Origin: Corynebacterium kalinowskii
GTDB lineage: Bacteria; Actinomycetota; Actinomycetes; Mycobacteriales; Mycobacteriaceae
DNA length: 64,000 nucleotides
Reading direction: 5' to 3'
Assembly: GCF_009734385.1 (NCBI RefSeq)
Contig: NZ_CP046452.1
Coordinates: forward strand, 2,418,001-2,482,000
Part shown: positions 1 to 64,000 of the stretch, in pieces
How the letters are laid out: each line of letters starts with the position of its first letter
How positions within the stretch are numbered: position 1 is the first letter of the stretch
Notes under the pieces: model-generated
The model's database searches: none
What the model was told of the DNA's origin: nothing
Seen by the model: only the letters and a program-made list of their open reading frames with translations
Made by a program: the position numbers and the translations under genes

Positions 1-146
1 AAGTCATTGAACGGCACAAGTTGGAGCTCGCGGATGTGGTGGGCATCCTTGCGCCACAGGTGCCCGATGACGAAATAGCCCTTCAGGAGTGTGAGCAGGA
101 CAATGACAGGCAGGTAGTAGACGAAGCTACGTGTGGAGTTGAACAC
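1..146 (-). CDS. partial membrane protein, 5' end only (C-terminus off the window)
   Basis: Reading the minus strand from a GTG at 146 gives an open frame to the window edge. It begins VFNSTRSFVYYLP, continues through one hydrophobic helix (VIVLLTLLKGYFVIG), and ends in a basic loop ending RELQLVPFND. The first 20 bases overlap the 3' end of the DUF4272 gene upstream on the same strand, which suggests translational coupling. The single helix followed by a loop with an LVPF element recalls VanZ-like proteins, but too little is present to name a family. The start is a guess: no ATG lies in frame nearby. Confidence 0.5.
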   Translation of the reverse strand, partial: MFNSTRSFVYYLPVIVLLTLLKGYFVIGHLWRKDAHHIRELQLVPFND

Positions 147-1203
147 GATCCCATTCTGCAGCAGGGTTCGTCAGCCATGCCAGTGCCTTGTGCCACTCAA
201 GCAGGGTGGAGCCAGTGGAACCATCGATGAAGTGATGATCTTCGGGGCGGAGCGTCTCATCGACGGCGACCCAGCGCAGGGAGCGAACGTACTCGTAAAA
301 ATCGCAGATTTCATCCAGATCAGCAAGGGTGGTGCACTGGGCAAGGAATTCTTCGGAGCCGAGTTCTGCGATCCACGGAATAAACTCATGCGGGTGGAGG
401 ATCGCCAGTTCATCGAGACACGGTTTCCCACGGCCCCGCATCTGTGCGGGAACTTCTAGCTTTCCCAGCACGTGAGCCAGTGGTACGAACGCGGCATAGG
501 ACCAACTTAACTGGGGAGCCTCATTGATCACTTTCGGGGAGCGATCCCCTTGCCGCACGAGCTGTGCGAAGGCAGCCTCCTCGGGCGAAAAGGCGGCCAC
601 TCCGTGCGGGAACCGTTCCTCGACCTGTGGGAGGATGCTGATTCCTCGGGTGTGCCACCAGGACGCCAGCTCGGAAATCGCCACGAGTGCGCAAACGCGG
701 CTCGCGACTTCCTGAGGCGAACGGAGCAGTAGTTCGAGTTCGCTGCGCACGGGTGGCAAATTATCGAGCACGTTGATGCCCTGCACGCCCAGTTCAGCGC
801 GGATACGGCTGGCCCGCATGCGAGCGACCGGGTGATAAGGCACGGCGTATTGGTTGACCGGCTCGAGAAGATCGTCGCCTTCCGCATTCCGCAGCTCTTT
901 GAAATCGACCACAAAAATAGCGTTGGCTTCGCGCGCCCAGACCTCCAACCCGGAAAGATCCGGCGCATTGAACTGGTAAACGACCTCAGTGTCGCGAGTG
1001 TGCTGGACCACTGCCCACAGCCCGGCGTTCATGCTGCCCCCGGCGCGGCGCAGACCTTCCCCGTACACCAACTCACGAGTCTTACTGATAGGCCTCATAA
1101 ATGCTTCGAGGGTGGCAGGGTCCGCAATTTGCCAGAAACCAGTCGCAGTGACCCATGTCGCTGGGACGACATCTCGTACAGTCGCCAGCGCGAAAATTTT
1201 CAT
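127..1203 (-). CDS. DUF4272 domain-containing protein
   Basis: A 358-residue soluble protein without signal peptide or membrane segments. The middle and C-terminal part resembles DUF4272: a conserved stretch around SPQEVASRVCALVAISELA (about residues 162-180) followed by a Trp-rich region, and a C-terminal block with RPEDHHFIDG and LLEWHKALAWL. The function of this family is unknown. The gene diverges from the 2H phosphoesterase, its ATG at 1203 lying only 27 bases from the GTG chosen for that gene, so the two share a very short promoter region. The stop overlaps the start of the next gene on the same strand. The family call rests on remembered motif similarity, not on a search. Confidence 0.75.
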   Translation of the reverse strand: MKIFALATVRDVVPATWVTATGFWQIADPATLEAFMRPISKTRELVYGEGLRRAGGSMNAGLWAVVQHTRDTEVVYQFNAPDLSGLEVWAREANAIFVVDFKELRNAEGDDLLEPVNQYAVPYHPVARMRASRIRAELGVQGINVLDNLPPVRSELELLLRSPQEVASRVCALVAISELASWWHTRGISILPQVEERFPHGVAAFSPEEAAFAQLVRQGDRSPKVINEAPQLSWSYAAFVPLAHVLGKLEVPAQMRGRGKPCLDELAILHPHEFIPWIAELGSEEFLAQCTTLADLDEICDFYEYVRSLRWVAVDETLRPEDHHFIDGSTGSTLLEWHKALAWLTNPAAEWDRVQLHT

Positions 1204-1230
1204 GTCGGTGATACTACTAAGCTATTCATC

Positions 1231-1734
1231 GTGCCGTCCCCCGAAAACCTTTTATTGTATTTGTCGCCAGAGCAAGAAAGTTCGATCCATCAGCTTTTCG
1301 ACCATCTTGCCGGACTCGGGTTCCCACGACAACACCAGACCCCGCACATCACACTTACGTTCTCACCGAGCATGAATTCACAGGTCGTCGAGCGTGCTGC
1401 TGAGCTGCTCCCACCCCTGATTCCGGCCGAATTCACCCGCGTGGGCACGGTCATTTTCGGCACAAAGTCCAAGCGAACGATCGCCTGGCTCCTCGAAGCC
1501 TCTGATGAGATGGAAGCAGCGGCCCGCGAGCTCAGCGCCCTGAACCCGGACGGCCGGGGCGACCGCTGGACCCCGCACCTGACCATCGGGCTGCGCCTGC
1601 CCCGCGACGTGGTCCCCGACTATCTCGCGGCCCTCGATGAGCTCGAGCAGCCCCGCTCGTTTACGGCCGTCACCGCCGCCTACTGGCGCCCCGAACCCCA
1701 GATTCTGCAGGTCATTGGGGGAAAGGATGCCTGA
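1231..1734 (+). CDS. 2'-5' RNA ligase-like 2H phosphoesterase
   Basis: This 167-residue protein carries the two His-x-Thr/Ser signatures that define the 2H superfamily: PHITL at about residues 42-46 and PHLTI at about 117-121, placed symmetrically as in LigT/ThpR-type enzymes. These enzymes act on 2',3'-cyclic or 2'-5' phosphodiester bonds in RNA or small nucleotides; the substrate here cannot be told. The open frame extends far upstream, but that part is antisense to the DUF4272 gene. The first plausible start is the GTG at 1231, and no clear ribosome-binding site helps to confirm it. The 3' end overlaps the start of the Nei glycosylase by 8 bases, so the two are probably co-translated. Confidence 0.75.
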   Translation: MPSPENLLLYLSPEQESSIHQLFDHLAGLGFPRQHQTPHITLTFSPSMNSQVVERAAELLPPLIPAEFTRVGTVIFGTKSKRTIAWLLEASDEMEAAARELSALNPDGRGDRWTPHLTIGLRLPRDVVPDYLAALDELEQPRSFTAVTAAYWRPEPQILQVIGGKDA

Positions 1735-2527
1735 AGGCCACGTCATTCACCGCCTCGCCCGCGACCTGAACCATGAGTTTTCCGGTCACTGCGTCCGGGT
1801 CAGCTCGCCGCAGGGCAGGTTCGCCGAATCCGCCGCGCTTCTCGACGGCCACATGTTCACCCACGCTGAGGCCTACGGCAAACAACTGTTCTTGCACTTC
1901 GATTCACCACACATCGTGTTCATTCACCTGGGGTTGATCGGGAAGTTTCGGCTCGCACCACTCGCAGAGCCCAAGGGAATCGTGCGATTGCGCATCACCG
2001 ATGGCTTGGTTGCGGCCGATCTACATGGCCCTCAGTGGTGCCGGTTGATTACCGAGCATGAAATGCTGGCTGCCGTGGACAAGCTGGGGGCTGACCCCTT
2101 AAGAAATGATGCGGATCCCGAGTGGTTGTGGTCCAAAGTTTCGCGTTCGCAGCGCACGGTGGCTTCCCTACTGATGGACCAAAAACTTTTCGCGGGGGTA
2201 GGTAATATCTACCGTGCGGAACCCCTGTTCCGGTTAGGAATCAGTCCTTTCACCTCAGGTCGCGAACTCTCTCGAGAGCAGTTTGACGAGCTATGGGCCG
2301 ACCTAGCGGACCTCATGCATCAAGGCGTGACCGATGGTCGAATCGATACCGTTCGTCCCGAACACACCCCGGAGGCCATGGGGCGCGACCCTCGCAAGGA
2401 TGACCACGGCGGCGAGGTCTACGTCTACCGCCGCGCCGGACTGCCCTGCTATGTCTGTGGCACCGAGATCAAGCACCAGGTGATGGAAGGCCGGAATCTG
2501 TTCTGGTGCCCGGGTTGTCAGCGGTAG
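1727..2527 (+). CDS. nei: Fpg/Nei-family DNA glycosylase (endonuclease VIII-like)
   Basis: A base-excision repair bifunctional glycosylase/AP lyase for oxidised bases. The protein begins MPEGH, with the catalytic Pro2 (Schiff-base nucleophile) and Glu3 of the family once Met is removed; this fixes the start at 1727, where a GGGGAAAGG ribosome-binding site precedes the ATG. Residues 170-180 hold the helix-two-turn-helix segment (DQKLFAGVGNIYRAE). The C-terminus is a four-cysteine zinc finger, CYVC...CPGC, ending in the conserved QR. MPEGH rather than MPELP points to the Nei/Nei2 branch rather than Fpg. Length (266 residues) is normal. It overlaps the upstream phosphoesterase gene by 8 bases. 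Confidence 0.92.
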   Translation: MPEGHVIHRLARDLNHEFSGHCVRVSSPQGRFAESAALLDGHMFTHAEAYGKQLFLHFDSPHIVFIHLGLIGKFRLAPLAEPKGIVRLRITDGLVAADLHGPQWCRLITEHEMLAAVDKLGADPLRNDADPEWLWSKVSRSQRTVASLLMDQKLFAGVGNIYRAEPLFRLGISPFTSGRELSREQFDELWADLADLMHQGVTDGRIDTVRPEHTPEAMGRDPRKDDHGGEVYVYRRAGLPCYVCGTEIKHQVMEGRNLFWCPGCQR

Positions 2528-2528
2528 T

Positions 2529-3533
2529 TTACGTTTCTGAGGTGGATGAGTTTTCCATGGCCCGCACTCGCTCGAGACAGAGCCCCCACAGATGCTCCTG
2601 ACCCCACACGGCGTCGCGAAGCGCCTCTCCGAGCTGCGCTGTTGTCAGGCCTCCGGAGATAGCCGTATTCGATTCGAACGCGATGCGGTACCATTTGCCC
2701 ACTCGCTCAACGAACGCGGCAGCTTGCCCATACTCGCAGTTTAGATCGTTGGCGATCTCAACCAATTGACCAAAGAACTCGTTTCCCCAGCCCTCTTCCA
2801 TCGCGCTGCGCACCTGCAACCACGCCCCCTCCCGCTCGACGGTGCAGTTAAAGCTACAGTCACCGGCATCGAAACCGACCACGTCTCCCCACACTCCAAG
2901 GTCCTCGACGGCCAGCACCTGCAGCACCTCCATGATGCGATCCAAGGTGACGGGAAGCTGTAGGTCCAACTCCGGAACGCCAATGCTACGGAGGTAGCTC
3001 GACTCGGTATGTGTGAGTTCGGGAAACTCGGTGGCAGCAGTTCGGGCGGATTCGCTGATGCTGCGCAGCAGCCGGTCCAGGTTTTCGCGCAGCTGCTCGT
3101 CGGAAAGCCCGCCCTTGAGGGACAAGTAGCCACGGATCACGATGAAGAGGCCGCCTTCATCGTTGGGCACATAGGTGACGACGGGCTGGAAAACACCTTT
3201 GTTATAGTCGCTAAGCCAGCGCTGCAGGCCAGGGAGGGATTCGGTGCTCATATCGGCCCACAGGCGAGCCGAAACCCTCAGGGTCGGGTCGAAAGGGCCG
3301 TCCCAAATCAGGCGGGAAAAGTACCCCGGCCAGCTGGCGATGAATTCGTTGTCATCATCCTCGTCTACTCGGTACTTGACCCCAAGGTCCGTGAGCGCCG
3401 CCATCACCCGTACGCACGTAACCGGACGCACCTCATCGGGGCCAATACTGTGCGCGAACTCCATGCCGTCCATGCCGCTGTCCTTCCTGCTCGATTGCTG
3501 GAACACCTGCAGCGTAACGCCCCGCTTGGACAC
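2529..3533 (-). CDS. YbjN-domain protein with two tandem copies
   Basis: A 334-residue soluble protein with two YbjN-like halves: about residues 38-165 (ALTDLGVKYRVDEDD, then RLWADM and a YVPNDEGG strand) and about 195-325 (MEVLQVLAVEDLGVWGD, then SAMEEGWG). YbjN proteins have a type III secretion-chaperone-like fold and are thought to act as regulators or chaperones. The product starts at a GTG 23 bases downstream of the MscCG stop on the same strand, so the two probably share a transcript. A downstream in-frame ATG (MDGMEF) is an alternative start that would cost about 20 residues. It ends one base short of being adjacent to the convergent nei stop. Confidence 0.7.
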   Translation of the reverse strand: MSKRGVTLQVFQQSSRKDSGMDGMEFAHSIGPDEVRPVTCVRVMAALTDLGVKYRVDEDDDNEFIASWPGYFSRLIWDGPFDPTLRVSARLWADMSTESLPGLQRWLSDYNKGVFQPVVTYVPNDEGGLFIVIRGYLSLKGGLSDEQLRENLDRLLRSISESARTAATEFPELTHTESSYLRSIGVPELDLQLPVTLDRIMEVLQVLAVEDLGVWGDVVGFDAGDCSFNCTVEREGAWLQVRSAMEEGWGNEFFGQLVEIANDLNCEYGQAAAFVERVGKWYRIAFESNTAISGGLTTAQLGEALRDAVWGQEHLWGLCLERVRAMENSSTSET

Positions 3534-3556
3534 GATCGGCGGCCCTTCGAACAGGC

Positions 3557-5002
3557 TTACGGGGTTGGTGTTACCACTTCGGTCGCCAGCGGCTCTGAAG
3601 TGACCTGTTCGGGCGTTTCAGTCTCCTCCACAGTTGAAGTGATTGGTGCAGGTGGCGCTGTGTATGTCGGCTGCGTCGTAAGTGGGGCGACGGGCTGCGT
3701 GGTCACGACCTCTGGCTGCACCGGAGTCACTATTTCCGGCTGAGTTGGAGGCGCGGGAGCCGGGGCCGGGGCTTGCGTCTCGACGGGCTTCGGCGCCAGC
3801 CACCCAGACTTGTCGGAATTCGTACCGCCTGAGAGGGTCATCGATCCCAGCATGCCGACGGCCACTAGCGCTAGCAACAACAACGTGGTCGACGGTCGCA
3901 CCCGGCCACCCAGAGAGAGCAGTCCGGCAACGCGACGTGGCTTTTCTTCCACCTCGTCTTCACGCTCCTCAATCTCGCGCAAGACCTGGTCACGAGGTAC
4001 TTCAGTGTTCTCGGCAGCATTGGCCAGCGCCTCCGACGATTGAGGTTGGGCCGGTGGCTGCGGAATCTGTGACAGCGCCGCGGGTGGGATAGCGCGGAAC
4101 TCCTGGGTGTCGAGCAGGTGCTTGAGTGAGGCGTTTACGTTGTCGTCGAGAAGCGCGGTTTCCGAGGCGCGCTTGCCGTAATCCTCCCACCACTCGTCGA
4201 GGATCGCGGCGCGAAGGGCGCGTTCGATGAGCCACTGCTTGCCCGGCGCGACATCCACCATGATGCGGATCGTGGTGGTCCACGGCAGGCCCATCGCGCT
4301 CGGCGGGGTGACGGCAGTGGCGGGCTGGAAGGTGATCTCGCCACGAAGGTGTTCGCCGAGGTCAGGATCGAGAACGGCATCCTCGGCGGCCGCGAGCGTG
4401 CGCGCATTGATCTCTGCCATCGAGCTTCCCGCGGTGATTGGCACCGGAATGTTCACCACCGCGCGGGCCCAGCGCGCCGAGGAGTTCACGCACATGCGGG
4501 CCTCGCCATTCGGGACCGTAATTTCATCGCCGTTGATCGTGCGGATTGTGGTGGCGCGCAGCGTCATGTCCACCACATCGCCCTCGACGGTCGCGCCGGA
4601 ACCGTAGAACTTCACCCAGTCGCCGACGCCGTATTGCTTCTCCGTGATGATGAAGAAGCCACCGAGCAGGTCACCAATGATCTTCTGCGAACCAAAACCG
4701 ACGGCAGCGGAAACCACAGTCGCCGGGATCGCGGCCGCCGCCAAGTTGATACCCAGGTTCTTCATCGCCGCAATGACCAATGCCGTGTACGCCAACGCCT
4801 CCGCGATGTACACCACCGCGCCCACAATCGCCTTACGGCCCTTCGCCGCCTCAGTCCCATCCTGCACCGTCTGGCCAGCACTAGCGATAATCCGCCGACC
4901 GACCCGCGGGATCAGGAAACCGATCAGGACCAGCAGCGTCAGGAAAATGCCGTGCGCGACGATCCAGTTCTTAGTTAGTTCAAGGAGGTATTCGATGGGC
5001 AT
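3557..5002 (-). CDS. mscCG: MscS-family mechanosensitive channel, MscCG type (glutamate efflux)
   Basis: A 481-residue inner-membrane channel. Membrane helices lie at about 15-32 and 58-80, and the pore helix at about 85-118 contains IPATVVSAAVGFGSQKIIGD followed by GGFFIITEKQYGVGDWV, the classic MscS pore and beta-domain entry. After the cytoplasmic domain a charged linker (about 320-360, EREDEVEEKPRR) leads to a fourth helix (about 372-392), then an 89-residue tail rich in Pro, Thr, Val and Gln. This extra helix and tail are the hallmark of corynebacterial MscCG, which opens on membrane tension and is known in C. glutamicum to export glutamate. The tail is shorter than in that species as I recall it. 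The identity as exporter is inferred from family resemblance. Confidence 0.88.
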   Translation of the reverse strand: MPIEYLLELTKNWIVAHGIFLTLLVLIGFLIPRVGRRIIASAGQTVQDGTEAAKGRKAIVGAVVYIAEALAYTALVIAAMKNLGINLAAAAIPATVVSAAVGFGSQKIIGDLLGGFFIITEKQYGVGDWVKFYGSGATVEGDVVDMTLRATTIRTINGDEITVPNGEARMCVNSSARWARAVVNIPVPITAGSSMAEINARTLAAAEDAVLDPDLGEHLRGEITFQPATAVTPPSAMGLPWTTTIRIMVDVAPGKQWLIERALRAAILDEWWEDYGKRASETALLDDNVNASLKHLLDTQEFRAIPPAALSQIPQPPAQPQSSEALANAAENTEVPRDQVLREIEEREDEVEEKPRRVAGLLSLGGRVRPSTTLLLLALVAVGMLGSMTLSGGTNSDKSGWLAPKPVETQAPAPAPAPPTQPEIVTPVQPEVVTTQPVAPLTTQPTYTAPPAPITSTVEETETPEQVTSEPLATEVVTPTP

Positions 5003-5084
5003 GGAACCAGGTTAGGCGCTTTTGGTAGCGGGCGGTGTCGGCGTTTACCTTCGTTGCCTCCGGCGCATGTCCGCGCCTTACTAG

Positions 5085-5426
5085 CTACCTGAAGTCCCGC
5101 TCCGCCCACTCTGGGACACGATTCATCCAGACCAGGGACTGCGCGTAGAGCACCATCATGAGCCGCATCGTGAGGTTGCCGATCCCGCTGAGCCGACGCA
5201 CCTCGGTCAACGGCTCGAATCTCCGCCCACCTGCACATTTGTCTTTCGTTTCACCGTTGACATTGACCCGAACCCAGACATGCCCCATGACGTGCTCGTC
5301 GAACTGAACCCTTGTCGCAAATACCCGAGTGGCATCGAATCCTAGTTGCCTCAACAATTCATACAGCGCGCCGTTGTATTGCAGGCAGTAGCCTCGCCTC
5401 CGAGCAAAAGCTTTGTCGACCGATTC
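5085..5426 (-). pseudogene. remnant of a transglutaminase/arylamine N-acetyltransferase-fold protein
   Basis: An open frame without a start codon in its 5' half, entered directly after a TGA at 5427. It encodes RRGYCLQYNGALYELLRQLG followed by an ATRV strand and HVMGHVWVRVNVNGE. This spacing (Cys with GYC, an N-x-LY-LLRQLGF helix, then a His-containing strand) matches the Cys/His core of transglutaminase-like and arylamine N-acetyltransferase folds. The N-terminal domain and a proper C-terminus are missing, and the residues after NGE (KDKCAGG) do not give the expected Asp-containing loop of N-acetyltransferases, though transglutaminase-like proteins vary here. An in-frame ATG-less alternative start at TTG 5357 would give a 90-residue fragment. 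Best read as a decayed gene. Confidence 0.45.
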
Positions 5427-5567
5427 TCAAGCATGCAGGATCGAGTAAAGCTCGAATTGGCCACGGATCAGTTGGCAGGCAACCTCGACGAGCTCCCAGC
5501 CCTGGCTCCCCGTAGACCTGGCATACTGCGCCGCCTGCGCGATCGTTGCGAAGTGCTGAGGTGCCAC
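5427..5567 (-). pseudogene. 46-codon ORF, possible DUF4177-like fragment
   Basis: From a GTG at 5567 the minus strand encodes 46 residues including STGSQGWELVEVACQLIRGQ and ending in YSILHA. The GxxGWELV motif followed by a short strand near the C-terminus is typical of the small DUF4177 family, although the normal N-terminal strand is absent. It is in the same frame as the winged-helix gene upstream (stop TAG 5577-5579) and the transglutaminase-like remnant downstream (after TGA 5427), so two in-frame stops separate three unrelated-looking pieces. It may be translated as a small protein or be part of the decayed patch. Confidence 0.3.
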
Positions 5568-5576
5568 GTCTCCATT

Positions 5577-6500
5577 CTAGGATGCCGGCAACCCTGTCAC
5601 GATTCCCTCAGTTACTACAAACGGTCGGCATATCCCATTCCTCGTGGGCCCCACAATAGGAACTAATTCTGCAGGACACACATCCGAGCGATCCTTGTAT
5701 CCCAACAGATACTCATCAAAGGCTGGCAGCGACAGCGTCAAGGCGAGGGCTTCTTCAAAATTGGACCAGTCTTCTTGGAATGCTCCCATGAGGTAGCCGT
5801 CCATCTCGATCACGTCCCGCGCCAATACAGCTGCCTTCTTCGCATCCCGCACGGTCAGCCCGCTCCACCACGCAAGATCCTGCACCGTCGCGGGGCCGCG
5901 GGAATGGAAATATCGAGTACCGAGCTCTGCCAACGCTGCGTCCCCCTCCAGCTCCAGGGACTGCACCGTCAACGCGCTCACCAGCATGAACACATCTTCA
6001 TTTCCCCGGCGCGCACCCTGCACCACCGTGCCGTCACTGCCAAAGGAGCGCAACAAGTGTTGCCCTCGATACTCCTCCGGCGAAACCCCCGCAGCAGCAA
6101 ACAACGCGTATGCCTCGGTCCGGGACACTGGCCCGTCCGAGAGCGCTTCATGAAATGCGCCTCGAGCCGTGGCAACGTCCTGCTCCGTGAGACCGAGCGA
6201 GGGACGCCGTTTAGCGGCGGCTACCTCCGGGCGCGGGGCGCACAGCCGCATCATCCACTGCGCGTCCTCCGCAGCCAGAAAGTGGTGGGTGCCGCGCTGC
6301 GACCAGGTGCGCACGATGCTCAACGACGCCGGATTCGGCGCCTCCGCAGCGCGCGCTGCGAGTCCCGCCAGGCCCGAATTGTAGAGCTGCCCCTGCGTTG
6401 CGAGCATCCAATGAGCCGCATCCACCGCGGTGCCACACTGTTGACCTGGGGCAAGGCGTTGTGCGATGAGTCGGCGGGCTCGCAGCTCGGGGAGGTCCAT
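5577..6500 (-). CDS. winged-helix DNA-binding domain protein (HTH_42/AlkZ-like), short C-terminus
   Basis: A 307-residue protein with features of the HTH_42 family, which includes the DNA glycosylase AlkZ/YcaQ: an N-terminal RLIAQRL helix, TWSQRGTHHFLAAEDAQWM around residues 65-83 (the W-x-RGT-H motif), and YFHSRGPATVQDLAWWSGL around 190-208. Typical actinobacterial members continue for roughly 50 further residues past the point where this one stops (EGIVTGLPAS), where others have a GxW-R element. The gene may therefore be 3'-truncated; the adjoining 5085-5567 region is also decayed. The ATG at 6500 lies close to a TATACG element and lacks a clear ribosome-binding site, so a leaderless transcript is possible. 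Confidence 0.68.
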   Translation of the reverse strand: MDLPELRARRLIAQRLAPGQQCGTAVDAAHWMLATQGQLYNSGLAGLAARAAEAPNPASLSIVRTWSQRGTHHFLAAEDAQWMMRLCAPRPEVAAAKRRPSLGLTEQDVATARGAFHEALSDGPVSRTEAYALFAAAGVSPEEYRGQHLLRSFGSDGTVVQGARRGNEDVFMLVSALTVQSLELEGDAALAELGTRYFHSRGPATVQDLAWWSGLTVRDAKKAAVLARDVIEMDGYLMGAFQEDWSNFEEALALTLSLPAFDEYLLGYKDRSDVCPAELVPIVGPTRNGICRPFVVTEGIVTGLPAS

Positions 6501-6560
6501 ACGTATAGTTTAGGTCACGAGCGTCTCTACAAAGGGCCACGCTGAGAACGGAGTATCCCA

Positions 6561-7238
6561 ATGACTTTCAATGCCGAATTAGGTCTCGCAATCTGTCGGC
6601 GTCGACTCGCCGCTATGGGTGGGGTGCACCCGAATGAGACCTGCGCCCAGGAAGTTTCCAATCACTCAATCTACTTTTATCCGCGGCACTGGGCTGAGCG
6701 GTGGCCAGCTAAATTCACTTCGCTACCGATTTTGCAGCAAAAGGAGAAAGTCACCGTCTCACGTTCTCAACTTTTCAAGCTAGGTCAAGAGCTCAACCGA
6801 AACCTTGATTTGGACGAAGCAATTCTGGAGTTCTACGTCAACGTGTGTGGTTGGGGAAGCGGTTATAGGGGTCTCATCTCCGCTCGCACGATGCGTCCGA
6901 TCACCAATAAGCCAGAATGCTTCGTTCCAAAATTGCGCGCCGCGTTCGAGGTTCTGAACGACGATCCCGTCGAGGCCTATCGACGTCTCAACAGCGACCC
7001 TGGAAAGATCAAGTACTTGGGCCCCGCTTTCTTCACCAAGCTTCTCTACTTTGCGGACCCCCACAAGAAGGCACTGATTCTGGATGCCAGGGTCGCCAAG
7101 TCACTCGGCAGCAAGAAAACAGCAGGTTGGAGCACCAAGCAGTACCAGGAGTACTTGGAAGTCATCGATCAGATTCGACAAGAGATCGATCCCGATCTCC
7201 GCGCCGACTGCATCGAGTACCTGCTGTTTCAGGGCTAG
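6561..7238 (+). CDS. hypothetical protein with helix-hairpin-helix/OGG-like features
   Basis: A 225-residue soluble protein preceded by a good ribosome-binding site (ACGGAG, spacing about 8). The C-terminal half contains KIKYLGPAFFTKLLYFA followed by LILDARVAKSL (about residues 149-181), which looks like the hairpin plus catalytic-loop layout of 8-oxoguanine glycosylase-fold proteins often annotated in actinobacteria as 'OGG fold'. A lysine and an aspartate are present but I cannot align them securely to catalytic positions. The residues 55-60 ahead of this region are charged. It stands alone between the divergent winged-helix gene and the convergent DUF1846 gene. Function unknown. Confidence 0.6.
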   Translation: MTFNAELGLAICRRRLAAMGGVHPNETCAQEVSNHSIYFYPRHWAERWPAKFTSLPILQQKEKVTVSRSQLFKLGQELNRNLDLDEAILEFYVNVCGWGSGYRGLISARTMRPITNKPECFVPKLRAAFEVLNDDPVEAYRRLNSDPGKIKYLGPAFFTKLLYFADPHKKALILDARVAKSLGSKKTAGWSTKQYQEYLEVIDQIRQEIDPDLRADCIEYLLFQG

Positions 7239-7314
7239 CAGTGCCGAATCTCCTTATCTAACTGGGCAGATTTAGCCCATAACCACCCAATCGGATTAGG
7301 AAATTCGACAGAGA

Positions 7315-8808
7315 CTACTTCTTGTACACGCCCTTCTTCGCGAACTTCGGCTCGGACGTCACCAGCACACCCAGGTTGCGGAAGATTCCTTCATCCACGG
7401 AGCCCAGGATCGTGGTGGTGTGAATGTCGCAGCCGCGAAGGTTCTGCAGCTGCTCCAGCGCTAGCCGCGCGTTGTCATCGCTCGATGCCGATACCGACAG
7501 TGCGATGAGCACCTCGTCGGTGTGCAGGCGCGGGTTGCGCGAACCGAGGTGCTTAGTTTTGAGGACCTGGATCGGCTCAATCGACGCAGGCGAGAGCAGG
7601 TGCAGGTCAGGGTCGATTCCCGCCAGCTCCTTCAGCGCATTGAGCACTACGGCAGCCGAGCAGCCAAGCAACGGGGACGTCTTGCCGGTGACGATGCGGC
7701 CGTCGTGAAGCTCGAGCGCGGCAGCAGGCGCCTGCGTCGACTCAGCTAGCTCGAGTGCAGGCGTGACGACGGCCCGTTCTGTCGCCTCGATCCCCAGGCG
7801 GCCCATCAGCATTGCTACGCGATCCGACCCCATCGGATCCAGCTCCGCGCGGGCCTCGCTGACGAGTTCCTTGTAGTAGCGGCGAATGATTTCTTGGCGG
7901 CCGGCCTCGCGACACACGGCATCGTCGGAGATGCAGTGGCCGACCATATTGACGCCCATGTCGGTCGGAGACTGGTACGGGGAGGAGCCGGCGATCTTCT
8001 CCAGCAACACCTTGAGCAGCGGGAACACCTCGACGTCGCGGTTGTAGTTGACGGTCGTTTCGCCGTAGGCGGAGAGGTGGAAGGGGTCGATGACGTTCTT
8101 ATCATCAAGGTCGACCGTGGCGGCCTCGTAGGCTTCATTCACCGGATGGTCGAGTGGGATGTTCCAAATCGGGAAAGTCTCAAACTTGGCGTAACCAGTC
8201 TGAATGCCACGCTGGTGCTCGTGGTACATCTGCGACAAGCAGGTCGCGAGCTTGCCGGAACCAGGGCCCGGCGCGGTGACAACCACCAGGTCACGAGTGG
8301 TGTCCGAGTATTCATTGCGACCCAACCCTTCCTCGGACACCACAAGCTTGGTGTTGGAAGGATAACCCGGGATCGTGAAGTGAATGGCCACCTTCAGGCC
8401 TAGACGCTCCAGGCGGTCCTTGAACAGGGCAGCCTCGGAATTGTCATTCTCCATCTGCGTCATCACGACGTGCTCGACCAGGAAGCCGCGCTCGCGGAAC
8501 GCGTCGACCAGGCGAAGAACATCCTCTTCGTACGTGATGCCGAGGTCGGCGCGCACCTTATGGCGCTGCAGGTCCTTAGCACTGACACAGACGAGGATCT
8601 CCAGCTCGTCTTTAAGCTGGTCGAGCATCACGATCTTGTTGTCTGGCGTAAATCCCGGGAGGACACGCGAGGCGTGCATGTCGTCGAAAAGCTTGCCGCC
8701 CATTTCGAGGTAGAGCTTGCCGCCGATGCGGTCGCGACGCTCCTTGATGTGGTGCGACTGCATTTCGATGTATTTGTCGCGATCGAAACCGATCTTCTGT
8801 GCGCTCAT
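7315..8808 (-). CDS. DUF1846 domain-containing protein
   Basis: A roughly 497-residue cytosolic protein that closely follows the DUF1846 family: it opens with [20 protein letters not shown], has [20 protein letters not shown] and the glycine-rich [20 protein letters not shown] loop (about residues 175-195 from this start), then [14 protein letters not shown]. The P-loop-like GPGSGK stretch suggests nucleotide binding; no function is established. The chosen ATG at 8808 is preceded by AAGGA about ten bases upstream and matches where the conserved sequence begins. A second ATG at 8829, with AAGG five bases upstream, would add seven residues. The gene ends in a highly basic KKGVYKK. Confidence 0.85.
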
Positions 8809-8898
8809 GCGGCGTGCGTCCTTATTCATTGAAACCTTGAGGTACGCCCGTTGAGTCTATCAACCCATGCAATTTGGTGCGTCGAGATTTATTCACGG

Positions 8899-9369
8899 CT
8901 AGTAGTTGTTCGGATCGCACTTAGGCATTGTTAGCTCGTCGGGAGGATTGAGTCGCGCCAAAGTACCTGGCAGATAGCAACCCTGCGTCATACCGTGCTT
9001 CGTCTCACCATCAAACGGCACCTTTGCCCAACGGGAGCCATCCCACAGCACGCGAACAATCCAATCCGTTCGCGTTTTCCCCACCATAGCCCACATGCCA
9101 TCACAGTAAGACACATTGTCCAACTCCTGAACCCCCAGGTCAGTCCGAATGGAGGCGATGTCGCACGGGCCAGACTGAAGCTTTGCTTGCGTCGCTTCTT
9201 GTGCGGTTTCTGCGGTCTTTGCAGGCTCGCTCATCGGGGTTTCTTGCACATACTCCGTCACGCGGATGACGGTGGTTGCTGGGGTCTGCGCCACGTCATC
9301 TGTGGGGGTTCCACAAGCGGAAACAGCACAGGCCACGGCAACAAGTGGGAGCAAAATATGGGCTTTCAT
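8899..9369 (-). CDS. putative lipoprotein
   Basis: A 156-residue secreted protein. The N-terminus MKAHILLPLVAVACAVSAC is a lipoprotein signal peptide with lipobox VSAC, so Cys19 should be lipidated. A Thr/Glu-rich linker (about 20-60) follows, then a globular domain with cysteines in GPCDIASI, NVSYCDGMWAMVG, QGCYLPG and PKCDPNNY that probably pair as disulfides. No family is recognised with confidence; many corynebacterial envelope lipoproteins of this design are uncharacterised. A long hairpin at 9460-9518 separates it from the transporter gene upstream on the same strand. Confidence 0.7.
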   Translation of the reverse strand: MKAHILLPLVAVACAVSACGTPTDDVAQTPATTVIRVTEYVQETPMSEPAKTAETAQEATQAKLQSGPCDIASIRTDLGVQELDNVSYCDGMWAMVGKTRTDWIVRVLWDGSRWAKVPFDGETKHGMTQGCYLPGTLARLNPPDELTMPKCDPNNY

Positions 9370-9459
9370 AATCGAAATAGTATCCCTGTTAACGCAGGTG
9401 AGCAGGGTGTCGAAGCAGTCCTGATGCAGTGTAGGAGCTACTGTGGAAATTCAGTACGA

Positions 9460-9518
9460 AAAAGGTTGCGACCGTTTTTCAGCTCATTGTTCAAATTGAA
9501 AACTGGTCACAACCTTTT
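9460..9518 (-). terminator. long imperfect hairpin with U-run downstream of the transporter
   Basis: Arms AAAAGGTTGCGACC (9460-9473) and GGTCACAACCTTTT (9505-9518) pair over 13 of 14 positions, with further pairing inside (GTTTTTCA against TGAAAAC). On the minus strand the stem is followed by a run of five U, so it should terminate the transport gene transcript. Because both ends are A/U-rich it could also work in the other direction. Confidence 0.75.
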
Positions 9519-9559
9519 GCATGATTGTCTTCTGACATTCGCAGACTTGGGAACTATCT

Positions 9560-10885
9560 CTAGTGCAGGCTCTTACCCTCGATTTCCTTCGGCACCATTC
9601 GCACTGCGATCAAGGAAATCAGGGACATGATCGCGATGTAGATACCGATAGATATGGAGTCACCCGTCTTATCAAGCAGCATCTGTGCGATCATCGGCGC
9701 AAAAGCGCCACCTACGACGGAGCCGATTGCGTAAGCAATTGATACGCCGGAAAGTCGAATTTTTGCTGGGAACATTTCCGCATATAGGGCGGCCTGAGGA
9801 CCGTAGGTAGAACCGAGCAGGATTCCCAGGATGACGCCAGCAAGAATGAACATCAGCAGGCTCTTGGTATCAATCATGATCCACATCGGAATCGCAAACA
9901 CCAGCATTGCTAGGTAGCCAAATGTAAAAGTACGGATTTTGCCAATACGATCAGCGAGGGCGCCGCACACAAGGGTGCTGATAACCCAGGCCACGGAACT
10001 GAGAAGCGTGACCAACAATACATCGGACTTCGGCATTCCCAGTACCTTCGTACCGTATGCGGAGAAGAAGGCAATGGCCAGATATCCTGCCGAGTTCACA
10101 CCCGCGAAGATGAGAGCTGCGACGATGACCTGCTTTGTGTGCTGCTTGAATAGAACGCCGAGCGGAGCTGAGGATTCTTTCTGCAGCTGCTGAAGCTCGG
10201 TGAATACGGGGGATTCCTCGACCATCTTGCGGATGTAGTAGCCAATGCCGATCATGAGCAGACTGGATACGAATGGGATTCGCCAGCCCCAAGAATCGAA
10301 CTGCTCTTGAGTGGTGAACTTGGTTAGAACCAGCATGAACATCGTGGCTAAAAACATACCTGCTGGAACGCCCACCTGCGGGAAGGAGCCGAAATAGCTG
10401 CGACGGTTCACTGGTGCATGTTCGACTGCAAGCAAGGCCGCGCCGCCCCATTCGCCACCTGCGGAAAGTCCCTGGATGATTCGCAACAGCACGAGGAGTA
10501 ACGGCGCAGCAATGCCGATGGCTGCATAGTTGGGCAGGAAGCCCATGAGCACGGTAGCGCCACCCATTCCGAACAATGTCAGGGTGAGCACGAGTTTTCG
10601 CCCGAAGCGATCGCCTAGGTGTCCAGCGATGATCGCACCGAGTGGTCGGAATAGGAAGCTGATTCCGACCGAAGCCCAGGACACAATTTGAGCAAGAGCA
10701 GGGCTGCTATTTGATGCAGGATTGAAGAACTGTGCGCCGAAGATAAGGGCTGCAGCCTGGGCATAAATGAAGAAATCGAACCACTCAATGGTGGTGCCCA
10801 CCATTGACCCTGCGAGCACACGGCGGTGTTCTGCGGTCAGTGGGGTGTTCTGAGTTGCCGCTTGGGCGGAGGCTGTAGTTGTCAT
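9560..10885 (-). CDS. MFS transporter, metabolite:H+ symporter (MHS) family
   Basis: A 441-residue permease with about 12 predicted helices. Diagnostic MHS/sugar-porter motifs are visible: GTTIEWFDFFIYAQAAALIF in helix 1, GHLGDRFGRK in the loop 2-3, and GGEWGGAALLAVEHAP in helix 5. MHS carriers take up organic acids, betaines and shikimate with protons. The gene follows paaK on the same strand at 88 bases, separated by a hairpin, so it probably imports phenylacetate or a related aromatic acid; this is inference from position, since classic phenylacetate permeases belong to another family. A strong terminator follows the gene, marking the left border of the phenylacetate island. Confidence 0.85.
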   Translation of the reverse strand: MTTTASAQAATQNTPLTAEHRRVLAGSMVGTTIEWFDFFIYAQAAALIFGAQFFNPASNSSPALAQIVSWASVGISFLFRPLGAIIAGHLGDRFGRKLVLTLTLFGMGGATVLMGFLPNYAAIGIAAPLLLVLLRIIQGLSAGGEWGGAALLAVEHAPVNRRSYFGSFPQVGVPAGMFLATMFMLVLTKFTTQEQFDSWGWRIPFVSSLLMIGIGYYIRKMVEESPVFTELQQLQKESSAPLGVLFKQHTKQVIVAALIFAGVNSAGYLAIAFFSAYGTKVLGMPKSDVLLVTLLSSVAWVISTLVCGALADRIGKIRTFTFGYLAMLVFAIPMWIMIDTKSLLMFILAGVILGILLGSTYGPQAALYAEMFPAKIRLSGVSIAYAIGSVVGGAFAPMIAQMLLDKTGDSISIGIYIAIMSLISLIAVRMVPKEIEGKSLH

Positions 10886-10921
10886 GGGTGGAACTTTCTC
10901 TTTTATGGGATAAGGAAAGTC

Positions 10922-10954
10922 GCCGGGGCATCACACCCTGTCATACCCCGGCGC
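10922..10954. repeat. GC-rich inverted repeat between paaK and the transporter gene
   Basis: The arms CGCCGGGG and CCCCGGCG are perfect eight-base complements around a 17-base loop. It sits in the 88-base gap downstream of paaK and upstream of the transporter. No U-run follows on either strand, so it is more likely a processing or attenuation hairpin that lowers read-through into the transporter than a complete terminator. Confidence 0.55.
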
Positions 10955-10973
10955 GAAAGAAGGTCCGAGGGGT

Positions 10974-12287
10974 TTAGCCCTTTGGACGGTTGTCTACAAG
11001 ACGCTTGGCCTTGCCTTCACCAGCGTTGACGGTCTCGAGGACATCAACATTGACGGTGATTCCGATTCGGTTCTTAATCTGCTTCTTCAGGTGAATTCCG
11101 GCAGCATCCTGTTCCTTTTGGGAACAATCTGGATTGCCTTCGACGGCGATGGTGAGGGTGTCCATGCGCCCCTTACGCTCGAGAATGCACTGGTACTTTG
11201 TTTTCAGTGCGGCTTCTTCCACGATTAGTTCCTCGAACTGTGACGGGAAGCAGTTCACGCCACGCAGAATGATCATGTCGTCGTTTCGCGCACTAATGCG
11301 CTCCAGGCGGCGCATCGACCGCGCGGTGCCCGGCAAAAGACGAGTGAGGTCGTGGGTGCGGTAGCGGATGACTGGGAAAGCTTCCTTGGTCAGTGGGGTA
11401 ATGACCAGCTCACCAAGCTCACCATCCGGTACTGGTTGTAGCGTTTCCGGATCCACGATTTCTGGGTAGAAGTGGTCCTCCCAGATTGTCAGTCCGTCCT
11501 TGGTTTCTACGCATTCTTGTGCGACGCCCGGCCCCATGACCTCGGAAAGGCCATAGATGTCGGTGGCATCGATCCCCAGGTTTCGCTCGAGTTCACCGCG
11601 CATGCCTTCGGTCCATGGTTCCGCGCCGAAAATGCCGACGCGCAGCGAAGTGTCAGCCGGGTCCATGCCTTCTTGGCGCATGCGATCCACGACGTTGAGC
11701 ATGTAGGAAGGGGTCGCCAGGATTGCATCCGGCTTGAAGTCACGGATGATTTGCACCTGGCGCTCCGTCATGCCGCCCGAGGTTGGGATGGCGGTGGCGC
11801 CTAGCTTCTCGACGCCATAGTGCGCGCCAAGACCACCCGTAAACAATCCATAGCCAAAGGCCACTTGTACTTTATCGCCTGGGCGCACACCGCCGGCACG
11901 TAAGGAACGCGCCACTAAATCCGCCCACGTCTCGATATCGTTGCGCGTGTACCCAACCACGGTTGGCAGGCCGGTGGTGCCGGAAGAGGCATGAATGCGA
12001 GCCAGTTGATGGTTACCTACGGCGAACATTCCGAACGGGTATTCAGCGCGCAAATCGTTCTTTTCGGTGAAAGGGAACTTCGCCAGATCGCTGAGCTCCT
12101 TAAAGTCATCCGGATGCACACCCAACTCATCAAAGACGCGCCGGTAGTGTGGCACATTGAAGTAGGCGTGCCGGAGCGTGTTTTTAGCGCGTGCGGTCTG
12201 CAGTGCGGTGATTTCATCCCGGGAGGCAAATTCGATTCCGGTTTCCGGACCGTGATGGGAGGAAGTGATGTCGAGTACGGAAGTCAT
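10974..12287 (-). CDS. paaK: phenylacetate-CoA ligase
   Basis: Activates phenylacetate with ATP and CoA, the entry step of the pathway. The 437-residue protein has the PaaK layout of the adenylate-forming superfamily: the P-loop-like IHASSGTTGLPTVVGYTRND (about residues 96-115), GFGLFTGG-type glycine-rich region, a DIYGLSEVMGPGVAQEC aryl-binding block, and ERISARNDDMIILRGVN near the hinge, followed by the small C-terminal domain. The ATG at 12287 has a GGGGGCU ribosome-binding site; the frame is open 19 codons further upstream but crosses the putative operator region. A PaaR-type palindrome lies 58 bases upstream of the start. Confidence 0.95.
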   Translation of the reverse strand: MTSVLDITSSHHGPETGIEFASRDEITALQTARAKNTLRHAYFNVPHYRRVFDELGVHPDDFKELSDLAKFPFTEKNDLRAEYPFGMFAVGNHQLARIHASSGTTGLPTVVGYTRNDIETWADLVARSLRAGGVRPGDKVQVAFGYGLFTGGLGAHYGVEKLGATAIPTSGGMTERQVQIIRDFKPDAILATPSYMLNVVDRMRQEGMDPADTSLRVGIFGAEPWTEGMRGELERNLGIDATDIYGLSEVMGPGVAQECVETKDGLTIWEDHFYPEIVDPETLQPVPDGELGELVITPLTKEAFPVIRYRTHDLTRLLPGTARSMRRLERISARNDDMIILRGVNCFPSQFEELIVEEAALKTKYQCILERKGRMDTLTIAVEGNPDCSQKEQDAAGIHLKKQIKNRIGITVNVDVLETVNAGEGKAKRLVDNRPKG

Positions 12288-12344
12288 TGAGCCCCCAGCT
12301 TTCAAGTATCGATGTGAGTAAGAATCCGCCACATAGGCAAGCAT

Positions 12345-12364
12345 TACCGACCATTCGGTCAGTT
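12345..12364. promoter_or_regulatory. PaaR operator candidate 1 (paaK promoter)
   Basis: TACCGACCATTCGGTCAGTT is an imperfect palindrome centred on CCATTCGG. It aligns base for base with three other sites in the island, sharing ACYGACC and the trailing CAGT. It lies 58-77 bases upstream of the paaK ATG, where a repressor would block RNA polymerase. Confidence 0.8.
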
Positions 12365-12417
12365 GATGTGTGACTCACGATACACCGAATGACGTGATCT
12401 GCGCCACCCCTTTTGGG

Positions 12418-12454
12418 AAAAATTAAACAAGCCCTTCGCAAGCTGGCAGCGAAG
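12418..12454 (-). terminator. terminator of paaR
   Basis: On the minus strand the arms CTTCGC (12449-12454) and GCGAAG (12434-12439) form a six-pair stem with a nine-base loop, followed by a U-rich tail (GGCTTGTTTAATTTTT). It falls 34 bases after the paaR stop and would separate paaR from paaK transcription. Confidence 0.6.
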
Positions 12455-12487
12455 AAACTTAACAACAGGGTGGCGAAATAGCCACTT

Positions 12488-13072
12488 TTACAGCTGCAAT
12501 CCCTTGAAAACCATCACTTCAACAATGTTCGCAACTTGGTCCGAATCCAATCGCCCTCCTGGCACGTACCACTCCACCAAAGAGTTGATCATGCCAAAAA
12601 GCAGGCGACCGGCCACTGCAGAATCAACTTCTGAACGCAATGCCCCCTCACCCTGGGCCTCAGCTACCAGCGAGACCAGATAGTTCGTAAACTCTCGACG
12701 GCGAGCCAACGCCGCCAGCTCAACTTCGGAATTACCTCGCAACCGAATAAGCAAGGTGACATATTGCGCTTCGGCGCACAGCGCGGCAGTGGTACCACGC
12801 ACCAAAATGTGCAGGCGTTCAATCGCCGACGCCTCAGACTCCTCACACTCCGCAACAACGGAATCCAACAATGTCAGCGCCTTATCGGTGGCCGACTTTA
12901 GCAAGTCCTCTTTTGAGGAAATGTGGTGATAGATGGCCGACTTACTCAAACCCAGCACTTTTGCTAGATCCCCCATGGAAGTGGCCTCATAGCCATGCGC
13001 ATTGAATTCCTGAACTGCAATTCGCAGGATATCTTCCCTGTTGTAACCTGGCCGGCCTTGCTTTACGGTCAT
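12488..13072 (-). CDS. paaR: TetR/AcrR-family repressor PaaR
   Basis: A 194-residue regulator. Residues 10-56 form the TetR DNA-binding domain (YNREDILRIAVQEFNAHGYE, then LAKVLGLSKSAIYHHISSKEDLL). The remaining helices form the ligand pocket and dimer interface; in actinobacterial PaaR the inducer is phenylacetyl-CoA (family knowledge, not seen here). The gene sits between paaK and the divergent paaI and has one of four shared palindromes 33 bases upstream of its own start, so it probably represses itself. The ATG has an AGAGGGAAA ribosome-binding site. A hairpin terminator follows. Confidence 0.88.
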   Translation of the reverse strand: MTVKQGRPGYNREDILRIAVQEFNAHGYEATSMGDLAKVLGLSKSAIYHHISSKEDLLKSATDKALTLLDSVVAECEESEASAIERLHILVRGTTAALCAEAQYVTLLIRLRGNSEVELAALARRREFTNYLVSLVAEAQGEGALRSEVDSAVAGRLLFGMINSLVEWYVPGGRLDSDQVANIVEVMVFKGLQL

Positions 13073-13104
13073 TTTCCCTCTTTTCGTTCCAGCAATCCTA
13101 ACTT

Positions 13105-13124
13105 AACTGACCAATCGGACAGTA
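13105..13124. promoter_or_regulatory. PaaR operator candidate 2 (paaR/paaI divergent promoter)
   Basis: AACTGACCAATCGGACAGTA matches the other three 20-mers. It lies in the 92-base gap between the divergent starts of paaR (13072) and paaI (13165), where one bound dimer could control both. Confidence 0.8.
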
Positions 13125-13164
13125 TTTCAGTGACGCGGAACACATTTGTGGTTACAGTGGGCGC

Positions 13165-13611
13165 ATGACTTACCAGATCCTATCCCCAAAAATCGCCACC
13201 GGCGATCAATTTGCCCATGTCCGCACCATGTTTAACAACGATCACGCTTCCAACGATTTGGGCTTGAAGATCACCCAGCTCTCCGACGGTCTATGCGCCG
13301 GAAGCATGGCAATCCAGGAACGCTTCTGCAACGGCCACGGCTCCATTCATGGCGGATACCTTTTCGCTTTTGCCGACTCCCTCTTTGCCGGCGCTTGCAA
13401 CACCGATGGAGATGTCGCTGTCGCAACCCACAATTCGATTCACTACATCGCACCCGCCTTTACTGGCCAACAACTGGACGGCATAGCAAGGCGCAGCCAC
13501 CAATGGGGCCGAAATGGATTTGTTGACGTAGAAGTCACCTGCGAAGGCAAACCAATCGCCTCATTCCGCGGAACTTTCAGAGTTCTGCCCGGAAAGCCCA
13601 CCCGTCGCTAA
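13165..13611 (+). CDS. paaI: hydroxyphenylacetyl-CoA thioesterase
   Basis: A 148-residue hotdog-fold thioesterase that hydrolyses CoA esters stuck in the phenylacetate pathway and so protects the free CoA pool. The family signature NGHGSIHGGYLFAFADSLFA spans about residues 53-72, with the catalytic Asp in FADS and the conserved HGG. THNSIHYIAPAFTGQQL follows, also typical for PaaI. It diverges from paaR and precedes paaA by 137 bases that contain their own operator, so it may be transcribed both alone and with the large operon. No strong ribosome-binding site is evident. Confidence 0.88.
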   Translation: MTYQILSPKIATGDQFAHVRTMFNNDHASNDLGLKITQLSDGLCAGSMAIQERFCNGHGSIHGGYLFAFADSLFAGACNTDGDVAVATHNSIHYIAPAFTGQQLDGIARRSHQWGRNGFVDVEVTCEGKPIASFRGTFRVLPGKPTRR

Positions 13612-13683
13612 GCTCACCAAATCTCATTTCCACAGTTCAACCCTTCCCCTTTCAGTCAATTTGAGACACAGGCCACAGAATTG

Positions 13684-13699
13684 ATTGACATAGATCACA
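13684..13699. promoter_or_regulatory. possible GlxR (CRP-like) binding site upstream of paaA
   Basis: ATTGACATAGATCACA matches the corynebacterial GlxR consensus TGTGA-N2-TA-N2-TCACA at all defined positions except the first two of the left arm, including the central TA. It ends 11 bases before PaaR site 3 and about 50 bases before the paaA ATG, a fitting location for cAMP-dependent activation. Confidence 0.45.
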
Positions 13700-13709
13700 C
13701 ACCCTCATA

Positions 13710-13729
13710 TACTGACCGAACGATCAGTA
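13710..13729. promoter_or_regulatory. PaaR operator candidate 3 (paaA promoter)
   Basis: TACTGACCGAACGATCAGTA shows near-perfect dyad symmetry (TACTGA...TCAGTA). It ends 19 bases before the paaA ATG and immediately before the ribosome-binding site, where repressor binding would block transcription of the ten-gene operon. Confidence 0.85.
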
Positions 13730-13748
13730 ATTAATTGAAGGAGGGCCC

Positions 13749-14690
13749 ATGACCCCTGAAGAACACTTTGATCAACTCATCGCGGAGGATTCCCGCGTTG
13801 AGCCCACGGACTGGATGCCCGAGGGATACCGCAAGACCTTGACTCGTCAGATCAGCCAGCATGCACACTCTGAGATCATTGGCATGCAGCCCGAAGCCAA
13901 CTGGATCACGCGCGCACCGAGCCTCAAGCGCAAGGCAATCCTCATGGCAAAGGTTCAGGATGAAGCTGGCCACGGCCTTTACCTGTACTCCGCAGCGGAA
14001 ACTCTCGGTACCAGCCGCGATGAGATGGTAGATCAGCTCCTCGAGGGTAAGGCCAAGTACTCTTCCATCTTCAATTACCCCGCTCGCACCTGGGCAGATG
14101 TCGGAGCGATTGGCTGGCTCGTCGACGGCGCCGCTATCTGCAACCAGGTCCCGCTCTGCCGCTGCTCCTACGGCCCGTACGGCCGAGCAATGGTTCGCGT
14201 TTGTAAGGAAGAGTCCTTTCACCAGCGCCAAGGCTGGGAAATTCTATACGAACTTGCCAACGGCACCCCAGCACAAAAGCAAATGGCCCAGGAAGCAATC
14301 AACCGTTTCTATGGCCCGGCACTCCAGATGTTCGGCCCACCAGATGACGATTCACCGAACTCCCAGCAATCCATGGCATGGAACATCAAGCGCTTCTCTA
14401 ACGACGAGCTGCGCCAGCGTTTCGTAGACATGATCGTCCCGCAAGCAGAGGCCCTTGGCCTGCATTTTGAAGACCCTGAACTGAAGTGGAACGAAGAGCG
14501 CGGCCACTACGACTTCGGTGCCCTCGACTGGGATGAATTCTTCGGAGTCATCAAGGGCGACGGCCCGTGCAACGAGCAGCGTGCCCAACGCCGTCGTCAA
14601 GCCTTCGAAGAGGGCGCTTGGGTGCGGGAGGCGGCAGCTGCATACGCCGAGAAGTACGAATCCGAAAACCCATCCGAACTTATCGCCTAA
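13749..14690 (+). CDS. paaA: 1,2-phenylacetyl-CoA epoxidase, catalytic subunit A
   Basis: The di-iron catalytic subunit of the multicomponent oxygenase that epoxidises the ring of phenylacetyl-CoA. The 313-residue protein has the first iron-binding E-x-x-H motif in [20 protein letters not shown] (Glu72, His75) and the second in [15 protein letters not shown]. The CoA-recognition region [20 protein letters not shown] precedes the C-terminus. Length is as in other actinobacterial PaaA. It opens the operon paaABCDE-G-J-F-H, with ribosome-binding site GGAGG six bases upstream of the ATG and the PaaR palindrome just before. Confidence 0.97.
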
Positions 14691-14700
14691 GGAGCTAACA

Positions 14701-14988
14701 ATGACCGAAAAGAATTGGCCAATGTGGGAAGTCTTCGTCCGCAGCTCCCGTGGTCTATCCCACGTCCATGCTGGATCTTTGCACGCACCAGATTCCGCAA
14801 TGGCACTGCGCAACGCCCGTGACTTGTATACCCGCCGTAATGAAGGAACCTCGGTGTGGGTTGTCCCGGCAGATGCAATCACCGCATCCGACCCGGACTC
14901 CAAGGGTGGCTTCTTTGAGTCCGCCCAGGGCAAGAGCTACCGCCACGCCACCTACTACACCAAGTCTGAAGGGGTGAAGCACCTGTGA
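14701..14988 (+). CDS. paaB: 1,2-phenylacetyl-CoA epoxidase, subunit B
   Basis: A 95-residue structural subunit that bridges PaaA-PaaC dimers in the epoxidase complex. It shows the PaaB signature WPMWEVFVRSSRGLSHVHAG at the start and LRNARDLYTRRNEGTSVWVV in the middle. The chosen ATG has GGAG nine bases upstream; the frame is open well before it but overlaps paaA. The stop codon overlaps the paaC GTG by four bases (GTGA). Confidence 0.95.
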   Translation: MTEKNWPMWEVFVRSSRGLSHVHAGSLHAPDSAMALRNARDLYTRRNEGTSVWVVPADAITASDPDSKGGFFESAQGKSYRHATYYTKSEGVKHL

Positions 14989-15812
14989 GCATCACGACGA
15001 CCGACTCCGCAACGAAGCAGTCCATGGGTGAAGCTATCACCGCCGAAGACATTCAAAATTCTGGGGTTAAGGCATCGGAAAAGGTAGCAGAATACGCCCT
15101 GACCCTTGGCGATGACACCCTGATCTTGGCTCAACGCCTCGGCTGGTGGGTGTCCCGTGCGCCAGAGATGGAAGAAGACATTGCCCTGGCAAATATCGGG
15201 CTTGACCTACTTGGCCACGCACGCTTCCTCCTTTCCTATGCAGGTACTGCGTGGGGAAAGACCGAGGATGACCTCGCATATTTCCGGGATGAAGAAGAGT
15301 TCCGCTCCTGCCACCTGGTGGAGCAGGAAAACGGCGACTTTGCCCACACCATCGCCCGCCAACTGTTGTTCTCCTACTATGCGCACGGCCTCTACACCGC
15401 ACTGCTGGAGTCCCAGGATGAAACCCTGCAGGCGATCGCGGCAAAAGCGATCAAGGAAGTGGACTACCACGTCGACCACGCTTCGCAGTGGGTGCTGCGC
15501 CTAGGGCTGGGTACCGAGGAATCCAAGCATCGTATGCAAGAGGGCTTGAACCACATGTGGCCGTACCTCGCGGAGCTTTTTGAAGACCTTCCGATCCACC
15601 AGGAATTGTCCGGCATTGCAGTACTGCCATCGACGTTGAAAGCGCAATTCGACGAACGCATCGCCTGGATCCTCGACAAGGCTCAGCTAGAAACCCCAAC
15701 CACCAAGCAGGCTCGATCTGGTCAGCGCACCGGCAAGTTCTCCGAGCAGCGGGGCTTTATCCTCGCCGAGATGCAGGTGCTCGCGCGTCAGCATCCCGGC
15801 GCAACCTGGTAG
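14985..15812 (+). CDS. paaC: 1,2-phenylacetyl-CoA epoxidase, subunit C
   Basis: A 275-residue ferritin-like helical subunit that pairs with PaaA and stabilises it. Conserved elements are LILAQRLGWWVSRAPEMEED (about residues 46-65), ANIGLDLLGHAR and EVDYHVDHASQWVLRLGLGT. Like other PaaC it resembles PaaA in fold but not as a full di-iron enzyme. It starts with GTG in a four-base overlap with paaB. The first 20 residues are Thr/Ser-rich and variable. Confidence 0.95.
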   Translation: MSITTTDSATKQSMGEAITAEDIQNSGVKASEKVAEYALTLGDDTLILAQRLGWWVSRAPEMEEDIALANIGLDLLGHARFLLSYAGTAWGKTEDDLAYFRDEEEFRSCHLVEQENGDFAHTIARQLLFSYYAHGLYTALLESQDETLQAIAAKAIKEVDYHVDHASQWVLRLGLGTEESKHRMQEGLNHMWPYLAELFEDLPIHQELSGIAVLPSTLKAQFDERIAWILDKAQLETPTTKQARSGQRTGKFSEQRGFILAEMQVLARQHPGATW

Positions 15813-15828
15813 ATCAAGGAAGGCCGCC

Positions 15829-16338
15829 ATGCACGAGCTCAGACCGCAATCAGCGCGGGAAGCATCACTGTGGGATGCCGCCGCGACTGTTCCAGATCCA
15901 GAGATTCCCGTCATTTCCATTGCCGATCTAGGCATCCTACGCGGGGCGCGTTTCGACGGCGAACAACCCGTCATCACCATTACCCCCACATACTCAGGAT
16001 GCCCGGCCATGGAAACGATCTCCACGGACGTGAAGAAAGCTGTCGTGGCGGCGGGCTTTAGCAGCCCCGTGATCGATCTCGTACTCACTCCAGCGTGGAC
16101 CACGGACTGGATCACTGAAGCGGGAAAGAAGGCGTTGGAAGACTACGGCATTGCTCCGCCACAGCGTCGTGAAACCGCAAGCGGCCCGATTCCCATTTCG
16201 CTCTCAGCGCCAGTGAAGTGCCCACGATGCGGGTCGCGCAACACCAAAGAACTCAGCCATTTCGGTTCCACGTCATGCAAGGCGCTGTACAGCTGCCGGG
16301 ACTGCCAGGAACCATTCGACTACTTTAAGGTGCACTAA
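15829..16338 (+). CDS. paaD: phenylacetate pathway protein PaaD (MIP18 family, zinc finger)
   Basis: PaaD is needed for epoxidase activity, probably for iron or iron-sulfur assembly in the complex. The 169-residue protein has an N-terminal MIP18/DUF59 domain (VPDPEIPVISIADLGILRGA, then PTYSGCPAMETI with the conserved Cys) and a C-terminal zinc-ribbon with CPRCGS, a TSCKALY Cys and CRDCQEPF. A strong AAGGAAGG ribosome-binding site precedes the ATG. The stop overlaps the paaE ATG by one base. Confidence 0.94.
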   Translation: MHELRPQSAREASLWDAAATVPDPEIPVISIADLGILRGARFDGEQPVITITPTYSGCPAMETISTDVKKAVVAAGFSSPVIDLVLTPAWTTDWITEAGKKALEDYGIAPPQRRETASGPIPISLSAPVKCPRCGSRNTKELSHFGSTSCKALYSCRDCQEPFDYFKVH

Positions 16339-17474
16339 TGAAACAGAAGGTGTCTTTCAACCCACTACGGGTTAGCGAAATCCGTCGCCTCACCGCCGAC
16401 GCCGTCGAGGTGTCCTTCGAGGTCCCCGCTGAACTTGCTGAGGATTACAACTACGTCCCAGGTCAGTACGTAGCGCTCCGCAAGGAGATCGACGGACAAG
16501 AAGTGCGACGATCCTATTCCATTTGTGATGTCCCGCGTCACCTTCCGACGGGTGCATCCATCATCCGGGTGGGCATCAAGAAAAACCTAGGCGGCGTATT
16601 TTCCACCTGGGCCAACGATGAACTTGAAATCGGCGAGACCGTAGATGTGATGAACCCGCAAGGTGCATTTACCTCCCGAACTCACGTCACCTTCCTGAAC
16701 AACCCTGATGAAGCGGGCGAAGGCAAGAAGCACCTTGTGGCATTCGCAGCCGGGTCAGGAATCACGCCGATCATGGCAATTGCACAGGCGTTTATGGACG
16801 CAGCCGACGATCATACATTCGAGCTGGTCTACGCCAATAAGGGTGCAGGCGATGTCATGTTCGCTGAGGAGATCGGTGACCTCAAAGATAAGTACCCTTC
16901 TCGCTTCGCAGTGCACCACATTCTCTCCCGCGAGAACCGCGTGAATCCGCTTTTCACCGGCCGTATTGATGCCGACCGGCTCGAACAGTTGCTGGATAAT
17001 GTACTCGACCAAGACGCCGACGAGTGGTTCCTCTGCGGTCCGTTCGAGCTGGTACAGCTGTGCCGCGATACCCTTTCCCAGCGTGGGATCCCTGAGGATC
17101 GGATCCGCTTCGAGCTCTTTTCCACCGGCAAGCCTGGAGATGCGCCAGCAGGCCAGCAAGGCCGCGCAGTTGAGATTAAGGAAGGCGAGGACGTCTACAA
17201 GATCACCTTCACCCTTGATGGACTCTCCGGCGAAGTCGAATCGCCAGTTTCTGCCAACGAAACTGTCCTGAATGCAGCGCTCCGCAAACGTTCCGATGTC
17301 CCTTTTGCCTGCGCCGGTGGTGTCTGTGGCACCTGTCGCGCTCGCGTCGTGGAGGGCGAATACGAGATGGACGAAAACTACGCTCTTGAGCCCGATGAGG
17401 TGGAGCGTGGCTACGTGCTGACTTGCCAGACCCGACCTAAGTCTCCATGCCTGACCGTGGATTTTGATTCCTAA
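16338..17474 (+). CDS. paaE: 1,2-phenylacetyl-CoA epoxidase reductase subunit E
   Basis: Delivers electrons from NADPH through FAD and a [2Fe-2S] cluster to PaaA. The 378-residue protein consists of an FAD-binding barrel (RRSYSICDVP, about residues 59-68), an NAD(P) domain (AFAAGSGITPIMAIAQAF, about 135-152), and a C-terminal plant-type ferredoxin domain with CAGGVCGTCRARV and a fourth Cys in LTCQTRP. All cluster cysteines are present. Its stop and the next gene are 14 bases apart with a GGAG site for paaG. Confidence 0.96.
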   Translation: MKQKVSFNPLRVSEIRRLTADAVEVSFEVPAELAEDYNYVPGQYVALRKEIDGQEVRRSYSICDVPRHLPTGASIIRVGIKKNLGGVFSTWANDELEIGETVDVMNPQGAFTSRTHVTFLNNPDEAGEGKKHLVAFAAGSGITPIMAIAQAFMDAADDHTFELVYANKGAGDVMFAEEIGDLKDKYPSRFAVHHILSRENRVNPLFTGRIDADRLEQLLDNVLDQDADEWFLCGPFELVQLCRDTLSQRGIPEDRIRFELFSTGKPGDAPAGQQGRAVEIKEGEDVYKITFTLDGLSGEVESPVSANETVLNAALRKRSDVPFACAGGVCGTCRARVVEGEYEMDENYALEPDEVERGYVLTCQTRPKSPCLTVDFDS

Positions 17475-17488
17475 GGAGCTGCTTTTTC

Positions 17489-18259
17489 ATGATTGAGCTT
17501 GAGATTACAGACGGCATCGCTGAAGTCGTATTGAATAACCCGAAAGCAATGAACTCGCTTTCAGAAGAAGCATTGACTCAGTTGTCAGATGCCTACACTG
17601 CGGCAGCTGCCGCCAACGTAAGAGCGCTCGTACTCCGCGGGGAAGGTCGAGGCTTTTGTGCAGGGCGTAACATCGCCGGCCTAGACCCCCGCGACGATGA
17701 TGCCCATGACTACCTTGCGCATAAAGTAACGCCGGTTTTGAAGCAGATGTCTGAGTTTCCGGCCCCCACTTTCGCAGCTGTTCAAGGCGCATGCTTGGGT
17801 GTGGGCCTGGGACTCGCGATCGCCACAGACATCGTCTACGTCGCCGAAGATGCCAAAATTGGCTCGCCATTTGCCAACCTAGGCGCCACCCTCGATTCCG
17901 GGGGTCATGCGCTCTTCGTCGAACGTCTCGGTGCCCACCGCGCAATGGACTTGATCGTGACCGGTGAACTGATGAATGGCGCGGAGGCCGTTCAGGCAGG
18001 CTTGTTCTCCCGCGCGGTGGCCGCTGACGAGCTGCTCGAATTCACCAGGTCGCGCGCCGTGCGAGCAGCATCGGGCGCCACTCTTGCCTTCATGAAGTCC
18101 CGCGAGTTGGTGCATCAGATCCGCGACCAACGAGTTGGACTGTGGGACTCCCTCGAGGCCGAAAACGTGGCTCAAGGTCAATTGTGCAGCTCCGCTGACT
18201 ACTTGGAGGGCTTTGCTGCCTTCCAGGAGAAGCGTCAACCGAACTTCAAGGGGGAATAG
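17489..18259 (+). CDS. paaG: ring 1,2-epoxyphenylacetyl-CoA isomerase (crotonase family)
   Basis: Converts the ring epoxide to the seven-membered oxepin-CoA. The 256-residue crotonase-fold protein has oxyanion-hole segments VLRGEGRGFCAGRNIAGLD (about residues 47-65) and VQGACLGVGLGLAIATDIVY, and the PaaG-like GATLDSGGHALFVERLG loop with the acidic residue (Asp) expected for isomerases. Assignment as PaaG rather than PaaB-type hydratase follows from that loop and from being the first crotonase after paaE; a second crotonase, PaaF, follows. Ribosome-binding site AAGGAG is eleven bases before the ATG. Confidence 0.85.
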   Translation: MIELEITDGIAEVVLNNPKAMNSLSEEALTQLSDAYTAAAAANVRALVLRGEGRGFCAGRNIAGLDPRDDDAHDYLAHKVTPVLKQMSEFPAPTFAAVQGACLGVGLGLAIATDIVYVAEDAKIGSPFANLGATLDSGGHALFVERLGAHRAMDLIVTGELMNGAEAVQAGLFSRAVAADELLEFTRSRAVRAASGATLAFMKSRELVHQIRDQRVGLWDSLEAENVAQGQLCSSADYLEGFAAFQEKRQPNFKGE

Positions 18260-18261
18260 TC

Positions 18262-19458
18262 ATGACCGCTTACCTTGTTTCTGGAACCCGTACTCCCGTA
18301 GGCCGCTATGGTGGTGCGCTCTCTAGCGTTCGCCCTGACGATATGGCTGCCCTTGTGGTGAAGAAGGTGGTCGAGGATGCCGGTCTCCCGCCCGAAGCTA
18401 TTGATGAAGTGATCATGGGTAATGCCAACGGCGCTGGCGAGGAGAACCGGAACGTTGCCCGCATGGCGTGGCTGCTAGCAGGTTTCCCGGATACCGTCCC
18501 TGGCATTACCGTGAACCGTTTGTGCGCATCTGGCATGTCAGCTATTGCGCTGGCCACTGCCATGGTGGAATCAGGCCAGGCCGATGTAGTGGTCGCTGGC
18601 GGTGTTGAATCCATGTCCCGCGCGCCATGGGTGATGGAAAAGCCGGATAAAGCCTTTGCTAAGCCGGGAGAAACTTTTGATACCTCCATCGGTTGGCGCT
18701 TTGTCAACCCAGTGTTCGCTGCACAAGAGAAGATGACCTACTCCATGCCAGAGACGGCTGAGGAAGTCGCCCGCAGGTGCAACATTTCCCGTGAAGACGC
18801 GGACGCTTTCGCTGCCGAGTCTCAGTCTCGTGCAAGCGCTGCTATTGAGGCTGGCAAGTTCGAAGCCGAAATCACCCCGGTTCCAGTTAAAGACCGCAAG
18901 GGCAACGTCTCCGAGGTCACTGTCGATGAAGGTCCCCGTCCGGGCACTACCACCGAGGTGTTGGCGCAGCTCCGTCCAGTTGTTTCCGGTGGCAATGTGG
19001 TCACCGCTGGCAACTCGAGCTCGCTTAACGACGGTGCTTCTGCCATTCTTGTTGTCTCCGAAGCAGCAGTTTCCCGCTATGGGCTAAAGACGCGGGCTAA
19101 AGTTGTCGCCAATGCGGCGGTCGGTCTGGAGCCCGCTGTAATGGGCCTCGGGCCGATCCCAGCAACCCGGGCTGTGCTCGAACGCGCTGGCTGGGCAGTC
19201 CAAGATGTAGATGCCTTCGAAATCAATGAAGCCTTTGCCACCCAATCCTTAGCGACCATACGTGAGCTCGATTTGGACCCCGCTCGCGTGAACGCCTGGG
19301 GCGGTGCCATCGCGCTGGGACATCCGCTGGGTTCCTCTGGCTCCCGCATCACCCTGACGCTGTTGTCCCGGCTCGAGGATTCGGGTGCTCAGCGCGGCGT
19401 GGCGACCATGTGCGTTGGTGTTGGCCAAGGTACAGCTATCGCGATTGAGAGGGCATAG
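18262..19458 (+). CDS. paaJ: 3-oxoadipyl-CoA/3-oxo-5,6-dehydrosuberyl-CoA thiolase
   Basis: Catalyses the two thiolytic cleavages of the pathway. The 398-residue protein shows all thiolase signatures: the acyl-enzyme Cys88 in VNRLCASGMSAI, the NEAFATQS motif, GGAIALGHPLGSSGSR with the catalytic His, and CVGVGQG with the second Cys near the C-terminus. Starts two bases after the paaG stop with a GGGGGAA site inside that gene. Substrate assignment rests on the operon. Confidence 0.92.
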   Translation: MTAYLVSGTRTPVGRYGGALSSVRPDDMAALVVKKVVEDAGLPPEAIDEVIMGNANGAGEENRNVARMAWLLAGFPDTVPGITVNRLCASGMSAIALATAMVESGQADVVVAGGVESMSRAPWVMEKPDKAFAKPGETFDTSIGWRFVNPVFAAQEKMTYSMPETAEEVARRCNISREDADAFAAESQSRASAAIEAGKFEAEITPVPVKDRKGNVSEVTVDEGPRPGTTTEVLAQLRPVVSGGNVVTAGNSSSLNDGASAILVVSEAAVSRYGLKTRAKVVANAAVGLEPAVMGLGPIPATRAVLERAGWAVQDVDAFEINEAFATQSLATIRELDLDPARVNAWGGAIALGHPLGSSGSRITLTLLSRLEDSGAQRGVATMCVGVGQGTAIAIERA

Positions 19459-20187
19459 ATGTCTGCTTTGACCATTGAATATCAGTCCGAACGAGTCATC
19501 GCGGCGATGACTCGGCCCGAGGTCCGCAACGCCATCGACGAAGAAATGGTGAACGAGTTTCACGCCCTATGCGGCGAGTTAGAGCGTGAACCACGCATCC
19601 TCATCATCACCGGTTCGGAGGGCATTTTCGCATCCGGCGCTGACATCGGACAGCTGCGTGAACGACGTCGCGACGATGCCTTGCGCGGAGTAAACTCCAC
19701 CATTTTCCGCAGGTTAGCGCAACTACCGATGCCGGTAATTGCAGCCATTGACGGGTACGCGCTCGGCGGCGGAGCGGAACTTGCTCTTGCCGCTGATTTC
19801 CGCGTGGGCACCCCACGCATCAAAGTTGGTCAGCCCGAAACAGGCCTCGGCATCATGGCAGCAGCCGGCGCACTCTGGCGTCTGAAAGAAGTTGTGGGCG
19901 AGCCGATGGCGAAAGAGATCCTCTTCACCGGCCGCATTCTCACCGCAGACGAGGCTCTCGCCTGCGGTTTCGTCAGCTCCCTCGATGAAGACCCAGTGGC
20001 TGCAGCTCATGCCTTGGCCGATCGCATTGCCAAGCAGGATCCCCTTGCTGTACGGCTGTCCAAGCAGGTATTCGCCATGCCGACGTCCGCACATCCATAT
20101 GTAGACAACATCGCCCAAGCCATTTGCTTTGAATCCGACGCAAAGTTCGACCGGATGCAGGCATTCTTAGATAGGAAGAAGAAATGA
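19459..20187 (+). CDS. paaF: 2,3-dehydroadipyl-CoA hydratase (enoyl-CoA hydratase)
   Basis: A 242-residue crotonase that hydrates 2,3-dehydroadipyl-CoA. Oxyanion-hole elements are IITGSEGIFASGADIGQLRE (about residues 49-68) and DGYALGGGAELALAADFRVG; the KVGQPETGLGIMAAAG segment supplies the Glu expected for hydratases, in contrast to the Asp-type loop of PaaG. The ATG directly follows the paaJ stop, and its own stop overlaps the paaH start by four bases. Confidence 0.87.
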   Translation: MSALTIEYQSERVIAAMTRPEVRNAIDEEMVNEFHALCGELEREPRILIITGSEGIFASGADIGQLRERRRDDALRGVNSTIFRRLAQLPMPVIAAIDGYALGGGAELALAADFRVGTPRIKVGQPETGLGIMAAAGALWRLKEVVGEPMAKEILFTGRILTADEALACGFVSSLDEDPVAAAHALADRIAKQDPLAVRLSKQVFAMPTSAHPYVDNIAQAICFESDAKFDRMQAFLDRKKK

Positions 20188-21017
20188 CTCTTTCACGTGT
20201 AGGTGTTCTCGGTGGTGGCCGCATGGGAGCTGGCATCGCCCACGCTTTCCTCATGGCTGGCGCATCCGTCGTCGTGGTTGATATCAACCCGGATCCGGCA
20301 CTCGAGCGGATCACCCGTGACGTAGAAAAGTCCATTGAGCGCGGTGCTACTGGCGCGGCTGCTGACTATCTTTCGCGACTGTCCTGCGTAACCTCGGCTT
20401 CTGCTTTCGAAGGCTGCGAACTCGTGGTCGAGGCAATCCCGGAGAACTTTGACATGAAAGTCTCCGCGTTCAAGGACATTGCGGAAGCTGCCCCTCATGC
20501 CGTGATCGCCTCCAACACTTCCTCTCTATCCATCTCCGATCTGGCGGTGACAACGCCACATCCGGAAAATGTCATCGGACTGCACTTCTTCAACCCGGTC
20601 CCCGCTTCGAAGCTGGTAGAGATCGTGGTAGCAGAAACAACGGCGCCGGCTCTGGTCGATAAGGCTCGTGGTTGGGTCTCCGACCTCGGCAAAACCCCAA
20701 TTGTGGTGAAGGACTCCCCTGGCTTCGCCTCATCCCGTCTCGGCGTGGTCATTGCCTTGGAAGCGATCCGCATGGTGGAAGAAGGCGTGGCCTCAGCAGA
20801 GGACATCGATAATGCCATGGTGCTGGGCTATAAGTTCCCGGTCGGACCCCTTGCCCTCACCGACATCGTCGGATTGGATGTCCGCTTAGGTATCTCCGAG
20901 TATCTCGCTTCCACCTTGGGAGAACGCTTCGAGCCACCAGCGCTCATGCGGGAAATGGTTGCTCGCGGTGAACTAGGCCGGAAGAGTGGCAAGGGTTTCT
21001 ACGAGTACTCAGATTAG
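20184..21017 (+). CDS. paaH: 3-hydroxyadipyl-CoA dehydrogenase
   Basis: NAD-dependent oxidation of 3-hydroxyadipyl-CoA. The 277-residue enzyme has the Rossmann motif GVLGGGRMGAGIAHAF at residues 8-23, the catalytic His in VIGLHFFNPVPASKLVEIV, and a single C-terminal helical domain (LGYKFPVGPLALTDIVGLD). It is the short, single-domain form; the E. coli PaaH is about 475 residues with a duplicated C-terminal region. Last gene of the operon; the minus-strand frame beyond it overlaps by four bases. Confidence 0.92.
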   Translation: MTLSRVGVLGGGRMGAGIAHAFLMAGASVVVVDINPDPALERITRDVEKSIERGATGAAADYLSRLSCVTSASAFEGCELVVEAIPENFDMKVSAFKDIAEAAPHAVIASNTSSLSISDLAVTTPHPENVIGLHFFNPVPASKLVEIVVAETTAPALVDKARGWVSDLGKTPIVVKDSPGFASSRLGVVIALEAIRMVEEGVASAEDIDNAMVLGYKFPVGPLALTDIVGLDVRLGISEYLASTLGERFEPPALMREMVARGELGRKSGKGFYEYSD

Positions 21018-21292
21018 AACATGATCATGCAGTGACCCGCCTTTGAATTCCAGTCTCGATAGTCGGAATGCTCGGGCGGGTCGCTTCTTTGTGCGGGGTT
21101 CCGGAGCCACATGCCAGTGCCAATTCTGCACAGCGCAGAAAGTACGCCACTCAGCAGAATCACTACAATCAGAATGCCAGTCGAAATTAACGTAATAGCG
21201 TTTTCGATCGAATTCTCACTCTCAAGCAGCATTAACGAAACTCTCAGACCGAGCGATCCGAGTATGTAGCCAAATGCTGCCAGAGATTCCAA
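21014..21292 (-). CDS. small hypothetical membrane protein (uncertain)
   Basis: A 92-codon frame from a TTG start, with a hydrophobic segment about residues 35-57 (ITLISTGILIVVILLSGVLS) and a polar tail. The ribosome-binding site is weak and the family unknown. It overlaps the paaH stop by four bases. The sequence between it and the thioesterase stop (21293-21534) is rather AT-rich for this window and I see no gene in it. It may be a real small protein or chance. Confidence 0.33.
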   Translation of the reverse strand: MESLAAFGYILGSLGLRVSLMLLESENSIENAITLISTGILIVVILLSGVLSALCRIGTGMWLRNPAQRSDPPEHSDYRDWNSKAGHCMIMF

Positions 21293-21534
21293 GAAGCTAA
21301 AGCCACTCTTTGGCCGGACCTGGCCTAACCTTGCCTGCTACCCTGCAGCAAAGCATCTCAGAACACTTGTTGAACATCGCTATAAACTGCTCAAAATCCA
21401 CAAACGAGGCAACGTGCGGACATTCAACAAAGACGACAAAAGGGCAAAATTCCGCCTCAGTTCAGTCAAGTGATTCAAGATTGAACTTCAAGAATCGAAT
21501 GTCCAAACTTCGGCTCCTTACCCGTGAGCTGACG

Positions 21535-21987
21535 CTAAACCCGATCCACGATGGCGGCCTCCCGCGCTGCCTCCAGTGCCGCCGACAAATCCCCCAAAGG
21601 TTCAACGATGGCATTAGTGATGCGCACGGTGCAGAGCCGCTCTCCCGACTCCTCAGCGCTAATAACTACCTCATGCGAGGTCAAAGTTCGCCCCAGCTTG
21701 ATCGGGGTCGCAACCGCTCGGACGAATCCAGAGCGCGCGCCCCGGTGGTGAGTAGCATTAATGTCCACACCAACGCACGCCTTACCCAAGGTGGAGGCAT
21801 ATTTGAGGGCAGCCCAGGAGCCGGCCATTTCCCCGAGGCAGGCCATCGCTCCCCCATGCAATGCACCCAGCGATTGACGATTGCGCTCGACAGGCATACG
21901 CACCTCAACCCGCTCGACCGACTCGGACACAACCTCAACCCCCATGCGAATGTCCAGCTCGCCGAGCGAAATGCTGATCGGTTCCAT
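21535..21987 (-). CDS. hotdog-fold acyl-CoA thioesterase in the paa island
   Basis: A 150-residue PaaI/DUF4442-like thioesterase with the hotdog signature SLGALHGGAMACLGEMAGSW (about residues 38-57) and GVDINATHHRGARSGFVRA. The start at 21987 is set by an excellent GGAGGAGAAA ribosome-binding site; the longer open frame upstream runs into paaZ. It is transcribed divergently from paaZ and shares the palindrome at 22032-22051, so it is probably a PaaR target. It differs clearly from PaaI at 13165. A likely job is clearing dead-end CoA esters such as those formed when ring opening stalls. Confidence 0.8.
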   Translation of the reverse strand: MEPISISLGELDIRMGVEVVSESVERVEVRMPVERNRQSLGALHGGAMACLGEMAGSWAALKYASTLGKACVGVDINATHHRGARSGFVRAVATPIKLGRTLTSHEVVISAEESGERLCTVRITNAIVEPLGDLSAALEAAREAAIVDRV

Positions 21988-22031
21988 AATTTCTCCTCCA
22001 AATTTGTGATCTGCGTTATACTCTACTTCAA

Positions 22032-22051
22032 TACCGACCGAACGTTCAGTA
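22032..22051. promoter_or_regulatory. PaaR operator candidate 4 (thioesterase/paaZ divergent promoter)
   Basis: TACCGACCGAACGTTCAGTA matches site 3 at 18 of 20 positions. It lies 44 bases from the thioesterase start and 14 bases before the paaZ ATG, directly ahead of the paaZ ribosome-binding site. Confidence 0.85.
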
Positions 22052-22065
22052 AACGGAGGAGAAAC

Positions 22066-24063
22066 ATGATCGTCCCTAGCTACTTGTCCGGCCACTGGGT
22101 TACCCCAGAAAACCCGAGCAAACTCACCGACGTCCAAGACGCCCGCACCGGCGAAGTCATCCATCAGGTCTCCACCGACGGTTTGGATATCGCCTCAGCC
22201 ATCGACTATGCCCGCGAGACCGGCCAGAAAAACCTAGGCGAACTCACTATTCACGAGCGCGCACTCAAGCTCAAGGAGTTGGCGCTGTACCTCGGCGAGC
22301 ACAAGGAAGAGCTGTACCGAATTTCCGACGCCACCGGCGCAACACAGCGTGACCACTACATCGACATTGACGGCGGCATCGGCACACTGTTCACCTTCTC
22401 GTCCAAGGGCCGTCGCGAACTGCCTAATTCCCACGTCATTGAGGACGGACCTTGGGAGCCATTGTCTAAGGACGGCTCCTTTATCGGAACACACATTTAC
22501 ACCCGTATCCCGGGTGTCGCCGTGCAGATTAACGCTTTCAACTTCCCGGTCTGGGGCATGCTCGAGAAGTTTGCCCCTGCATTCATCGCCGGCGTACCGA
22601 CCCTGGTCAAGCCAGCAACCCCTACCGGTTATGTAGCCGAAGCCTGCGTGCGCCTCATGGTTGACTCCGGCATCCTCCCCGAAGGCTCGATCCAACTGAT
22701 CTCCGGATCCGCCCGCACGTTGTTGGACCACCTGGACTACCGCGACCACGTCGCATTCACCGGCTCCGCCGCGACCGCCGCTACCCTGAAGAGCCACCAG
22801 AATGTTATCGAAGGTGGCGTGCGATTCACTTCCGAGGCCGACTCCCTCAACGCTGCAATCCTGGCTTCCGATGTCACCCCTGAGGATCCAGAGTTCGATG
22901 CCTACATCAAGGTCCTCTTCACGGAGATGACCGCAAAGGCAGGCCAGAAGTGCACCGCGGTCCGCCGCGCCATCGTCCCAGCCGAGCTTGTCGACGCCGT
23001 CGCCGACGCACTCGAAGCAAAGGTAAAAGACAAGGTCAAGCTAGGCGAAACCATGGGCCCATTGGCTTCCTTTGACCAACAAGAGGACGTGTCTGCGGCC
23101 GTCGCCAAGCTTGAGGCAGCTGGCGGAAACAAGCGCACGATCGGCGACGTTCCTGAGCAGGGTGCTTACGTCGCTCCGACGATCCTTACCTGGGACAAAG
23201 ACGCTGACGAGGTCCACAACATCGAGGCCTTCGGACCCGTTGTCTCCATCCTTGGCTACCGCGATGACCAGGATGCGATCGAACTTGCCCAGCGTGGCAA
23301 GGGTTCCCTCGTAGCTACGGTCTGCACCCGGACGCTTGCAAGCGAATACGCCCAAGGTATCGCAGCCCACCACGGCCGCCTCCACTTCCTCGACCGCGAC
23401 GACGCCAAGACAACCACCGGCCACGGCTCCCCTCTGCCGATGCTGATCCACGGTGGCCCAGGTCGCGCCGGCGGTGGCGAAGAGCTGGGCGGCATCCGCG
23501 GTGTCAAGCACTACATGCAGCGCACGGCTATTCAGGGCACCCCGAACCACGTCACTGCGGTGACCGGCGAGTGGCATCGTGGCGCCGATATTCAGCGGGC
23601 TACTCGCAAAGAAGGCGATCACCCATTCCGCAAGCCGTTGTCAGAATTGAAGCTGGGCGACCAGTTCGCTTCCGAACTGCGCAAGGTCACTCTGGAAGAC
23701 ATCCTCGAGTTTGCCGAGAAGACGGGTGACACCTTCTACGCCCACACCGACGAGGAAGCCGCGATGGCGAACCCGTTCTTCCCTCGTCGCGTGGCTCACG
23801 GCTACCTCCTCGTCTCTTGGGCGGCCGGACTGTTCGTCTCCCCAGAGCCTGGCCCAGTGTTGGCTAACTACGGTCTGGAAAACCTGCGTTTCATCACCCC
23901 GGTCACCTACGACGATTCCATCCGCGTCGAGCTCACCGCGAAGCGCATCACCCCACGCGTCACCGACGAGTACGGCGAGGTCGCCTGGGACACAGTGCTG
24001 TACAACCAGAACGATGAGATCGTCGCTACGTACGATGTTCTGACTCTGGTCGAGAAGAAGTAG
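22066..24063 (+). CDS. paaZ: oxepin-CoA hydrolase / 3-oxo-5,6-dehydrosuberyl-CoA semialdehyde dehydrogenase
   Basis: Bifunctional ring-opening enzyme of 665 residues. The N-terminal aldehyde dehydrogenase domain (about 1-515) has catalytic Cys296 in KAGQKCTAVRRA and Glu257 in FTSEADSLN. The C-terminal MaoC-like hydratase domain (about 530-665) carries GDTFYAHTDEEAAMANPFFP followed by RVAHGYLL, with the Asp and His expected for oxepin hydrolysis. The start at 22066 follows GGAGGAGAAAC; the frame is open for another 250 codons upstream, but that is antisense to the thioesterase. Its position, separated from the main operon and with its own operator, allows independent expression. Confidence 0.96.
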   Translation: MIVPSYLSGHWVTPENPSKLTDVQDARTGEVIHQVSTDGLDIASAIDYARETGQKNLGELTIHERALKLKELALYLGEHKEELYRISDATGATQRDHYIDIDGGIGTLFTFSSKGRRELPNSHVIEDGPWEPLSKDGSFIGTHIYTRIPGVAVQINAFNFPVWGMLEKFAPAFIAGVPTLVKPATPTGYVAEACVRLMVDSGILPEGSIQLISGSARTLLDHLDYRDHVAFTGSAATAATLKSHQNVIEGGVRFTSEADSLNAAILASDVTPEDPEFDAYIKVLFTEMTAKAGQKCTAVRRAIVPAELVDAVADALEAKVKDKVKLGETMGPLASFDQQEDVSAAVAKLEAAGGNKRTIGDVPEQGAYVAPTILTWDKDADEVHNIEAFGPVVSILGYRDDQDAIELAQRGKGSLVATVCTRTLASEYAQGIAAHHGRLHFLDRDDAKTTTGHGSPLPMLIHGGPGRAGGGEELGGIRGVKHYMQRTAIQGTPNHVTAVTGEWHRGADIQRATRKEGDHPFRKPLSELKLGDQFASELRKVTLEDILEFAEKTGDTFYAHTDEEAAMANPFFPRRVAHGYLLVSWAAGLFVSPEPGPVLANYGLENLRFITPVTYDDSIRVELTAKRITPRVTDEYGEVAWDTVLYNQNDEIVATYDVLTLVEKK

Positions 24064-24069
24064 GGGTTT

Positions 24070-24105
24070 GTGCTGCTTGCCGAAACCAGAGTTGGCAAGC
24101 AGCAC
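24070..24105 (+). terminator. perfect hairpin after paaZ
   Basis: GTGCTGCTTGCC and GGCAAGCAGCAC are perfect 12-base complements around a 12-base loop, starting six bases after the paaZ stop. There is no U-run, so it probably terminates in the non-canonical, U-tract-poor way common in actinobacteria, or stabilises the 3' end. Confidence 0.65.
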
Positions 24106-24232
24106 CTGGAAGCGGTCATTCAAGAATGTTGAAGAACTCAGTGCTTTGCCACTGATGCAAGAATCCTAGGGTTTAGGCAAACTCCCGCAGCAGTCCATTG
24201 TCACGCTCCGGGTAGGTCAGAAGAGTTCCTCG

Positions 24233-24256
24233 ATTCGTCGAAAAAATTTGACGAAT
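24233..24256. promoter_or_regulatory. inverted repeat upstream of the DUF4230 gene
   Basis: ATTCGTC and GACGAAT are perfect seven-base arms around an A/T-rich ten-base centre, about 85 bases before the GTG start at 24341. The spacing would suit a dimeric regulator; no known consensus is recognised. The rest of the gap 24106-24340 shows nothing further. Confidence 0.35.
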
Positions 24257-24340
24257 TTCAGGCTCTGCGCTGCACGAAGTTGAGACTATATTTAGATCAT
24301 CAATTTCCTACCTGCAGCCCATCCCTGAAGGACTCAATCA

Positions 24341-24991
24341 GTGCACAAGTTCGCAAAGTCGATCATCGCCATCCTGCTCACTCTCACGCTCATCGTCGGG
24401 GCATTCGCGTGGTTTGCCACGGACTTAATTAGCAAGCCGTTCCAGGATGTCACCCTCGTCGAGAAGGGCGATACTAACATCGACATCACAGCAGGAATCG
24501 GCGCGCACTTTGAGGAGATCGCCGAGCTTTCGGTCGAGGAATACCAATTCACCAACGTCGGAAAGTACGACGAGCAGGGCATCAAGGTGCTCAAGGTTGG
24601 GGTTCCGCTGACCGGCAAGTCGTTCCTCGCCACCTATGACGGCGTGATCAAGGCAGGTGTCGACGACATGAGCACCATCCAGGTCGAGCAGCAGGATGAC
24701 GACCGGAAGATCGCTCTCTCGGTGCCAGAACCTGTGATTACCTCCGCGTATATCGACCCGGCCACGATCACGGTGTACGACCAGTCGATGAACCCGTTCA
24801 ACCAGTTCAAAATCGAGGATATGAGTCAATTCCTGGCCATGGAAACCAAAAATGCCGAGGAATTGGCGATCAAGAAGGGCATCCTGGACCGCGCCAAGAC
24901 CCGCACTGCCGAACTACTAACTACCCAGGTCAAGGCGGTGACTAACAACACCGACAAGGCAGACTACGAGGTCGTCATCAACTGGCGTTAG
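24341..24991 (+). CDS. DUF4230 domain-containing membrane-anchored protein
   Basis: A 216-residue protein with one N-terminal hydrophobic helix (about 8-28, AILLTLTLIVGAFAWFATDL) that anchors or exports it, then a DUF4230-like domain: VLKVGVPLTGKSFLATYDGVIKAGVDD (about 84-110) followed by ALSVPEPVITSAYIDPATI and a C-terminal helix with ELAIKKGILDRAKTRTAELL. DUF4230 proteins have unknown function. The GTG start has GAAGGA about ten bases upstream. Stands alone and converges on the aminoacyl-phosphatidylglycerol synthase gene. Confidence 0.78.
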   Translation: MHKFAKSIIAILLTLTLIVGAFAWFATDLISKPFQDVTLVEKGDTNIDITAGIGAHFEEIAELSVEEYQFTNVGKYDEQGIKVLKVGVPLTGKSFLATYDGVIKAGVDDMSTIQVEQQDDDRKIALSVPEPVITSAYIDPATITVYDQSMNPFNQFKIEDMSQFLAMETKNAEELAIKKGILDRAKTRTAELLTTQVKAVTNNTDKADYEVVINWR

Positions 24992-25003
24992 CTCTGACTA
25001 GGG

Positions 25004-27352
25004 CTATCCAATCCCACGCATCGCCCCCATGAGTTCGCCCATCGAGGTGTCCGGCAAGTAGCTTTTAGACACCGCCATACCGATCGCTGGCAGCGCTAGT
25101 TCGTCTCGGTAAAGCATGAGCCACTGCTGATGTTCTGGGTTGAACTTGCGCTTGAATGCGGCAAGAGATCGGAACCCATACAGTGGTTCCAGCGCGTGGC
25201 CCACGCGATCCAAGACCGCGCCCAGCGAGCCGGTTCCAGCGACCGCCAGCGGCGCGCCGGACAGGGAAACCCAGCTCAGGCCGTCGTTATGCGCCTGCAC
25301 CAAGACCGCAGCGATCAAGTACTCCACCACGGGCCGGAAACCATCCGTCCGGCGACGCATGAAGTCCAGCACGAGGCCTTCGACCTGGCCATTCACGTAG
25401 CACGGCAGCCAGCTGGTCACACCGTGGATGATGCCGTCCTCGCCCACCGCAATCATGAGCCGCACGTCCGGGTCGTCGAGCTCCGCGAGCCCGCCCAAGG
25501 TAAAGCCCATCTCCGGCAGCGCCTTGTCAGAGACCCAGGCTTCCGAAATCGCGGCAATCTGCACACGTTGCGGCCGCGAGCACTCATGCCACGTGGTCCA
25601 TTCGGTGCGAATGCCTTGTTTCGTGGCGTGGTTCCGCGCGGTACGAATATCCTGGAACTTCTTCCCCTTAAAGGCGGGCTCCTCCCCCACTTTCACCACG
25701 GATTCCTCTGCGACCAGCACGTTGTACCAATCCGGGCGCGTGGCCGCGAACTCAGGCCGCACGGAATACCACGCCACCTGGGCACCTTGAGCGTAAATGT
25801 CGCGTTCGAAAGCATCGGCCAGTTGCGCGACCGGAGTCCCGGAGGACACCGGCTCGCCCACCGTCACAGCAATCCCGCTTTCCAGCCGGTACGCAACGTA
25901 GCCGCCCTCCCCAAACCAGTAGCTGTTTCGTGGCCACAGGGTCATCCATGACAGGTGGTCGCCGCTTCCCTGCTGCAACATGCCTTTGGCGCGTTCCCGC
26001 TCTTGGACAGCGCTCGGATCGGCGGGGCGCACGAGGGCGCGGAGGAAGAGGAAAAGAAACCCAGCCCAGAATGTGATTCCAGTCCATTCCGTAAGCGCCC
26101 ATGCCGTCTGTGACAGCGGCAGGATGTCGAAGCTGGCGAATTTGGCCACAGCGGGTGGGATGTAGCGAAGTGGCGTTGCGCGAAGGACGTCGATAAGCGG
26201 CGATGGCATGACCAGCCACGATCCCACGATCCAGCCCGCAGCGGTGATGAGCCACCAGAGGAAAACCGCGCCGTAAAATTTGCGACGCCGTCCCGGCGCC
26301 AGCTTGACTTGAAAGAGTTCCCGGCGCATGAGCAGCAAAACCGCGCACAGGATCCACGGGAGACACACGTAGGTGATGCGGAAGAAGTCGAAAAGCCCCA
26401 CCGATTTCATTTCGTAGGCGATCGCGACGACGGTGCAGAAAATCCAGAACAGCGCGAATCGGAGAGCTAGTCGACGCCCTCGAATGAGTCCCAAAGCAAT
26501 AGCCACGACCACGGCCAATTGAATAACATTGCCGATCATCGGCCCAATACCGGCCACGCGCAACTGCGCCACCGCATTCAGACACCTATGCCCTTGCGGA
26601 TTGTGTTCACAGAGCATCGCGACATGTTCGCTGGATAGACGGGGTTCAACAAAGAAAACGCTGTCAGAGAATGGCCCGGTGGAGTCCGGGTTCATGCCGG
26701 CTGCGATCGGCCCGAAGAAGACGACGGCGAAGACAATGGCGACGAGCACGCGCGATTCGCGTATCGACGCCACGAACCGCTTCAACGCCAGGCGCGTGCG
26801 CCACTGCCCCACGGCCCAGCCTGCGAGGCAGGCGCTGAAGAAGGCGAAGTCGGCAAGCACGCCAGCATAGAGAATCAGTGTGATGGTGAGGGTGAAGAAA
26901 ATGACGCGGAGGCGGTGGCGGCGCAGCGGCCCCATGAACGCCGACGCGTACATGGCGGTGCCGCACAGCCAGACGAAGGGGTTGAGCACTCGCTCAGCCT
27001 CCAAGCTTTCGCCCCAGTACAGGCCGATTGAATCCAGTCCAGTGGCTACTAGCGCGCCACAGAGCAAGCCCGCCACATGCGTCCACACTGCCGTGACCAG
27101 GAACGTGAGCGACCCCAGTTTGCGCTCCACTGCCCCACCAATGGTGAGCAGCGCGAGGGTGGATAAGATCGCGCCCGCCCAGGTGCCGACGGTCAGCGCG
27201 GACGACAGCACTGTCCACAGCGGCGTGTGCCCATCGAGCCCGAAGCCGAGGGTGTCCCGCAGCCATGCAGTATCAAAGCCATACATGGCCCGCAGTGCCC
27301 ACAGGACCACCACCGCAAGAATGGAGACGGGCATCTGCTTCAGGAACCTCAC
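25004..27352 (-). CDS. aminoacyl-phosphatidylglycerol synthase, MprF/LysX-like (probably alanyl-PG)
   Basis: A 782-residue membrane enzyme. The N-terminal half has many helices, including HVAGLLCGALVATGLDS and several Trp-rich pairs of segments. The C-terminal half, about residues 455-770, is a DUF2156 GNAT-type transferase domain (WFGEGGYVAYRLESGIAVTVGEPV, then GLVLDFMRRRTDGFRPVVEYL), which transfers an amino acid from tRNA to a lipid. In C. glutamicum the homologue makes alanyl-phosphatidylglycerol or alanyl-diacylglycerol; the amino acid here is inferred. The GTG start at 27352 gives a four-base overlap with the esterase stop. This modification alters surface charge and antibiotic sensitivity. 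Confidence 0.85.
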   Translation of the reverse strand: MRFLKQMPVSILAVVVLWALRAMYGFDTAWLRDTLGFGLDGHTPLWTVLSSALTVGTWAGAILSTLALLTIGGAVERKLGSLTFLVTAVWTHVAGLLCGALVATGLDSIGLYWGESLEAERVLNPFVWLCGTAMYASAFMGPLRRHRLRVIFFTLTITLILYAGVLADFAFFSACLAGWAVGQWRTRLALKRFVASIRESRVLVAIVFAVVFFGPIAAGMNPDSTGPFSDSVFFVEPRLSSEHVAMLCEHNPQGHRCLNAVAQLRVAGIGPMIGNVIQLAVVVAIALGLIRGRRLALRFALFWIFCTVVAIAYEMKSVGLFDFFRITYVCLPWILCAVLLLMRRELFQVKLAPGRRRKFYGAVFLWWLITAAGWIVGSWLVMPSPLIDVLRATPLRYIPPAVAKFASFDILPLSQTAWALTEWTGITFWAGFLFLFLRALVRPADPSAVQERERAKGMLQQGSGDHLSWMTLWPRNSYWFGEGGYVAYRLESGIAVTVGEPVSSGTPVAQLADAFERDIYAQGAQVAWYSVRPEFAATRPDWYNVLVAEESVVKVGEEPAFKGKKFQDIRTARNHATKQGIRTEWTTWHECSRPQRVQIAAISEAWVSDKALPEMGFTLGGLAELDDPDVRLMIAVGEDGIIHGVTSWLPCYVNGQVEGLVLDFMRRRTDGFRPVVEYLIAAVLVQAHNDGLSWVSLSGAPLAVAGTGSLGAVLDRVGHALEPLYGFRSLAAFKRKFNPEHQQWLMLYRDELALPAIGMAVSKSYLPDTSMGELMGAMRGIG

Positions 27353-28596
27353 TTGATGCCTCCACGCTGCGCAGCAAAGTCGATGGTCTCTCGCAGTGCC
27401 ACTCGCCATACTTGATAGCTGTGTCCGCCTGGAACCTCGTCATAGATCGTTTGCATACCGGCGTTCTTCGCCTTCTCGTTCAGCTCTTTGAGCTCTTCCT
27501 TCGCATGCGAGTCATTCTCACCGGAGATGAACCGGCCTTGAATGTGGGTGTACCTACTTGTCCCCTGCGCCCGATCTAACAACGTGGCTGGGTTGATGTC
27601 TTGGAAGGCTTCCTCGTCACCATCAAAGAACTGCTGCACGGTCTTGTCGTGATCACCAACGGTCGGCTCTCTTTGGCCGGAGAAGTTCAAGAACGTGCCA
27701 TAAGACTGTGGTGCGTTCGTGACGATCTGCAAAGAGCAGGTACCGCCATAGGACAGCCCGCCGATCGTCCACTTCTGCTGATTCGGTTCGACCCGGAACT
27801 TCTCCTTCATCTGCGCCGGGACATCTACTGCCAGATAGGTCTGCACCTTTTCCGTAGGCCCGTCCACGCAGATTGGGTTGGCGGTCATCGAACCGGTACC
27901 GTCCACGCTCACCACGATGGGTGAAATGCCCTTATGACTGGCCTGGAAGTCCTCCATCGTGGTGTCTGCCCCACCGGCTTCGAACCACTGTGACGGAGAG
28001 CCCGGGTTTCCAGCGAGCAAAACCACGACCGGAAGTCGCAGCTCCGGGCGCGTGAAGTACGCCGGTGGCACGTAGGCAATAGCATCGCGGTGGGTGAATT
28101 GGGTGGCTTCCAAGTCCACGGTGACGAGTGCGCCGACCGGTTGGCCGTCGATAAGCGGCGGGCTGGTCAGGTTGCTGAATTCCTCATAGGACATCGGTTG
28201 CACCACCGGGCGTGGGTTGAGTGAGCGCACGGTCGGATATTCCTGAAAATTCAGGTTGAATACTCCCCAGGCGCCCGCGATGGCAAAGATGCTTAAAACT
28301 CCCAGGAGCCGGCGGTGCCCCTGCTGCAGGAACGCGCTGAGCAGCACAAACAGCGCCAAGCCCCCGGCTACATAGATGGGTGATGGAATGCGATCCGGGA
28401 AGGGCTTCCACCAGACTTCGAGGGTCTGCCAGGCAAGGGCGGCCAGCGCTGTAGCGAGGACGAGCGCGCTCAGCACTCGCCACCGGGCAGCGCGAAGCCC
28501 CGCCAACGCTACGAGAACTGGGATACCCAGTATTGCGTAGATGAGCTGCGGGGCAGGTGCTTCGGTAAGAGAAATCTCACCGATCCAATCAAGCAT
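27349..28596 (-). CDS. membrane-anchored alpha/beta-hydrolase (esterase D family), partner of the lipid aminoacylase
   Basis: A 415-residue protein with four N-terminal membrane helices (about residues 10-115) followed by an exported esterase domain. Visible motifs are VVVLLAGNPGSPSQWFEAGG (oxyanion region), VSVDGTGSMTANP and the nucleophile elbow GGLSYGGTCS (Gly-x-Ser-x-Gly), plus PGGHSYQVWR with the catalytic His near the end. It fits mycolyl-transferase/esterase D-type folds. Start at 28596 overlaps the DedA stop by one base (TAATG), and its stop overlaps the synthase start by four, a tight three-gene unit. In C. glutamicum a neighbouring esterase has been linked to turnover of alanylated lipids; this is inference here. 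Confidence 0.8.
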   Translation of the reverse strand: MLDWIGEISLTEAPAPQLIYAILGIPVLVALAGLRAARWRVLSALVLATALAALAWQTLEVWWKPFPDRIPSPIYVAGGLALFVLLSAFLQQGHRRLLGVLSIFAIAGAWGVFNLNFQEYPTVRSLNPRPVVQPMSYEEFSNLTSPPLIDGQPVGALVTVDLEATQFTHRDAIAYVPPAYFTRPELRLPVVVLLAGNPGSPSQWFEAGGADTTMEDFQASHKGISPIVVSVDGTGSMTANPICVDGPTEKVQTYLAVDVPAQMKEKFRVEPNQQKWTIGGLSYGGTCSLQIVTNAPQSYGTFLNFSGQREPTVGDHDKTVQQFFDGDEEAFQDINPATLLDRAQGTSRYTHIQGRFISGENDSHAKEELKELNEKAKNAGMQTIYDEVPGGHSYQVWRVALRETIDFAAQRGGIK

Positions 28597-29207
28597 TAGG
28601 CTCTCGCTTTCAACCACTTCACTGAGGCAGACATGATGATGGGCAGCACCGACAGGCCAACGATGACGAGCATGATGGCGTCGATACGGTGTGCGATCCC
28701 TGGAATATCACCGAGCAAAACGCCGATAAGCGTCATGGATACCACCCAGCCGATCGCACCGAGCACGTTCCAGCCGAGAAACTTTCGGTAGGTCATGTCG
28801 GCGGTACCAGCCGCAAGCGGGACATAAGTACGCACAATGGGCACGAATCGGCCAAGGACAAGGGCGAATGAACCATGCTTGGCAAAGAATGCTTCGGCCT
28901 GGTGGAGGTGATCCAACTTCAAAATGCGCGCGTCCTTTTTAAACAGTCCGCGGCCGTATCGACGACCGAGCCAGAACCCGACTTGGTCACCCGCGATGGC
29001 CGCAAGCGCGCCCACCAAAATGAGAAGGAAGACCCGGATACCTAAGTCGTGACGCAAGATTGCGGCAGTGACCAGCAAGGAGTCGCCAGGCAGGAAGGGG
29101 AAGAGGACGCCGGATTCGATGAATACAACGATGGCGAGGCCAGCAAGGGCCCAAGGACCGAAGCCCTGGAGCAGGGTGCCGGCGTCTAACAGGGTGGATA
29201 GAGACAC
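28596..29207 (-). CDS. DedA-family membrane protein
   Basis: A 203-residue integral membrane protein of the DedA/SNARE-associated family, thought to flip phospholipids or undecaprenyl phosphate. Motifs visible are FIESGVLFPFLPGDSLLVTA (about residues 28-47), GDQVGFWLGRRYGRGLF, and GRFVPIVRTYVPLAAGTADMTYRKF, the signature containing the essential Arg residues. The GTG at 29207, with GGAG eleven bases upstream, marks the true start; the open frame before it overlaps the divergent kinase promoter. First gene of the envelope operon 28596-25004. Confidence 0.9.
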   Translation of the reverse strand: MSLSTLLDAGTLLQGFGPWALAGLAIVVFIESGVLFPFLPGDSLLVTAAILRHDLGIRVFLLILVGALAAIAGDQVGFWLGRRYGRGLFKKDARILKLDHLHQAEAFFAKHGSFALVLGRFVPIVRTYVPLAAGTADMTYRKFLGWNVLGAIGWVVSMTLIGVLLGDIPGIAHRIDAIMLVIVGLSVLPIIMSASVKWLKARA

Positions 29208-29295
29208 GTGGGAAAACTCCTTCGTAGGTGAGCTAACACGTAGTCTGCAGAACCGATTCCAAGAAACCTCTAAGATCGTAATCCCCGCAGGTAGA

Positions 29296-30252
29296 ATGAG
29301 CGACATGAACGATCCGGACGGCGAGATTTTTAGGTCCAGCGCACGAAAAGTTGGCCTCCAAGTGTCATTGCTTTCTGGCGGGATGATCATCGCTGGCGCG
29401 CTCCTGGCCTCGGGCGCGATGTGGTGGAAGGCCACGATCAACCCCGAGCCGGATCCCGGCGCGCACTACCTTGTTGTCGCCTTCGAGCCCCTTGACCTGG
29501 TCATCGCCGCAGTGATCGTGGGCATCGGTGTGGTGGTTCTCGCCGGCATCGCTGCCACCTGGTTCACTACCCGGGCCACCGCTCCACTCGCCGAGGCGCT
29601 CACCCGCCAGCGCAACTTCGTGGCCGACGCAAGCCACGAGCTACGCACCCCACTCAGCGTGCTGCACGCGCGGATTCAGCAGCTCAAGGCCCTCACCAGC
29701 AACGACCCCCAACTCCAACCCGTGGTTGCCGACTTGCGCCAAGACTCCCAGGAACTCATCAATATCGTCGATGACCTGCTCACTCTCGCCGCGGCACCGC
29801 AAAACTACGACGCACACACTCCCCTGTCTCCGATCCTGACTAAAGTCGCCGAGGAGCAAGGAGTCATCGCGGCGCAGCGAGCCATCACCGTCGAGTGCAG
29901 CCCGATCGAAGCCTCGGTCACCATCCCCGAGGTCGCCGTCCACCGCTGCCTCACTGCGCTCGTCTCCAACGCGATCAGCCACTCGCCAGAGCACAGTACC
30001 GTCCAGATTGACACCGAACGACACGGTGCCACCATCAAGATTTTCGTCCGTGACCAGGGCGAAGGCATCACCGGCATATCCCCCGAGCGGGTCTTCGAGC
30101 GCTTCGCCCGTGGCACCGGAGGCAACGATGCCTCACACGGCATCGGCCTCGCACTCGTCCGCGATACAGTTCTGCGCGGCGGAGGCAGCATCGACATCGA
30201 ATCCACCGGCCCAACCGGCACCACTTTCCTACTCACGATGAAGGAGGCCTAA
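29296..30252 (+). CDS. sensor histidine kinase (two-component system)
   Basis: A 318-residue kinase with two membrane helices (about 21-43 and 66-89) and a short extracytoplasmic loop of about 22 residues, so it probably senses within the membrane. The phospho-acceptor is His114 in ADASHELRTPLSVLH. The ATP-binding domain has the N-box ALVSNAISHSP, DQGEGI and GIGLALVRDT. Residues 44-65 form the whole sensor loop. The ATG at 29296 was chosen because upstream codons overlap the DedA gene. The kinase precedes its regulator, the reverse of the more usual order. Confidence 0.85.
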   Translation: MSDMNDPDGEIFRSSARKVGLQVSLLSGGMIIAGALLASGAMWWKATINPEPDPGAHYLVVAFEPLDLVIAAVIVGIGVVVLAGIAATWFTTRATAPLAEALTRQRNFVADASHELRTPLSVLHARIQQLKALTSNDPQLQPVVADLRQDSQELINIVDDLLTLAAAPQNYDAHTPLSPILTKVAEEQGVIAAQRAITVECSPIEASVTIPEVAVHRCLTALVSNAISHSPEHSTVQIDTERHGATIKIFVRDQGEGITGISPERVFERFARGTGGNDASHGIGLALVRDTVLRGGGSIDIESTGPTGTTFLLTMKEA

Positions 30253-30909
30253 GTGCTCTCCCTACTCCTTCTCGAAGACGACCAGCGCCTCGGCGCCATC
30301 ACCCGCGACATTCTCACCCTCGACTGGTCCGTCACCTGGGTCACCTCGCTTGCCGACGCCCGCACCGCCCTGACCACCGGAGTCTTCGACGTCGCCGTCT
30401 TCGACCGCAGGCTTAGCGACGGCGACAGCACCGAACTCATATCCTGGCTCCGCCACCGCCATGACACGATGCCGATCCTCATGCTCACGGCCCTCGGCCA
30501 GCTCGATGACCGAGTCTCTGGCCTCGACGCCGGCGCCAATGACTACTTGACCAAGCCCTTCGAATTCGAGGAACTTGCCGCCAGACTTAGGGCGCTCACC
30601 AGGGACTATAGTTCGACTCACGAAGGAATCGACATCGGCAGTTGGGCTTACTACCCTGCCACCGGTGCCCTGGAATCGCCATACACAGGCCGAATCCTGC
30701 TCACCGAGAAGGAAAATGCCCTTTTGAACGTCCTCGCATCGCATCCCGACACCGCTTTTACCAGGTCGCAGCTACTCGGAAGGGTGTTTGAGCACGGAGA
30801 ACAGGAGGGCACGGTGGATACGTATGTGCACTACATTCGTCGCAAAGCGGACCGCGACCTTATCCAAACCGTGCGGGGAGTTGGATACCAACTCGGCACG
30901 CCAGCCTAG
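30253..30909 (+). CDS. OmpR/PhoB-family response regulator
   Basis: A 218-residue regulator with an N-terminal receiver (acidic pocket LEDD at 7-10, phosphoacceptor Asp51 in AVFDRRLSDGDS, Thr in MLTALG, Lys in YLTKPF) and a C-terminal winged helix (about 130-213, LLTEKENALLNVLASHPD, VDTYVHYIRRKAD, TVRGVGYQL). The GTG start is immediately after the kinase stop. The last 50 bases overlap the convergent PAP2 gene. The likely targets are the flanking envelope genes, but no binding sites could be picked out. Confidence 0.88.
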   Translation: MLSLLLLEDDQRLGAITRDILTLDWSVTWVTSLADARTALTTGVFDVAVFDRRLSDGDSTELISWLRHRHDTMPILMLTALGQLDDRVSGLDAGANDYLTKPFEFEELAARLRALTRDYSSTHEGIDIGSWAYYPATGALESPYTGRILLTEKENALLNVLASHPDTAFTRSQLLGRVFEHGEQEGTVDTYVHYIRRKADRDLIQTVRGVGYQLGTPA

Positions 30910-31486
30910 CTGCCAGCGGGACCACGGCGACGGCCCAGACTATGGAGGCAAGGACATCGGTCGGGTAGTGATAGCCGTCTACCAGCACAATTACCGCGAT
31001 GGCGAGGATCGGCAGGGGAGTCAGGAGGCGGATGGTTCGGTTAGCCGTGAACATCCAGGTAGCCGCCATTAATGCAGTAACGAAGGCGACGTGCCCGCTA
31101 CTAAATGACCAGTCACCAGCGATAACGTGTGGAGGATAGGGCAGTAGGGTGGCATCGGGGCGTGGCCTTGCGAAGAGCTCCTTGAATGCGACGACGGGCA
31201 GCCAGGCCATTGCCACGGTCGCACCGTAGGAGAGTCCGACCCGGTAATCGCGTCGCCGCCAAGCGAGGATACCCGCAATGAGCAGGGTATAGGTCAAGGA
31301 GAAGGCGGGCTCCAAGAAGTTGTAGATCACGGTGCACAGCGCACCGATCAGTCCGTGGTGGAGTCTGTTTAAGTCCACTGTGAGCGAAAGATCCGCGGTT
31401 GAGCGGGCCATCACGGCGCCGAGCGCCAAGACAAAAACTAGCCCGAAACTGGCGATGAACTGGTACTTTAACCACTGCGTCTTCAT
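30860..31486 (-). CDS. PAP2-family phosphatase
   Basis: A 208-residue integral membrane phosphatase. The three PAP2 motifs are intact: KELFARPRPD (about 106-115), SFSSGHVAFVTALMA (about 131-145) and DGYHYPTDVLASIVWA (about 168-183), with the catalytic His residues. Five to six helices flank them. Substrates are lipid or prenyl pyrophosphates such as undecaprenyl pyrophosphate. The 3' end lies inside the coding end of the response regulator (50 bases of convergent overlap), which is unusual but both frames carry convincing conserved sequence to their ends. Confidence 0.85.
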   Translation of the reverse strand: MKTQWLKYQFIASFGLVFVLALGAVMARSTADLSLTVDLNRLHHGLIGALCTVIYNFLEPAFSLTYTLLIAGILAWRRRDYRVGLSYGATVAMAWLPVVAFKELFARPRPDATLLPYPPHVIAGDWSFSSGHVAFVTALMAATWMFTANRTIRLLTPLPILAIAVIVLVDGYHYPTDVLASIVWAVAVVPLAARLACRVGIQLPARFG

Positions 31487-31542
31487 GACTGATGAAGTTA
31501 CGCAGGTGCTTCTAAGAATCCGCCAAGATTGCGTTCTGAGTC

Positions 31543-32268
31543 CTAGAGGTCGAAGCCCTGCCTCTTCGCAATCTCCAGCGTCGCATCCCGCAGGTCCTTT
31601 ACCGGGCTGAACTTCGCCTTGACCTGATCCGTGAAAGAATCCACGCGACGGTTGGCATCTCGCAGGTCGTAGTAGGTTTGCATGGCTTCGTCGTACTGGG
31701 CCAGATCTTCGGCTTTTAGGTCGACATACCCGTTCTCCATCACCCTGGCGTGGCGCGGTAGACGCGGCTTGAGCTGCGGATCTTGATTCGGCCAGCCAAG
31801 GGTCATTCCCACCACTGGGAAGGTCAGCCCGGGGAGCTGAAGCAGGTCGATGACGGCTTGGGCATCATTATGGACGTTGCCGAGGAAGTTGATGCCGAGG
31901 CCGAGCGACTCCGCAGCGACGCACACGTTTTGCGCCATGAGACAGGCGTCAGTGAAGCCGGAGATAAAGTTGCGGGGATACGGTGCGGCGCTCGGGCCGC
32001 CTGCGATAAGCGAGTTTCGGCGGGTATCCACAATAAACAAGAGGTAGACGGGCGCTTTGGCAACATAAGCTTGGGCGCCGATTTTCGCAAGCTCATCTTT
32101 GAGTCGCTGGTCGGTGACGTGGATGATGCTCGCGTTCTGCATGCCTAGGGAGGTCGGCGCGTGGATGGCTACCTCGAAAAGCCGGTCGAGGGTCTCTTTG
32201 TTCACTGGCTCGCTGGTGAATTCGCGAATAGTGCGATGGGCGAGCTGTGTGTTGATCGTCTGATTCAT
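31543..32268 (-). CDS. NADPH-dependent FMN nitroreductase (NfsA/FRP-like)
   Basis: A 241-residue flavoprotein. The N-terminal HRTIREFTSEPVNKETLDRL and HAPTSLGMQNASIIHVTD are the FMN-binding motifs of NfsA/FrxA-type oxidoreductases, and FPVVGMTLGWPNQDPQLKPR is the NADPH/FMN signature in the second half. These enzymes reduce nitro compounds, quinones and flavin. It is coupled by a four-base overlap to the MmcQ/YjbR gene upstream; both lie downstream of the palindrome cluster at 32603-32685. Confidence 0.87.
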   Translation of the reverse strand: MNQTINTQLAHRTIREFTSEPVNKETLDRLFEVAIHAPTSLGMQNASIIHVTDQRLKDELAKIGAQAYVAKAPVYLLFIVDTRRNSLIAGGPSAAPYPRNFISGFTDACLMAQNVCVAAESLGLGINFLGNVHNDAQAVIDLLQLPGLTFPVVGMTLGWPNQDPQLKPRLPRHARVMENGYVDLKAEDLAQYDEAMQTYYDLRDANRRVDSFTDQVKAKFSPVKDLRDATLEIAKRQGFDL

Positions 32269-32597
32269 AGTCCCGAGACTAAACGATACGAGTCCACTAC
32301 GAGCTCTTTCACCAGTTCAGCAGGCACATCTTCACCTTCGGTGATGGTGATCCAGTGCCGTTTGTTCATGTGATAGCCCGGGGTGATCCCGCGGTAGGTT
32401 TCGCGTAGCCGCTCGCCTTCAAAGGGATCGACCTTCACATTGAGGATTTGCTTGCCATTAAGCATGCCGAGCAGCGCAAACCACTTGCCTTTTACCTTGA
32501 ATGCTTCCCAAGTACCGGCGAAGGGCATTTCCTCGGCATTGGCTTGCTGGAGAGCAACGTCGCGGACGAGGGAGTGGAGACTAGGGGAGAGTGACAC
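32265..32597 (-). CDS. MmcQ/YjbR family protein
   Basis: A 110-residue small protein of the MmcQ/YjbR (CyaY-like fold) family: EEMPFAGTWEAFKVKGKWFALLGM (about 22-45) and LNVKVDPFEGERLRETYRGITPGYHMNKRHWITI are the typical core. The family is often called DNA-binding by fold but its function is unclear. The start is a GTG at 32597 with no ribosome-binding site; the palindromic repeats begin six bases upstream, so the mRNA may be leaderless and directly controlled by a repressor there. Confidence 0.78.
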   Translation of the reverse strand: MSLSPSLHSLVRDVALQQANAEEMPFAGTWEAFKVKGKWFALLGMLNGKQILNVKVDPFEGERLRETYRGITPGYHMNKRHWITITEGEDVPAELVKELVVDSYRLVSGL

Positions 32598-32602
32598 AGT
32601 TT

Positions 32603-32685
32603 CACTCTAGAGTGAGAATCGTAGTGTCAGAGTTGCACTCTAGAGTGTGACTCTCACACTCTTGTAGCAGTCAGAGTTGCACTCT
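32603..32685. repeat. cluster of palindromic repeats in the mmcQ-nitroreductase promoter
   Basis: Two perfect copies of the 12-bp palindrome CACTCTAGAGTG lie at 32603-32614 and 32636-32647 (33 bases apart, about three helix turns). A 16-bp direct repeat GTCAGAGTTGCACTCT occurs at 32626-32641 and 32670-32685. A further dyad GAGTGTGA-CTC-TCACACTC spans 32643-32661. All share the core CACTCT/AGAGTG, spacing suggests cooperative binding of a dimeric repressor. No known consensus fits. The gap 32686-32842 before the Fic gene shows nothing else. Confidence 0.75.
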
Positions 32686-32842
32686 GTGAGCCTGAAGGAT
32701 CCAACCCCAGTTCACGCACATCATTAATACGCCTTGACCTGCGCAACGTTAGATTAGAGGCCGTTATTTTAACTTTCTTCGGGATCTGCCAATCCACGCC
32801 TCTTAGCTGCTCGTTGAGACATGAAAACGACAAGTTCCCTCA

Positions 32843-34072
32843 CTATTTGATCAACCCCAACTCTTGGCACGCCAATTCGCTCAAAGTGAAAGTCTTCGGC
32901 CGTTGAGTTACTACTTCAACGAGTCCTTGATCTTCCAATACACCGAGATCTTTGCGAATGGTCTGCTTGGTTTCCTTAAAGTAGGAAGACAAACTGTCCT
33001 GGTCAATGCTCCGCATGTCATCGAACAACCACACCTGGCCGAGGATGAAAAGGATACGGTTGTGGCGCTCTTCAACTGCCGAGGTCGCAGGACGCCTTTC
33101 GATGTGCTGCTTTAGGTCGTCGAAAAGCAGCTGTCGCGCTTCCAAATCACGCAGCATTTCGCCTTGGGCCTCAAGAAGCAACTCGAGCATGCCTGTAACG
33201 AAGGGGGTGAGATCACCCTTGTTGAGTGGGTGCTCCGCGTTCTCAAATGCCTTGTAATAGCGATCTTTTTGTTGATTGATAACAGGCGACAATGCCATGG
33301 CCGCCAACGGCGAAACTACCGCCTGCAGCTTTTGCGCTAGCAAGAAACGCCCGGTTCGACCGTTACCGTCATAAAACGGATGAATGTACTCAAACATGAA
33401 ATGAGAGGCCATTGCAGCTACAAGCCCTGGCGCATCGTCTTTATGTAACAGTTGCAAGACCGCATTGATGCGCTGCTCAATTTCACCCACAGGAACAGCT
33501 TCATGAACCACTTTCGTTCCACTCGTTATCCTGGTTGTCTCCAGACGAAATAATGGCCCATCCACCTGGTGATCATCTTCGATTTCACCATCCACGATCG
33601 CGTCATAAATAGTCCGAATCTCAGCCGGAGAACTAGGGAGGTCGTACACCCCATTAGCCAGAGCGGAGTATAGGCGTGCTAGTTCTTGGAACCGCTTCTT
33701 GTGCCCAGGTTCGCCCAATTTCGCCTTGAGCGCATCACTGATTTCTTTCCTCGTGGATCGCACCTGTTCGATATCGTTCGTGGCTTCAATCTCACGAATA
33801 AGCAGCGTATTTAGATAGCCGATCGATGCTCCTTTGGGAATTTGACTCCACAACGCGGCAACCTTACGGTCCAATACAAAGACCCGCTCCTGAAGCTTGA
33901 CCATTTCAGTTGTGAGCACACAAAAGGCGGGGAAGTCTCCCACCTCGAAGTCCCACACTAAGGTCGACTCTGAAGCTAACCGATGGGCATGCAGATCGTC
34001 GGCTGCAACGGCGCCAGATGCATGGAACTGCGCTTTCAAAGTCCGGTAAGCCACTGATGCCTTCCTATTCAT
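32843..34072 (-). CDS. Fic-family protein with C-terminal winged helix
   Basis: A 409-residue Fic AMP-transferase. The active-site motif HPFYDGNGRTGR is at about residues 231-242, complete with catalytic His and the anion-binding GNGR loop. About 130 residues earlier (98-103) the helix TNDIEQ resembles the class II inhibitory motif (S/T-x-x-x-E-G/N), except that the last position is Gln. The C-terminal 60 residues (DLGVLEDQGLVEVVTQRPKTF) look like a winged helix that could bind DNA. The ATG at 34072 fits family starts better than the upstream ATG at 34111, which overlaps a promoter repeat. Targets of such proteins are usually unknown. Confidence 0.85.
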   Translation of the reverse strand: MNRKASVAYRTLKAQFHASGAVAADDLHAHRLASESTLVWDFEVGDFPAFCVLTTEMVKLQERVFVLDRKVAALWSQIPKGASIGYLNTLLIREIEATNDIEQVRSTRKEISDALKAKLGEPGHKKRFQELARLYSALANGVYDLPSSPAEIRTIYDAIVDGEIEDDHQVDGPLFRLETTRITSGTKVVHEAVPVGEIEQRINAVLQLLHKDDAPGLVAAMASHFMFEYIHPFYDGNGRTGRFLLAQKLQAVVSPLAAMALSPVINQQKDRYYKAFENAEHPLNKGDLTPFVTGMLELLLEAQGEMLRDLEARQLLFDDLKQHIERRPATSAVEERHNRILFILGQVWLFDDMRSIDQDSLSSYFKETKQTIRKDLGVLEDQGLVEVVTQRPKTFTLSELACQELGLIK

Positions 34073-34083
34073 ACAATCGTTGC

Positions 34084-34202
34084 TTTTCCACAAATAGTAC
34101 CCCAGTAGCACATCTCTTATTTGTAATATCCCGGCAATTTCATAAATAAGCCCGCCACTGAGGTGTCCCTATTTACAAGAACCCGCTGTTTTCATAAACA
34201 AG
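34084..34202. repeat. repeated motif in the divergent fic/luxS promoter region
   Basis: A 33-bp unit occurs twice, at 34118-34150 and 34170-34202, identical at 24 of 33 positions, both ending in TTTCATAAATAAG or TTTCATAAACAAG. A third partial copy (TTTTCCACAAATAG) lies at 34084-34097, and ACAAATA (34090-34096) is the inverse of TATTTGT (34118-34124). The copies are about 52 bases apart. They sit immediately upstream of the Fic start and about 45 bases before luxS, so autoregulation by the Fic winged helix is plausible. Confidence 0.6.
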
Positions 34203-34247
34203 TTGGGCCTCCAACGGGCGTCGATAAGCCCCGCTAGACTGGCCACC

Positions 34248-34703
34248 ATGAAGATGAACGTGGAGTCCTTTAACCTCGACCACACCAAGGTCAAGGCGCC
34301 GTACGTGCGCGTGGCGGATCGCAAGGAGCTGCCGGGTGGCGATGTCCTGATTAAGTACGATGTGCGTTTCGCGCAGCCGAACGTGAGCCACCTGGAGATG
34401 GCCGACATTCACTCGCTGGAGCACCTCACCGCCGAGCTGATGCGCAACCACACCGACAAGCTCATCGACTTTTCCCCGATGGGCTGCCAGACCGGCTTTT
34501 ACGCGCTGACCTTGGGCGTTGAGATGGACGAGTTCCTTGGCATCCTCGAACAGACCCTTCGCGACATCCTCGTGGCCCAGGAAGTTCCCGCCGCCAACGA
34601 GATCCAATGCGGCTGGGGCGCCAACCACTCGCTCGAGGGCGCGCAAGCCCAGGCCAAGGCGTTCCTGGAGCACAAGGACGAGTGGCGCGAGGTCATGGCA
34701 TGA
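34248..34703 (+). CDS. luxS: S-ribosylhomocysteine lyase
   Basis: Cleaves S-ribosylhomocysteine to homocysteine and the AI-2 precursor in the activated methyl cycle. The 151-residue protein has the metal-binding HSLEH motif (His55, His59), Cys80 in [10 protein letters not shown], and Cys121 in [11 protein letters not shown], all expected catalytic or metal positions. The ATG at 34248 is the family start; there is no strong ribosome-binding site. Coupled by a four-base overlap to mtnN, whose product supplies S-ribosylhomocysteine. Confidence 0.95.
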
Positions 34704-35359
34704 TCATCATCCAGTGCGCCATGGAGATGGAGGCCCAGCCGTTTCTCGCAACGCTTGGCGACGCCCCCCGCACCGAAACCATCGCCAACCAGCGGTTCCA
34801 CTTCGGACCGTCCTTCGCTGTAGCCATCACCGGCATCGGCCTGGCCAATGCTGCCGCGGGTACCGCCCGCGCCCTGCAGCTGGTACCAGAGGCCGAGTTG
34901 GTGATCGCAGCCGGCACGTGTGGCGGATTGCACACTGGCATTGAGGTGGGGGATATCGCGGTGGCAACGAACGCGATTTACTCCATGGCTGATGCCACTG
35001 CATTTGGTTACGAGCCGGGCCAGGTACCGGGCATGCCGGCCTCTTATGATGCGCTAACCATCCCGACGCTGGATATGCCGCACATGACTGGTCGGGTGAT
35101 TTCCGCGGACGCGTTCATCACGGCGTCAAACGTTGATGCAGCTCGGGGCCGATTCCCTGAGACCATCGCGACCGACATGGAGACGGCAGCCATGGCGCAG
35201 ACGTGTTTCGCTGCGGAAGTTCCTTGGGTATCGCTGCGCGCGGTGTCCGATCTGTGCGGTCCAGCAGCGGGTCAGGACTTCCACATGGATGGCGCGTTGG
35301 CAGCGCAACGCAGCTTCGATGCAGTGACGAGCTTCTTGGAGACCACGGGGCGCATCTGA
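34700..35359 (+). CDS. mtnN: 5'-methylthioadenosine/S-adenosylhomocysteine nucleosidase
   Basis: Hydrolyses S-adenosylhomocysteine to adenine and S-ribosylhomocysteine, the LuxS substrate. The 219-residue protein begins [20 protein letters not shown] and has [19 protein letters not shown] and the catalytic/specificity block [27 protein letters not shown] near the C-terminus. The ATG overlaps the luxS stop (ATGA). The pair forms a complete two-step route; sequence before 34700 belongs to luxS. Confidence 0.92.
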
Positions 35360-35460
35360 TCAGTTTGGGATCAAACCGATATGTATAAAACTCCTGTTCA
35401 GCTCGAGTCTTGGGTAGACTCAAAACTAGTATCAAATTCTGCTAATCATAAGGAGTTCCC

Positions 35461-35781
35461 ATGGCAAAAGACTGGATTGAAGACGTCAAGAAGTACGCCC
35501 CAAAGGCTGACGACGCAGTTCTCGAGAGCATGCTCAAGACCTACCGTCTGACCCTGTCCAACGCTGACGCGGCTTACGTGTCTTTTAGCGACGAAGAAGA
35601 GCTGAAGACCGTCCGCGAGAACTTCCTGAAGAAGAAGCTGGGCCTGACCGAGTCTGACGAGAAGCTCGAGGCAGCTATCGCCGAAATCGGCGCAAAGATG
35701 AAGGACGGCTCCAAGAACGGCCGTCTCGCCGTCTACTACTTGCTGGCTGAGAAGTTCGGCAAGCTGGGCGTTTTCAAGTAA
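35461..35781 (+). CDS. DUF2853 family protein
   Basis: A 106-residue acidic, helix-rich cytosolic protein matching the small DUF2853 family: MAKDWIEDVKKYAPKADD at the start and RLAVYYLLAEKFGKL near the end. The function is unknown. It is preceded by AAGGAG seven bases before the ATG and followed by a strong intrinsic terminator, so it forms its own transcription unit and, given its codon usage (many AAG, CTG), may be well expressed. Confidence 0.85.
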   Translation: MAKDWIEDVKKYAPKADDAVLESMLKTYRLTLSNADAAYVSFSDEEELKTVRENFLKKKLGLTESDEKLEAAIAEIGAKMKDGSKNGRLAVYYLLAEKFGKLGVFK

Positions 35782-35796
35782 GCCTCACAGCTTTTA

Positions 35797-35828
35797 GGGC
35801 CACTCCGGTTGTTCCGGGTGGCCCTTTT
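35797..35828 (+). terminator. intrinsic terminator after the DUF2853 gene
   Basis: GGGCCAC (35797-35803) pairs with GTGGCCC (35818-35824), extended by CCGG (35805-35808) and CCGG (35814-35817), and is followed by UUUU. The lipoprotein gene on the other strand ends 16 bases later, so it may serve both directions. Confidence 0.88.
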
Positions 35829-35843
35829 GCTTGTCTTGCTAGA

Positions 35844-36032
35844 TTACTGAACTGGCGTTGGAGTTGGGGTTTCGGAAGTAGCAGTCTTGGTGGAGGTCGG
35901 AGTAGCCGTTGGAGCCTTCTTCTCCACAGAAACTGCGGTCTCGACCTTCTTGTCAGAGTCCTTCTGCGAATTAGCGCAGCCGGTAAGCGCGAGAGCGGAT
36001 GCGAGAACGACGGCGAGTGCTGGACGAATCAT
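35844..36032 (-). CDS. small lipoprotein with Thr/Pro-rich tail
   Basis: A 62-residue exported protein: signal peptide MIRPALAVVLASALALTGC with lipobox LTGC (Cys19), then a short charged segment (SQKDSDKK) and a low-complexity tail rich in Thr, Pro, Val and Lys. Nothing resembles a catalytic domain; it could be a cell-wall spacer or a remnant of a longer lipoprotein. A GGGTTC-type site precedes the ATG. Its promoter presumably lies in 36033-36310, the gap that also carries a large inverted repeat. Confidence 0.7.
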   Translation of the reverse strand: MIRPALAVVLASALALTGCANSQKDSDKKVETAVSVEKKAPTATPTSTKTATSETPTPTPVQ

Positions 36033-36152
36033 GGAAGAACCCTTCTTTCACATTTAGTTTTGCGTAGCTTCAAATCTAGCAAGGACAATTCCACGCTGTC
36101 GCGCTAAATCTCGGGAAGAATTCCGAGCACAGCCAAGTGACTCCGTAGATTC

Positions 36153-36255
36153 CAGCTATGCGGAACCAGCTGTTGAGAGTAGAACTATCGCTACTTTCCC
36201 GTTTTCAAGACATGTAGCACTTTTGCAGCTCCGAAAAGCTGGTTCCACATAGCTG
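36153..36255. repeat. large inverted repeat between the lipoprotein and thiE genes
   Basis: CAGCTATGCGGAACCAGCT at 36153-36171 recurs inverted at 36237-36255 with one mismatch, around a 65-base centre. Each arm itself begins and ends with AGCT. The centre contains a smaller dyad AGTAG...CTACT (about 36178-36195). No coding sequence is visible in the 278-base gap 36033-36310. It may be a miniature mobile element, a structured RNA or a paired regulator site. Confidence 0.65.
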
Positions 36256-36310
36256 CATTGTCTTAAGCCACCGATATTCAACCGCCTCACCAGCACATGT
36301 TCCACACCTA

Positions 36311-36961
36311 CTAGTCCGCAGCCACCAGGCCACGCAGCACCTCAGCAGCATGCTGTGGATCGGCAGCAGCCGTCAGTGCGCGCACCACCACGATCCTTTC
36401 AGCGCCTGCCCCCACTACCTCTGGACACGTCTCCGCGTTGATGCCGCCGATGGCAAACCAGGGCTTTTCCCCAGCAAGAGCAGCGCATTCGGCAACCACG
36501 TCCAGCCCTACGGCACGGCGCCCTGGTTTCGTCGGCGTCGGCCACACCGGCCCGATGACGGCGTAGTCCAGCCCTGGGTCCGCGTAGGACTCAGCGAACT
36601 GCGCCACCGAGTTGTTGGAGCGCCCGAGCAGCACATCCGGCCCAAGGACCCGGCGCGCCTGCTCGGTGGTGAGGTCACCCTGTCCCACGTGAAACACATC
36701 CGCACCGACCAGGTAGGCCACGTCGGCACGGTCATTCGCGGCGAAGAGTTTTCCGTGCTCAGCAGCAACTTCTGCAAGGACTTCGAGGGCCTTGATCTCA
36801 GCACGCGCCTCGAGCTTCTTATCGCGCAGCTGGATGATGTCCGTGCCGCCTTCGTAACACGCGTGCAGGAATTCACGAAGGTCGCCCTGCTCGGTGCGGG
36901 CATCGGTACACAAGTAGAGCCGGGAATTGGCAAGGGCAAGTTGCCGCTGGGAACGATCCAT
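36311..36961 (-). CDS. thiE: thiamine-phosphate synthase
   Basis: Joins the pyrimidine and thiazole moieties of thiamine. The 216-residue TIM-barrel protein has GGTDIIQLRDKKLEA (about residues 38-52), FAANDRADVAYLVGADVFHVGQGDL (about 72-96) and VIGPVWPTPTKPGRRAVG (about 133-150), ending in WFAIGGINAET, all typical for ThiE. The ATG at 36961 is preceded by a TATAG-like promoter element shared with the divergent thi leader. It is transcribed away from thiOSGF; I see no riboswitch on its own strand. Confidence 0.93.
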   Translation of the reverse strand: MDRSQRQLALANSRLYLCTDARTEQGDLREFLHACYEGGTDIIQLRDKKLEARAEIKALEVLAEVAAEHGKLFAANDRADVAYLVGADVFHVGQGDLTTEQARRVLGPDVLLGRSNNSVAQFAESYADPGLDYAVIGPVWPTPTKPGRRAVGLDVVAECAALAGEKPWFAIGGINAETCPEVVGAGAERIVVVRALTAAADPQHAAEVLRGLVAAD

Positions 36962-36983
36962 AAGTCCTATAGTAGAAGTACTT

Positions 36984-37072
36984 ACGTGGGAGCCCCATCC
37001 AGGCGGGGCTGAGAGGACCAGCGAACCGGTCGACCACCAGACCTGATGCGGGTTATGCCGCCGTAGGAAGGA
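36984..37072 (+). ncRNA. TPP riboswitch (THI element)
   Basis: The leader of thiO contains the THI-box landmarks in order: GTGGGAGCCCC at the left, GGGGCTGAGAGG in the P3/J region (37004-37015), then ACCTGATGCGGGTTATGCCG (37031-37050) and the closing CCGTAGGAAGGA. It ends just before the ATG at 37077, and its last purine-rich part includes the ribosome-binding site GGAAGGA, so thiamine pyrophosphate probably blocks translation initiation directly. Confidence 0.92.
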
Positions 37073-37076
37073 AGTT

Positions 37077-38125
37077 ATGCATTTCGCCATCGTGGGCGCC
37101 GGGATTGTTGGGCTTTGTACCGCATGGGAGCTGCGCCAGCGCGGTCACACCGTGACCGTGTACGACCCGAACCCAGTCTCCGAAGCAAGTTTCGCCGCTG
37201 CCGGGATGCTGGCTCCGGTGTCGGAAGTGGTGTGGGATCAGCCTAATCTCTATCCGCTGATGCAGCGCTCGAAAAAGCTCTACCCAGAGTTCGCGAGGTC
37301 CGTTGCCGAAGCCTCCGGGATGGACGTTGGCTACCTCACTTCAGAGACCCTAGTGTGCGCCGGTGACTCCGCCGACCGCGTCACCCTGAATGAGCTAACC
37401 GAGCTGCAGGAACACATCGGTCAGGTCCATCGACTGTCGGCTCGCGAGGCCCGCGCCATGGAGCCGGCTCTTGGCCCAGGCGTCGTCGGAGCTGTGCATA
37501 TCCCGGGCGACCACCAGATCGATCCGCGGAAGTTCTGCGCTGCGCTGCTGTCCCTGCTCGGCGATGCCGTCGTGCGTGAGGCGGTCGAGGACGTCGATAA
37601 GCTCACTGCCGACCATGTGATCGTCGCAGCGGGGCTCGCGCAGATTGGGGGAGTGCCGACCTTGCCGGTGCGGCCGGTGTACGGCGATGTCCTGCGCCTG
37701 GACGTGCCCGAGTACCTGCAGCCGCTGGTCACGCGCACGGTGCGCGCCGTGGTGCGTGGGCGGCCCGTCTATGTGGTGCCGCGCGGCGATGGCACGATCG
37801 TTCTCGGCGCCACGTCCCGCGAGGACAGCCCCGGCGTGTCTGCAGAGGGCGTGCACCAGCTGCTTCGCGACGCCCACCACATCATTCCTGGTCTCTGGCA
37901 GTGCACCATTAATGAGATGACGGCCAGGGCTCGTCCCGGATCCCCCGACGATGTCCCGATGATCGGCCGAGTCTCCGAGCACGTCACCGTGTCCACCGGC
38001 TACTTCCGCCACGGCATCCTACTGTCGGTGGTGGGCGCTAAGCTAACCGCAGACATCGCGTTGGGTAAGCCGGTCGATCCGGAAACGCAGCGCGCCATTG
38101 ATCCCTTCCGCTTCAAGGAGCACTC

Positions 38126-38129
<4 letters not shown>
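37077..38129 (+). CDS. thiO: glycine oxidase ThiO
   Basis: FAD-dependent oxidase that makes iminoglycine for the thiazole ring. The 350-residue protein begins with the dinucleotide-binding motif FAIVGAGIVGLCTAWELRQRG and has AGMLAPVSE, GVVGAVHIPGDHQIDPRKFC, and the C-terminal GYFRHGILLSVVGAKLTAD, all found in ThiO. Use of ThiO rather than ThiH means an aerobic thiazole route. Its stop overlaps the thiS start by four bases, and the TPP riboswitch controls the operon. Confidence 0.93.
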
Positions 38130-39074
<945 letters not shown>

Positions 39075-39102
39075 GCAGACTGACGGATTCACTCCTCAAA
39101 GG

Positions 39103-40188
39103 ATGGTCTCCATAACCAAATCCGACACGCTCTCCCCTGAGGAGCGCCTGCGCTACGCCCGACACTTGACGCTCCCAGGGGTCGGGGAGCAGGGCCAGCT
39201 CAAGCTAAAGGACGCAAAAGTCCTGGTCATCGGCGCGGGCGGGTTAGGCTCACCGATCTTGAACTACCTCGCCGCTGGTGGCGTCGGCCATATCACCGTG
39301 ATTGACGATGACGTGGTGGAAGAATCTAATCTGCAGCGTCAGACCATCCACCGCATGTCGGACATCGGCCGTCCGAAGGTCGATTCCGCGGTCGACGCCG
39401 TCGAACGCCTCAACCCGTTTGTCCAGGCCACGGGCATCAAGGATCGTCTCACACCAGACAATGCCATTGAGCTGTTCACAGCACACGACCTGGTCATTGA
39501 CGGCACCGACAACTTCGCCACCCGCTACCTGTCCAATGACGCCGCCGAGCTGACCCGCACCCCGCTGGTGTGGGGCACAATCATGCAGTTCGAAGGCCAA
39601 GTGTCAGTGTTTGACCCGAATCAGGGCCCGATGCTCCGCGACCTGTTCCCCGACATCCCACCCGCCGATGCCGTACCGAGCTGCGCCGTCGGCGGCGTCT
39701 TTGGTGCACTCGCGGGACAGATCGGATCCATGTTGGCCATTGAAGCAATCAAGCTGATCACGGGTGTGGGAGTTCCGGCCTTCGGCAAGCTTGTGCTCGT
39801 GGACGCCTTGACCACCTCGCAGCGCACCTTGACATTCACCAAAGACCCGGACCGCGAGCCCGTGACCAGCCTGAGTCACATGGCCGAGGTGTGCGCGGAT
39901 GCCATACCGGTGCCGACCACAGTTGAGCCGCAGGGCGCGATCATTGACGTGCGTACCCCGGAAGAGACCGCGGAAGGCATCATTCCCGGCGCGATCGAAA
40001 TCCCGCTGGCCCGGATTGAAGAGGAAGGCTGGGCGGCTCTCGCGCCATATGTGCAGGACACGACCACAATCTATTGCCGGTCCGGTGTGCGCTCTGAGCA
40101 AGCGATCAAATTGGTTCGGGAGCACACCGATGCCGAGCTGCTGAATTTGCAGGGCGGATATGTAGCGTGGAGCGCTCGCCACGCTTAG
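39103..40188 (+). CDS. thiF: ThiF/MoeB-type adenylyltransferase fused to rhodanese
   Basis: Adenylates and sulfurates ThiS. The 361-residue protein has an E1-like domain (GAGGLGSPILNYLAAGGVGH for ATP, about residues 47-66, VIDGTDNFATRY, catalytic Cys in DAVPSCAVGGVFG) and a C-terminal rhodanese domain (IDVRTPEETAEG, active-site YCRSGVRS). The four zinc-binding Cys common in E. coli-type ThiF are missing: the usual CxxC after the second strand reads MLRD. Start is uncertain: the ATG at 39103 lacks a spaced ribosome-binding site, while TTG at 39067 is preceded by GGAAGGA. Confidence 0.88.
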   Translation: MVSITKSDTLSPEERLRYARHLTLPGVGEQGQLKLKDAKVLVIGAGGLGSPILNYLAAGGVGHITVIDDDVVEESNLQRQTIHRMSDIGRPKVDSAVDAVERLNPFVQATGIKDRLTPDNAIELFTAHDLVIDGTDNFATRYLSNDAAELTRTPLVWGTIMQFEGQVSVFDPNQGPMLRDLFPDIPPADAVPSCAVGGVFGALAGQIGSMLAIEAIKLITGVGVPAFGKLVLVDALTTSQRTLTFTKDPDREPVTSLSHMAEVCADAIPVPTTVEPQGAIIDVRTPEETAEGIIPGAIEIPLARIEEEGWAALAPYVQDTTTIYCRSGVRSEQAIKLVREHTDAELLNLQGGYVAWSARHA

Positions 40189-40197
40189 TATGACCTT

Positions 40198-40902
40198 GTG
40201 AAAAGGTTTGGCGTACTTCTGGCGGCCACGCTGAGCTTGTGGCTGGCACCTGCCGCGCAGGCTGAGCCAGCTTCCTCCGTGGAAACCAGTGCTGACCTGC
40301 TCAGTTCAAGTGGAGCCGGTTTCGGCTTGTCTTCGGACCTCAGGATTCCGGTAACAGCCTTTGACCCCGAGGGGACGGTTGTGCCCGTGTTGGTGGGCTC
40401 CAGCGAGTATTCCGGCCCAACGGTCTTCACGCAGCAAGGTGAACCAACGAAGTACTTCCTGGAATTGTTCCAAGATGGCACGCTGCACCTGGTGGCGCGG
40501 GACCAGGACGGGTTGGCGGTGAAGCTCGCGCCCGATTTCACTGCGAATACGGACCGGCCGTCGTCGACAGGCACCGTCCCAGTCCCGGATGACTATGTAT
40601 ACGATCCTTTCGCGCTGCACCCAGGTTTTCACGACTATTGCACAACATCCCCCAATTTCTATGTGACGCCAGAGTTGAACGCGGATTTCCGCGGGGCCTG
40701 CGCAAATCACGACATGTGCATGGAAGACATGCTGCTGTTTGAGTACGGCTACGGCTGGTGCAACACGGCGTTGCTATTGGATATCCGCGATGTGTGTACG
40801 TCTGTGTACACCGGCGAGTTGGAGCGACATCGTCAAGGATGTTTGGACACCGCGGACGTATACTACTCTGCGGTGACGCTGGCCCATTGGCGCAATCTGT
40901 AG
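40198..40902 (+). CDS. secreted prokaryotic phospholipase A2-like protein
   Basis: A 234-residue secreted protein. The signal peptide is MKRFGVLLAATLSLWLAPAAQAEP, with cleavage probably after AQA. The C-terminal 100 residues carry the prokaryotic phospholipase A2 signature: FHDYCTTSPN, then DFRGACANHDMCMEDM with the catalytic His-Asp pair between cysteines, and CTSVYT...RQGCLDTADVYY with further disulfide-type cysteines. The enzyme would hydrolyse the sn-2 acyl bond of phospholipids outside the cell. The GTG start is ten bases after thiF's stop, so it may be read from the thi transcript. It converges on the DUF1295 gene. Confidence 0.8.
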   Translation: MKRFGVLLAATLSLWLAPAAQAEPASSVETSADLLSSSGAGFGLSSDLRIPVTAFDPEGTVVPVLVGSSEYSGPTVFTQQGEPTKYFLELFQDGTLHLVARDQDGLAVKLAPDFTANTDRPSSTGTVPVPDDYVYDPFALHPGFHDYCTTSPNFYVTPELNADFRGACANHDMCMEDMLLFEYGYGWCNTALLLDIRDVCTSVYTGELERHRQGCLDTADVYYSAVTLAHWRNL

Positions 40903-40904
40903 CG

Positions 40905-41660
40905 CTACCAAATTCCGGGTATCAGTACGCGGCGCTCGCGTGGGTAGTCCGGGAAATGCTCGAAGTACCAGCGCTGGTTACTCCGCGCGCGGGGGATCAA
41001 GTTGGCGCACGTCCAGATGGCGAAGGTGAGGCCGGAGAGACTCCAAGTGAGCAGTGCAAATCCGATCCATTCCAGGATCTCACCCAGCAGATTGGGGCTG
41101 GTCACCCAGGTAAACGCGCCACCGCGAGGAATTGAGTAGCCGGTTTCTCCAGGTTTACGCAGATTGATCAAGATATTGTCGCTGTGCCAGTTGAGCGCCA
41201 TGGCACTAAAGAAGATGACGATGCCGATCAGGAACCGCGGATCCGTGAGCCAACTGTCCGCGCGGCTCAGCGTGGTGAGGTCGGCGCCGATGAAGAAGCC
41301 ATTCACGGTATTGAAGGTCATTGACATCAACATGACCGAGAGAGGCATGGTTTTGCCCTTCGTGCGGGTGCGCCACGGGTAGATCAGCGCCCGGTTCACA
41401 TAGTGAAAGGTGAGCAGGCTGGCAAAAATCCAGGTGCTCACACCGATGTGGTTGCTGGTGGTCAGGAAGGTGGCGTAGAAGCTGATCAGCACCACGCTTT
41501 CCATGAGAAACCACGCCAATTGGTTGGGAATGCCAGGGCCCCAACCGGCGCGCGAACGACGTCCGTATGGCGCATCGACGAACCACAGTGCGATGAGCGC
41601 CACCACGGCAACCCCGAGCCATGCGAGCATGGCGTACGCCAGAAACGTCGAAGAGATCAC
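40905..41660 (-). CDS. DUF1295/steroid 5-alpha-reductase-like membrane protein
   Basis: A 251-residue integral membrane protein with about six helices. The C-terminal block GGAFTWVTSPNLLGEILEWIGF (about 180-201) followed by NQRWYFEHFPDYPRERRVLIPGIW is the signature of the 3-oxo-5-alpha-steroid 4-dehydrogenase/DUF1295 family, which reduces double bonds with NADPH. Substrate unknown; bacterial members may act on lipids or isoprenoids. The start at 41660 lies 43 bases from the divergent dehydrogenase. Confidence 0.83.
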   Translation of the reverse strand: MISSTFLAYAMLAWLGVAVVALIALWFVDAPYGRRSRAGWGPGIPNQLAWFLMESVVLISFYATFLTTSNHIGVSTWIFASLLTFHYVNRALIYPWRTRTKGKTMPLSVMLMSMTFNTVNGFFIGADLTTLSRADSWLTDPRFLIGIVIFFSAMALNWHSDNILINLRKPGETGYSIPRGGAFTWVTSPNLLGEILEWIGFALLTWSLSGLTFAIWTCANLIPRARSNQRWYFEHFPDYPRERRVLIPGIW

Positions 41661-41703
41661 ATTCCCAGCTTAAGCTACTGTGTGTATTCGAAAGGAGGCA
41701 TGG

Positions 41704-42567
41704 ATGTCTCGATCATCTTGGTCTCTACGCGAGGCTCCTCCGATCAAAGGGGAAACCTGGCTCATCACGGGGGCAACCAGTGGCCTGGGCTTATCGACGG
41801 CACGGGCGGCCGCGGCTCACGGGGCCAGGGTCATTCTCGCGGTGCGCAATGTGGAGCGCGGTCGCCTCCTTGCTGCAGAGCTCGGCAACGCCGAGGTCGT
41901 CCATCTGGAGCTGAGCGACTTAAGCAGCGTGCGCCGCGCTGCGGAATCAGTGGGCGAGATCGACGTGCTGATCAACAACGCCGGCAGTTCCACCATGTCG
42001 CGCAGAGAGACCAGCGACGGCTTCGAGTGGCATCTGGGAGTGAACCTCCTTGCGCCGTTTTTGTTCACAAATTTGGTGCTTGACCGGGTAAAACGCCGCG
42101 TCGTTGTCGTGGTCTCTGTCATGCATCGCTTCGGTTCGATTGATTTTGCAGATCCGCATTTTAGGCATCGCAAGTGGAGCACAGTGTCGGCCTACAGCCA
42201 ATCCAAGCTGGGCGATGTGTTGTGGGCACACGAGCTTTCTGATCGGTTGGCTGCTGCTGGCAGCAGCGTCGATGTGCAGATGGCGCATCCCGGGTGGGCC
42301 AATACTGCAGTGGGTAACCCGACTCGAACGAAGCTTGGCAAGTCTGTGGTGCGCGTGGCGGGAAAGGTGTTGGCCAATCCCACCGACATTGCTTCACTCA
42401 CCACTCAGTTCGCTGCCGCCGAAGAACTCGCGCCAGCGAGCCTGATCGGACCCGCTGGCTTCGGCCAATTACGCGGATTCCCAACGTTAGTCGAGCAGTC
42501 ACCAAAGGTGTTTGACCAGGCATTGACCCGGTGCCTGTGGGACTTCGCAGAGTCCGAAACTAGCTGA
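41704..42567 (+). CDS. short-chain dehydrogenase/reductase
   Basis: A 287-residue SDR enzyme. The cofactor motif TGATSGLGLSTARAAAAHGA (about residues 22-41), NNAG in VLINNAGSS, the catalytic SAYSQSKLGDVLW (Tyr and Lys), and AHPGWANTAVG after it are all present. The sequence style (EWHLGVNLLAPFLFTNL) resembles retinol dehydrogenase-like actinobacterial SDRs. AAAGGAGG precedes the ATG at 41704 with six-base spacing; an earlier ATG at 41680 is less likely. Substrate unknown. Its stop overlaps the VanZ stop by eight bases. Confidence 0.82.
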   Translation: MSRSSWSLREAPPIKGETWLITGATSGLGLSTARAAAAHGARVILAVRNVERGRLLAAELGNAEVVHLELSDLSSVRRAAESVGEIDVLINNAGSSTMSRRETSDGFEWHLGVNLLAPFLFTNLVLDRVKRRVVVVVSVMHRFGSIDFADPHFRHRKWSTVSAYSQSKLGDVLWAHELSDRLAAAGSSVDVQMAHPGWANTAVGNPTRTKLGKSVVRVAGKVLANPTDIASLTTQFAAAEELAPASLIGPAGFGQLRGFPTLVEQSPKVFDQALTRCLWDFAESETS

Positions 42568-43006
42568 ACCGCAGGAGTCCCAGCACGAGCATGCTGACGG
42601 CTGCCGTGAGAATAATGGCCGTGCGCTTCCGGATCCTGCGGTGACTCACGATGGTCGCGCCGATCCACGCGCCGACAACGTTCAAGATCAGGTCGTCGAT
42701 ATCCGAAAAGCCAAGGCGGAAGACGTACTGGGCGGTTTCGATGGCCAGGCTCACCCCGCCCGCGATCCAGAGGGTGCGTCGCCGCGGGAACGGTTCGAAT
42801 TCGAGCAACATGACCACGAGCAGGCCGAAGGGCACGAAGAGCGCCACGTTGAAGATTAGGTTGGTGATCGAGCCCCACCACGGGGTGCTGGTGAAGAAGT
42901 CCTCGAACGGGATGAGCTCAAGTTTGCGCACCCGGTGCGCCCGACTGCTCCACAGCGGGTAGAGCTCGAAAAAGGGTTTGCCGACAGTGACCACGGCCAG
43001 CACCAA
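42560..43006 (-). CDS. VanZ-family membrane protein
   Basis: A 148-residue protein from a TTG start, with three or four membrane helices and the VanZ signature LIPFEDFF near residue 32, TNLIFNVALFVPFGLLVVML (about 47-66) and ETAQYVFRLGFSDIDDLILNVVGAWIG (about 89-115). VanZ proteins confer teicoplanin resistance in some hosts; their function is otherwise unknown. The first helix (GLYCLVLAVVTVG) seems to begin before the TTG, so the true start may be further upstream at a non-standard codon nearer the aldehyde dehydrogenase stop. Confidence 0.78.
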   Translation of the reverse strand: MVLAVVTVGKPFFELYPLWSSRAHRVRKLELIPFEDFFTSTPWWGSITNLIFNVALFVPFGLLVVMLLEFEPFPRRRTLWIAGGVSLAIETAQYVFRLGFSDIDDLILNVVGAWIGATIVSHRRIRKRTAIILTAAVSMLVLGLLRFS

Positions 43007-43047
43007 GCAGTACAGGCCGAGGACGAATGTTGTGATTCGGCGGGCAG

Positions 43048-44439
43048 CTATAAGAACTTCCTCCCCAGTTTCAGCGCGGTGCTCATCACCTGCGCATACG
43101 TTTCGCGTTCCACGATCTTCCCGCCCGAAATCAATACCAGGCGCTGCTCCGCCACGGTACGCGATTCAGTGAACTTCAGCAGGCCCTCCACGCCGTGCCT
43201 GCGTCCCAGCCCGGACGCCTTCCAGCCACCCATCGGCGCATCGATCGAGGCCCACGCCGCGGCGAAGCCCTCGTTGATGTTCACGGTGCCGGCGTGCAGG
43301 CGGCTCGCGATGCGACGGGCCACGCTCGGCTTTGCGACGACCGACGCATTGAGGCCATAGTCCGTGTCATTCGCCCTGGCCACAGCCTCATCCATGGAGT
43401 CCACGGTCTCGAGGTAGACGAGGGGTCCGAATACTTCCTCGCGCTTTACTCGGGCGTCTTCAGGCACGTCCACCAGGATCGTCGGCTGGTACAGCCTGCC
43501 CTCGGGCGGTATGCCGCCGGCCAGGACGCGAGCTCCCTTAGCTACCGCATCTTCGACAAACTCGTGGACCTTGGTGGCATGTTCTTCGCTGATCAGGATG
43601 CCCATGTCGTATTCCCAGCCGCCAACGCCGACCTTCATCTCCTGCGTGCGCTTAACAAAAGCCTCGGTGAACTCCTGGGCAATGGCCCGGTGGACATAGA
43701 TGCGCTCAATGGAGATGCACAGCTGTCCGGAGTTCGCGAAACACGCTTGCGCTGCCACTTCCGCGGCCTTCGCCAGGTCTGCCGATTCGTCCACGATCAG
43801 CGGGTTCTTGCCGCCCAGTTCCGCGGAGTAACCGATCAAGCGCTCACCGGCAATAGCACCGAGCTTGCGACCGGTGGCCGTGGAGCCGGTGAACATCAGA
43901 TAGTCGCAGTTATGCGCAATGGCTTGCCCCACGGTCGCGCCCGACCCCGGAACCACCTGGAACAGATCGCGTGGCAGGCCTGCCTCGAACAGCATCTCAG
44001 CAGCAAGCAGGGCAGTCTCCGGTGTCTTGGAATCAGGCTTCAGCACCACCGCATTTCCGGCTAGCAGCGCCGGGATCGCATCCGACATTGTCAGCGACAA
44101 CGGATAGTTCCACGGAGATATTATTCCCACCACCCCAACGGGATCGCGTTCCACCACGGTGCGCGTCAGCACCGGCAGCGCGCCCTTCTTCCGGCGGGTC
44201 TTCAAAGTCTTCGCGGCGATGTGCGCGTAGTGTCGGGACGTGATTGCCACGTCCAGGACCTCGTCAAATGCGTGGCCGCGGGCTTTACCGGTCTCTTTTT
44301 GAATGACGTCGAGAAGCTCGCTCTGGCGCGCCAACACCGCGTCGTGATAGCGCAGGAAGATCTTCGCTAGCTCCCCAGTGGTGGGGCGATTTCGTTGGGC
44401 GCGGCGCGCGGTTTCTAGGATGTCGCTGAAGTCCGTCAT
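43048..44439 (-). CDS. gabD2: NAD(P)-dependent aldehyde dehydrogenase (succinate-semialdehyde dehydrogenase-like)
   Basis: A 463-residue aldehyde dehydrogenase. Cofactor and catalytic motifs are SPWNYPLSLTMSDAIPALLA (about residues 110-129), the Glu in SAELGGKNPLIVDESAD, and the nucleophilic Cys in CFANSGQLCISIERIYVH. DTDYGLNASV and FGPLVYLETVDSM follow. The overall pattern is that of corynebacterial and mycobacterial succinate-semialdehyde dehydrogenase 2, but the substrate is not proven by sequence. It is divergent from the second SDR gene across 22 bases. Ends in an AGGAAG motif that could serve the VanZ gene downstream. Confidence 0.82.
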   Translation of the reverse strand: MTDFSDILETARRAQRNRPTTGELAKIFLRYHDAVLARQSELLDVIQKETGKARGHAFDEVLDVAITSRHYAHIAAKTLKTRRKKGALPVLTRTVVERDPVGVVGIISPWNYPLSLTMSDAIPALLAGNAVVLKPDSKTPETALLAAEMLFEAGLPRDLFQVVPGSGATVGQAIAHNCDYLMFTGSTATGRKLGAIAGERLIGYSAELGGKNPLIVDESADLAKAAEVAAQACFANSGQLCISIERIYVHRAIAQEFTEAFVKRTQEMKVGVGGWEYDMGILISEEHATKVHEFVEDAVAKGARVLAGGIPPEGRLYQPTILVDVPEDARVKREEVFGPLVYLETVDSMDEAVARANDTDYGLNASVVAKPSVARRIASRLHAGTVNINEGFAAAWASIDAPMGGWKASGLGRRHGVEGLLKFTESRTVAEQRLVLISGGKIVERETYAQVMSTALKLGRKFL

Positions 44440-44461
44440 AGCCCCGAATATAGTCGCGGAT

Positions 44462-49402
<4,941 letters not shown>

Positions 49403-49515
49403 GCGTAATAGTGTACTGCCTTGCCCTTTCGACGGCGCGGTTGGGTTTAGGGTTCCAGCAGGTGGGATTGCATGGCGGTGCTTTCCAGTAAACACAAGCG
49501 ATTAGGCTGAGTCAC

Positions 49516-50124
49516 ATGCCGAACAACCTCTTGGGCCTCACCGATGGAGTGGCGTTGGCACGTGAGGAAGAGCGCCTGACCAAGATTCGGGCAGTCGAAC
49601 TTTTCGACCGCGAGCTTTTGAACGAGCACACCCCAGGAACATTTGAGTGCTTGAGGTTCATTCATCAACACCTATTTCAAGATGTGTATTCATTCGCCGG
49701 TGAGATCCGCAGCGTCGATATTTCAAAAGGCGGATTTCGCTTCGCCTCCGTGTTCTACCTGCCAGCCGCTTTGGACGCTATAGATGCAATGCCACAATCA
49801 AGCTTCGACGAGATCATCGCAAAGTATGTAGAGATGAACATCGCCCACCCATTCCACGAAGGTAACGGTCGCAGCACTCGGATTTGGCTTGATCACGTAC
49901 TAGTCCAGTCTTTGAGGCGAACTGTCGATTGGAGCTTGGTGGACAAGCAGGACTATCTGCTTGCAATGGAACGTAGCCCGGTGAAAGATCTCGAAATCAG
50001 ATCACTGCTCGGCGCAGCGCTGACCGGAGGAGTGCCAGATCGAGCAGCCTTTTTAGAGGGTATCGACGCGAGCTACCGATACGAAGGGTTCGGCACCTAT
50101 CGTGCTGTAGACCTCGGAAAGTGA
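49516..50124 (+). CDS. fic: class III Fic AMP-transferase
   Basis: A 202-residue compact Fic protein. The active-site HPFHEGNGRSTRIWLD starts at His111, and the C-terminal helix carries SYRYEG (Ser186 to Gly191), matching the inhibitory S/T-x-x-x-E-G/N motif; Glu190 would clamp the nucleotide and keep the enzyme inactive, as in Neisseria Fic. LAMERSPVKDLEIRSLLGAAL also resembles that protein. The bound target is not known. It diverges from leuS and has no antitoxin-like neighbour, so it is probably self-inhibited. Confidence 0.87.
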   Translation: MPNNLLGLTDGVALAREEERLTKIRAVELFDRELLNEHTPGTFECLRFIHQHLFQDVYSFAGEIRSVDISKGGFRFASVFYLPAALDAIDAMPQSSFDEIIAKYVEMNIAHPFHEGNGRSTRIWLDHVLVQSLRRTVDWSLVDKQDYLLAMERSPVKDLEIRSLLGAALTGGVPDRAAFLEGIDASYRYEGFGTYRAVDLGK

Positions 50125-50498
50125 ATCGCCCCGTTAACTCCCGAATTGGACTCTCCTTTCATGATTATCTGCTGATTGCCGGTTGTGCTTTCTGTCTTCA
50201 GTAATGAACCCGATATTTCAAGCATTCTCGACGCCCGCCCCAAATTTCTTTGTTCCACAAGTTAACCCAGCAAACCACGCGCACACAAAACCCACCCAGT
50301 AAAGCAATGGTCACCTATCAGCGCTGTTCAGAAGTTGAAAACTTAGCAAATCACACCCCGAACGCGCCCAGAAAATAAGGCCTGAAACGCTATGGCCTGG
50401 ATCACATTCATAGGTTAGAGTGCAACCACAACAGTGACCCCCGTCACTTTCTTGAACACGGCTTCACCCATAAGCCCTAACGCAAGGAATGGTGCACC
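50125..50498. promoter_or_regulatory. intergenic promoter region of the ferredoxin oxidoreductase
   Basis: The gap is 374 bases without a supportable gene. Its clearest element is the palindrome AGTGAC-CCCC-GTCACT at 50433-50448, 51 bases upstream of the ATG, where a regulator could act. A half CRP/GlxR-like TCACA (about 50401) lies nearby but lacks a partner. The AT-rich stretch around 50340-50400 may hold the promoter. Confidence 0.45.
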
Positions 50499-53400
50499 AT
50501 GACCTCCGTAATTGATCCGTCCCGGCCGTCGAAAAGCCAGAAAAGCTCGACAAGCCCAGGCAACCAAACCAGCAGCTTTTCCCTCGAAGACCGCTACACA
50601 AAAGAGCAGGGCACTATCTTGCTCGGCGGTATTCAGGCGCTCGCCCGCATGGTTCGCGACCGCGCTGCGCTCGACCAGCGACTCGGCCTGAACACGGCCT
50701 CGTTCATTTCCGGCTACGAGGGCTCGCCGCTGGCCGGCTACGACCTCGAACTCGCAGGCAAGGCCAAGAAGTTCCTGGATCCTTACAACGTCAAGCACCA
50801 GCCGGCCCTCAATGAGGAAATCGGCGCCACCTCCGTCATGGGCTCCCAGATCGCCCAGCTCAAAGCGGGTATCGACGGCGTTGTCGGCTACTGGTACGGC
50901 AAAGCACCCGGCCTCGACCGCGCTAGCGACGCGTTGCGCCACGCCAACATGATCGGCACCAACAAAAACGGTGGGGCAGTGGCCATCGTCGGTGATGATC
51001 CCGGCGCGAAGTCCTCCACCGTGCCATGTGCCTCCGAGATGGAGCTGGCGGACATGTACATGCCGATCCTCTACCCTGCGGATTCCCAAGACATCCTTGA
51101 CCTGGGTATTCACGCCGCCCTGATGTCCCGCACCTCGGGCCTGTGGACTTCCCTGAAGATCTCCGCGCACGTGGCCGACGGTTCCTCCACGGTCAACCTC
51201 ACGCCTCTCAACCCGAACTTCGGTGACCTGGGGGAGAGCCCGCATGTCCCGAGCGGCCACCTGCTGGGCAAGAACCTGCTGGATCTGGAACGCTCCCAGC
51301 TCGATGTCCGCATGCCACGCGCCGTCGAGTACGCGCGCATCAATGGCCTGAACAAAATCACCACCATGACCGGGGATGACCGCATCGGCATCGTCGCCGC
51401 AGGTAAGACCTACCTAGACGTCTGCTCCGCACTGCAGCGCATGGGATTGACCGAAGAGGATCTGAACCGACGCGGCATCCGCCTGATGAAGCTCGGCATG
51501 GTCTACCCGATGGAGCGCGAGGCGCTCTACCGCTTTATCGACGGCCTAGACGAGGTCATCGTGGTGGAGGAGAAGCGCGACTTCATCGAAACGATGATCC
51601 GCGAGATCCTCTACGACTACCCGCACACCCCGAACGTGCGCGGCAAGACGAACGAGGACGGCTCGGTACTGTTCTCCCGCTTCGGCGAGCTGGACATTGA
51701 CTCCGTCACCAAGGGTCTCGCGCATCGCCTGGGCAAGGTGCACCACGTCGAGGCGGCCGAAAAGTGGCTGGATAGGCCACAGCCACGCACGAAGATCTCA
51801 CTTCCTATCGCTACCCGCACCCCGTACTTCTGCTCGGGCTGCCCGCACAACTCTTCCACCAAGGTGGCGGAAAACTCGCTGGTCGGTGCAGGTATCGGTT
51901 GCCATGCAATGGTCTTGCTTCAGCCAGAGAGCCAAGTCGGCAACGTCGTCGGCGTGACGCAGATGGGTGGCGAGGGTGCGCAGTGGATCGGCATGTCCCC
52001 ATTCGTCGAGCAGACCCACTTCGTCCAGAACCTCGGCGACGGCACCTTCGACCACTCCGGCTCACTCGCCGTCCGCGCCGCTGTGGCATCCGGCGTGAAT
52101 ATCACCTACAAGCTGCTGTTTAACGGCACCGTCGCCATGACCGGCGGTCAGGACCCGGTCGGCGGCAAGAACCTCCGGGAGACCCTGGAAGTCCTTAAGG
52201 CCGAGAAGGTCGCGCGCATCGTAGTCACCACCGATGACGTCCGCACCACCCGCAAGCAGGTGCCGAAAGGCATCGAGGTGCGTCACCGCAATGAAATGAT
52301 CGACATCCAAAAGGAGCTGGCCGAGGTCCCCGGCGTCACGGTCCTCGTCCACGACCAGCACTGCGCCGCCGAGAAGCGTCGCAAGCGCAAGCGCGGCCAG
52401 TTCGAGACCCCTGACCAGCGCATCATGATCAACGAGCGCATCTGCGAGGGCTGCGGCGACTGTGGCGACAAGTCCAACTGCCTCTCCGTCCATCCTGTGG
52501 ACACCGAATTCGGGCGGAAAACGCGCATCGACCAGTCGACCTGCAACCTCGATTTCTCTTGCCTCGAAGGCGACTGCCCGTCCTTCATGGCAATCTCCGG
52601 CATCTCCAAGGTCAAGAGCCTCACCGCCCCTGCTCTGTCCGGCGCAGACCTGCCAGACCCGGAGTTTGCCCAGGTCACTGACTCTTATGGCATCCGCATT
52701 ACCGGTATCGGCGGCACCGGCGTGGTCACTGTCTCCGCGGTGCTCGCCACTGCAGCGCTTATCGACGGCCTCACCGCACGCACCGTGGACATGACCGGCC
52801 TCGCCCAGAAGGGCGGCGCGGTTGTCTCCGATGTGAAGCTGTCCGCGGGCACCGTGAATCAAGCTGCGAAGATCGGCACGGGCGAGGCTGACCTGTACTT
52901 GTGTGCCGATGGTTTGGTGGGCGCGGATAGTAATCATTTGAAGGTGGCATCGCCGTCGAGAAGCGTTGCTGTTCTTTCCACCGCGAAGGTCCCGACCGGC
53001 GAGATGGTCAAGGACGTTAAGGTCGGTTACCCGGCGCTGGATGACATTTCCTCCCGCATCGCCGCGGCGTCCAAGCGACTCGTGCAGCTGAACCCGGTGG
53101 GCTTGACGGAGGAGCTGTTCGGCGACTCCGCCACCGCGAACATTTTCCTGGTCGGCGCTGCTTTCCAGACCGGCGCGCTGCCGATCTCCGCGGCTGCGAT
53201 CGAGGAAGCAATCACCCTGAATGGTGTCGCGGTGGAGCGCAACCTGCAGGCTTTCCGACGCGGTCGTCAGGCCGTCGCCTACCCGGAAGCACTCCAAAAG
53301 ACCCTGGATTCTATGCGCCCCGAGGAAAAGCCACAGCTGACTCACACGCTGGATGACATCGTGCGTCTGCGCGTCCTGGAGCTGCACGAATACCAGAACT

Positions 53401-53978
53401 CCGACTACGCGCACTCATACGTTGCGCTGGTCGACGAGGTCCGCCTCGCAGAGCAAGCTGCAGGTCACGGCACCACCAAGCTTTCCGAGGCGGTCGCTCG
53501 CCACCTGTACAAGCTCATGGCGTACAAGGACGAGTACGAAGTGGCGCGACTAGCCACCGATCCGGTGGTTTACAGCGACGTCGAGGCCGACTTTGGCCCA
53601 GATGCCCGCGTTGCCATCAAGCTGCACCCGCCGGTGCTGCGCGCTCTCGGAATGAACAAGAAGATCTCCCTGGGCCCATGGGCAAAGCCAGTCTTGCGTG
53701 GTCTGGCCGCCGGAAAGCGCCTGCGTGGCACGCCGCTCGATCTGTTCGGCATGACGGAGGAGCGTCGCATCGAGCGTGAACTGATCGCTGAATACCGCTC
53801 GTTCGTGGAGCAACTTGTGGCCAACATGTACAGCGATGTCACCCTGTCTTGGCTGGAGGAGGCCACCCGAGTGGCTGCCTTGCCAGACATGGTCCGCGGC
53901 TTTGGCGAGCTCAAACTCCGCAACGTGGCGACCTACCGCGAAGAGTTCGAAGCTGGGCGAAAGAAGTTGTTTGGCTAG
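50499..53978 (+). CDS. fused indolepyruvate ferredoxin oxidoreductase
   Basis: A 1,159-residue single-chain 2-oxoacid:ferredoxin oxidoreductase joining the alpha and gamma parts (IorA-IorB). Visible parts: an N-terminal pyrimidine domain (NTASFISGYEGSPLAGYDLELA), a thiamine-binding region with FCSGCPHNSSTKVAENSLVGAGIGCHAMV (about 444-472) and GDGTFDHSGSLAVRAAVASGVNITYKLL, a ferredoxin-like section CEGCGDCGDKSNCLSVHP with a later C-x-x-DFSCLEGDCPSF, and the gamma domain IRITGIGGTGVVTVSAVL. It converts aryl-pyruvates (indole-, phenyl- or hydroxyphenylpyruvate) to aryl-acetyl-CoA. With the paa island 26 kb away it could feed phenylalanine carbon into that pathway (inference). Confidence 0.87.
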   Translation: MTSVIDPSRPSKSQKSSTSPGNQTSSFSLEDRYTKEQGTILLGGIQALARMVRDRAALDQRLGLNTASFISGYEGSPLAGYDLELAGKAKKFLDPYNVKHQPALNEEIGATSVMGSQIAQLKAGIDGVVGYWYGKAPGLDRASDALRHANMIGTNKNGGAVAIVGDDPGAKSSTVPCASEMELADMYMPILYPADSQDILDLGIHAALMSRTSGLWTSLKISAHVADGSSTVNLTPLNPNFGDLGESPHVPSGHLLGKNLLDLERSQLDVRMPRAVEYARINGLNKITTMTGDDRIGIVAAGKTYLDVCSALQRMGLTEEDLNRRGIRLMKLGMVYPMEREALYRFIDGLDEVIVVEEKRDFIETMIREILYDYPHTPNVRGKTNEDGSVLFSRFGELDIDSVTKGLAHRLGKVHHVEAAEKWLDRPQPRTKISLPIATRTPYFCSGCPHNSSTKVAENSLVGAGIGCHAMVLLQPESQVGNVVGVTQMGGEGAQWIGMSPFVEQTHFVQNLGDGTFDHSGSLAVRAAVASGVNITYKLLFNGTVAMTGGQDPVGGKNLRETLEVLKAEKVARIVVTTDDVRTTRKQVPKGIEVRHRNEMIDIQKELAEVPGVTVLVHDQHCAAEKRRKRKRGQFETPDQRIMINERICEGCGDCGDKSNCLSVHPVDTEFGRKTRIDQSTCNLDFSCLEGDCPSFMAISGISKVKSLTAPALSGADLPDPEFAQVTDSYGIRITGIGGTGVVTVSAVLATAALIDGLTARTVDMTGLAQKGGAVVSDVKLSAGTVNQAAKIGTGEADLYLCADGLVGADSNHLKVASPSRSVAVLSTAKVPTGEMVKDVKVGYPALDDISSRIAAASKRLVQLNPVGLTEELFGDSATANIFLVGAAFQTGALPISAAAIEEAITLNGVAVERNLQAFRRGRQAVAYPEALQKTLDSMRPEEKPQLTHTLDDIVRLRVLELHEYQNSDYAHSYVALVDEVRLAEQAAGHGTTKLSEAVARHLYKLMAYKDEYEVARLATDPVVYSDVEADFGPDARVAIKLHPPVLRALGMNKKISLGPWAKPVLRGLAAGKRLRGTPLDLFGMTEERRIERELIAEYRSFVEQLVANMYSDVTLSWLEEATRVAALPDMVRGFGELKLRNVATYREEFEAGRKKLFG

Positions 53979-54140
53979 TTCCTGAGCGTCGATCCCCCGC
54001 TAGTGTGTTGGCTTGAGTCACACCAGCGGGGGATCTTTCATGCTGCTATCCAACGGCACTTCATAGGGCTTCCCCATGCTGGGGATTCGTCATCAAGTTG
54101 TTGCCCTGCAAAAGTCCCAGGAACCAGCCATAATGGGTTT

Positions 54141-54539
54141 ATGACCTGCTCACGGCGCATTTTTCTGTTGGGAACAGCCACCACCCTCTCCGGTGCGGTG
54201 CTGGCTGCTTGCTCTGCACTAGGGGAGCAGGAGCCGGAACCAGAGCACATCGCGAAGATGGAGTCCAAGGACATCCCAGTCGGTGGGGCAGTGGCCTTTG
54301 GCAACTTCTTCGTCGCGCAACCCAAGGAGGGCGTGTTCAAGGCTTACTCTGCCGAGTGCACCCACCAGGGTGGCACCGTGGAGATTTTCGAAAACGGCAA
54401 GGGGCGCTGCCGAGAGCACAACTCGACCTTTGACCTCGAGACCGGCGTTCCCGTGTGGGGCCCGGCGCGCGACCCGTTGGAACCAGCGAAGCTAACTAAC
54501 CGTGGCAAGACGCTGTACCTGCAGGGCAAGGACGCCTAG
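54141..54539 (+). CDS. Rieske [2Fe-2S] lipoprotein
   Basis: A 132-residue exported electron-transfer protein. The N-terminus CSRRIFLLGTATTLSGAVLAACS combines a Tat-like twin-Arg with a lipobox (LAAC), suggesting Tat export of a folded iron-sulfur protein and lipid anchoring at Cys24. The Rieske motifs are C-T-H-QGG (CTHQGGTVE, about residues 73-81) and C-x-x-H (CREHNSTFD, about 92-100), both complete. The open frame starts far upstream, but the ATG at 54141 gives the only sensible signal peptide. Function and partner unknown; it follows the ferredoxin oxidoreductase but is separated by about 160 bases. Confidence 0.87.
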   Translation: MTCSRRIFLLGTATTLSGAVLAACSALGEQEPEPEHIAKMESKDIPVGGAVAFGNFFVAQPKEGVFKAYSAECTHQGGTVEIFENGKGRCREHNSTFDLETGVPVWGPARDPLEPAKLTNRGKTLYLQGKDA

Positions 54540-54599
54540 TCTGGGCGGCTAGCTTATCGACGCCGATAGGCGCGGTTCCGGCTGGTAGGGGCTTAACAC

Positions 54600-56000
54600 C
54601 TAATCATTCTTCCGCCCACCGGTAGTCAGTACCCGGCTGCGCAGCGGCTCCACCGCCACCAGTGCGATCAGCGTCAACGCCCAACCGGCCAGCAGGAAGA
54701 TGGAGGCGTTGAGTGCACGAGCGGGAACATCCATGTCGCCAGCGCCGCCGAACATGGCGAACATAATGCCACCGCCGAGCACGAATCCACATAGGCTGAC
54801 CAGCACGATTGGGCCCATGATCTGGAACGTGGCCACTACGAAGTGGAAGCGGCGCGGCACGCCTAGCGCAGAGAGCGCCCTGGTCAGCGATGCTGTTTCA
54901 AAGACGTCGGAAGCTTGTCCCAGCAGGGTAGCCACTGCGGCGATGATGAAGCCGATGACCAGCGTGATCATGACACCAGAGTTGAGATCGCGGAACATCA
55001 TGCCCACTTCGGCATTTTCTTGAAACATGGTGGAAAACTCGTCGTTACCGCGAGGGGAAAGCACGAGCACACCAACAAGGACACCGTAAAACGCAGTAGC
55101 TGCGCAGCGCCGCCAAGCGGCCTTTCCATCGGTGAAGATCCGTCGCGTTGCTACAAAATGCTGGGTGCCTGGCAGCAACCCCATCAGGCGGAACCACAGC
55201 TGCAACACGAGCGGCATGCCGAAATTCAACACGGCCACCATGATGAACACCGCGATCCCCATTCCGATCAGAAATCCGCTCTCCGTTGACGGGGTCTGCA
55301 AGCGCAACCAGAAGAGCCCGCCGAAAATCGCAGCAAGGGTGATAGCGAGACGCCACCACTTGAGTGCTCTCGGGATTTCCCGGCGCGCCACACCAAGTGG
55401 CGAGACCATGACGCGCTGCATGCCGATAACGGAAGAGAGCACCGCGAGGGCAAGAAGAACCAGCGCTACCAGAATGTATCCCCACCAGGGTAAATAGAGA
55501 TCTGTGGCCGACAGTCGGGACCCTTGAAAGCTAAAGCGCGCGCCAATCGGAGCTGTGAACACGGAAAGCAAGAAACCTAGTCCAATGCCGAATACTGCCT
55601 GCATACCGGTTTCAAAAGCCGTGATGCGGGTGATGTCACCCGAGGTGAGACCAATGAGGCGCAGCGCTGCCAGTCGGCGTTCTCGGCCTGAGGCGCCCAA
55701 CACGGCAGCCTGCGAGGTCAGCGCGAAGATCGCAGGCACCAGGAACGCGCAGGCGATGAAGGCGAGTGCCACATAGGTGGTCAAGAGATCATCGTTTTGT
55801 CTGCTTTCATGAATTGGGACCGGTAACTGCAGGCCAGCAGCTTTGCGCTGCCAGAACATCCACGTACCGCCAGCGACAATGAAGGCGATCCAAGAACAGA
55901 CGGTCAGCGAAAAGATCGCTAGACCAGACACCACGCCGGTGCCAGTGCGCGCCGCTAGTGAAGCCTTTTGCAGGTCCCACGACAGTTGCATCATCTTCAT
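54600..56000 (-). CDS. ABC transporter permease (FtsX/MacB-like)
   Basis: A 466-residue permease with roughly eight helices in the FtsX-like arrangement: a helix at about 20-42, a cluster at 90-170 (GIGLGFLLSVFTAPIGARF), a middle pair at 215-265, and the C-terminal FtsX core (TLVIGFIIAAVATLLGQASDVFETASLTRALSALGVPRRFHF, about 348-389, then the final helices). It lies one gene after the ATPase with a four-base overlap. Neighbouring two-component genes suggest drug or peptide sensing and export. Confidence 0.83.
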   Translation of the reverse strand: MKMMQLSWDLQKASLAARTGTGVVSGLAIFSLTVCSWIAFIVAGGTWMFWQRKAAGLQLPVPIHESRQNDDLLTTYVALAFIACAFLVPAIFALTSQAAVLGASGRERRLAALRLIGLTSGDITRITAFETGMQAVFGIGLGFLLSVFTAPIGARFSFQGSRLSATDLYLPWWGYILVALVLLALAVLSSVIGMQRVMVSPLGVARREIPRALKWWRLAITLAAIFGGLFWLRLQTPSTESGFLIGMGIAVFIMVAVLNFGMPLVLQLWFRLMGLLPGTQHFVATRRIFTDGKAAWRRCAATAFYGVLVGVLVLSPRGNDEFSTMFQENAEVGMMFRDLNSGVMITLVIGFIIAAVATLLGQASDVFETASLTRALSALGVPRRFHFVVATFQIMGPIVLVSLCGFVLGGGIMFAMFGGAGDMDVPARALNASIFLLAGWALTLIALVAVEPLRSRVLTTGGRKND

Positions 56001-56683
56001 CGGGACACACCGCCCAAGACGCGGTCGTCGTGAATGATGCCGTCGCGGATTTCGATGCGGCGGTCCATCCAGTTCGCCACTTTCGCGTCGTGGGTCACCA
56101 TGATGAGCGTGGTACCGCGACCAGTGACCAGGGTGGTGAGCAGCTGCATCATCTCATGGCCGGTGGCCTGATCCAGGGCGCCGGTCGGTTCATCCGCGAA
56201 GATGACAGCAGGCTCGGTGACCAGGGCACGAGCCACGGCCACGCGCTGAGCCTGACCGCCGGACATGTTGGCGGGGCGCCGATGAGCCAGCTCAGATAAG
56301 CCCAGCTGCTCGAGCAGCCCCAAGGCACGCTTTCGGGCAGTGCCGCGGGACACTCCAGACAGCATTGCGGGCAGAGCGATGTTTTCCGCCGCGGTGAGCT
56401 CCGGCAGGAGCTGACCGTCTTGGAAGACGAAGCCAAAGGAGCGCAGGCGTAGGCGAGAGCGCGCAGCGTCACCGAGTTGGGCGATGTCAGTGCCGTCGAA
56501 AAGCACGGAGCCGCTGGTCGGACGCAGGACGCCCGACATGCAGTGCAGCAGGGTTGATTTGCCGGAGCCGGAAGGGCCCATGATGGCGACCTTCTCGCCG
56601 GCGGCGATGGTGAGGGAGATACCGGACAGGACGGGTGCGCCACCGTAGGACTTGGTGACGTCATGCAAAGTGAATTGTTCCAT
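55997..56683 (-). CDS. ABC transporter ATP-binding protein
   Basis: A 228-residue ATPase of the MacB/LolD type. Walker A is GPSGSGKSTLLH (about residues 39-50), the Q-loop VFQDGQLLPELTAAENIALP (about 91-110), the signature MSGGQAQRVAVARAL (about 140-154) and Walker B VIFADEPTGALD (about 160-171). ATG at 56683 with GAGGG just upstream; its last bases overlap the permease start. It supplies energy to the FtsX-like permease downstream. Confidence 0.9.
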   Translation of the reverse strand: MEQFTLHDVTKSYGGAPVLSGISLTIAAGEKVAIMGPSGSGKSTLLHCMSGVLRPTSGSVLFDGTDIAQLGDAARSRLRLRSFGFVFQDGQLLPELTAAENIALPAMLSGVSRGTARKRALGLLEQLGLSELAHRRPANMSGGQAQRVAVARALVTEPAVIFADEPTGALDQATGHEMMQLLTTLVTGRGTTLIMVTHDAKVANWMDRRIEIRDGIIHDDRVLGGVSR

Positions 56684-56794
56684 GGCCCTCATTTCAGTCG
56701 GTCGCGCCAATAAGCAACATGGTGCAGGCACTGATTTCCACGGTAGTGCTAGGGCTACTGTGCTTCACGGCGTAGGCCACTAGGCTTAGAGGTT

Positions 56795-57481
56795 ATGTGG
56801 TTCGGTCGTCGCAAAGCAGCAGGTGGGGAAGCGGAGGCTGTCGCTCGCATCGCGGAGCTCACCGCATCCCGGCGCGCGGTGGCGGACGCCTACGAGATTG
56901 AGCGGCGACGCATTGAGCGGGACTTGCATGACGGCGCACAGCAGTATTTGGTGGCGGCACTGATGAAGCTGGGGGAGGCCTCCCTCGATGCGACCGGGTC
57001 CGTTGCAGATCTCATTGAGGCGGCTCAGGCTGACGTCGCGCAGGGTTTGGAGTCACTGCGGGCGACGGTGCACGGGATTCATCCGCAGGTGCTGAGCGAT
57101 CGCGGCTTGGTTGCTGCGGTGTCTGCGCACCCGACGGCTCCGGCGGTGGTCGCCCCCTACCCGTTGCCGGAACTTTCACCTAGCGTGCTGGCAGCCGGGT
57201 ATTTCTTCGCGTCAGAAGCGCTCACCAATGCGGCCAAGTACGCCCCGAATGCACAGGTGTCGGTATTGCTGACGGCCGATGCGGATTTGCGGATTTCTGT
57301 GGTGGACGACGGCCCCGGCGGCGCTGTGATCAGGCCGAACGGCGGGCTAGCCGGAATGCGGGAGCGCCTCGAGGCCTTTGATGGCTCCCTAACGCTGTCG
57401 TCTCCCGTGGGCGGCCCTACCCGGGTCGTGGCCACTATTCCCTTGCTGCTTGACCGCGGCGAACCAGGAGTTGCCTCATGA
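56795..57481 (+). CDS. soluble histidine kinase, NarL-type (HisKA_3)
   Basis: A 228-residue kinase without membrane helices or a visible sensor domain. The phospho-acceptor is His45 in YEIERRRIERDLHDGAQQYL, the HisKA_3 motif, and the ATP-binding domain has ALTNAAKYAPNAQVS, DDGPGGA and GLAGMRERLEAF. Being cytosolic, it may read the state of the adjacent ABC transporter, as in several peptide-sensing modules. It overlaps its response regulator by four bases, and diverges from the ABC genes over about 110 bases. Confidence 0.85.
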   Translation: MWFGRRKAAGGEAEAVARIAELTASRRAVADAYEIERRRIERDLHDGAQQYLVAALMKLGEASLDATGSVADLIEAAQADVAQGLESLRATVHGIHPQVLSDRGLVAAVSAHPTAPAVVAPYPLPELSPSVLAAGYFFASEALTNAAKYAPNAQVSVLLTADADLRISVVDDGPGGAVIRPNGGLAGMRERLEAFDGSLTLSSPVGGPTRVVATIPLLLDRGEPGVAS

Positions 57482-58125
57482 ACATCGTGATCGCGGACGA
57501 TTCCGCACTGCTTCGCGAGGGCCTTGCCGGCCTGCTGGAGCGCCGTGGCCACACGGTCACCGGCCAGGCGGCCAGCGCCACCGAGCTGCTGCAGCTTTTC
57601 GACGCCCTCCCCACGCTTCCCGATGTCCTCATCACCGACGTTCGCATGCCGCCCAACATGGCCGACGATGGTATGAAAGCTGCGGTTTCATTGCGCGCAA
57701 ACTACCCAAGTCTCGCAATCATGGTGCTGTCCCAGTATGTGGCTCCCGCTTACGCTGTGGACCTCTTTGCTGGCGCGACCACGGCTGGGACGGGGTATTT
57801 ACTTAAAGATCGCGTGGCCGATGTCGCATCCTTTTTGCAGTCCCTAGACATCATTTCTCGCGGCGGCACGGTGATCGACCCAACCGTTGCTTCGGCACTG
57901 ATGTCAGCTGGGCGCTCTGGGCTAGGGGAGCTGACCCCGCGAGAAAAGGAGGTTCTGGAGCTCATGTCGCGCGGGCTCTCCAACTCCGAAATCGCCGCTT
58001 CGCTAGTAGTATCCGGGGCGGCGGTGGCGAAACACGTATCCAATATCTTCATGAAGCTGCGGCTCCCGCCAGAGGAAGAAAACCGCAGAGTTAAGGCGAT
58101 CTTGGAGTATCTGACGGCACTGTAG
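57478..58125 (+). CDS. NarL/LuxR-family response regulator
   Basis: A 215-residue regulator with receiver (Asp-Asp at 7-8, phosphoacceptor Asp54 in ITDVRMPP, Lys in GYLLKDRVADV) and a C-terminal LuxR-type helix-turn-helix (about 150-200, LTPREKEVLELMSRGLSNSEIAASLVVSGAAVAKHVSNI). The ATG overlaps the kinase stop (ATGA). The likely target is the divergent ABC promoter, but no site is evident. Confidence 0.88.
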   Translation: MNIVIADDSALLREGLAGLLERRGHTVTGQAASATELLQLFDALPTLPDVLITDVRMPPNMADDGMKAAVSLRANYPSLAIMVLSQYVAPAYAVDLFAGATTAGTGYLLKDRVADVASFLQSLDIISRGGTVIDPTVASALMSAGRSGLGELTPREKEVLELMSRGLSNSEIAASLVVSGAAVAKHVSNIFMKLRLPPEEENRRVKAILEYLTAL

Positions 58126-58139
58126 GCATCGATCCCCGA

Positions 58140-58155
58140 TGTTTCACGTGAAACC
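58140..58155. promoter_or_regulatory. parS: parS site (ParB-binding)
   Basis: TGTTTCACGTGAAACC matches the parS consensus TGTTTCACGTGAAACA at 15 of 16 positions. It lies in the short gap between two convergent genes, a neutral place. Confidence 0.85.
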
Positions 58156-58158
58156 TAG

Positions 58159-58650
58159 CTACACAGGCTGCTCCATATCCAACTCATCGAAACCCGAGGT
58201 AGGCAGCTCAGTGATATCGCTGACCCAGGAAGCACGAATCACCGGCAGCGTCGCCTGCAGCTGCACGGCTGGATCCGGAATCAGGGGCGGAGTGGGAGCC
58301 CGCCAGGGCCGGTAGGGGAAGAGCGCCTCACACCACGGCCCATACTCGCTGAGCAGCACGAGATCGCGCGGCGCAGTGAAGGTAATAGTGGCATAGCCTT
58401 TGGGTAGGTCATATTCCTCGTTGAGCAGCATGGTGGCGTCGATAAGCGCGAGCGGACCGTACCACGCCCAGATCGGCGGGTTGCCAGCGCAATCAATCCC
58501 GGCGCGCGCCATCTCACTCACCATGTCTCGGTAAGCGGGATCATAACTGACCGACAAGATCTGCGCCCAGCTGCCCCGCAGCTCGCCCGTGGCTTCAAGT
58601 GTGCGCACGCGGGTAAGCGGCTGGAAAGTTTTGAGCTGGATGCGGTCCAT
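58159..58650 (-). CDS. hypothetical protein, possibly DUF3841-like
   Basis: A 163-residue soluble protein with a Trp/Tyr-rich middle (PPIWAWYGPLALIDATMLLN, about residues 50-69) and YATITFTAPRDLVLLSEYGPWCEALFPYRPW. The layout (N-terminal IQLKTFQPLTRV, an aromatic-rich block with a W-x-W-Y element) faintly resembles DUF3841 proteins of unknown function, but I am not sure. The start at 58650 is divergent from the ArsR regulator over 20 bases, which suggests that regulator may control it. Confidence 0.55.
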   Translation of the reverse strand: MDRIQLKTFQPLTRVRTLEATGELRGSWAQILSVSYDPAYRDMVSEMARAGIDCAGNPPIWAWYGPLALIDATMLLNEEYDLPKGYATITFTAPRDLVLLSEYGPWCEALFPYRPWRAPTPPLIPDPAVQLQATLPVIRASWVSDITELPTSGFDELDMEQPV

Positions 58651-58669
58651 GACAACTAGACTATGGGAT

Positions 58670-58966
58670 ATGGACGACTTGCTACACCTCGGCGACGAAT
58701 GGGCCCCGCTGTTCAAGCTCCTCGGCGACCCGACCCGACTGAAGCTGCTGCTCGCGATGCATTACCGAGGCCCAGCTGAAGCAACAGTCTCCGAGCTGGC
58801 CGAACTCACCGGCATCAAGACGGCCACCGCCTCAGCCGCGCTGAAGAACATGGAGGCTGCTGGCGTGATCAGCCCGGTACGTGACGGTAGGGAAGTGCGC
58901 CACCGCCTGGTAGATGATCGCATCCACGAACTCTTGCACCATTTGGGTGGCGGGCACGCCCACTAG
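58670..58966 (+). CDS. ArsR-family transcriptional regulator
   Basis: A 98-residue winged-helix repressor: DEWAPLFKLLGDPTRLKLLL, then ATVSELAELTGIKTATASAALKNMEAAGVISPVRDGREVRHRLVDDR, the ArsR fold. The C-terminus HLGGGHAH is His-rich and could bind a metal ion such as zinc, nickel or copper; the N-terminal part has no Cys pair. Start at 58670 is chosen because the earlier ATG (58649) overlaps the divergent gene's start; MTTRLWDMDD would be the longer form. The bound metal is a guess. Confidence 0.8.
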   Translation: MDDLLHLGDEWAPLFKLLGDPTRLKLLLAMHYRGPAEATVSELAELTGIKTATASAALKNMEAAGVISPVRDGREVRHRLVDDRIHELLHHLGGGHAH

Positions 58967-58972
58967 CCACAG

Positions 58973-59016
58973 AAAAAGCCCCGGCCTCCACGAGAGTGAA
59001 GAACCGGGGCTTGTTT
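58973..59016. terminator. bidirectional terminator between the ArsR regulator and the symporter
   Basis: AGCCCCGG (58977-58984) and CCGGGGCT (59004-59011) are perfect eight-base arms with a short loop. An A-run lies on the left and UUGUUU on the right, so both convergent genes can end here. Confidence 0.85.
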
Positions 59017-59025
59017 AAAGCGCGG

Positions 59026-60249
59026 CTACTTGCCGAAGACCTCTTCAACGAGCTCTTCGTCGCCTTGTGTCGTCGCGGAGCGATCCAAGGATCCACCAGC
59101 AAACTTGTTGACCATCATCGCGATGGCACCGTCACCGGTGACGTTACAAGCGGTACCGAAGGAGTCGATGGCGATGTACGCGGCGATCATGAGGGCGATC
59201 TGACCGTCGTCGAAGCCCAAGTTAGTCTGCAGCAGGCCAACCGCGGCCATGATGGCACCACCCGGGACGCCAGGGGCTGCGACCATCATGATGCCCAGCA
59301 GGAAGATGAAGCCGAACATTTGCGCTGGTGGCATGTCCATGCCGTTCATCCACATGATGGAGAAGGCGAACAGGCCGATCTTCATCATGGAGCCGGAGAG
59401 GTGGATGGTGGCGCACAGTGGGATCACGAAGCCCGCAACGGCCTCGGAGACACCATTCTTCAAGGTGGAGGCGTAGGTGACCGGAATGGTGGCTGCGGAG
59501 GACGAGGTGCCGAGCGCGGTGCCGTACGCAGGGAGCATGTTCTTGAGCGAGGTGAAAGGGTTGCGGCCGGAAATTGCGCCAGCAAGCAGGAACTGCAGGA
59601 GCAGCACGATCCAGGTCATGATGGTCGCGAGGATCAGTACTTTTCCGAAAGCAGTGAGCGTGAGCATCAGGTTGCCGTTCATACCCATCGACAGGAACAT
59701 GCCGAAGATGAAGACCGGCAGGAGCGGAATCACGAACTTGGCGATCACCTTCATGATCACCTCGTTCAGCTCGTCAGCCGCCGCGAAGAGCGTGTCAGAC
59801 TTGACTGCTGTCATGCCCAGACCGACGGTGAAAGCCAGCAGCAGCGCCGCCATGACCTCCATCGGGGCCGGCATCTCTACCTCGAAGAATGGGGTGAGGG
59901 CTGTAGCATCAATGTCGGCTGCTTCCACCATGGACTGGCCCTTGAGGAGCCACGGGTAGACGGTTACTGCAACCAGGTACGCGAGCGAACCGGAGATGAT
60001 GGTGGATGCGTAGGCGATGCCGGTGGTGACGCCGAGCCACTTGCCAGCACCCTTGCCCAATGAGGCAATTGCTGGCGTGATCAGGGCGAAGATCAGGATC
60101 GGCACGAAGAAGCCGAGGAAGTTGCCGAACAAGCCGTTGAACGTGACAAACACACGCGCCAGCCAGTCCGGGAAGAAGAAGCTGCATACGATGCCCAGGA
60201 TGATGGCAACGATTACTTTGAACAGCAGGGATTCTGTAAATTTCTGCAT
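59026..60249 (-). CDS. dicarboxylate/amino acid:cation symporter (SstT/GltP family)
   Basis: A 407-residue sodium or proton symporter of the DAACS family with about eight helices and two re-entrant loops. The loops are visible as TALGTSSSAATIPVTYAS (about 255-272, the Ser-rich HP1) and GVPGGAIMAAVGLL (HP2), with the substrate-binding NVTGDGAIAMMVNKFAGG near the C-terminus. Likely substrates are dicarboxylates, glutamate or serine/threonine; the family does not settle this. The ATG at 60249 is chosen; a longer frame upstream overlaps the divergent SdpI gene's promoter. Confidence 0.87.
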   Translation of the reverse strand: MQKFTESLLFKVIVAIILGIVCSFFFPDWLARVFVTFNGLFGNFLGFFVPILIFALITPAIASLGKGAGKWLGVTTGIAYASTIISGSLAYLVAVTVYPWLLKGQSMVEAADIDATALTPFFEVEMPAPMEVMAALLLAFTVGLGMTAVKSDTLFAAADELNEVIMKVIAKFVIPLLPVFIFGMFLSMGMNGNLMLTLTAFGKVLILATIMTWIVLLLQFLLAGAISGRNPFTSLKNMLPAYGTALGTSSSAATIPVTYASTLKNGVSEAVAGFVIPLCATIHLSGSMMKIGLFAFSIMWMNGMDMPPAQMFGFIFLLGIMMVAAPGVPGGAIMAAVGLLQTNLGFDDGQIALMIAAYIAIDSFGTACNVTGDGAIAMMVNKFAGGSLDRSATTQGDEELVEEVFGK

Positions 60250-60331
60250 GGGGGTACCTTTCTGTAAGTCCCCTAAATTATGCACGACCTCGGAAAATAT
60301 AAAAAGCCACGAGGGCTCTAAGATGTAAGTC

Positions 60332-60769
60332 ATGACAATTCTTTCCATCGTGGTCCTCATCCTGGCAGCTGCCCTGTTGGTAGTCGGTGGCCTGGCCACC
60401 GCCCGTCGACTCCCCGGCAATCCGCTGATCGGCTTGAAGGTGCCGGAGGTGCGTAAGTCTAAGGAAGCTTGGGACGTTTCCCACGCGGTTGCTGGCCCAA
60501 TGTGGGTGGCCGCCGGCGTATCTCTGCTGTTCGGCGGACTCGTTGGCCTGCGCTTATCGACGCTCCTCGCCCTTATCTTCCTCGCCCTCACCATTTTCGT
60601 AGCCGCTGTTTTCCTGGGCATCGGCGCGAACAACGGTGCCAAGGCCGCTCACTTGATGGACCGCCAGCACAAGGACGAAGGCTGTGGCGAGGACTGCAAC
60701 TGTGGTTCTGAAGAGCCGAAGCCAGAGGTCGATGTAGCAGCGCTGCGCAAGGCGATGAACCAGCGATGA
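60332..60769 (+). CDS. SdpI-family membrane protein
   Basis: A 145-residue membrane protein with three helices (about 3-20, 52-70 and 77-98) and the SdpI signature RLPGNPLIGLKVPEVRKSKEAWDVSHAVAGPMW (about 26-58). SdpI gives immunity to the SdpC toxin in Bacillus; distant actinobacterial homologues have unknown roles. The cytosolic tail (about 110-125) holds CGEDCNCG, a Cys-rich stretch that may bind metal or a cofactor and is unusual for the family. Its stop overlaps the Nudix start by four bases. Confidence 0.83.
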   Translation: MTILSIVVLILAAALLVVGGLATARRLPGNPLIGLKVPEVRKSKEAWDVSHAVAGPMWVAAGVSLLFGGLVGLRLSTLLALIFLALTIFVAAVFLGIGANNGAKAAHLMDRQHKDEGCGEDCNCGSEEPKPEVDVAALRKAMNQR

Positions 60770-61236
60770 CACCCGAGTTCATCCTCGATCTTCGCAAGAA
60801 GATCGGCCATACCGAGCTATGGTTGCCGGGCGTGACTGCAATCATTCTCAAAGGCGACGAGGTCCTCCTGGTCAAGCGTTCGGACAATGGCGAGTGGACC
60901 CCAGTGACGGGGATCTGCGATCCCCGCGAGGAGCCGCATGTAACCGCTGTTCGCGAGGCCAAGGAGGAGACGGGGCTGGAGGTAGCCGTCGAAAAGCTCT
61001 TGTGGGTGCAGGCGGTGGGCCCGGTGGAGTACCCCAACGGCGACGTGACCTCATACGTCGACACTGCGTTCGTGTGTCGCCCCACAGCAGACACCGATCC
61101 ATACCCAGCCGACGATGAATCAACCGACGTGGCATGGTTTCACGTGAAACATTTACCCCCGATGCAACCTAGGTTTTCGCACCTTATTCAGGCTGCGAGG
61201 GAGGGAATTTCGGGATTCGGTTCCCAAAACTCCTAA
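60766..61236 (+). CDS. Nudix hydrolase
   Basis: A 156-residue pyrophosphatase with a complete Nudix box: GICDPREEPHVTAVREAKEETGLE (GX5EX7REUXEEXGU, about residues 49-72). These enzymes clean up or salvage nucleoside diphosphate derivatives; the substrate is not evident. It overlaps the SdpI gene by four bases. A parS site is embedded in its coding sequence near residues 124-129 (WFHVKH). Starts with ATG 60766; promoter and leader of the trp operon follow 21 bases after its stop. Confidence 0.88.
   Translation: MTPEFILDLRKKIGHTELWLPGVTAIILKGDEVLLVKRSDNGEWTPVTGICDPREEPHVTAVREAKEETGLEVAVEKLLWVQAVGPVEYPNGDVTSYVDTAFVCRPTADTDPYPADDESTDVAWFHVKHLPPMQPRFSHLIQAAREGISGFGSQNS
61136..61151. promoter_or_regulatory. 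parS: parS site inside the Nudix gene
   Basis: GGTTTCACGTGAAACA matches the parS consensus at 15 of 16 bases (first base G for T). It lies in the Nudix coding region and encodes FHVKH. Confidence 0.8.
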
Positions 61237-61256
61237 CATAGTGTTACTCTAGCCAC

Positions 61257-61295
61257 ATGACTTTTTCTCGCGTGAACTTCTGGTGGTGGCCCTAG
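61257..61295 (+). CDS. trpL: trp operon leader peptide
   Basis: A 12-residue ORF, MTFSRVNFWWWP, with three consecutive Trp codons (61281-61289) near its end, the hallmark of a trp attenuation leader. When charged tRNA-Trp is scarce, the ribosome stalls on these codons and lets the antiterminator form. The following RNA contains the alternative stems described in the attenuator entry. Confidence 0.9.
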   Translation: MTFSRVNFWWWP

Positions 61296-61297
61296 CA

Positions 61298-61359
61298 GCG
61301 GGCCCCCTCATTCACGCACGAAAAATCGGCCCGCACCGCACAGGTAGCGGGCCACTTTT
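61298..61359 (+). terminator. trp attenuator
   Basis: Segments 2 (GCGGGCC, 61298-61304), 3 (GGCCCGC, 61328-61334) and 4 (GCGGGCC, 61347-61353) compete: 3:4 makes a terminator stem followed by ACUUUUA, while 2:3 makes an antiterminator. Segment 2 starts three bases after the leader stop, so a ribosome finishing the peptide masks it and favours termination; stalling at the Trp codons exposes it. Confidence 0.85.
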
Positions 61360-61403
61360 ATGTCTGTCTACCTGGAACAACAAATCTAAGGAGACAAGAC
61401 ACA

Positions 61404-62615
61404 ATGCGCAAGACCCTGCTTCCCGCCTACTTCGGACAGTTCGGTGGCCAGTACGTTCCCGAGGAACTCTTACCGGTACTAGACGAGCTTGAGAAGGCCT
61501 ACGTCGATGCCATGGCGGATCCGACGTTCCGCCAGGAACTGAACGACCTTTACACCAACTACCTCGGCCGTCCGACCCCGATCACGGAAACGAAGAACCT
61601 TACCTTTCCCAACGCCCGCATCTTCTTAAAGCGCGAGGACCTCGTGCACGGCGGCGCACACAAGGGCAACCAGGTGGTGGCCCAGGCACTGCTCGCTCAA
61701 CGACTCGGCAAGACCCGCCTCATCGCCGAGACGGGAGCTGGGCAGCACGGCACCGCTACCGCCATGGTCGCCGCCCTCTTCGGCATGGAGTGCACGATTT
61801 ACATGGGAGCCAAGGATGTTGCTCGCCAACAACCGAACGTCTACCGCATGCGCCTGATGGGCGCCGAGGTGGTGTCAGTGGAGGAGAATGGCAACGGCCT
61901 GGGCAACGCGATTGATGTGGCCCTGCAGGACTGGGTCGATTCCTACGAAACCACCCATTACCTGCTCGGCACTGCAGCTGGCCCGCACCCGTTCCCGACC
62001 ATCGTGAAGGAATTCCAGGCCGTCATTTCCCGCGAATCCAAGCCGCAGATGATCGAGCGCACAGGCAAGCTACCGGACGTGGTGGTGGCTGCTGTCGGCG
62101 GTGGTTCCAACGCGATCGGTGCCTTCGCGGACTACCTCGGCGACGAAGAAGTGCGACTCATCGGCGTCGAACCCGCAGGTGAGGGCCTTGATACCCCGCG
62201 TCACGGTGCCCCGCTGAACCGTGGCACCATCGGCATCCTGCACGGCTCGAAGTCCTACGCCATGCTTCACGACGACGGCTCGGTCGGCGTCTCCCACTCC
62301 ATCTCCGCTGGCCTCGACTACCCGGGCGTCGGACCAGAACACGCATACCTCATGGACTCCGGTCGCGCCCAGTACGTTGGCATAACCGATGCCGAGGCCC
62401 TCGAGGCGTTGCAGCTGTTGGCCCGCAAGGAAGGCATCATCCCAGCCCTCGAGTCCTCGCACGCGCTTGCCTATGCGCTCAAACTTGCCGAGAACGCGAC
62501 CGAGCCAATCAACATCCTGGTGAACCTGTCTGGTCGTGGCGACAAAGATGTCGATTATGTTCGCACCATCCTCGAAAGCAACGGGGTGGACGAGGCGATT
62601 GCGAAGCTATCATGA
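61404..62615 (+). CDS. trpB: tryptophan synthase beta subunit
   Basis: A PLP enzyme that condenses indole with serine, 403 residues. The PLP-binding lysine is in [20 protein letters not shown] (about residues 77-96), followed by [19 protein letters not shown] and the [10 protein letters not shown] phosphate-binding loop (about 229-238). The HGGAHKxNQV form and [22 protein letters not shown] resemble enteric TrpB far more than the HTGAHKINN form typical of most bacteria. It is the first gene after the attenuator, ahead of trpE, whereas trpB is usually near the end of the operon. AAGGAG precedes the ATG; stop overlaps trpE by four bases. Confidence 0.94.
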
Positions 62616-63940
62616 TCTCCGCCGCTGACATCTACGCCAAGTACCGCGGGCCAAATACGGCGCTGCTCGAATCCGCTGACCTACACAAGAACCCGGTGAA
62701 GTCTCTTGCGATCCTCAAGGCGAAGGCAAAGCTGACGTGTGTCGGGGACACCGTCACCGTGCAGGTCCTGAGTCCGGCAGGGGAGAGCATCGCCGCATTC
62801 TTGGACAATGAGCTGCAGCAATACGGTACCGGGGGCGTCTATACTTTCCCGCGGTCCAGCGCATTGGATGAGCGGGACCGGCTGAAGGAGCCAAGCTCGC
62901 TGCTGCCATTGAAACTCCTGGAGTTTGACGAGCTACTCATCGGTGGCTTCGCCTTCGACTACCTGGAGTCCTTCGAAGATCTCCCGCCCGTAGCCGAGGG
63001 ATTGAACACTTTCCCGGACTACGAGTTCTTGGTTTCCGAGATTTCACTTCACATCGATCACGCCACCAACAGCGTTGAGTTTCGCGGGGGCCAACCGCAG
63101 GAAACTTCCCATGTTTCACGTGAAACATCGGTTAAGTTGCCGCCCGAAGTCTCGGACTCGGAATTCGAAGACTGGGTTCGCCAGCTGCAGGGCAACATCC
63201 ACTCCGGCGACATCTACCAGGCCGTCCCTTCACGCGCCTTCGTTCGCCCGTGCACCGACGCTTTCGCGGCTTATCTCCGCCTGAAGGAATCCAATCCAAG
63301 TCCCTATCTCTTCTACATTGAAGGCGAAGACTACGAACTCTTCGGAGCCAGCCCGGAATCCTCACTGAAGTACGATCCATCCAACCGACAGATCGAGCTC
63401 TATCCGATCGCGGGGACCCAGCCTCGTGGCGCGACCCCAGAGCAGGACGAGCGCTTGGAACTCCTCCTGCGCACTGACGCGAAGGAAATTGCGGAGCACA
63501 CGATGCTCGTAGACCTCGCCCGCAACGACCTCGCCCGTGTTTGCACTAACCGTCAAGTGACGAAACTCATGGGTGTAGATAAGTACTCCCGAGTTATGCA
63601 CTTAGTGTCACAAGTTACCGGAACTTTGGCCCCAGATCTGGATGCTTTGGATGCCTACCGTGCCTGCATGAACATGGGCACACTCACCGGAGCCCCGAAG
63701 ATCCGCGCCACCGAACTCATTCGCGGACTCGAACTGGCTCGGCGGGGAAGCTACGGCGGCGCCGTCGGCTACCTACACCAGGGCGTGATGGACACCTGCA
63801 TTGTCATCCGCTCCGCATTTGTCAAGGATGGGATCGCCATCGTCCAAGCGGGAGCTGGCGTTGTCCGCGATAGCATTCCGGCCAGTGAAGCAGCCGAAAC
63901 AAAACACAAGGCAAAAGCAGTATTGGAGGCACTCCAATGA
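62612..63940 (+). CDS. trpE: anthranilate synthase component I
   Basis: Makes anthranilate from chorismate with TrpG-derived ammonia; 442 residues. The tryptophan feedback site [10 protein letters not shown] is at residues 19-28. The chorismate-binding domain has [53 protein letters not shown] and [11 protein letters not shown]. The form resembles enteric TrpE, but it is about 80 residues shorter, mostly in the N-terminal regulatory half. A perfect parS sequence inside the gene encodes HVSRET (about residues 168-173). Its stop overlaps trpG by four bases. Confidence 0.94.
63112..63127. promoter_or_regulatory. parS: perfect parS site inside trpE
   Basis: TGTTTCACGTGAAACA is identical to the 16-bp parS consensus. 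It sits in the middle of the trpE coding sequence, in a linker between the regulatory and catalytic parts. Confidence 0.93.
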
Positions 63941-64000
63941 TTGTGCTCATCGATAATAGAGACTCCTTCACATATAACCTTGTCGAAGCGATCGGCGAGG
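63937..64000 (+). CDS. trpG: anthranilate synthase component II, partial at window end
   Basis: Only the first 21 residues fall in the window: [20 protein letters not shown], the classic start of the glutamine amidotransferase subunit TrpG (D-N-x-DSFTYNLV). It overlaps the trpE stop by four bases (ATGA) and continues past the edge, so a fusion with TrpD cannot be checked here. Confidence 0.88.
   Translation, partial: MIVLIDNRDSFTYNLVEAIGE

Follow-up and report, generated by a model that had tools for sequence, protein, structure and literature searches.

Four similar 20-bp palindromes lie in the promoters of a phenylacetate (paa) gene island within the 64,000-nucleotide stretch of Corynebacterium DNA analyzed here (hereafter, the window). 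The question is whether they are operators of one repressor, the TetR-family protein PaaR encoded among them, and, if so, how far its regulon reaches in the genome.

The phenylacetate island and its four palindromes

Profile scans identified the neighbors of all four sites as paa genes (Table 1), in line with an earlier note on this DNA that had placed each site before a phenylacetate gene or gene pair. The TetR-family gene that the note saw within the island was recovered by the domain scan, with both PF00440 and PF17932 above cut-off. It is located between paaK and paaI here, and adjoins paaK in 50/50 loci (window included). Its product matched 17 NCBIfam models, all below cut-off and none named PaaR, and the library may contain no PaaR model; likewise, none of the 120 listed of 6557 protein relatives (8000 candidates scored) was named PaaR. 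The best-scoring PDB chain was 2iai (E 2.9e-42; SCO3833 of Streptomyces coelicolor), and 3vpr, which we take to be PaaR of Thermus thermophilus HB8, was also a relative (E 3.7e-21, 79 bits).

Table 1 Features of the phenylacetate island in window coordinates.
Feature	Coordinates	Strand	Basis
MFS transporter, metabolite/H+ symporter type (below cut-off)	9560..10885	-	profile match
paaK, phenylacetate-CoA ligase	10974..12287	-	TIGR02155 647.8 bits vs cut-off 646.3 (scanned from 12344)
PaaR operator (predicted), paaK with the following MFS gene	12345..12364	-	TACCGACCATTCGGTCAGTT; 26.5 bits
paaR, TetR-family repressor, 194 aa	12488..13072	-	TetR_N + TetR_C_24
PaaR operator (predicted, autoregulatory), between divergent paaR and paaI	13105..13124	.	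AACTGACCAATCGGACAGTA; 26.3 bits
paaI, hotdog thioesterase	13165..13611	+	TIGR02286 115 bits (just under cut-off 118.9); TIGR00369 above cut-off
paaA promoter, TTGACA-17-TATACT, 11/12	13685..13713	+	consensus promoter scan; position before paaA
PaaR operator (predicted), paaA operon; overlaps promoter -10	13710..13729	+	TACTGACCGAACGATCAGTA; 28.7 bits
paaABCDE, phenylacetyl-CoA epoxidase subunits	13749..17474	+	PaaA, C, D, E, B above cut-off
Two enoyl-CoA hydratase/isomerase genes, 3-oxoadipyl-CoA thiolase-like gene, 3-hydroxyacyl-CoA dehydrogenase	17489..21017	+	below equivalog cut-offs
Hotdog thioesterase, divergent from paaZ	21535..21987	-	TIGR00369 above cut-off
PaaR operator (predicted), between divergent thioesterase gene and paaZ	22032..22051	+	TACCGACCGAACGTTCAGTA; 27.1 bits
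paaZ, bifunctional ring-opening enzyme	22066..24063	+	TIGR02278 1045 bits vs cut-off 562.8

The MFS gene is on the same strand as paaK and adjoins it in 44/50 loci, and the two are probably co-transcribed. PaaB (TIGR02157, 123.2 bits) was detected in an ORF at 14518-14988 with a true start near 14716 or before, and the thiolase-like gene exceeded the subfamily cut-off of TIGR01930. PaaX, a GntR-type paa regulator, was not among the NCBIfam matches listed for 19 island proteins, the scan of 19 window proteins against this library likewise named no paaY, a point of difference from C. glutamicum, and an Rfam scan of 9000-25000 gave no match.

The four 20-mers were read directly from the sequence at the positions given in the earlier note and align without gaps, with pairwise identities of 14-18/20 in the given orientation. 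The operator type ACCGACC...GGTCGGT is present in several paa promoters (four sites; compare ACCGACCGGTCGGT). The capital letters of the consensus first proposed hold in full for the 13105 and 13710 sites only, as the 12345 site has T for A at position 10 and the 22032 site T for R at position 14. The sites are indeed palindromic, but imperfectly so, with 12 (12345), 14 (13105 and 22032) or 16 (13710) of 20 positions self-complementary. A strand-symmetric matrix built from them scored 26.3-28.7 bits at the four sites versus 10.8 bits at the next-best place in the window, an overlapping register at 13714 that forms a weaker dyad 4 bp downstream of the paaA site.

All four are placed in promoter regions. 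The paaK start was taken as 12287, preceded by a ribosome-binding-like GGGGG, which puts the site 58-77 bp upstream; the first ATG (12344) abuts the operator. The distance of the 13105 site is 32 bp to the paaR start and 40 bp to the paaI start, and 14 bp separate the 22032 site from the paaZ ATG. At paaA, the -10 and the operator have 4 bases in common. The promoter scan of 12200-13800 found one promoter, no more than in shuffled sequence (mean 1.3), and what speaks for it is its place before paaA, not the match as such; none was found by consensus at paaK, paaR/paaI or paaZ.

The same promoters were also searched for sites like the GlxR/CRP-type consensus (TGTGA-N6-TCACA), taking the best match from -100 to +15 of each operator and requiring at least 8/10 positions. 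In relatives, such CRP-like sites were detected at paaK (41/44), paaA (44/46), paaZ (22/31) and paaR/paaI (9/17), versus 5-7% in first-order resampled controls; in the window the match was 8/10 at paaK, paaA and paaZ and 6/10 at paaR/paaI. These matches may be due in part to core promoter elements. Three CRP-type HTH matches passed the cut-off in the genome, two of them strongly, and their identity as GlxR is that of a candidate only.

At the strict level the motif is confined to paa promoters

With up to two mismatches, the 18-mer core ACYGACCRAWCGRTCAGT was found at the four sites alone in the whole 2.51-Mb genome. At this level the motif is confined to paa promoters rather than scattered at random; random scatter was what the earlier note had named as refuting its reading. 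Because no other place lies within two mismatches, the predicted regulon consists of four promoters (paaK-transporter, paaR/paaI, paaA operon, thioesterase/paaZ). At three mismatches, the core gave 15 forward and 15 reverse matches including the four sites, similar to a reversed-pattern control (12 and 14).

Shorter or wider patterns added few places outside the four: one exact and one 1-mismatch match for the 15-mer core, and one 1-mismatch match for a wider 18-mer. None of the three resembles a promoter. Possible targets were checked singly for the exact and 1-mismatch 15-mer matches and for part of the 2-mismatch ones. The exact 15-mer match (1744523), three mismatches away from the 18-mer, falls within an ORF that encodes a MoCF domain, and the 1-mismatch match (729588) is inside a 614-aa ORF and absent from the 18-mer matches; both were rejected. 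The wider 18-mer match (2357291; 10.8 bits) was rejected as well, lying between the 3' ends of convergent 351- and 238-aa ORFs and also within a putative 124-aa ORF. The top-scoring 3-mismatch places were 2134546 (15.9 bits, inside a 322-aa ORF), 1467444 (15.8 bits, where a 235-aa ORF ends, with no clear gene start behind) and 870738 (11.9 bits, inside a 688-aa ORF). With 11.9-15.9 bits (the highest score near each match) versus 26.6-28.2 for the four sites, they are not considered regulon members.

The sites are conserved beside PaaR orthologs

Orthologs of paaR (E 1e-20) were detected in 50/201 genomes of the genus, own genome included. A matrix built from the window only was applied to the other 49 loci (937,097 bases), where it detected 137 sites scoring 14 bits or more, none inside an annotated paa gene, whereas 200 permuted symmetric matrices gave a mean of 2.9 sites and a maximum of 58 on the same loci. 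A site was present at all paaA junctions (45/45), i.e., paaI-paaA (38/38) and paaR-paaA (7/7), at 43/49 paaR-paaK junctions (absent in 6 at the threshold used), at 30/37 thioesterase-paaZ junctions (absent in 7), and at 16/38 paaR-paaI junctions (absent in 22), the autoregulatory site thus being the least conserved. All other adjacent annotated junctions had none (0/399). The comparison of the same promoters in related Corynebacterium genomes that the earlier note proposed found the motif beside PaaR orthologs, in loci that are not independent because they have common ancestry. When sites from the relatives themselves were added to the matrix, a partly circular step, the counts rose to 20/38 (paaR-paaI), 31/37 (paaZ) and 48/49 (paaK). 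For one off-cluster match in a relative (G141:C1:859854, locus L165; 11.8 bits), a tblastn search showed none of the window's genes nearby.

Beyond the genus, a scan that covered 7 of 13 loci found sites of 20-27 bits beside regulators 29-50% identical to the window's PaaR, or beside paa genes (Microbacterium, Sphaerisporangium, Nocardioides, Acidobacteriota).

Operators for one dimer or two

In relatives, the catabolic operators continue into another palindrome, shifted 4 bp downstream (TACTGACCGANCGNTCRGTNAGTA in the 24-bp extended form of paaA), which in the window is partly kept, at paaA only. There is a serious possibility, a little short of an even one, that some sites are bound by two PaaR dimers, each on one of two overlapping palindromes offset by 4 bp, similar to QacR, so that the paaA operator would be 24 bp. 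Scored with the broadened matrix, the four downstream bases of relatives gave the shifted register an advantage over random flanks of 10.5 bits at paaA (31/46 in the top 5%), 10.8 bits at paaK (28/44) and 6.7 bits at paaZ (14/31); the gain at paaR/paaI was 2.5 bits (0/17). The window's own paaA site gained 9.8 bits, but its other sites gained little (paaK 2.0, paaR/paaI -0.6, paaZ -2.6 bits), so one dimer may suffice there. Some of the overlap is also built in through a 4-bp repetition within the core, which counts against two dimers.

The PaaR motif of C. glutamicum is reportedly 22 bp long, ACTNACCGNNCGNNCGGTNAGT. If so, it fits the extended form and some relatives' paaA operators (e.g., at locus L078); it overlaps the form of the window's paaA site, which it fits in part. 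Compared with it, a length of 18-20 bp describes the window's sites best, with the extension partly kept at paaA only. The Burkholderia repeat, too, has been described as two overlapping inverted repeats in the manner of QacR (PMC2770484).

Rather speculatively, Corynebacterium PaaR might use two grades of operator: extended double palindromes at catabolic promoters, bound tightly by two dimers with possibly stepwise induction, and a single palindrome, often lost, at its own promoter. The window's lineage would then have reduced paaK and paaZ to the single form, with a remnant of the double form at paaA only. If this were true, species would differ in the order in which the four promoters are induced.

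PaaR as the probable repressor of the four units

We consider it highly probable that PaaR, the repressor encoded by the island's own paaR gene, has its operators at the four sites. The operator role, rated very likely in the earlier note, gains support at the sequence level from the paa genes, the TetR gene, the non-scattered motif and the same promoters in relatives.

It is improbable that another TetR-family protein, not the neighboring one, binds the motif. TetR operators of related subfamilies do resemble one another, and a near match occurred in 11/151 genomes in which no PaaR ortholog was detected at E 1e-20. Across genomes, however, the core motif (up to one mismatch) is tied to paaR, with matches in 40/50 genomes that have an ortholog versus those 11/151 (Fisher p 9e-23, hand counts; the strict core had no match in 10/50 PaaR genomes). 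The reversed control pattern matched 11/50 and 32/151, respectively, i.e., more of the genomes without an ortholog than the motif itself. The regulator's own divergent promoter has a site, and the motif is kept beside distant orthologs.

Chance resemblance of palindromes, or the reader's selection, is very unlikely: the pattern was derived from the four sites themselves and the 15-mer core with three mismatches had 31 matches in the window versus 21.1 expected (5/100 shuffles reached 31; not clearly rich), but the strict-level uniqueness in the genome and the window-only matrix, with sites at matching junctions of the other loci and at no other junction, argue against it.

By analogy with PaaR of other bacteria, from which binding by the window's PaaR, its ligand and repression are extrapolated, a PaaR dimer on each 18-20 bp imperfect palindrome would block transcription without phenylacetate, at paaA by covering the -10. 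Phenylacetyl-CoA made by PaaK would then release PaaR from the DNA, and the paaK-transporter unit, paaR and paaI, the epoxidase/beta-oxidation operon and thioesterase/paaZ would therefore be induced together.

Comparison with known PaaR systems

PaaR control in the genus is already published, and the window is a sound but ordinary case of a known switch that opens no new question of principle. It gives a well-supported predicted genome-wide PaaR regulon for a Corynebacterium, with the motif tested over 50 loci. The closest system is the PaaR reported for C. glutamicum AS 1.542 by Chen et al. (2012, AEM 78:5796, as cited in PMC8864220 and PMC13186573), which, compared by description, shares the genus and a transporter-paaK pair (paaTK there) with the window.

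In B. cenocepacia K56-2, according to PMC2770484, PaaR (BCAL0210) is likewise a TetR repressor with the same half-site, in ACCGACCGGTCGGT, at several paa promoters; mutation of this operator showed that it is needed for repression, and a genome scan found the repeat to be specific to paa clusters. Unlike in the window, the repeat described there is shorter (15 bp) and located between -35 and -10, and the paa genes are in several separate clusters. PaaR of T. thermophilus HB8 is a TetR repressor that responds to phenylacetyl-CoA (PMC9493321). The PDB entry 3vpr, taken here as its structure, is a distant sequence relative of the window's PaaR. The best PDB match, SCO3833 (2iai), is titled a putative regulator. 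The operator core is common to Actinomycetota, Acidobacteriota and Burkholderia, and PaaR sites can therefore aid the annotation of phenylacetate genes.

Probable PaaR sites and genes of the cluster

Direct sequence reading placed the four 20-mers exactly where the earlier note had put them, and their gapless alignment was borne out. The claimed palindromes are self-complementary but imperfect (only 12–16 of 20 positions), and the capitals of the proposed pattern fit two sites, with 12345 breaking position 10 and 22032 position 14. The sites scored 28.7, 27.1, 26.5 and 26.3 bits with a strand-symmetric matrix made from the same four, and the next-best place in the 64-kb window, an overlapping register of the paaA site, reached 10.8 bits.

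The assignment of the sites to phenylacetate (paa) genes also held, as NCBIfam models named PaaK, PaaA, PaaB, PaaC, PaaD, PaaE and PaaZ above cut-off, with PaaI just under. The cluster also has two genes of the enoyl-CoA hydratase type, one that is 3-oxoadipyl-CoA thiolase-like and one for a 3-hydroxyacyl-CoA dehydrogenase. A second hotdog thioesterase gene runs divergently from paaZ, and behind paaK lies a gene for an MFS transporter. The TetR-family gene reported inside the island encodes TetR_N and TetR_C_24 domains; no NCBIfam model above cut-off named this regulator, which is therefore called PaaR on the grounds of its neighbourhood, the motif and its relatives. Its best PDB chains were SCO3833 (2iai, E 2.9e-42) and the TetR protein 3vpr (E 3.7e-21), the latter presumably PaaR of T. 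thermophilus.

The four sites are with high probability PaaR operators, a finding that we regard as right, checkable and ordinary. By analogy with characterised PaaR proteins, PaaR would repress the window's cluster, and phenylacetyl-CoA would relieve this repression. Chen and colleagues reportedly described a 22-bp PaaR motif in C. glutamicum in 2012, and a text search for this motif gave no match in the literature covered. Passages of PMC13186573, PMC9493321 and PMC8864220 cite the C. glutamicum PaaR study (Chen et al. 2012).

Features of the window, with positions and remarks
Feature	Position	Remark
Predicted operator, paaK	12345–12364	
paaR	12488–13072 (-)	TetR family
Predicted operator, paaR/paaI	13105–13124	
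Predicted operator, paaA	13710–13729	
Predicted operator, thioesterase/paaZ	22032–22051	
paaA promoter	13685–13713	TTGACA-17-TATACT, consensus promoter scan
GlxR/CRP-like site	12369–12384	8/10
GlxR/CRP-like site	13662–13677	8/10
GlxR/CRP-like site	13684–13699	8/10, counted by eye
GlxR/CRP-like site	22005–22020	8/10
DUF4230 protein and large protein with phosphatidylglycerol lysyltransferase C-terminal (MprF-like) domain	24341–27409	right of paaZ
Marginal CRP-type HTH match	about 58745–58897 (G000:C1:2476745–2476897)	26.5 bits, 27 with neighbours

Genome-wide search

The single contig to which the window belongs (2,510,218 bases, the window being G000:C1:2418001–2482000) was searched with an 18-mer core at ≤3 mismatches, using the reversed pattern as a control. 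At the strict level the motif was not scattered: only the four sites had 0–2 mismatches in the whole genome, and all remaining places had 3, the best scoring 15.9, 15.8 and 11.9 bits. Total rows at ≤3 mismatches (15 and 15) were like those of the control (12 and 14). Looser patterns (a 15-mer core and a wider 18-mer) added single places at 1744523, 729588 and 2357291. Off-island places were rejected as regulon targets, those examined lying inside ORFs or at 3' ends; with strict matches at four places only, the predicted regulon thus has four members. The off-island motif of 15.8 bits (G000:C1:1467444–1467461, or 2445–2462 of the fetched stretch L063) falls on the end of an ORF of 235 aa, at its stop, that we take to be YaaA-like, and no clear target gene was found for it.

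Conservation of the sites in relatives

Orthologs of the TetR protein (E ≤ 1e-20) were detected in 50 of 201 genus genomes, own included. Scanning up to 20 kb around the regulator in the 49 others (937,097 bases) with the matrix from the window alone yielded 137 sites scoring 14 bits or more, none within annotated paa genes; as a control, 200 permuted symmetric matrices averaged 2.9 sites, with a maximum of 58. Including the window's four, 138 of 141 sites fit four junction types (paaK 44, paaR/paaI 17, paaA 46, paaZ 31); two were left unassigned (L099, L115) and one lay at a stretch edge (L094).

This comparison of the same promoters, which the earlier note had proposed, placed sites at paa junctions and at none of 399 other adjacent junctions by either matrix. 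Fractions with the window-only matrix (in brackets, with a broadened matrix, partly circular because it includes relatives' own sites) were 38/38 (38/38) for paaI–paaA, 7/7 (7/7) for paaR–paaA in genomes without paaI between, 43/49 (48/49) for paaR–paaK, 30/37 (31/37) for thioesterase–paaZ, and 16/38 (20/38) for paaR–paaI, the lowest, making the autoregulatory site the least conserved. Four relatives whose fetched stretch lacked paaA next to paaR had a full overlapping double site 15–20 kb away or on another contig (G030:C1:2685290, G094:C7:93543, G146:C1:1374183, G024:C79:85), presumably marking a displaced paaA operon.

By hand count, the core at ≤1 mismatch occurred in 40/50 genomes with the regulator versus 11/151 without (p 9e-23 by Fisher test), and the reversed control in 11/50 and 32/151. 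Beyond the genus, where the site scan covered 7 of 13 loci, Microbacterium, Sphaerisporangium, Nocardioides and two Acidobacteriota loci had regulators 29–50% identical and sites of 20–27 bits that precede either the regulator gene or paaA, paaK or paaZ.

An 18-mer, ACTGACCGAACCATCGGT, is common to G026:C1:1793201–1793218 (L183) and G082:C26:188851–188868, two genomes in which no PaaR ortholog passed the cut-off, and is perhaps an operator of another TetR regulator. The near-perfect TACCGACCGG(A/C)CGGTCGGTA lies upstream of Acidobacteriota TetR genes (about 30% identity) in loci L131 (about 9908) and L132 (about 9909); tblastn with window genes found no paa homologues nearby except a weak PaaK match in L131.

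Placement and architecture of the predicted operators

The last 4 bases of the paaA promoter are part of the operator, a steric-block arrangement; the promoter scan found none for paaK, paaR, paaI or paaZ. The genes paaR and paaI diverge, and the site between them is 32 bp away from the former and 40 bp from the latter; the paaZ ATG begins 14 bp after the end of its site. The first ATG of the paaK ORF (12344) abuts the operator; the likely start is instead 12287, which follows a GGGGG run and still precedes the part to which the PaaK model aligned (beginning at residue 38 when the ORF is read from 12344), and would put the operator 58–77 bp upstream.

GlxR/CRP-like sites (TGTGA-N6-TCACA type) adjoin the paaK, paaA and paaZ operators and are frequent at the corresponding promoters in relatives, a hint of cAMP/carbon control in addition to that by PaaR. 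The 2012 PaaR study by Chen and colleagues is said to have raised possible GlxR co-control in C. glutamicum.

At the loci tested, the motif runs on for four bases past the downstream end of the paaA, paaK and paaZ operators, giving a second palindrome at an offset of 4 bp, with mean gains over random flanks of 10.5, 10.8 and 6.7 bits, respectively, and hardly any at paaR/paaI (2.5). Upstream extensions were weaker (paaK 6.1, paaZ 3.9, paaR/paaI -0.4, paaA -4.5). The window's own downstream gains (paaA 9.8, paaK 2.0, paaR/paaI -0.6, paaZ -2.6) indicate extension at the paaA site only. The PaaR sites of B. cenocepacia are described in PMC2770484 as dual overlapping inverted repeats, QacR-operator-like, and together these patterns suggest that PaaR may bind as two dimers at some operators.
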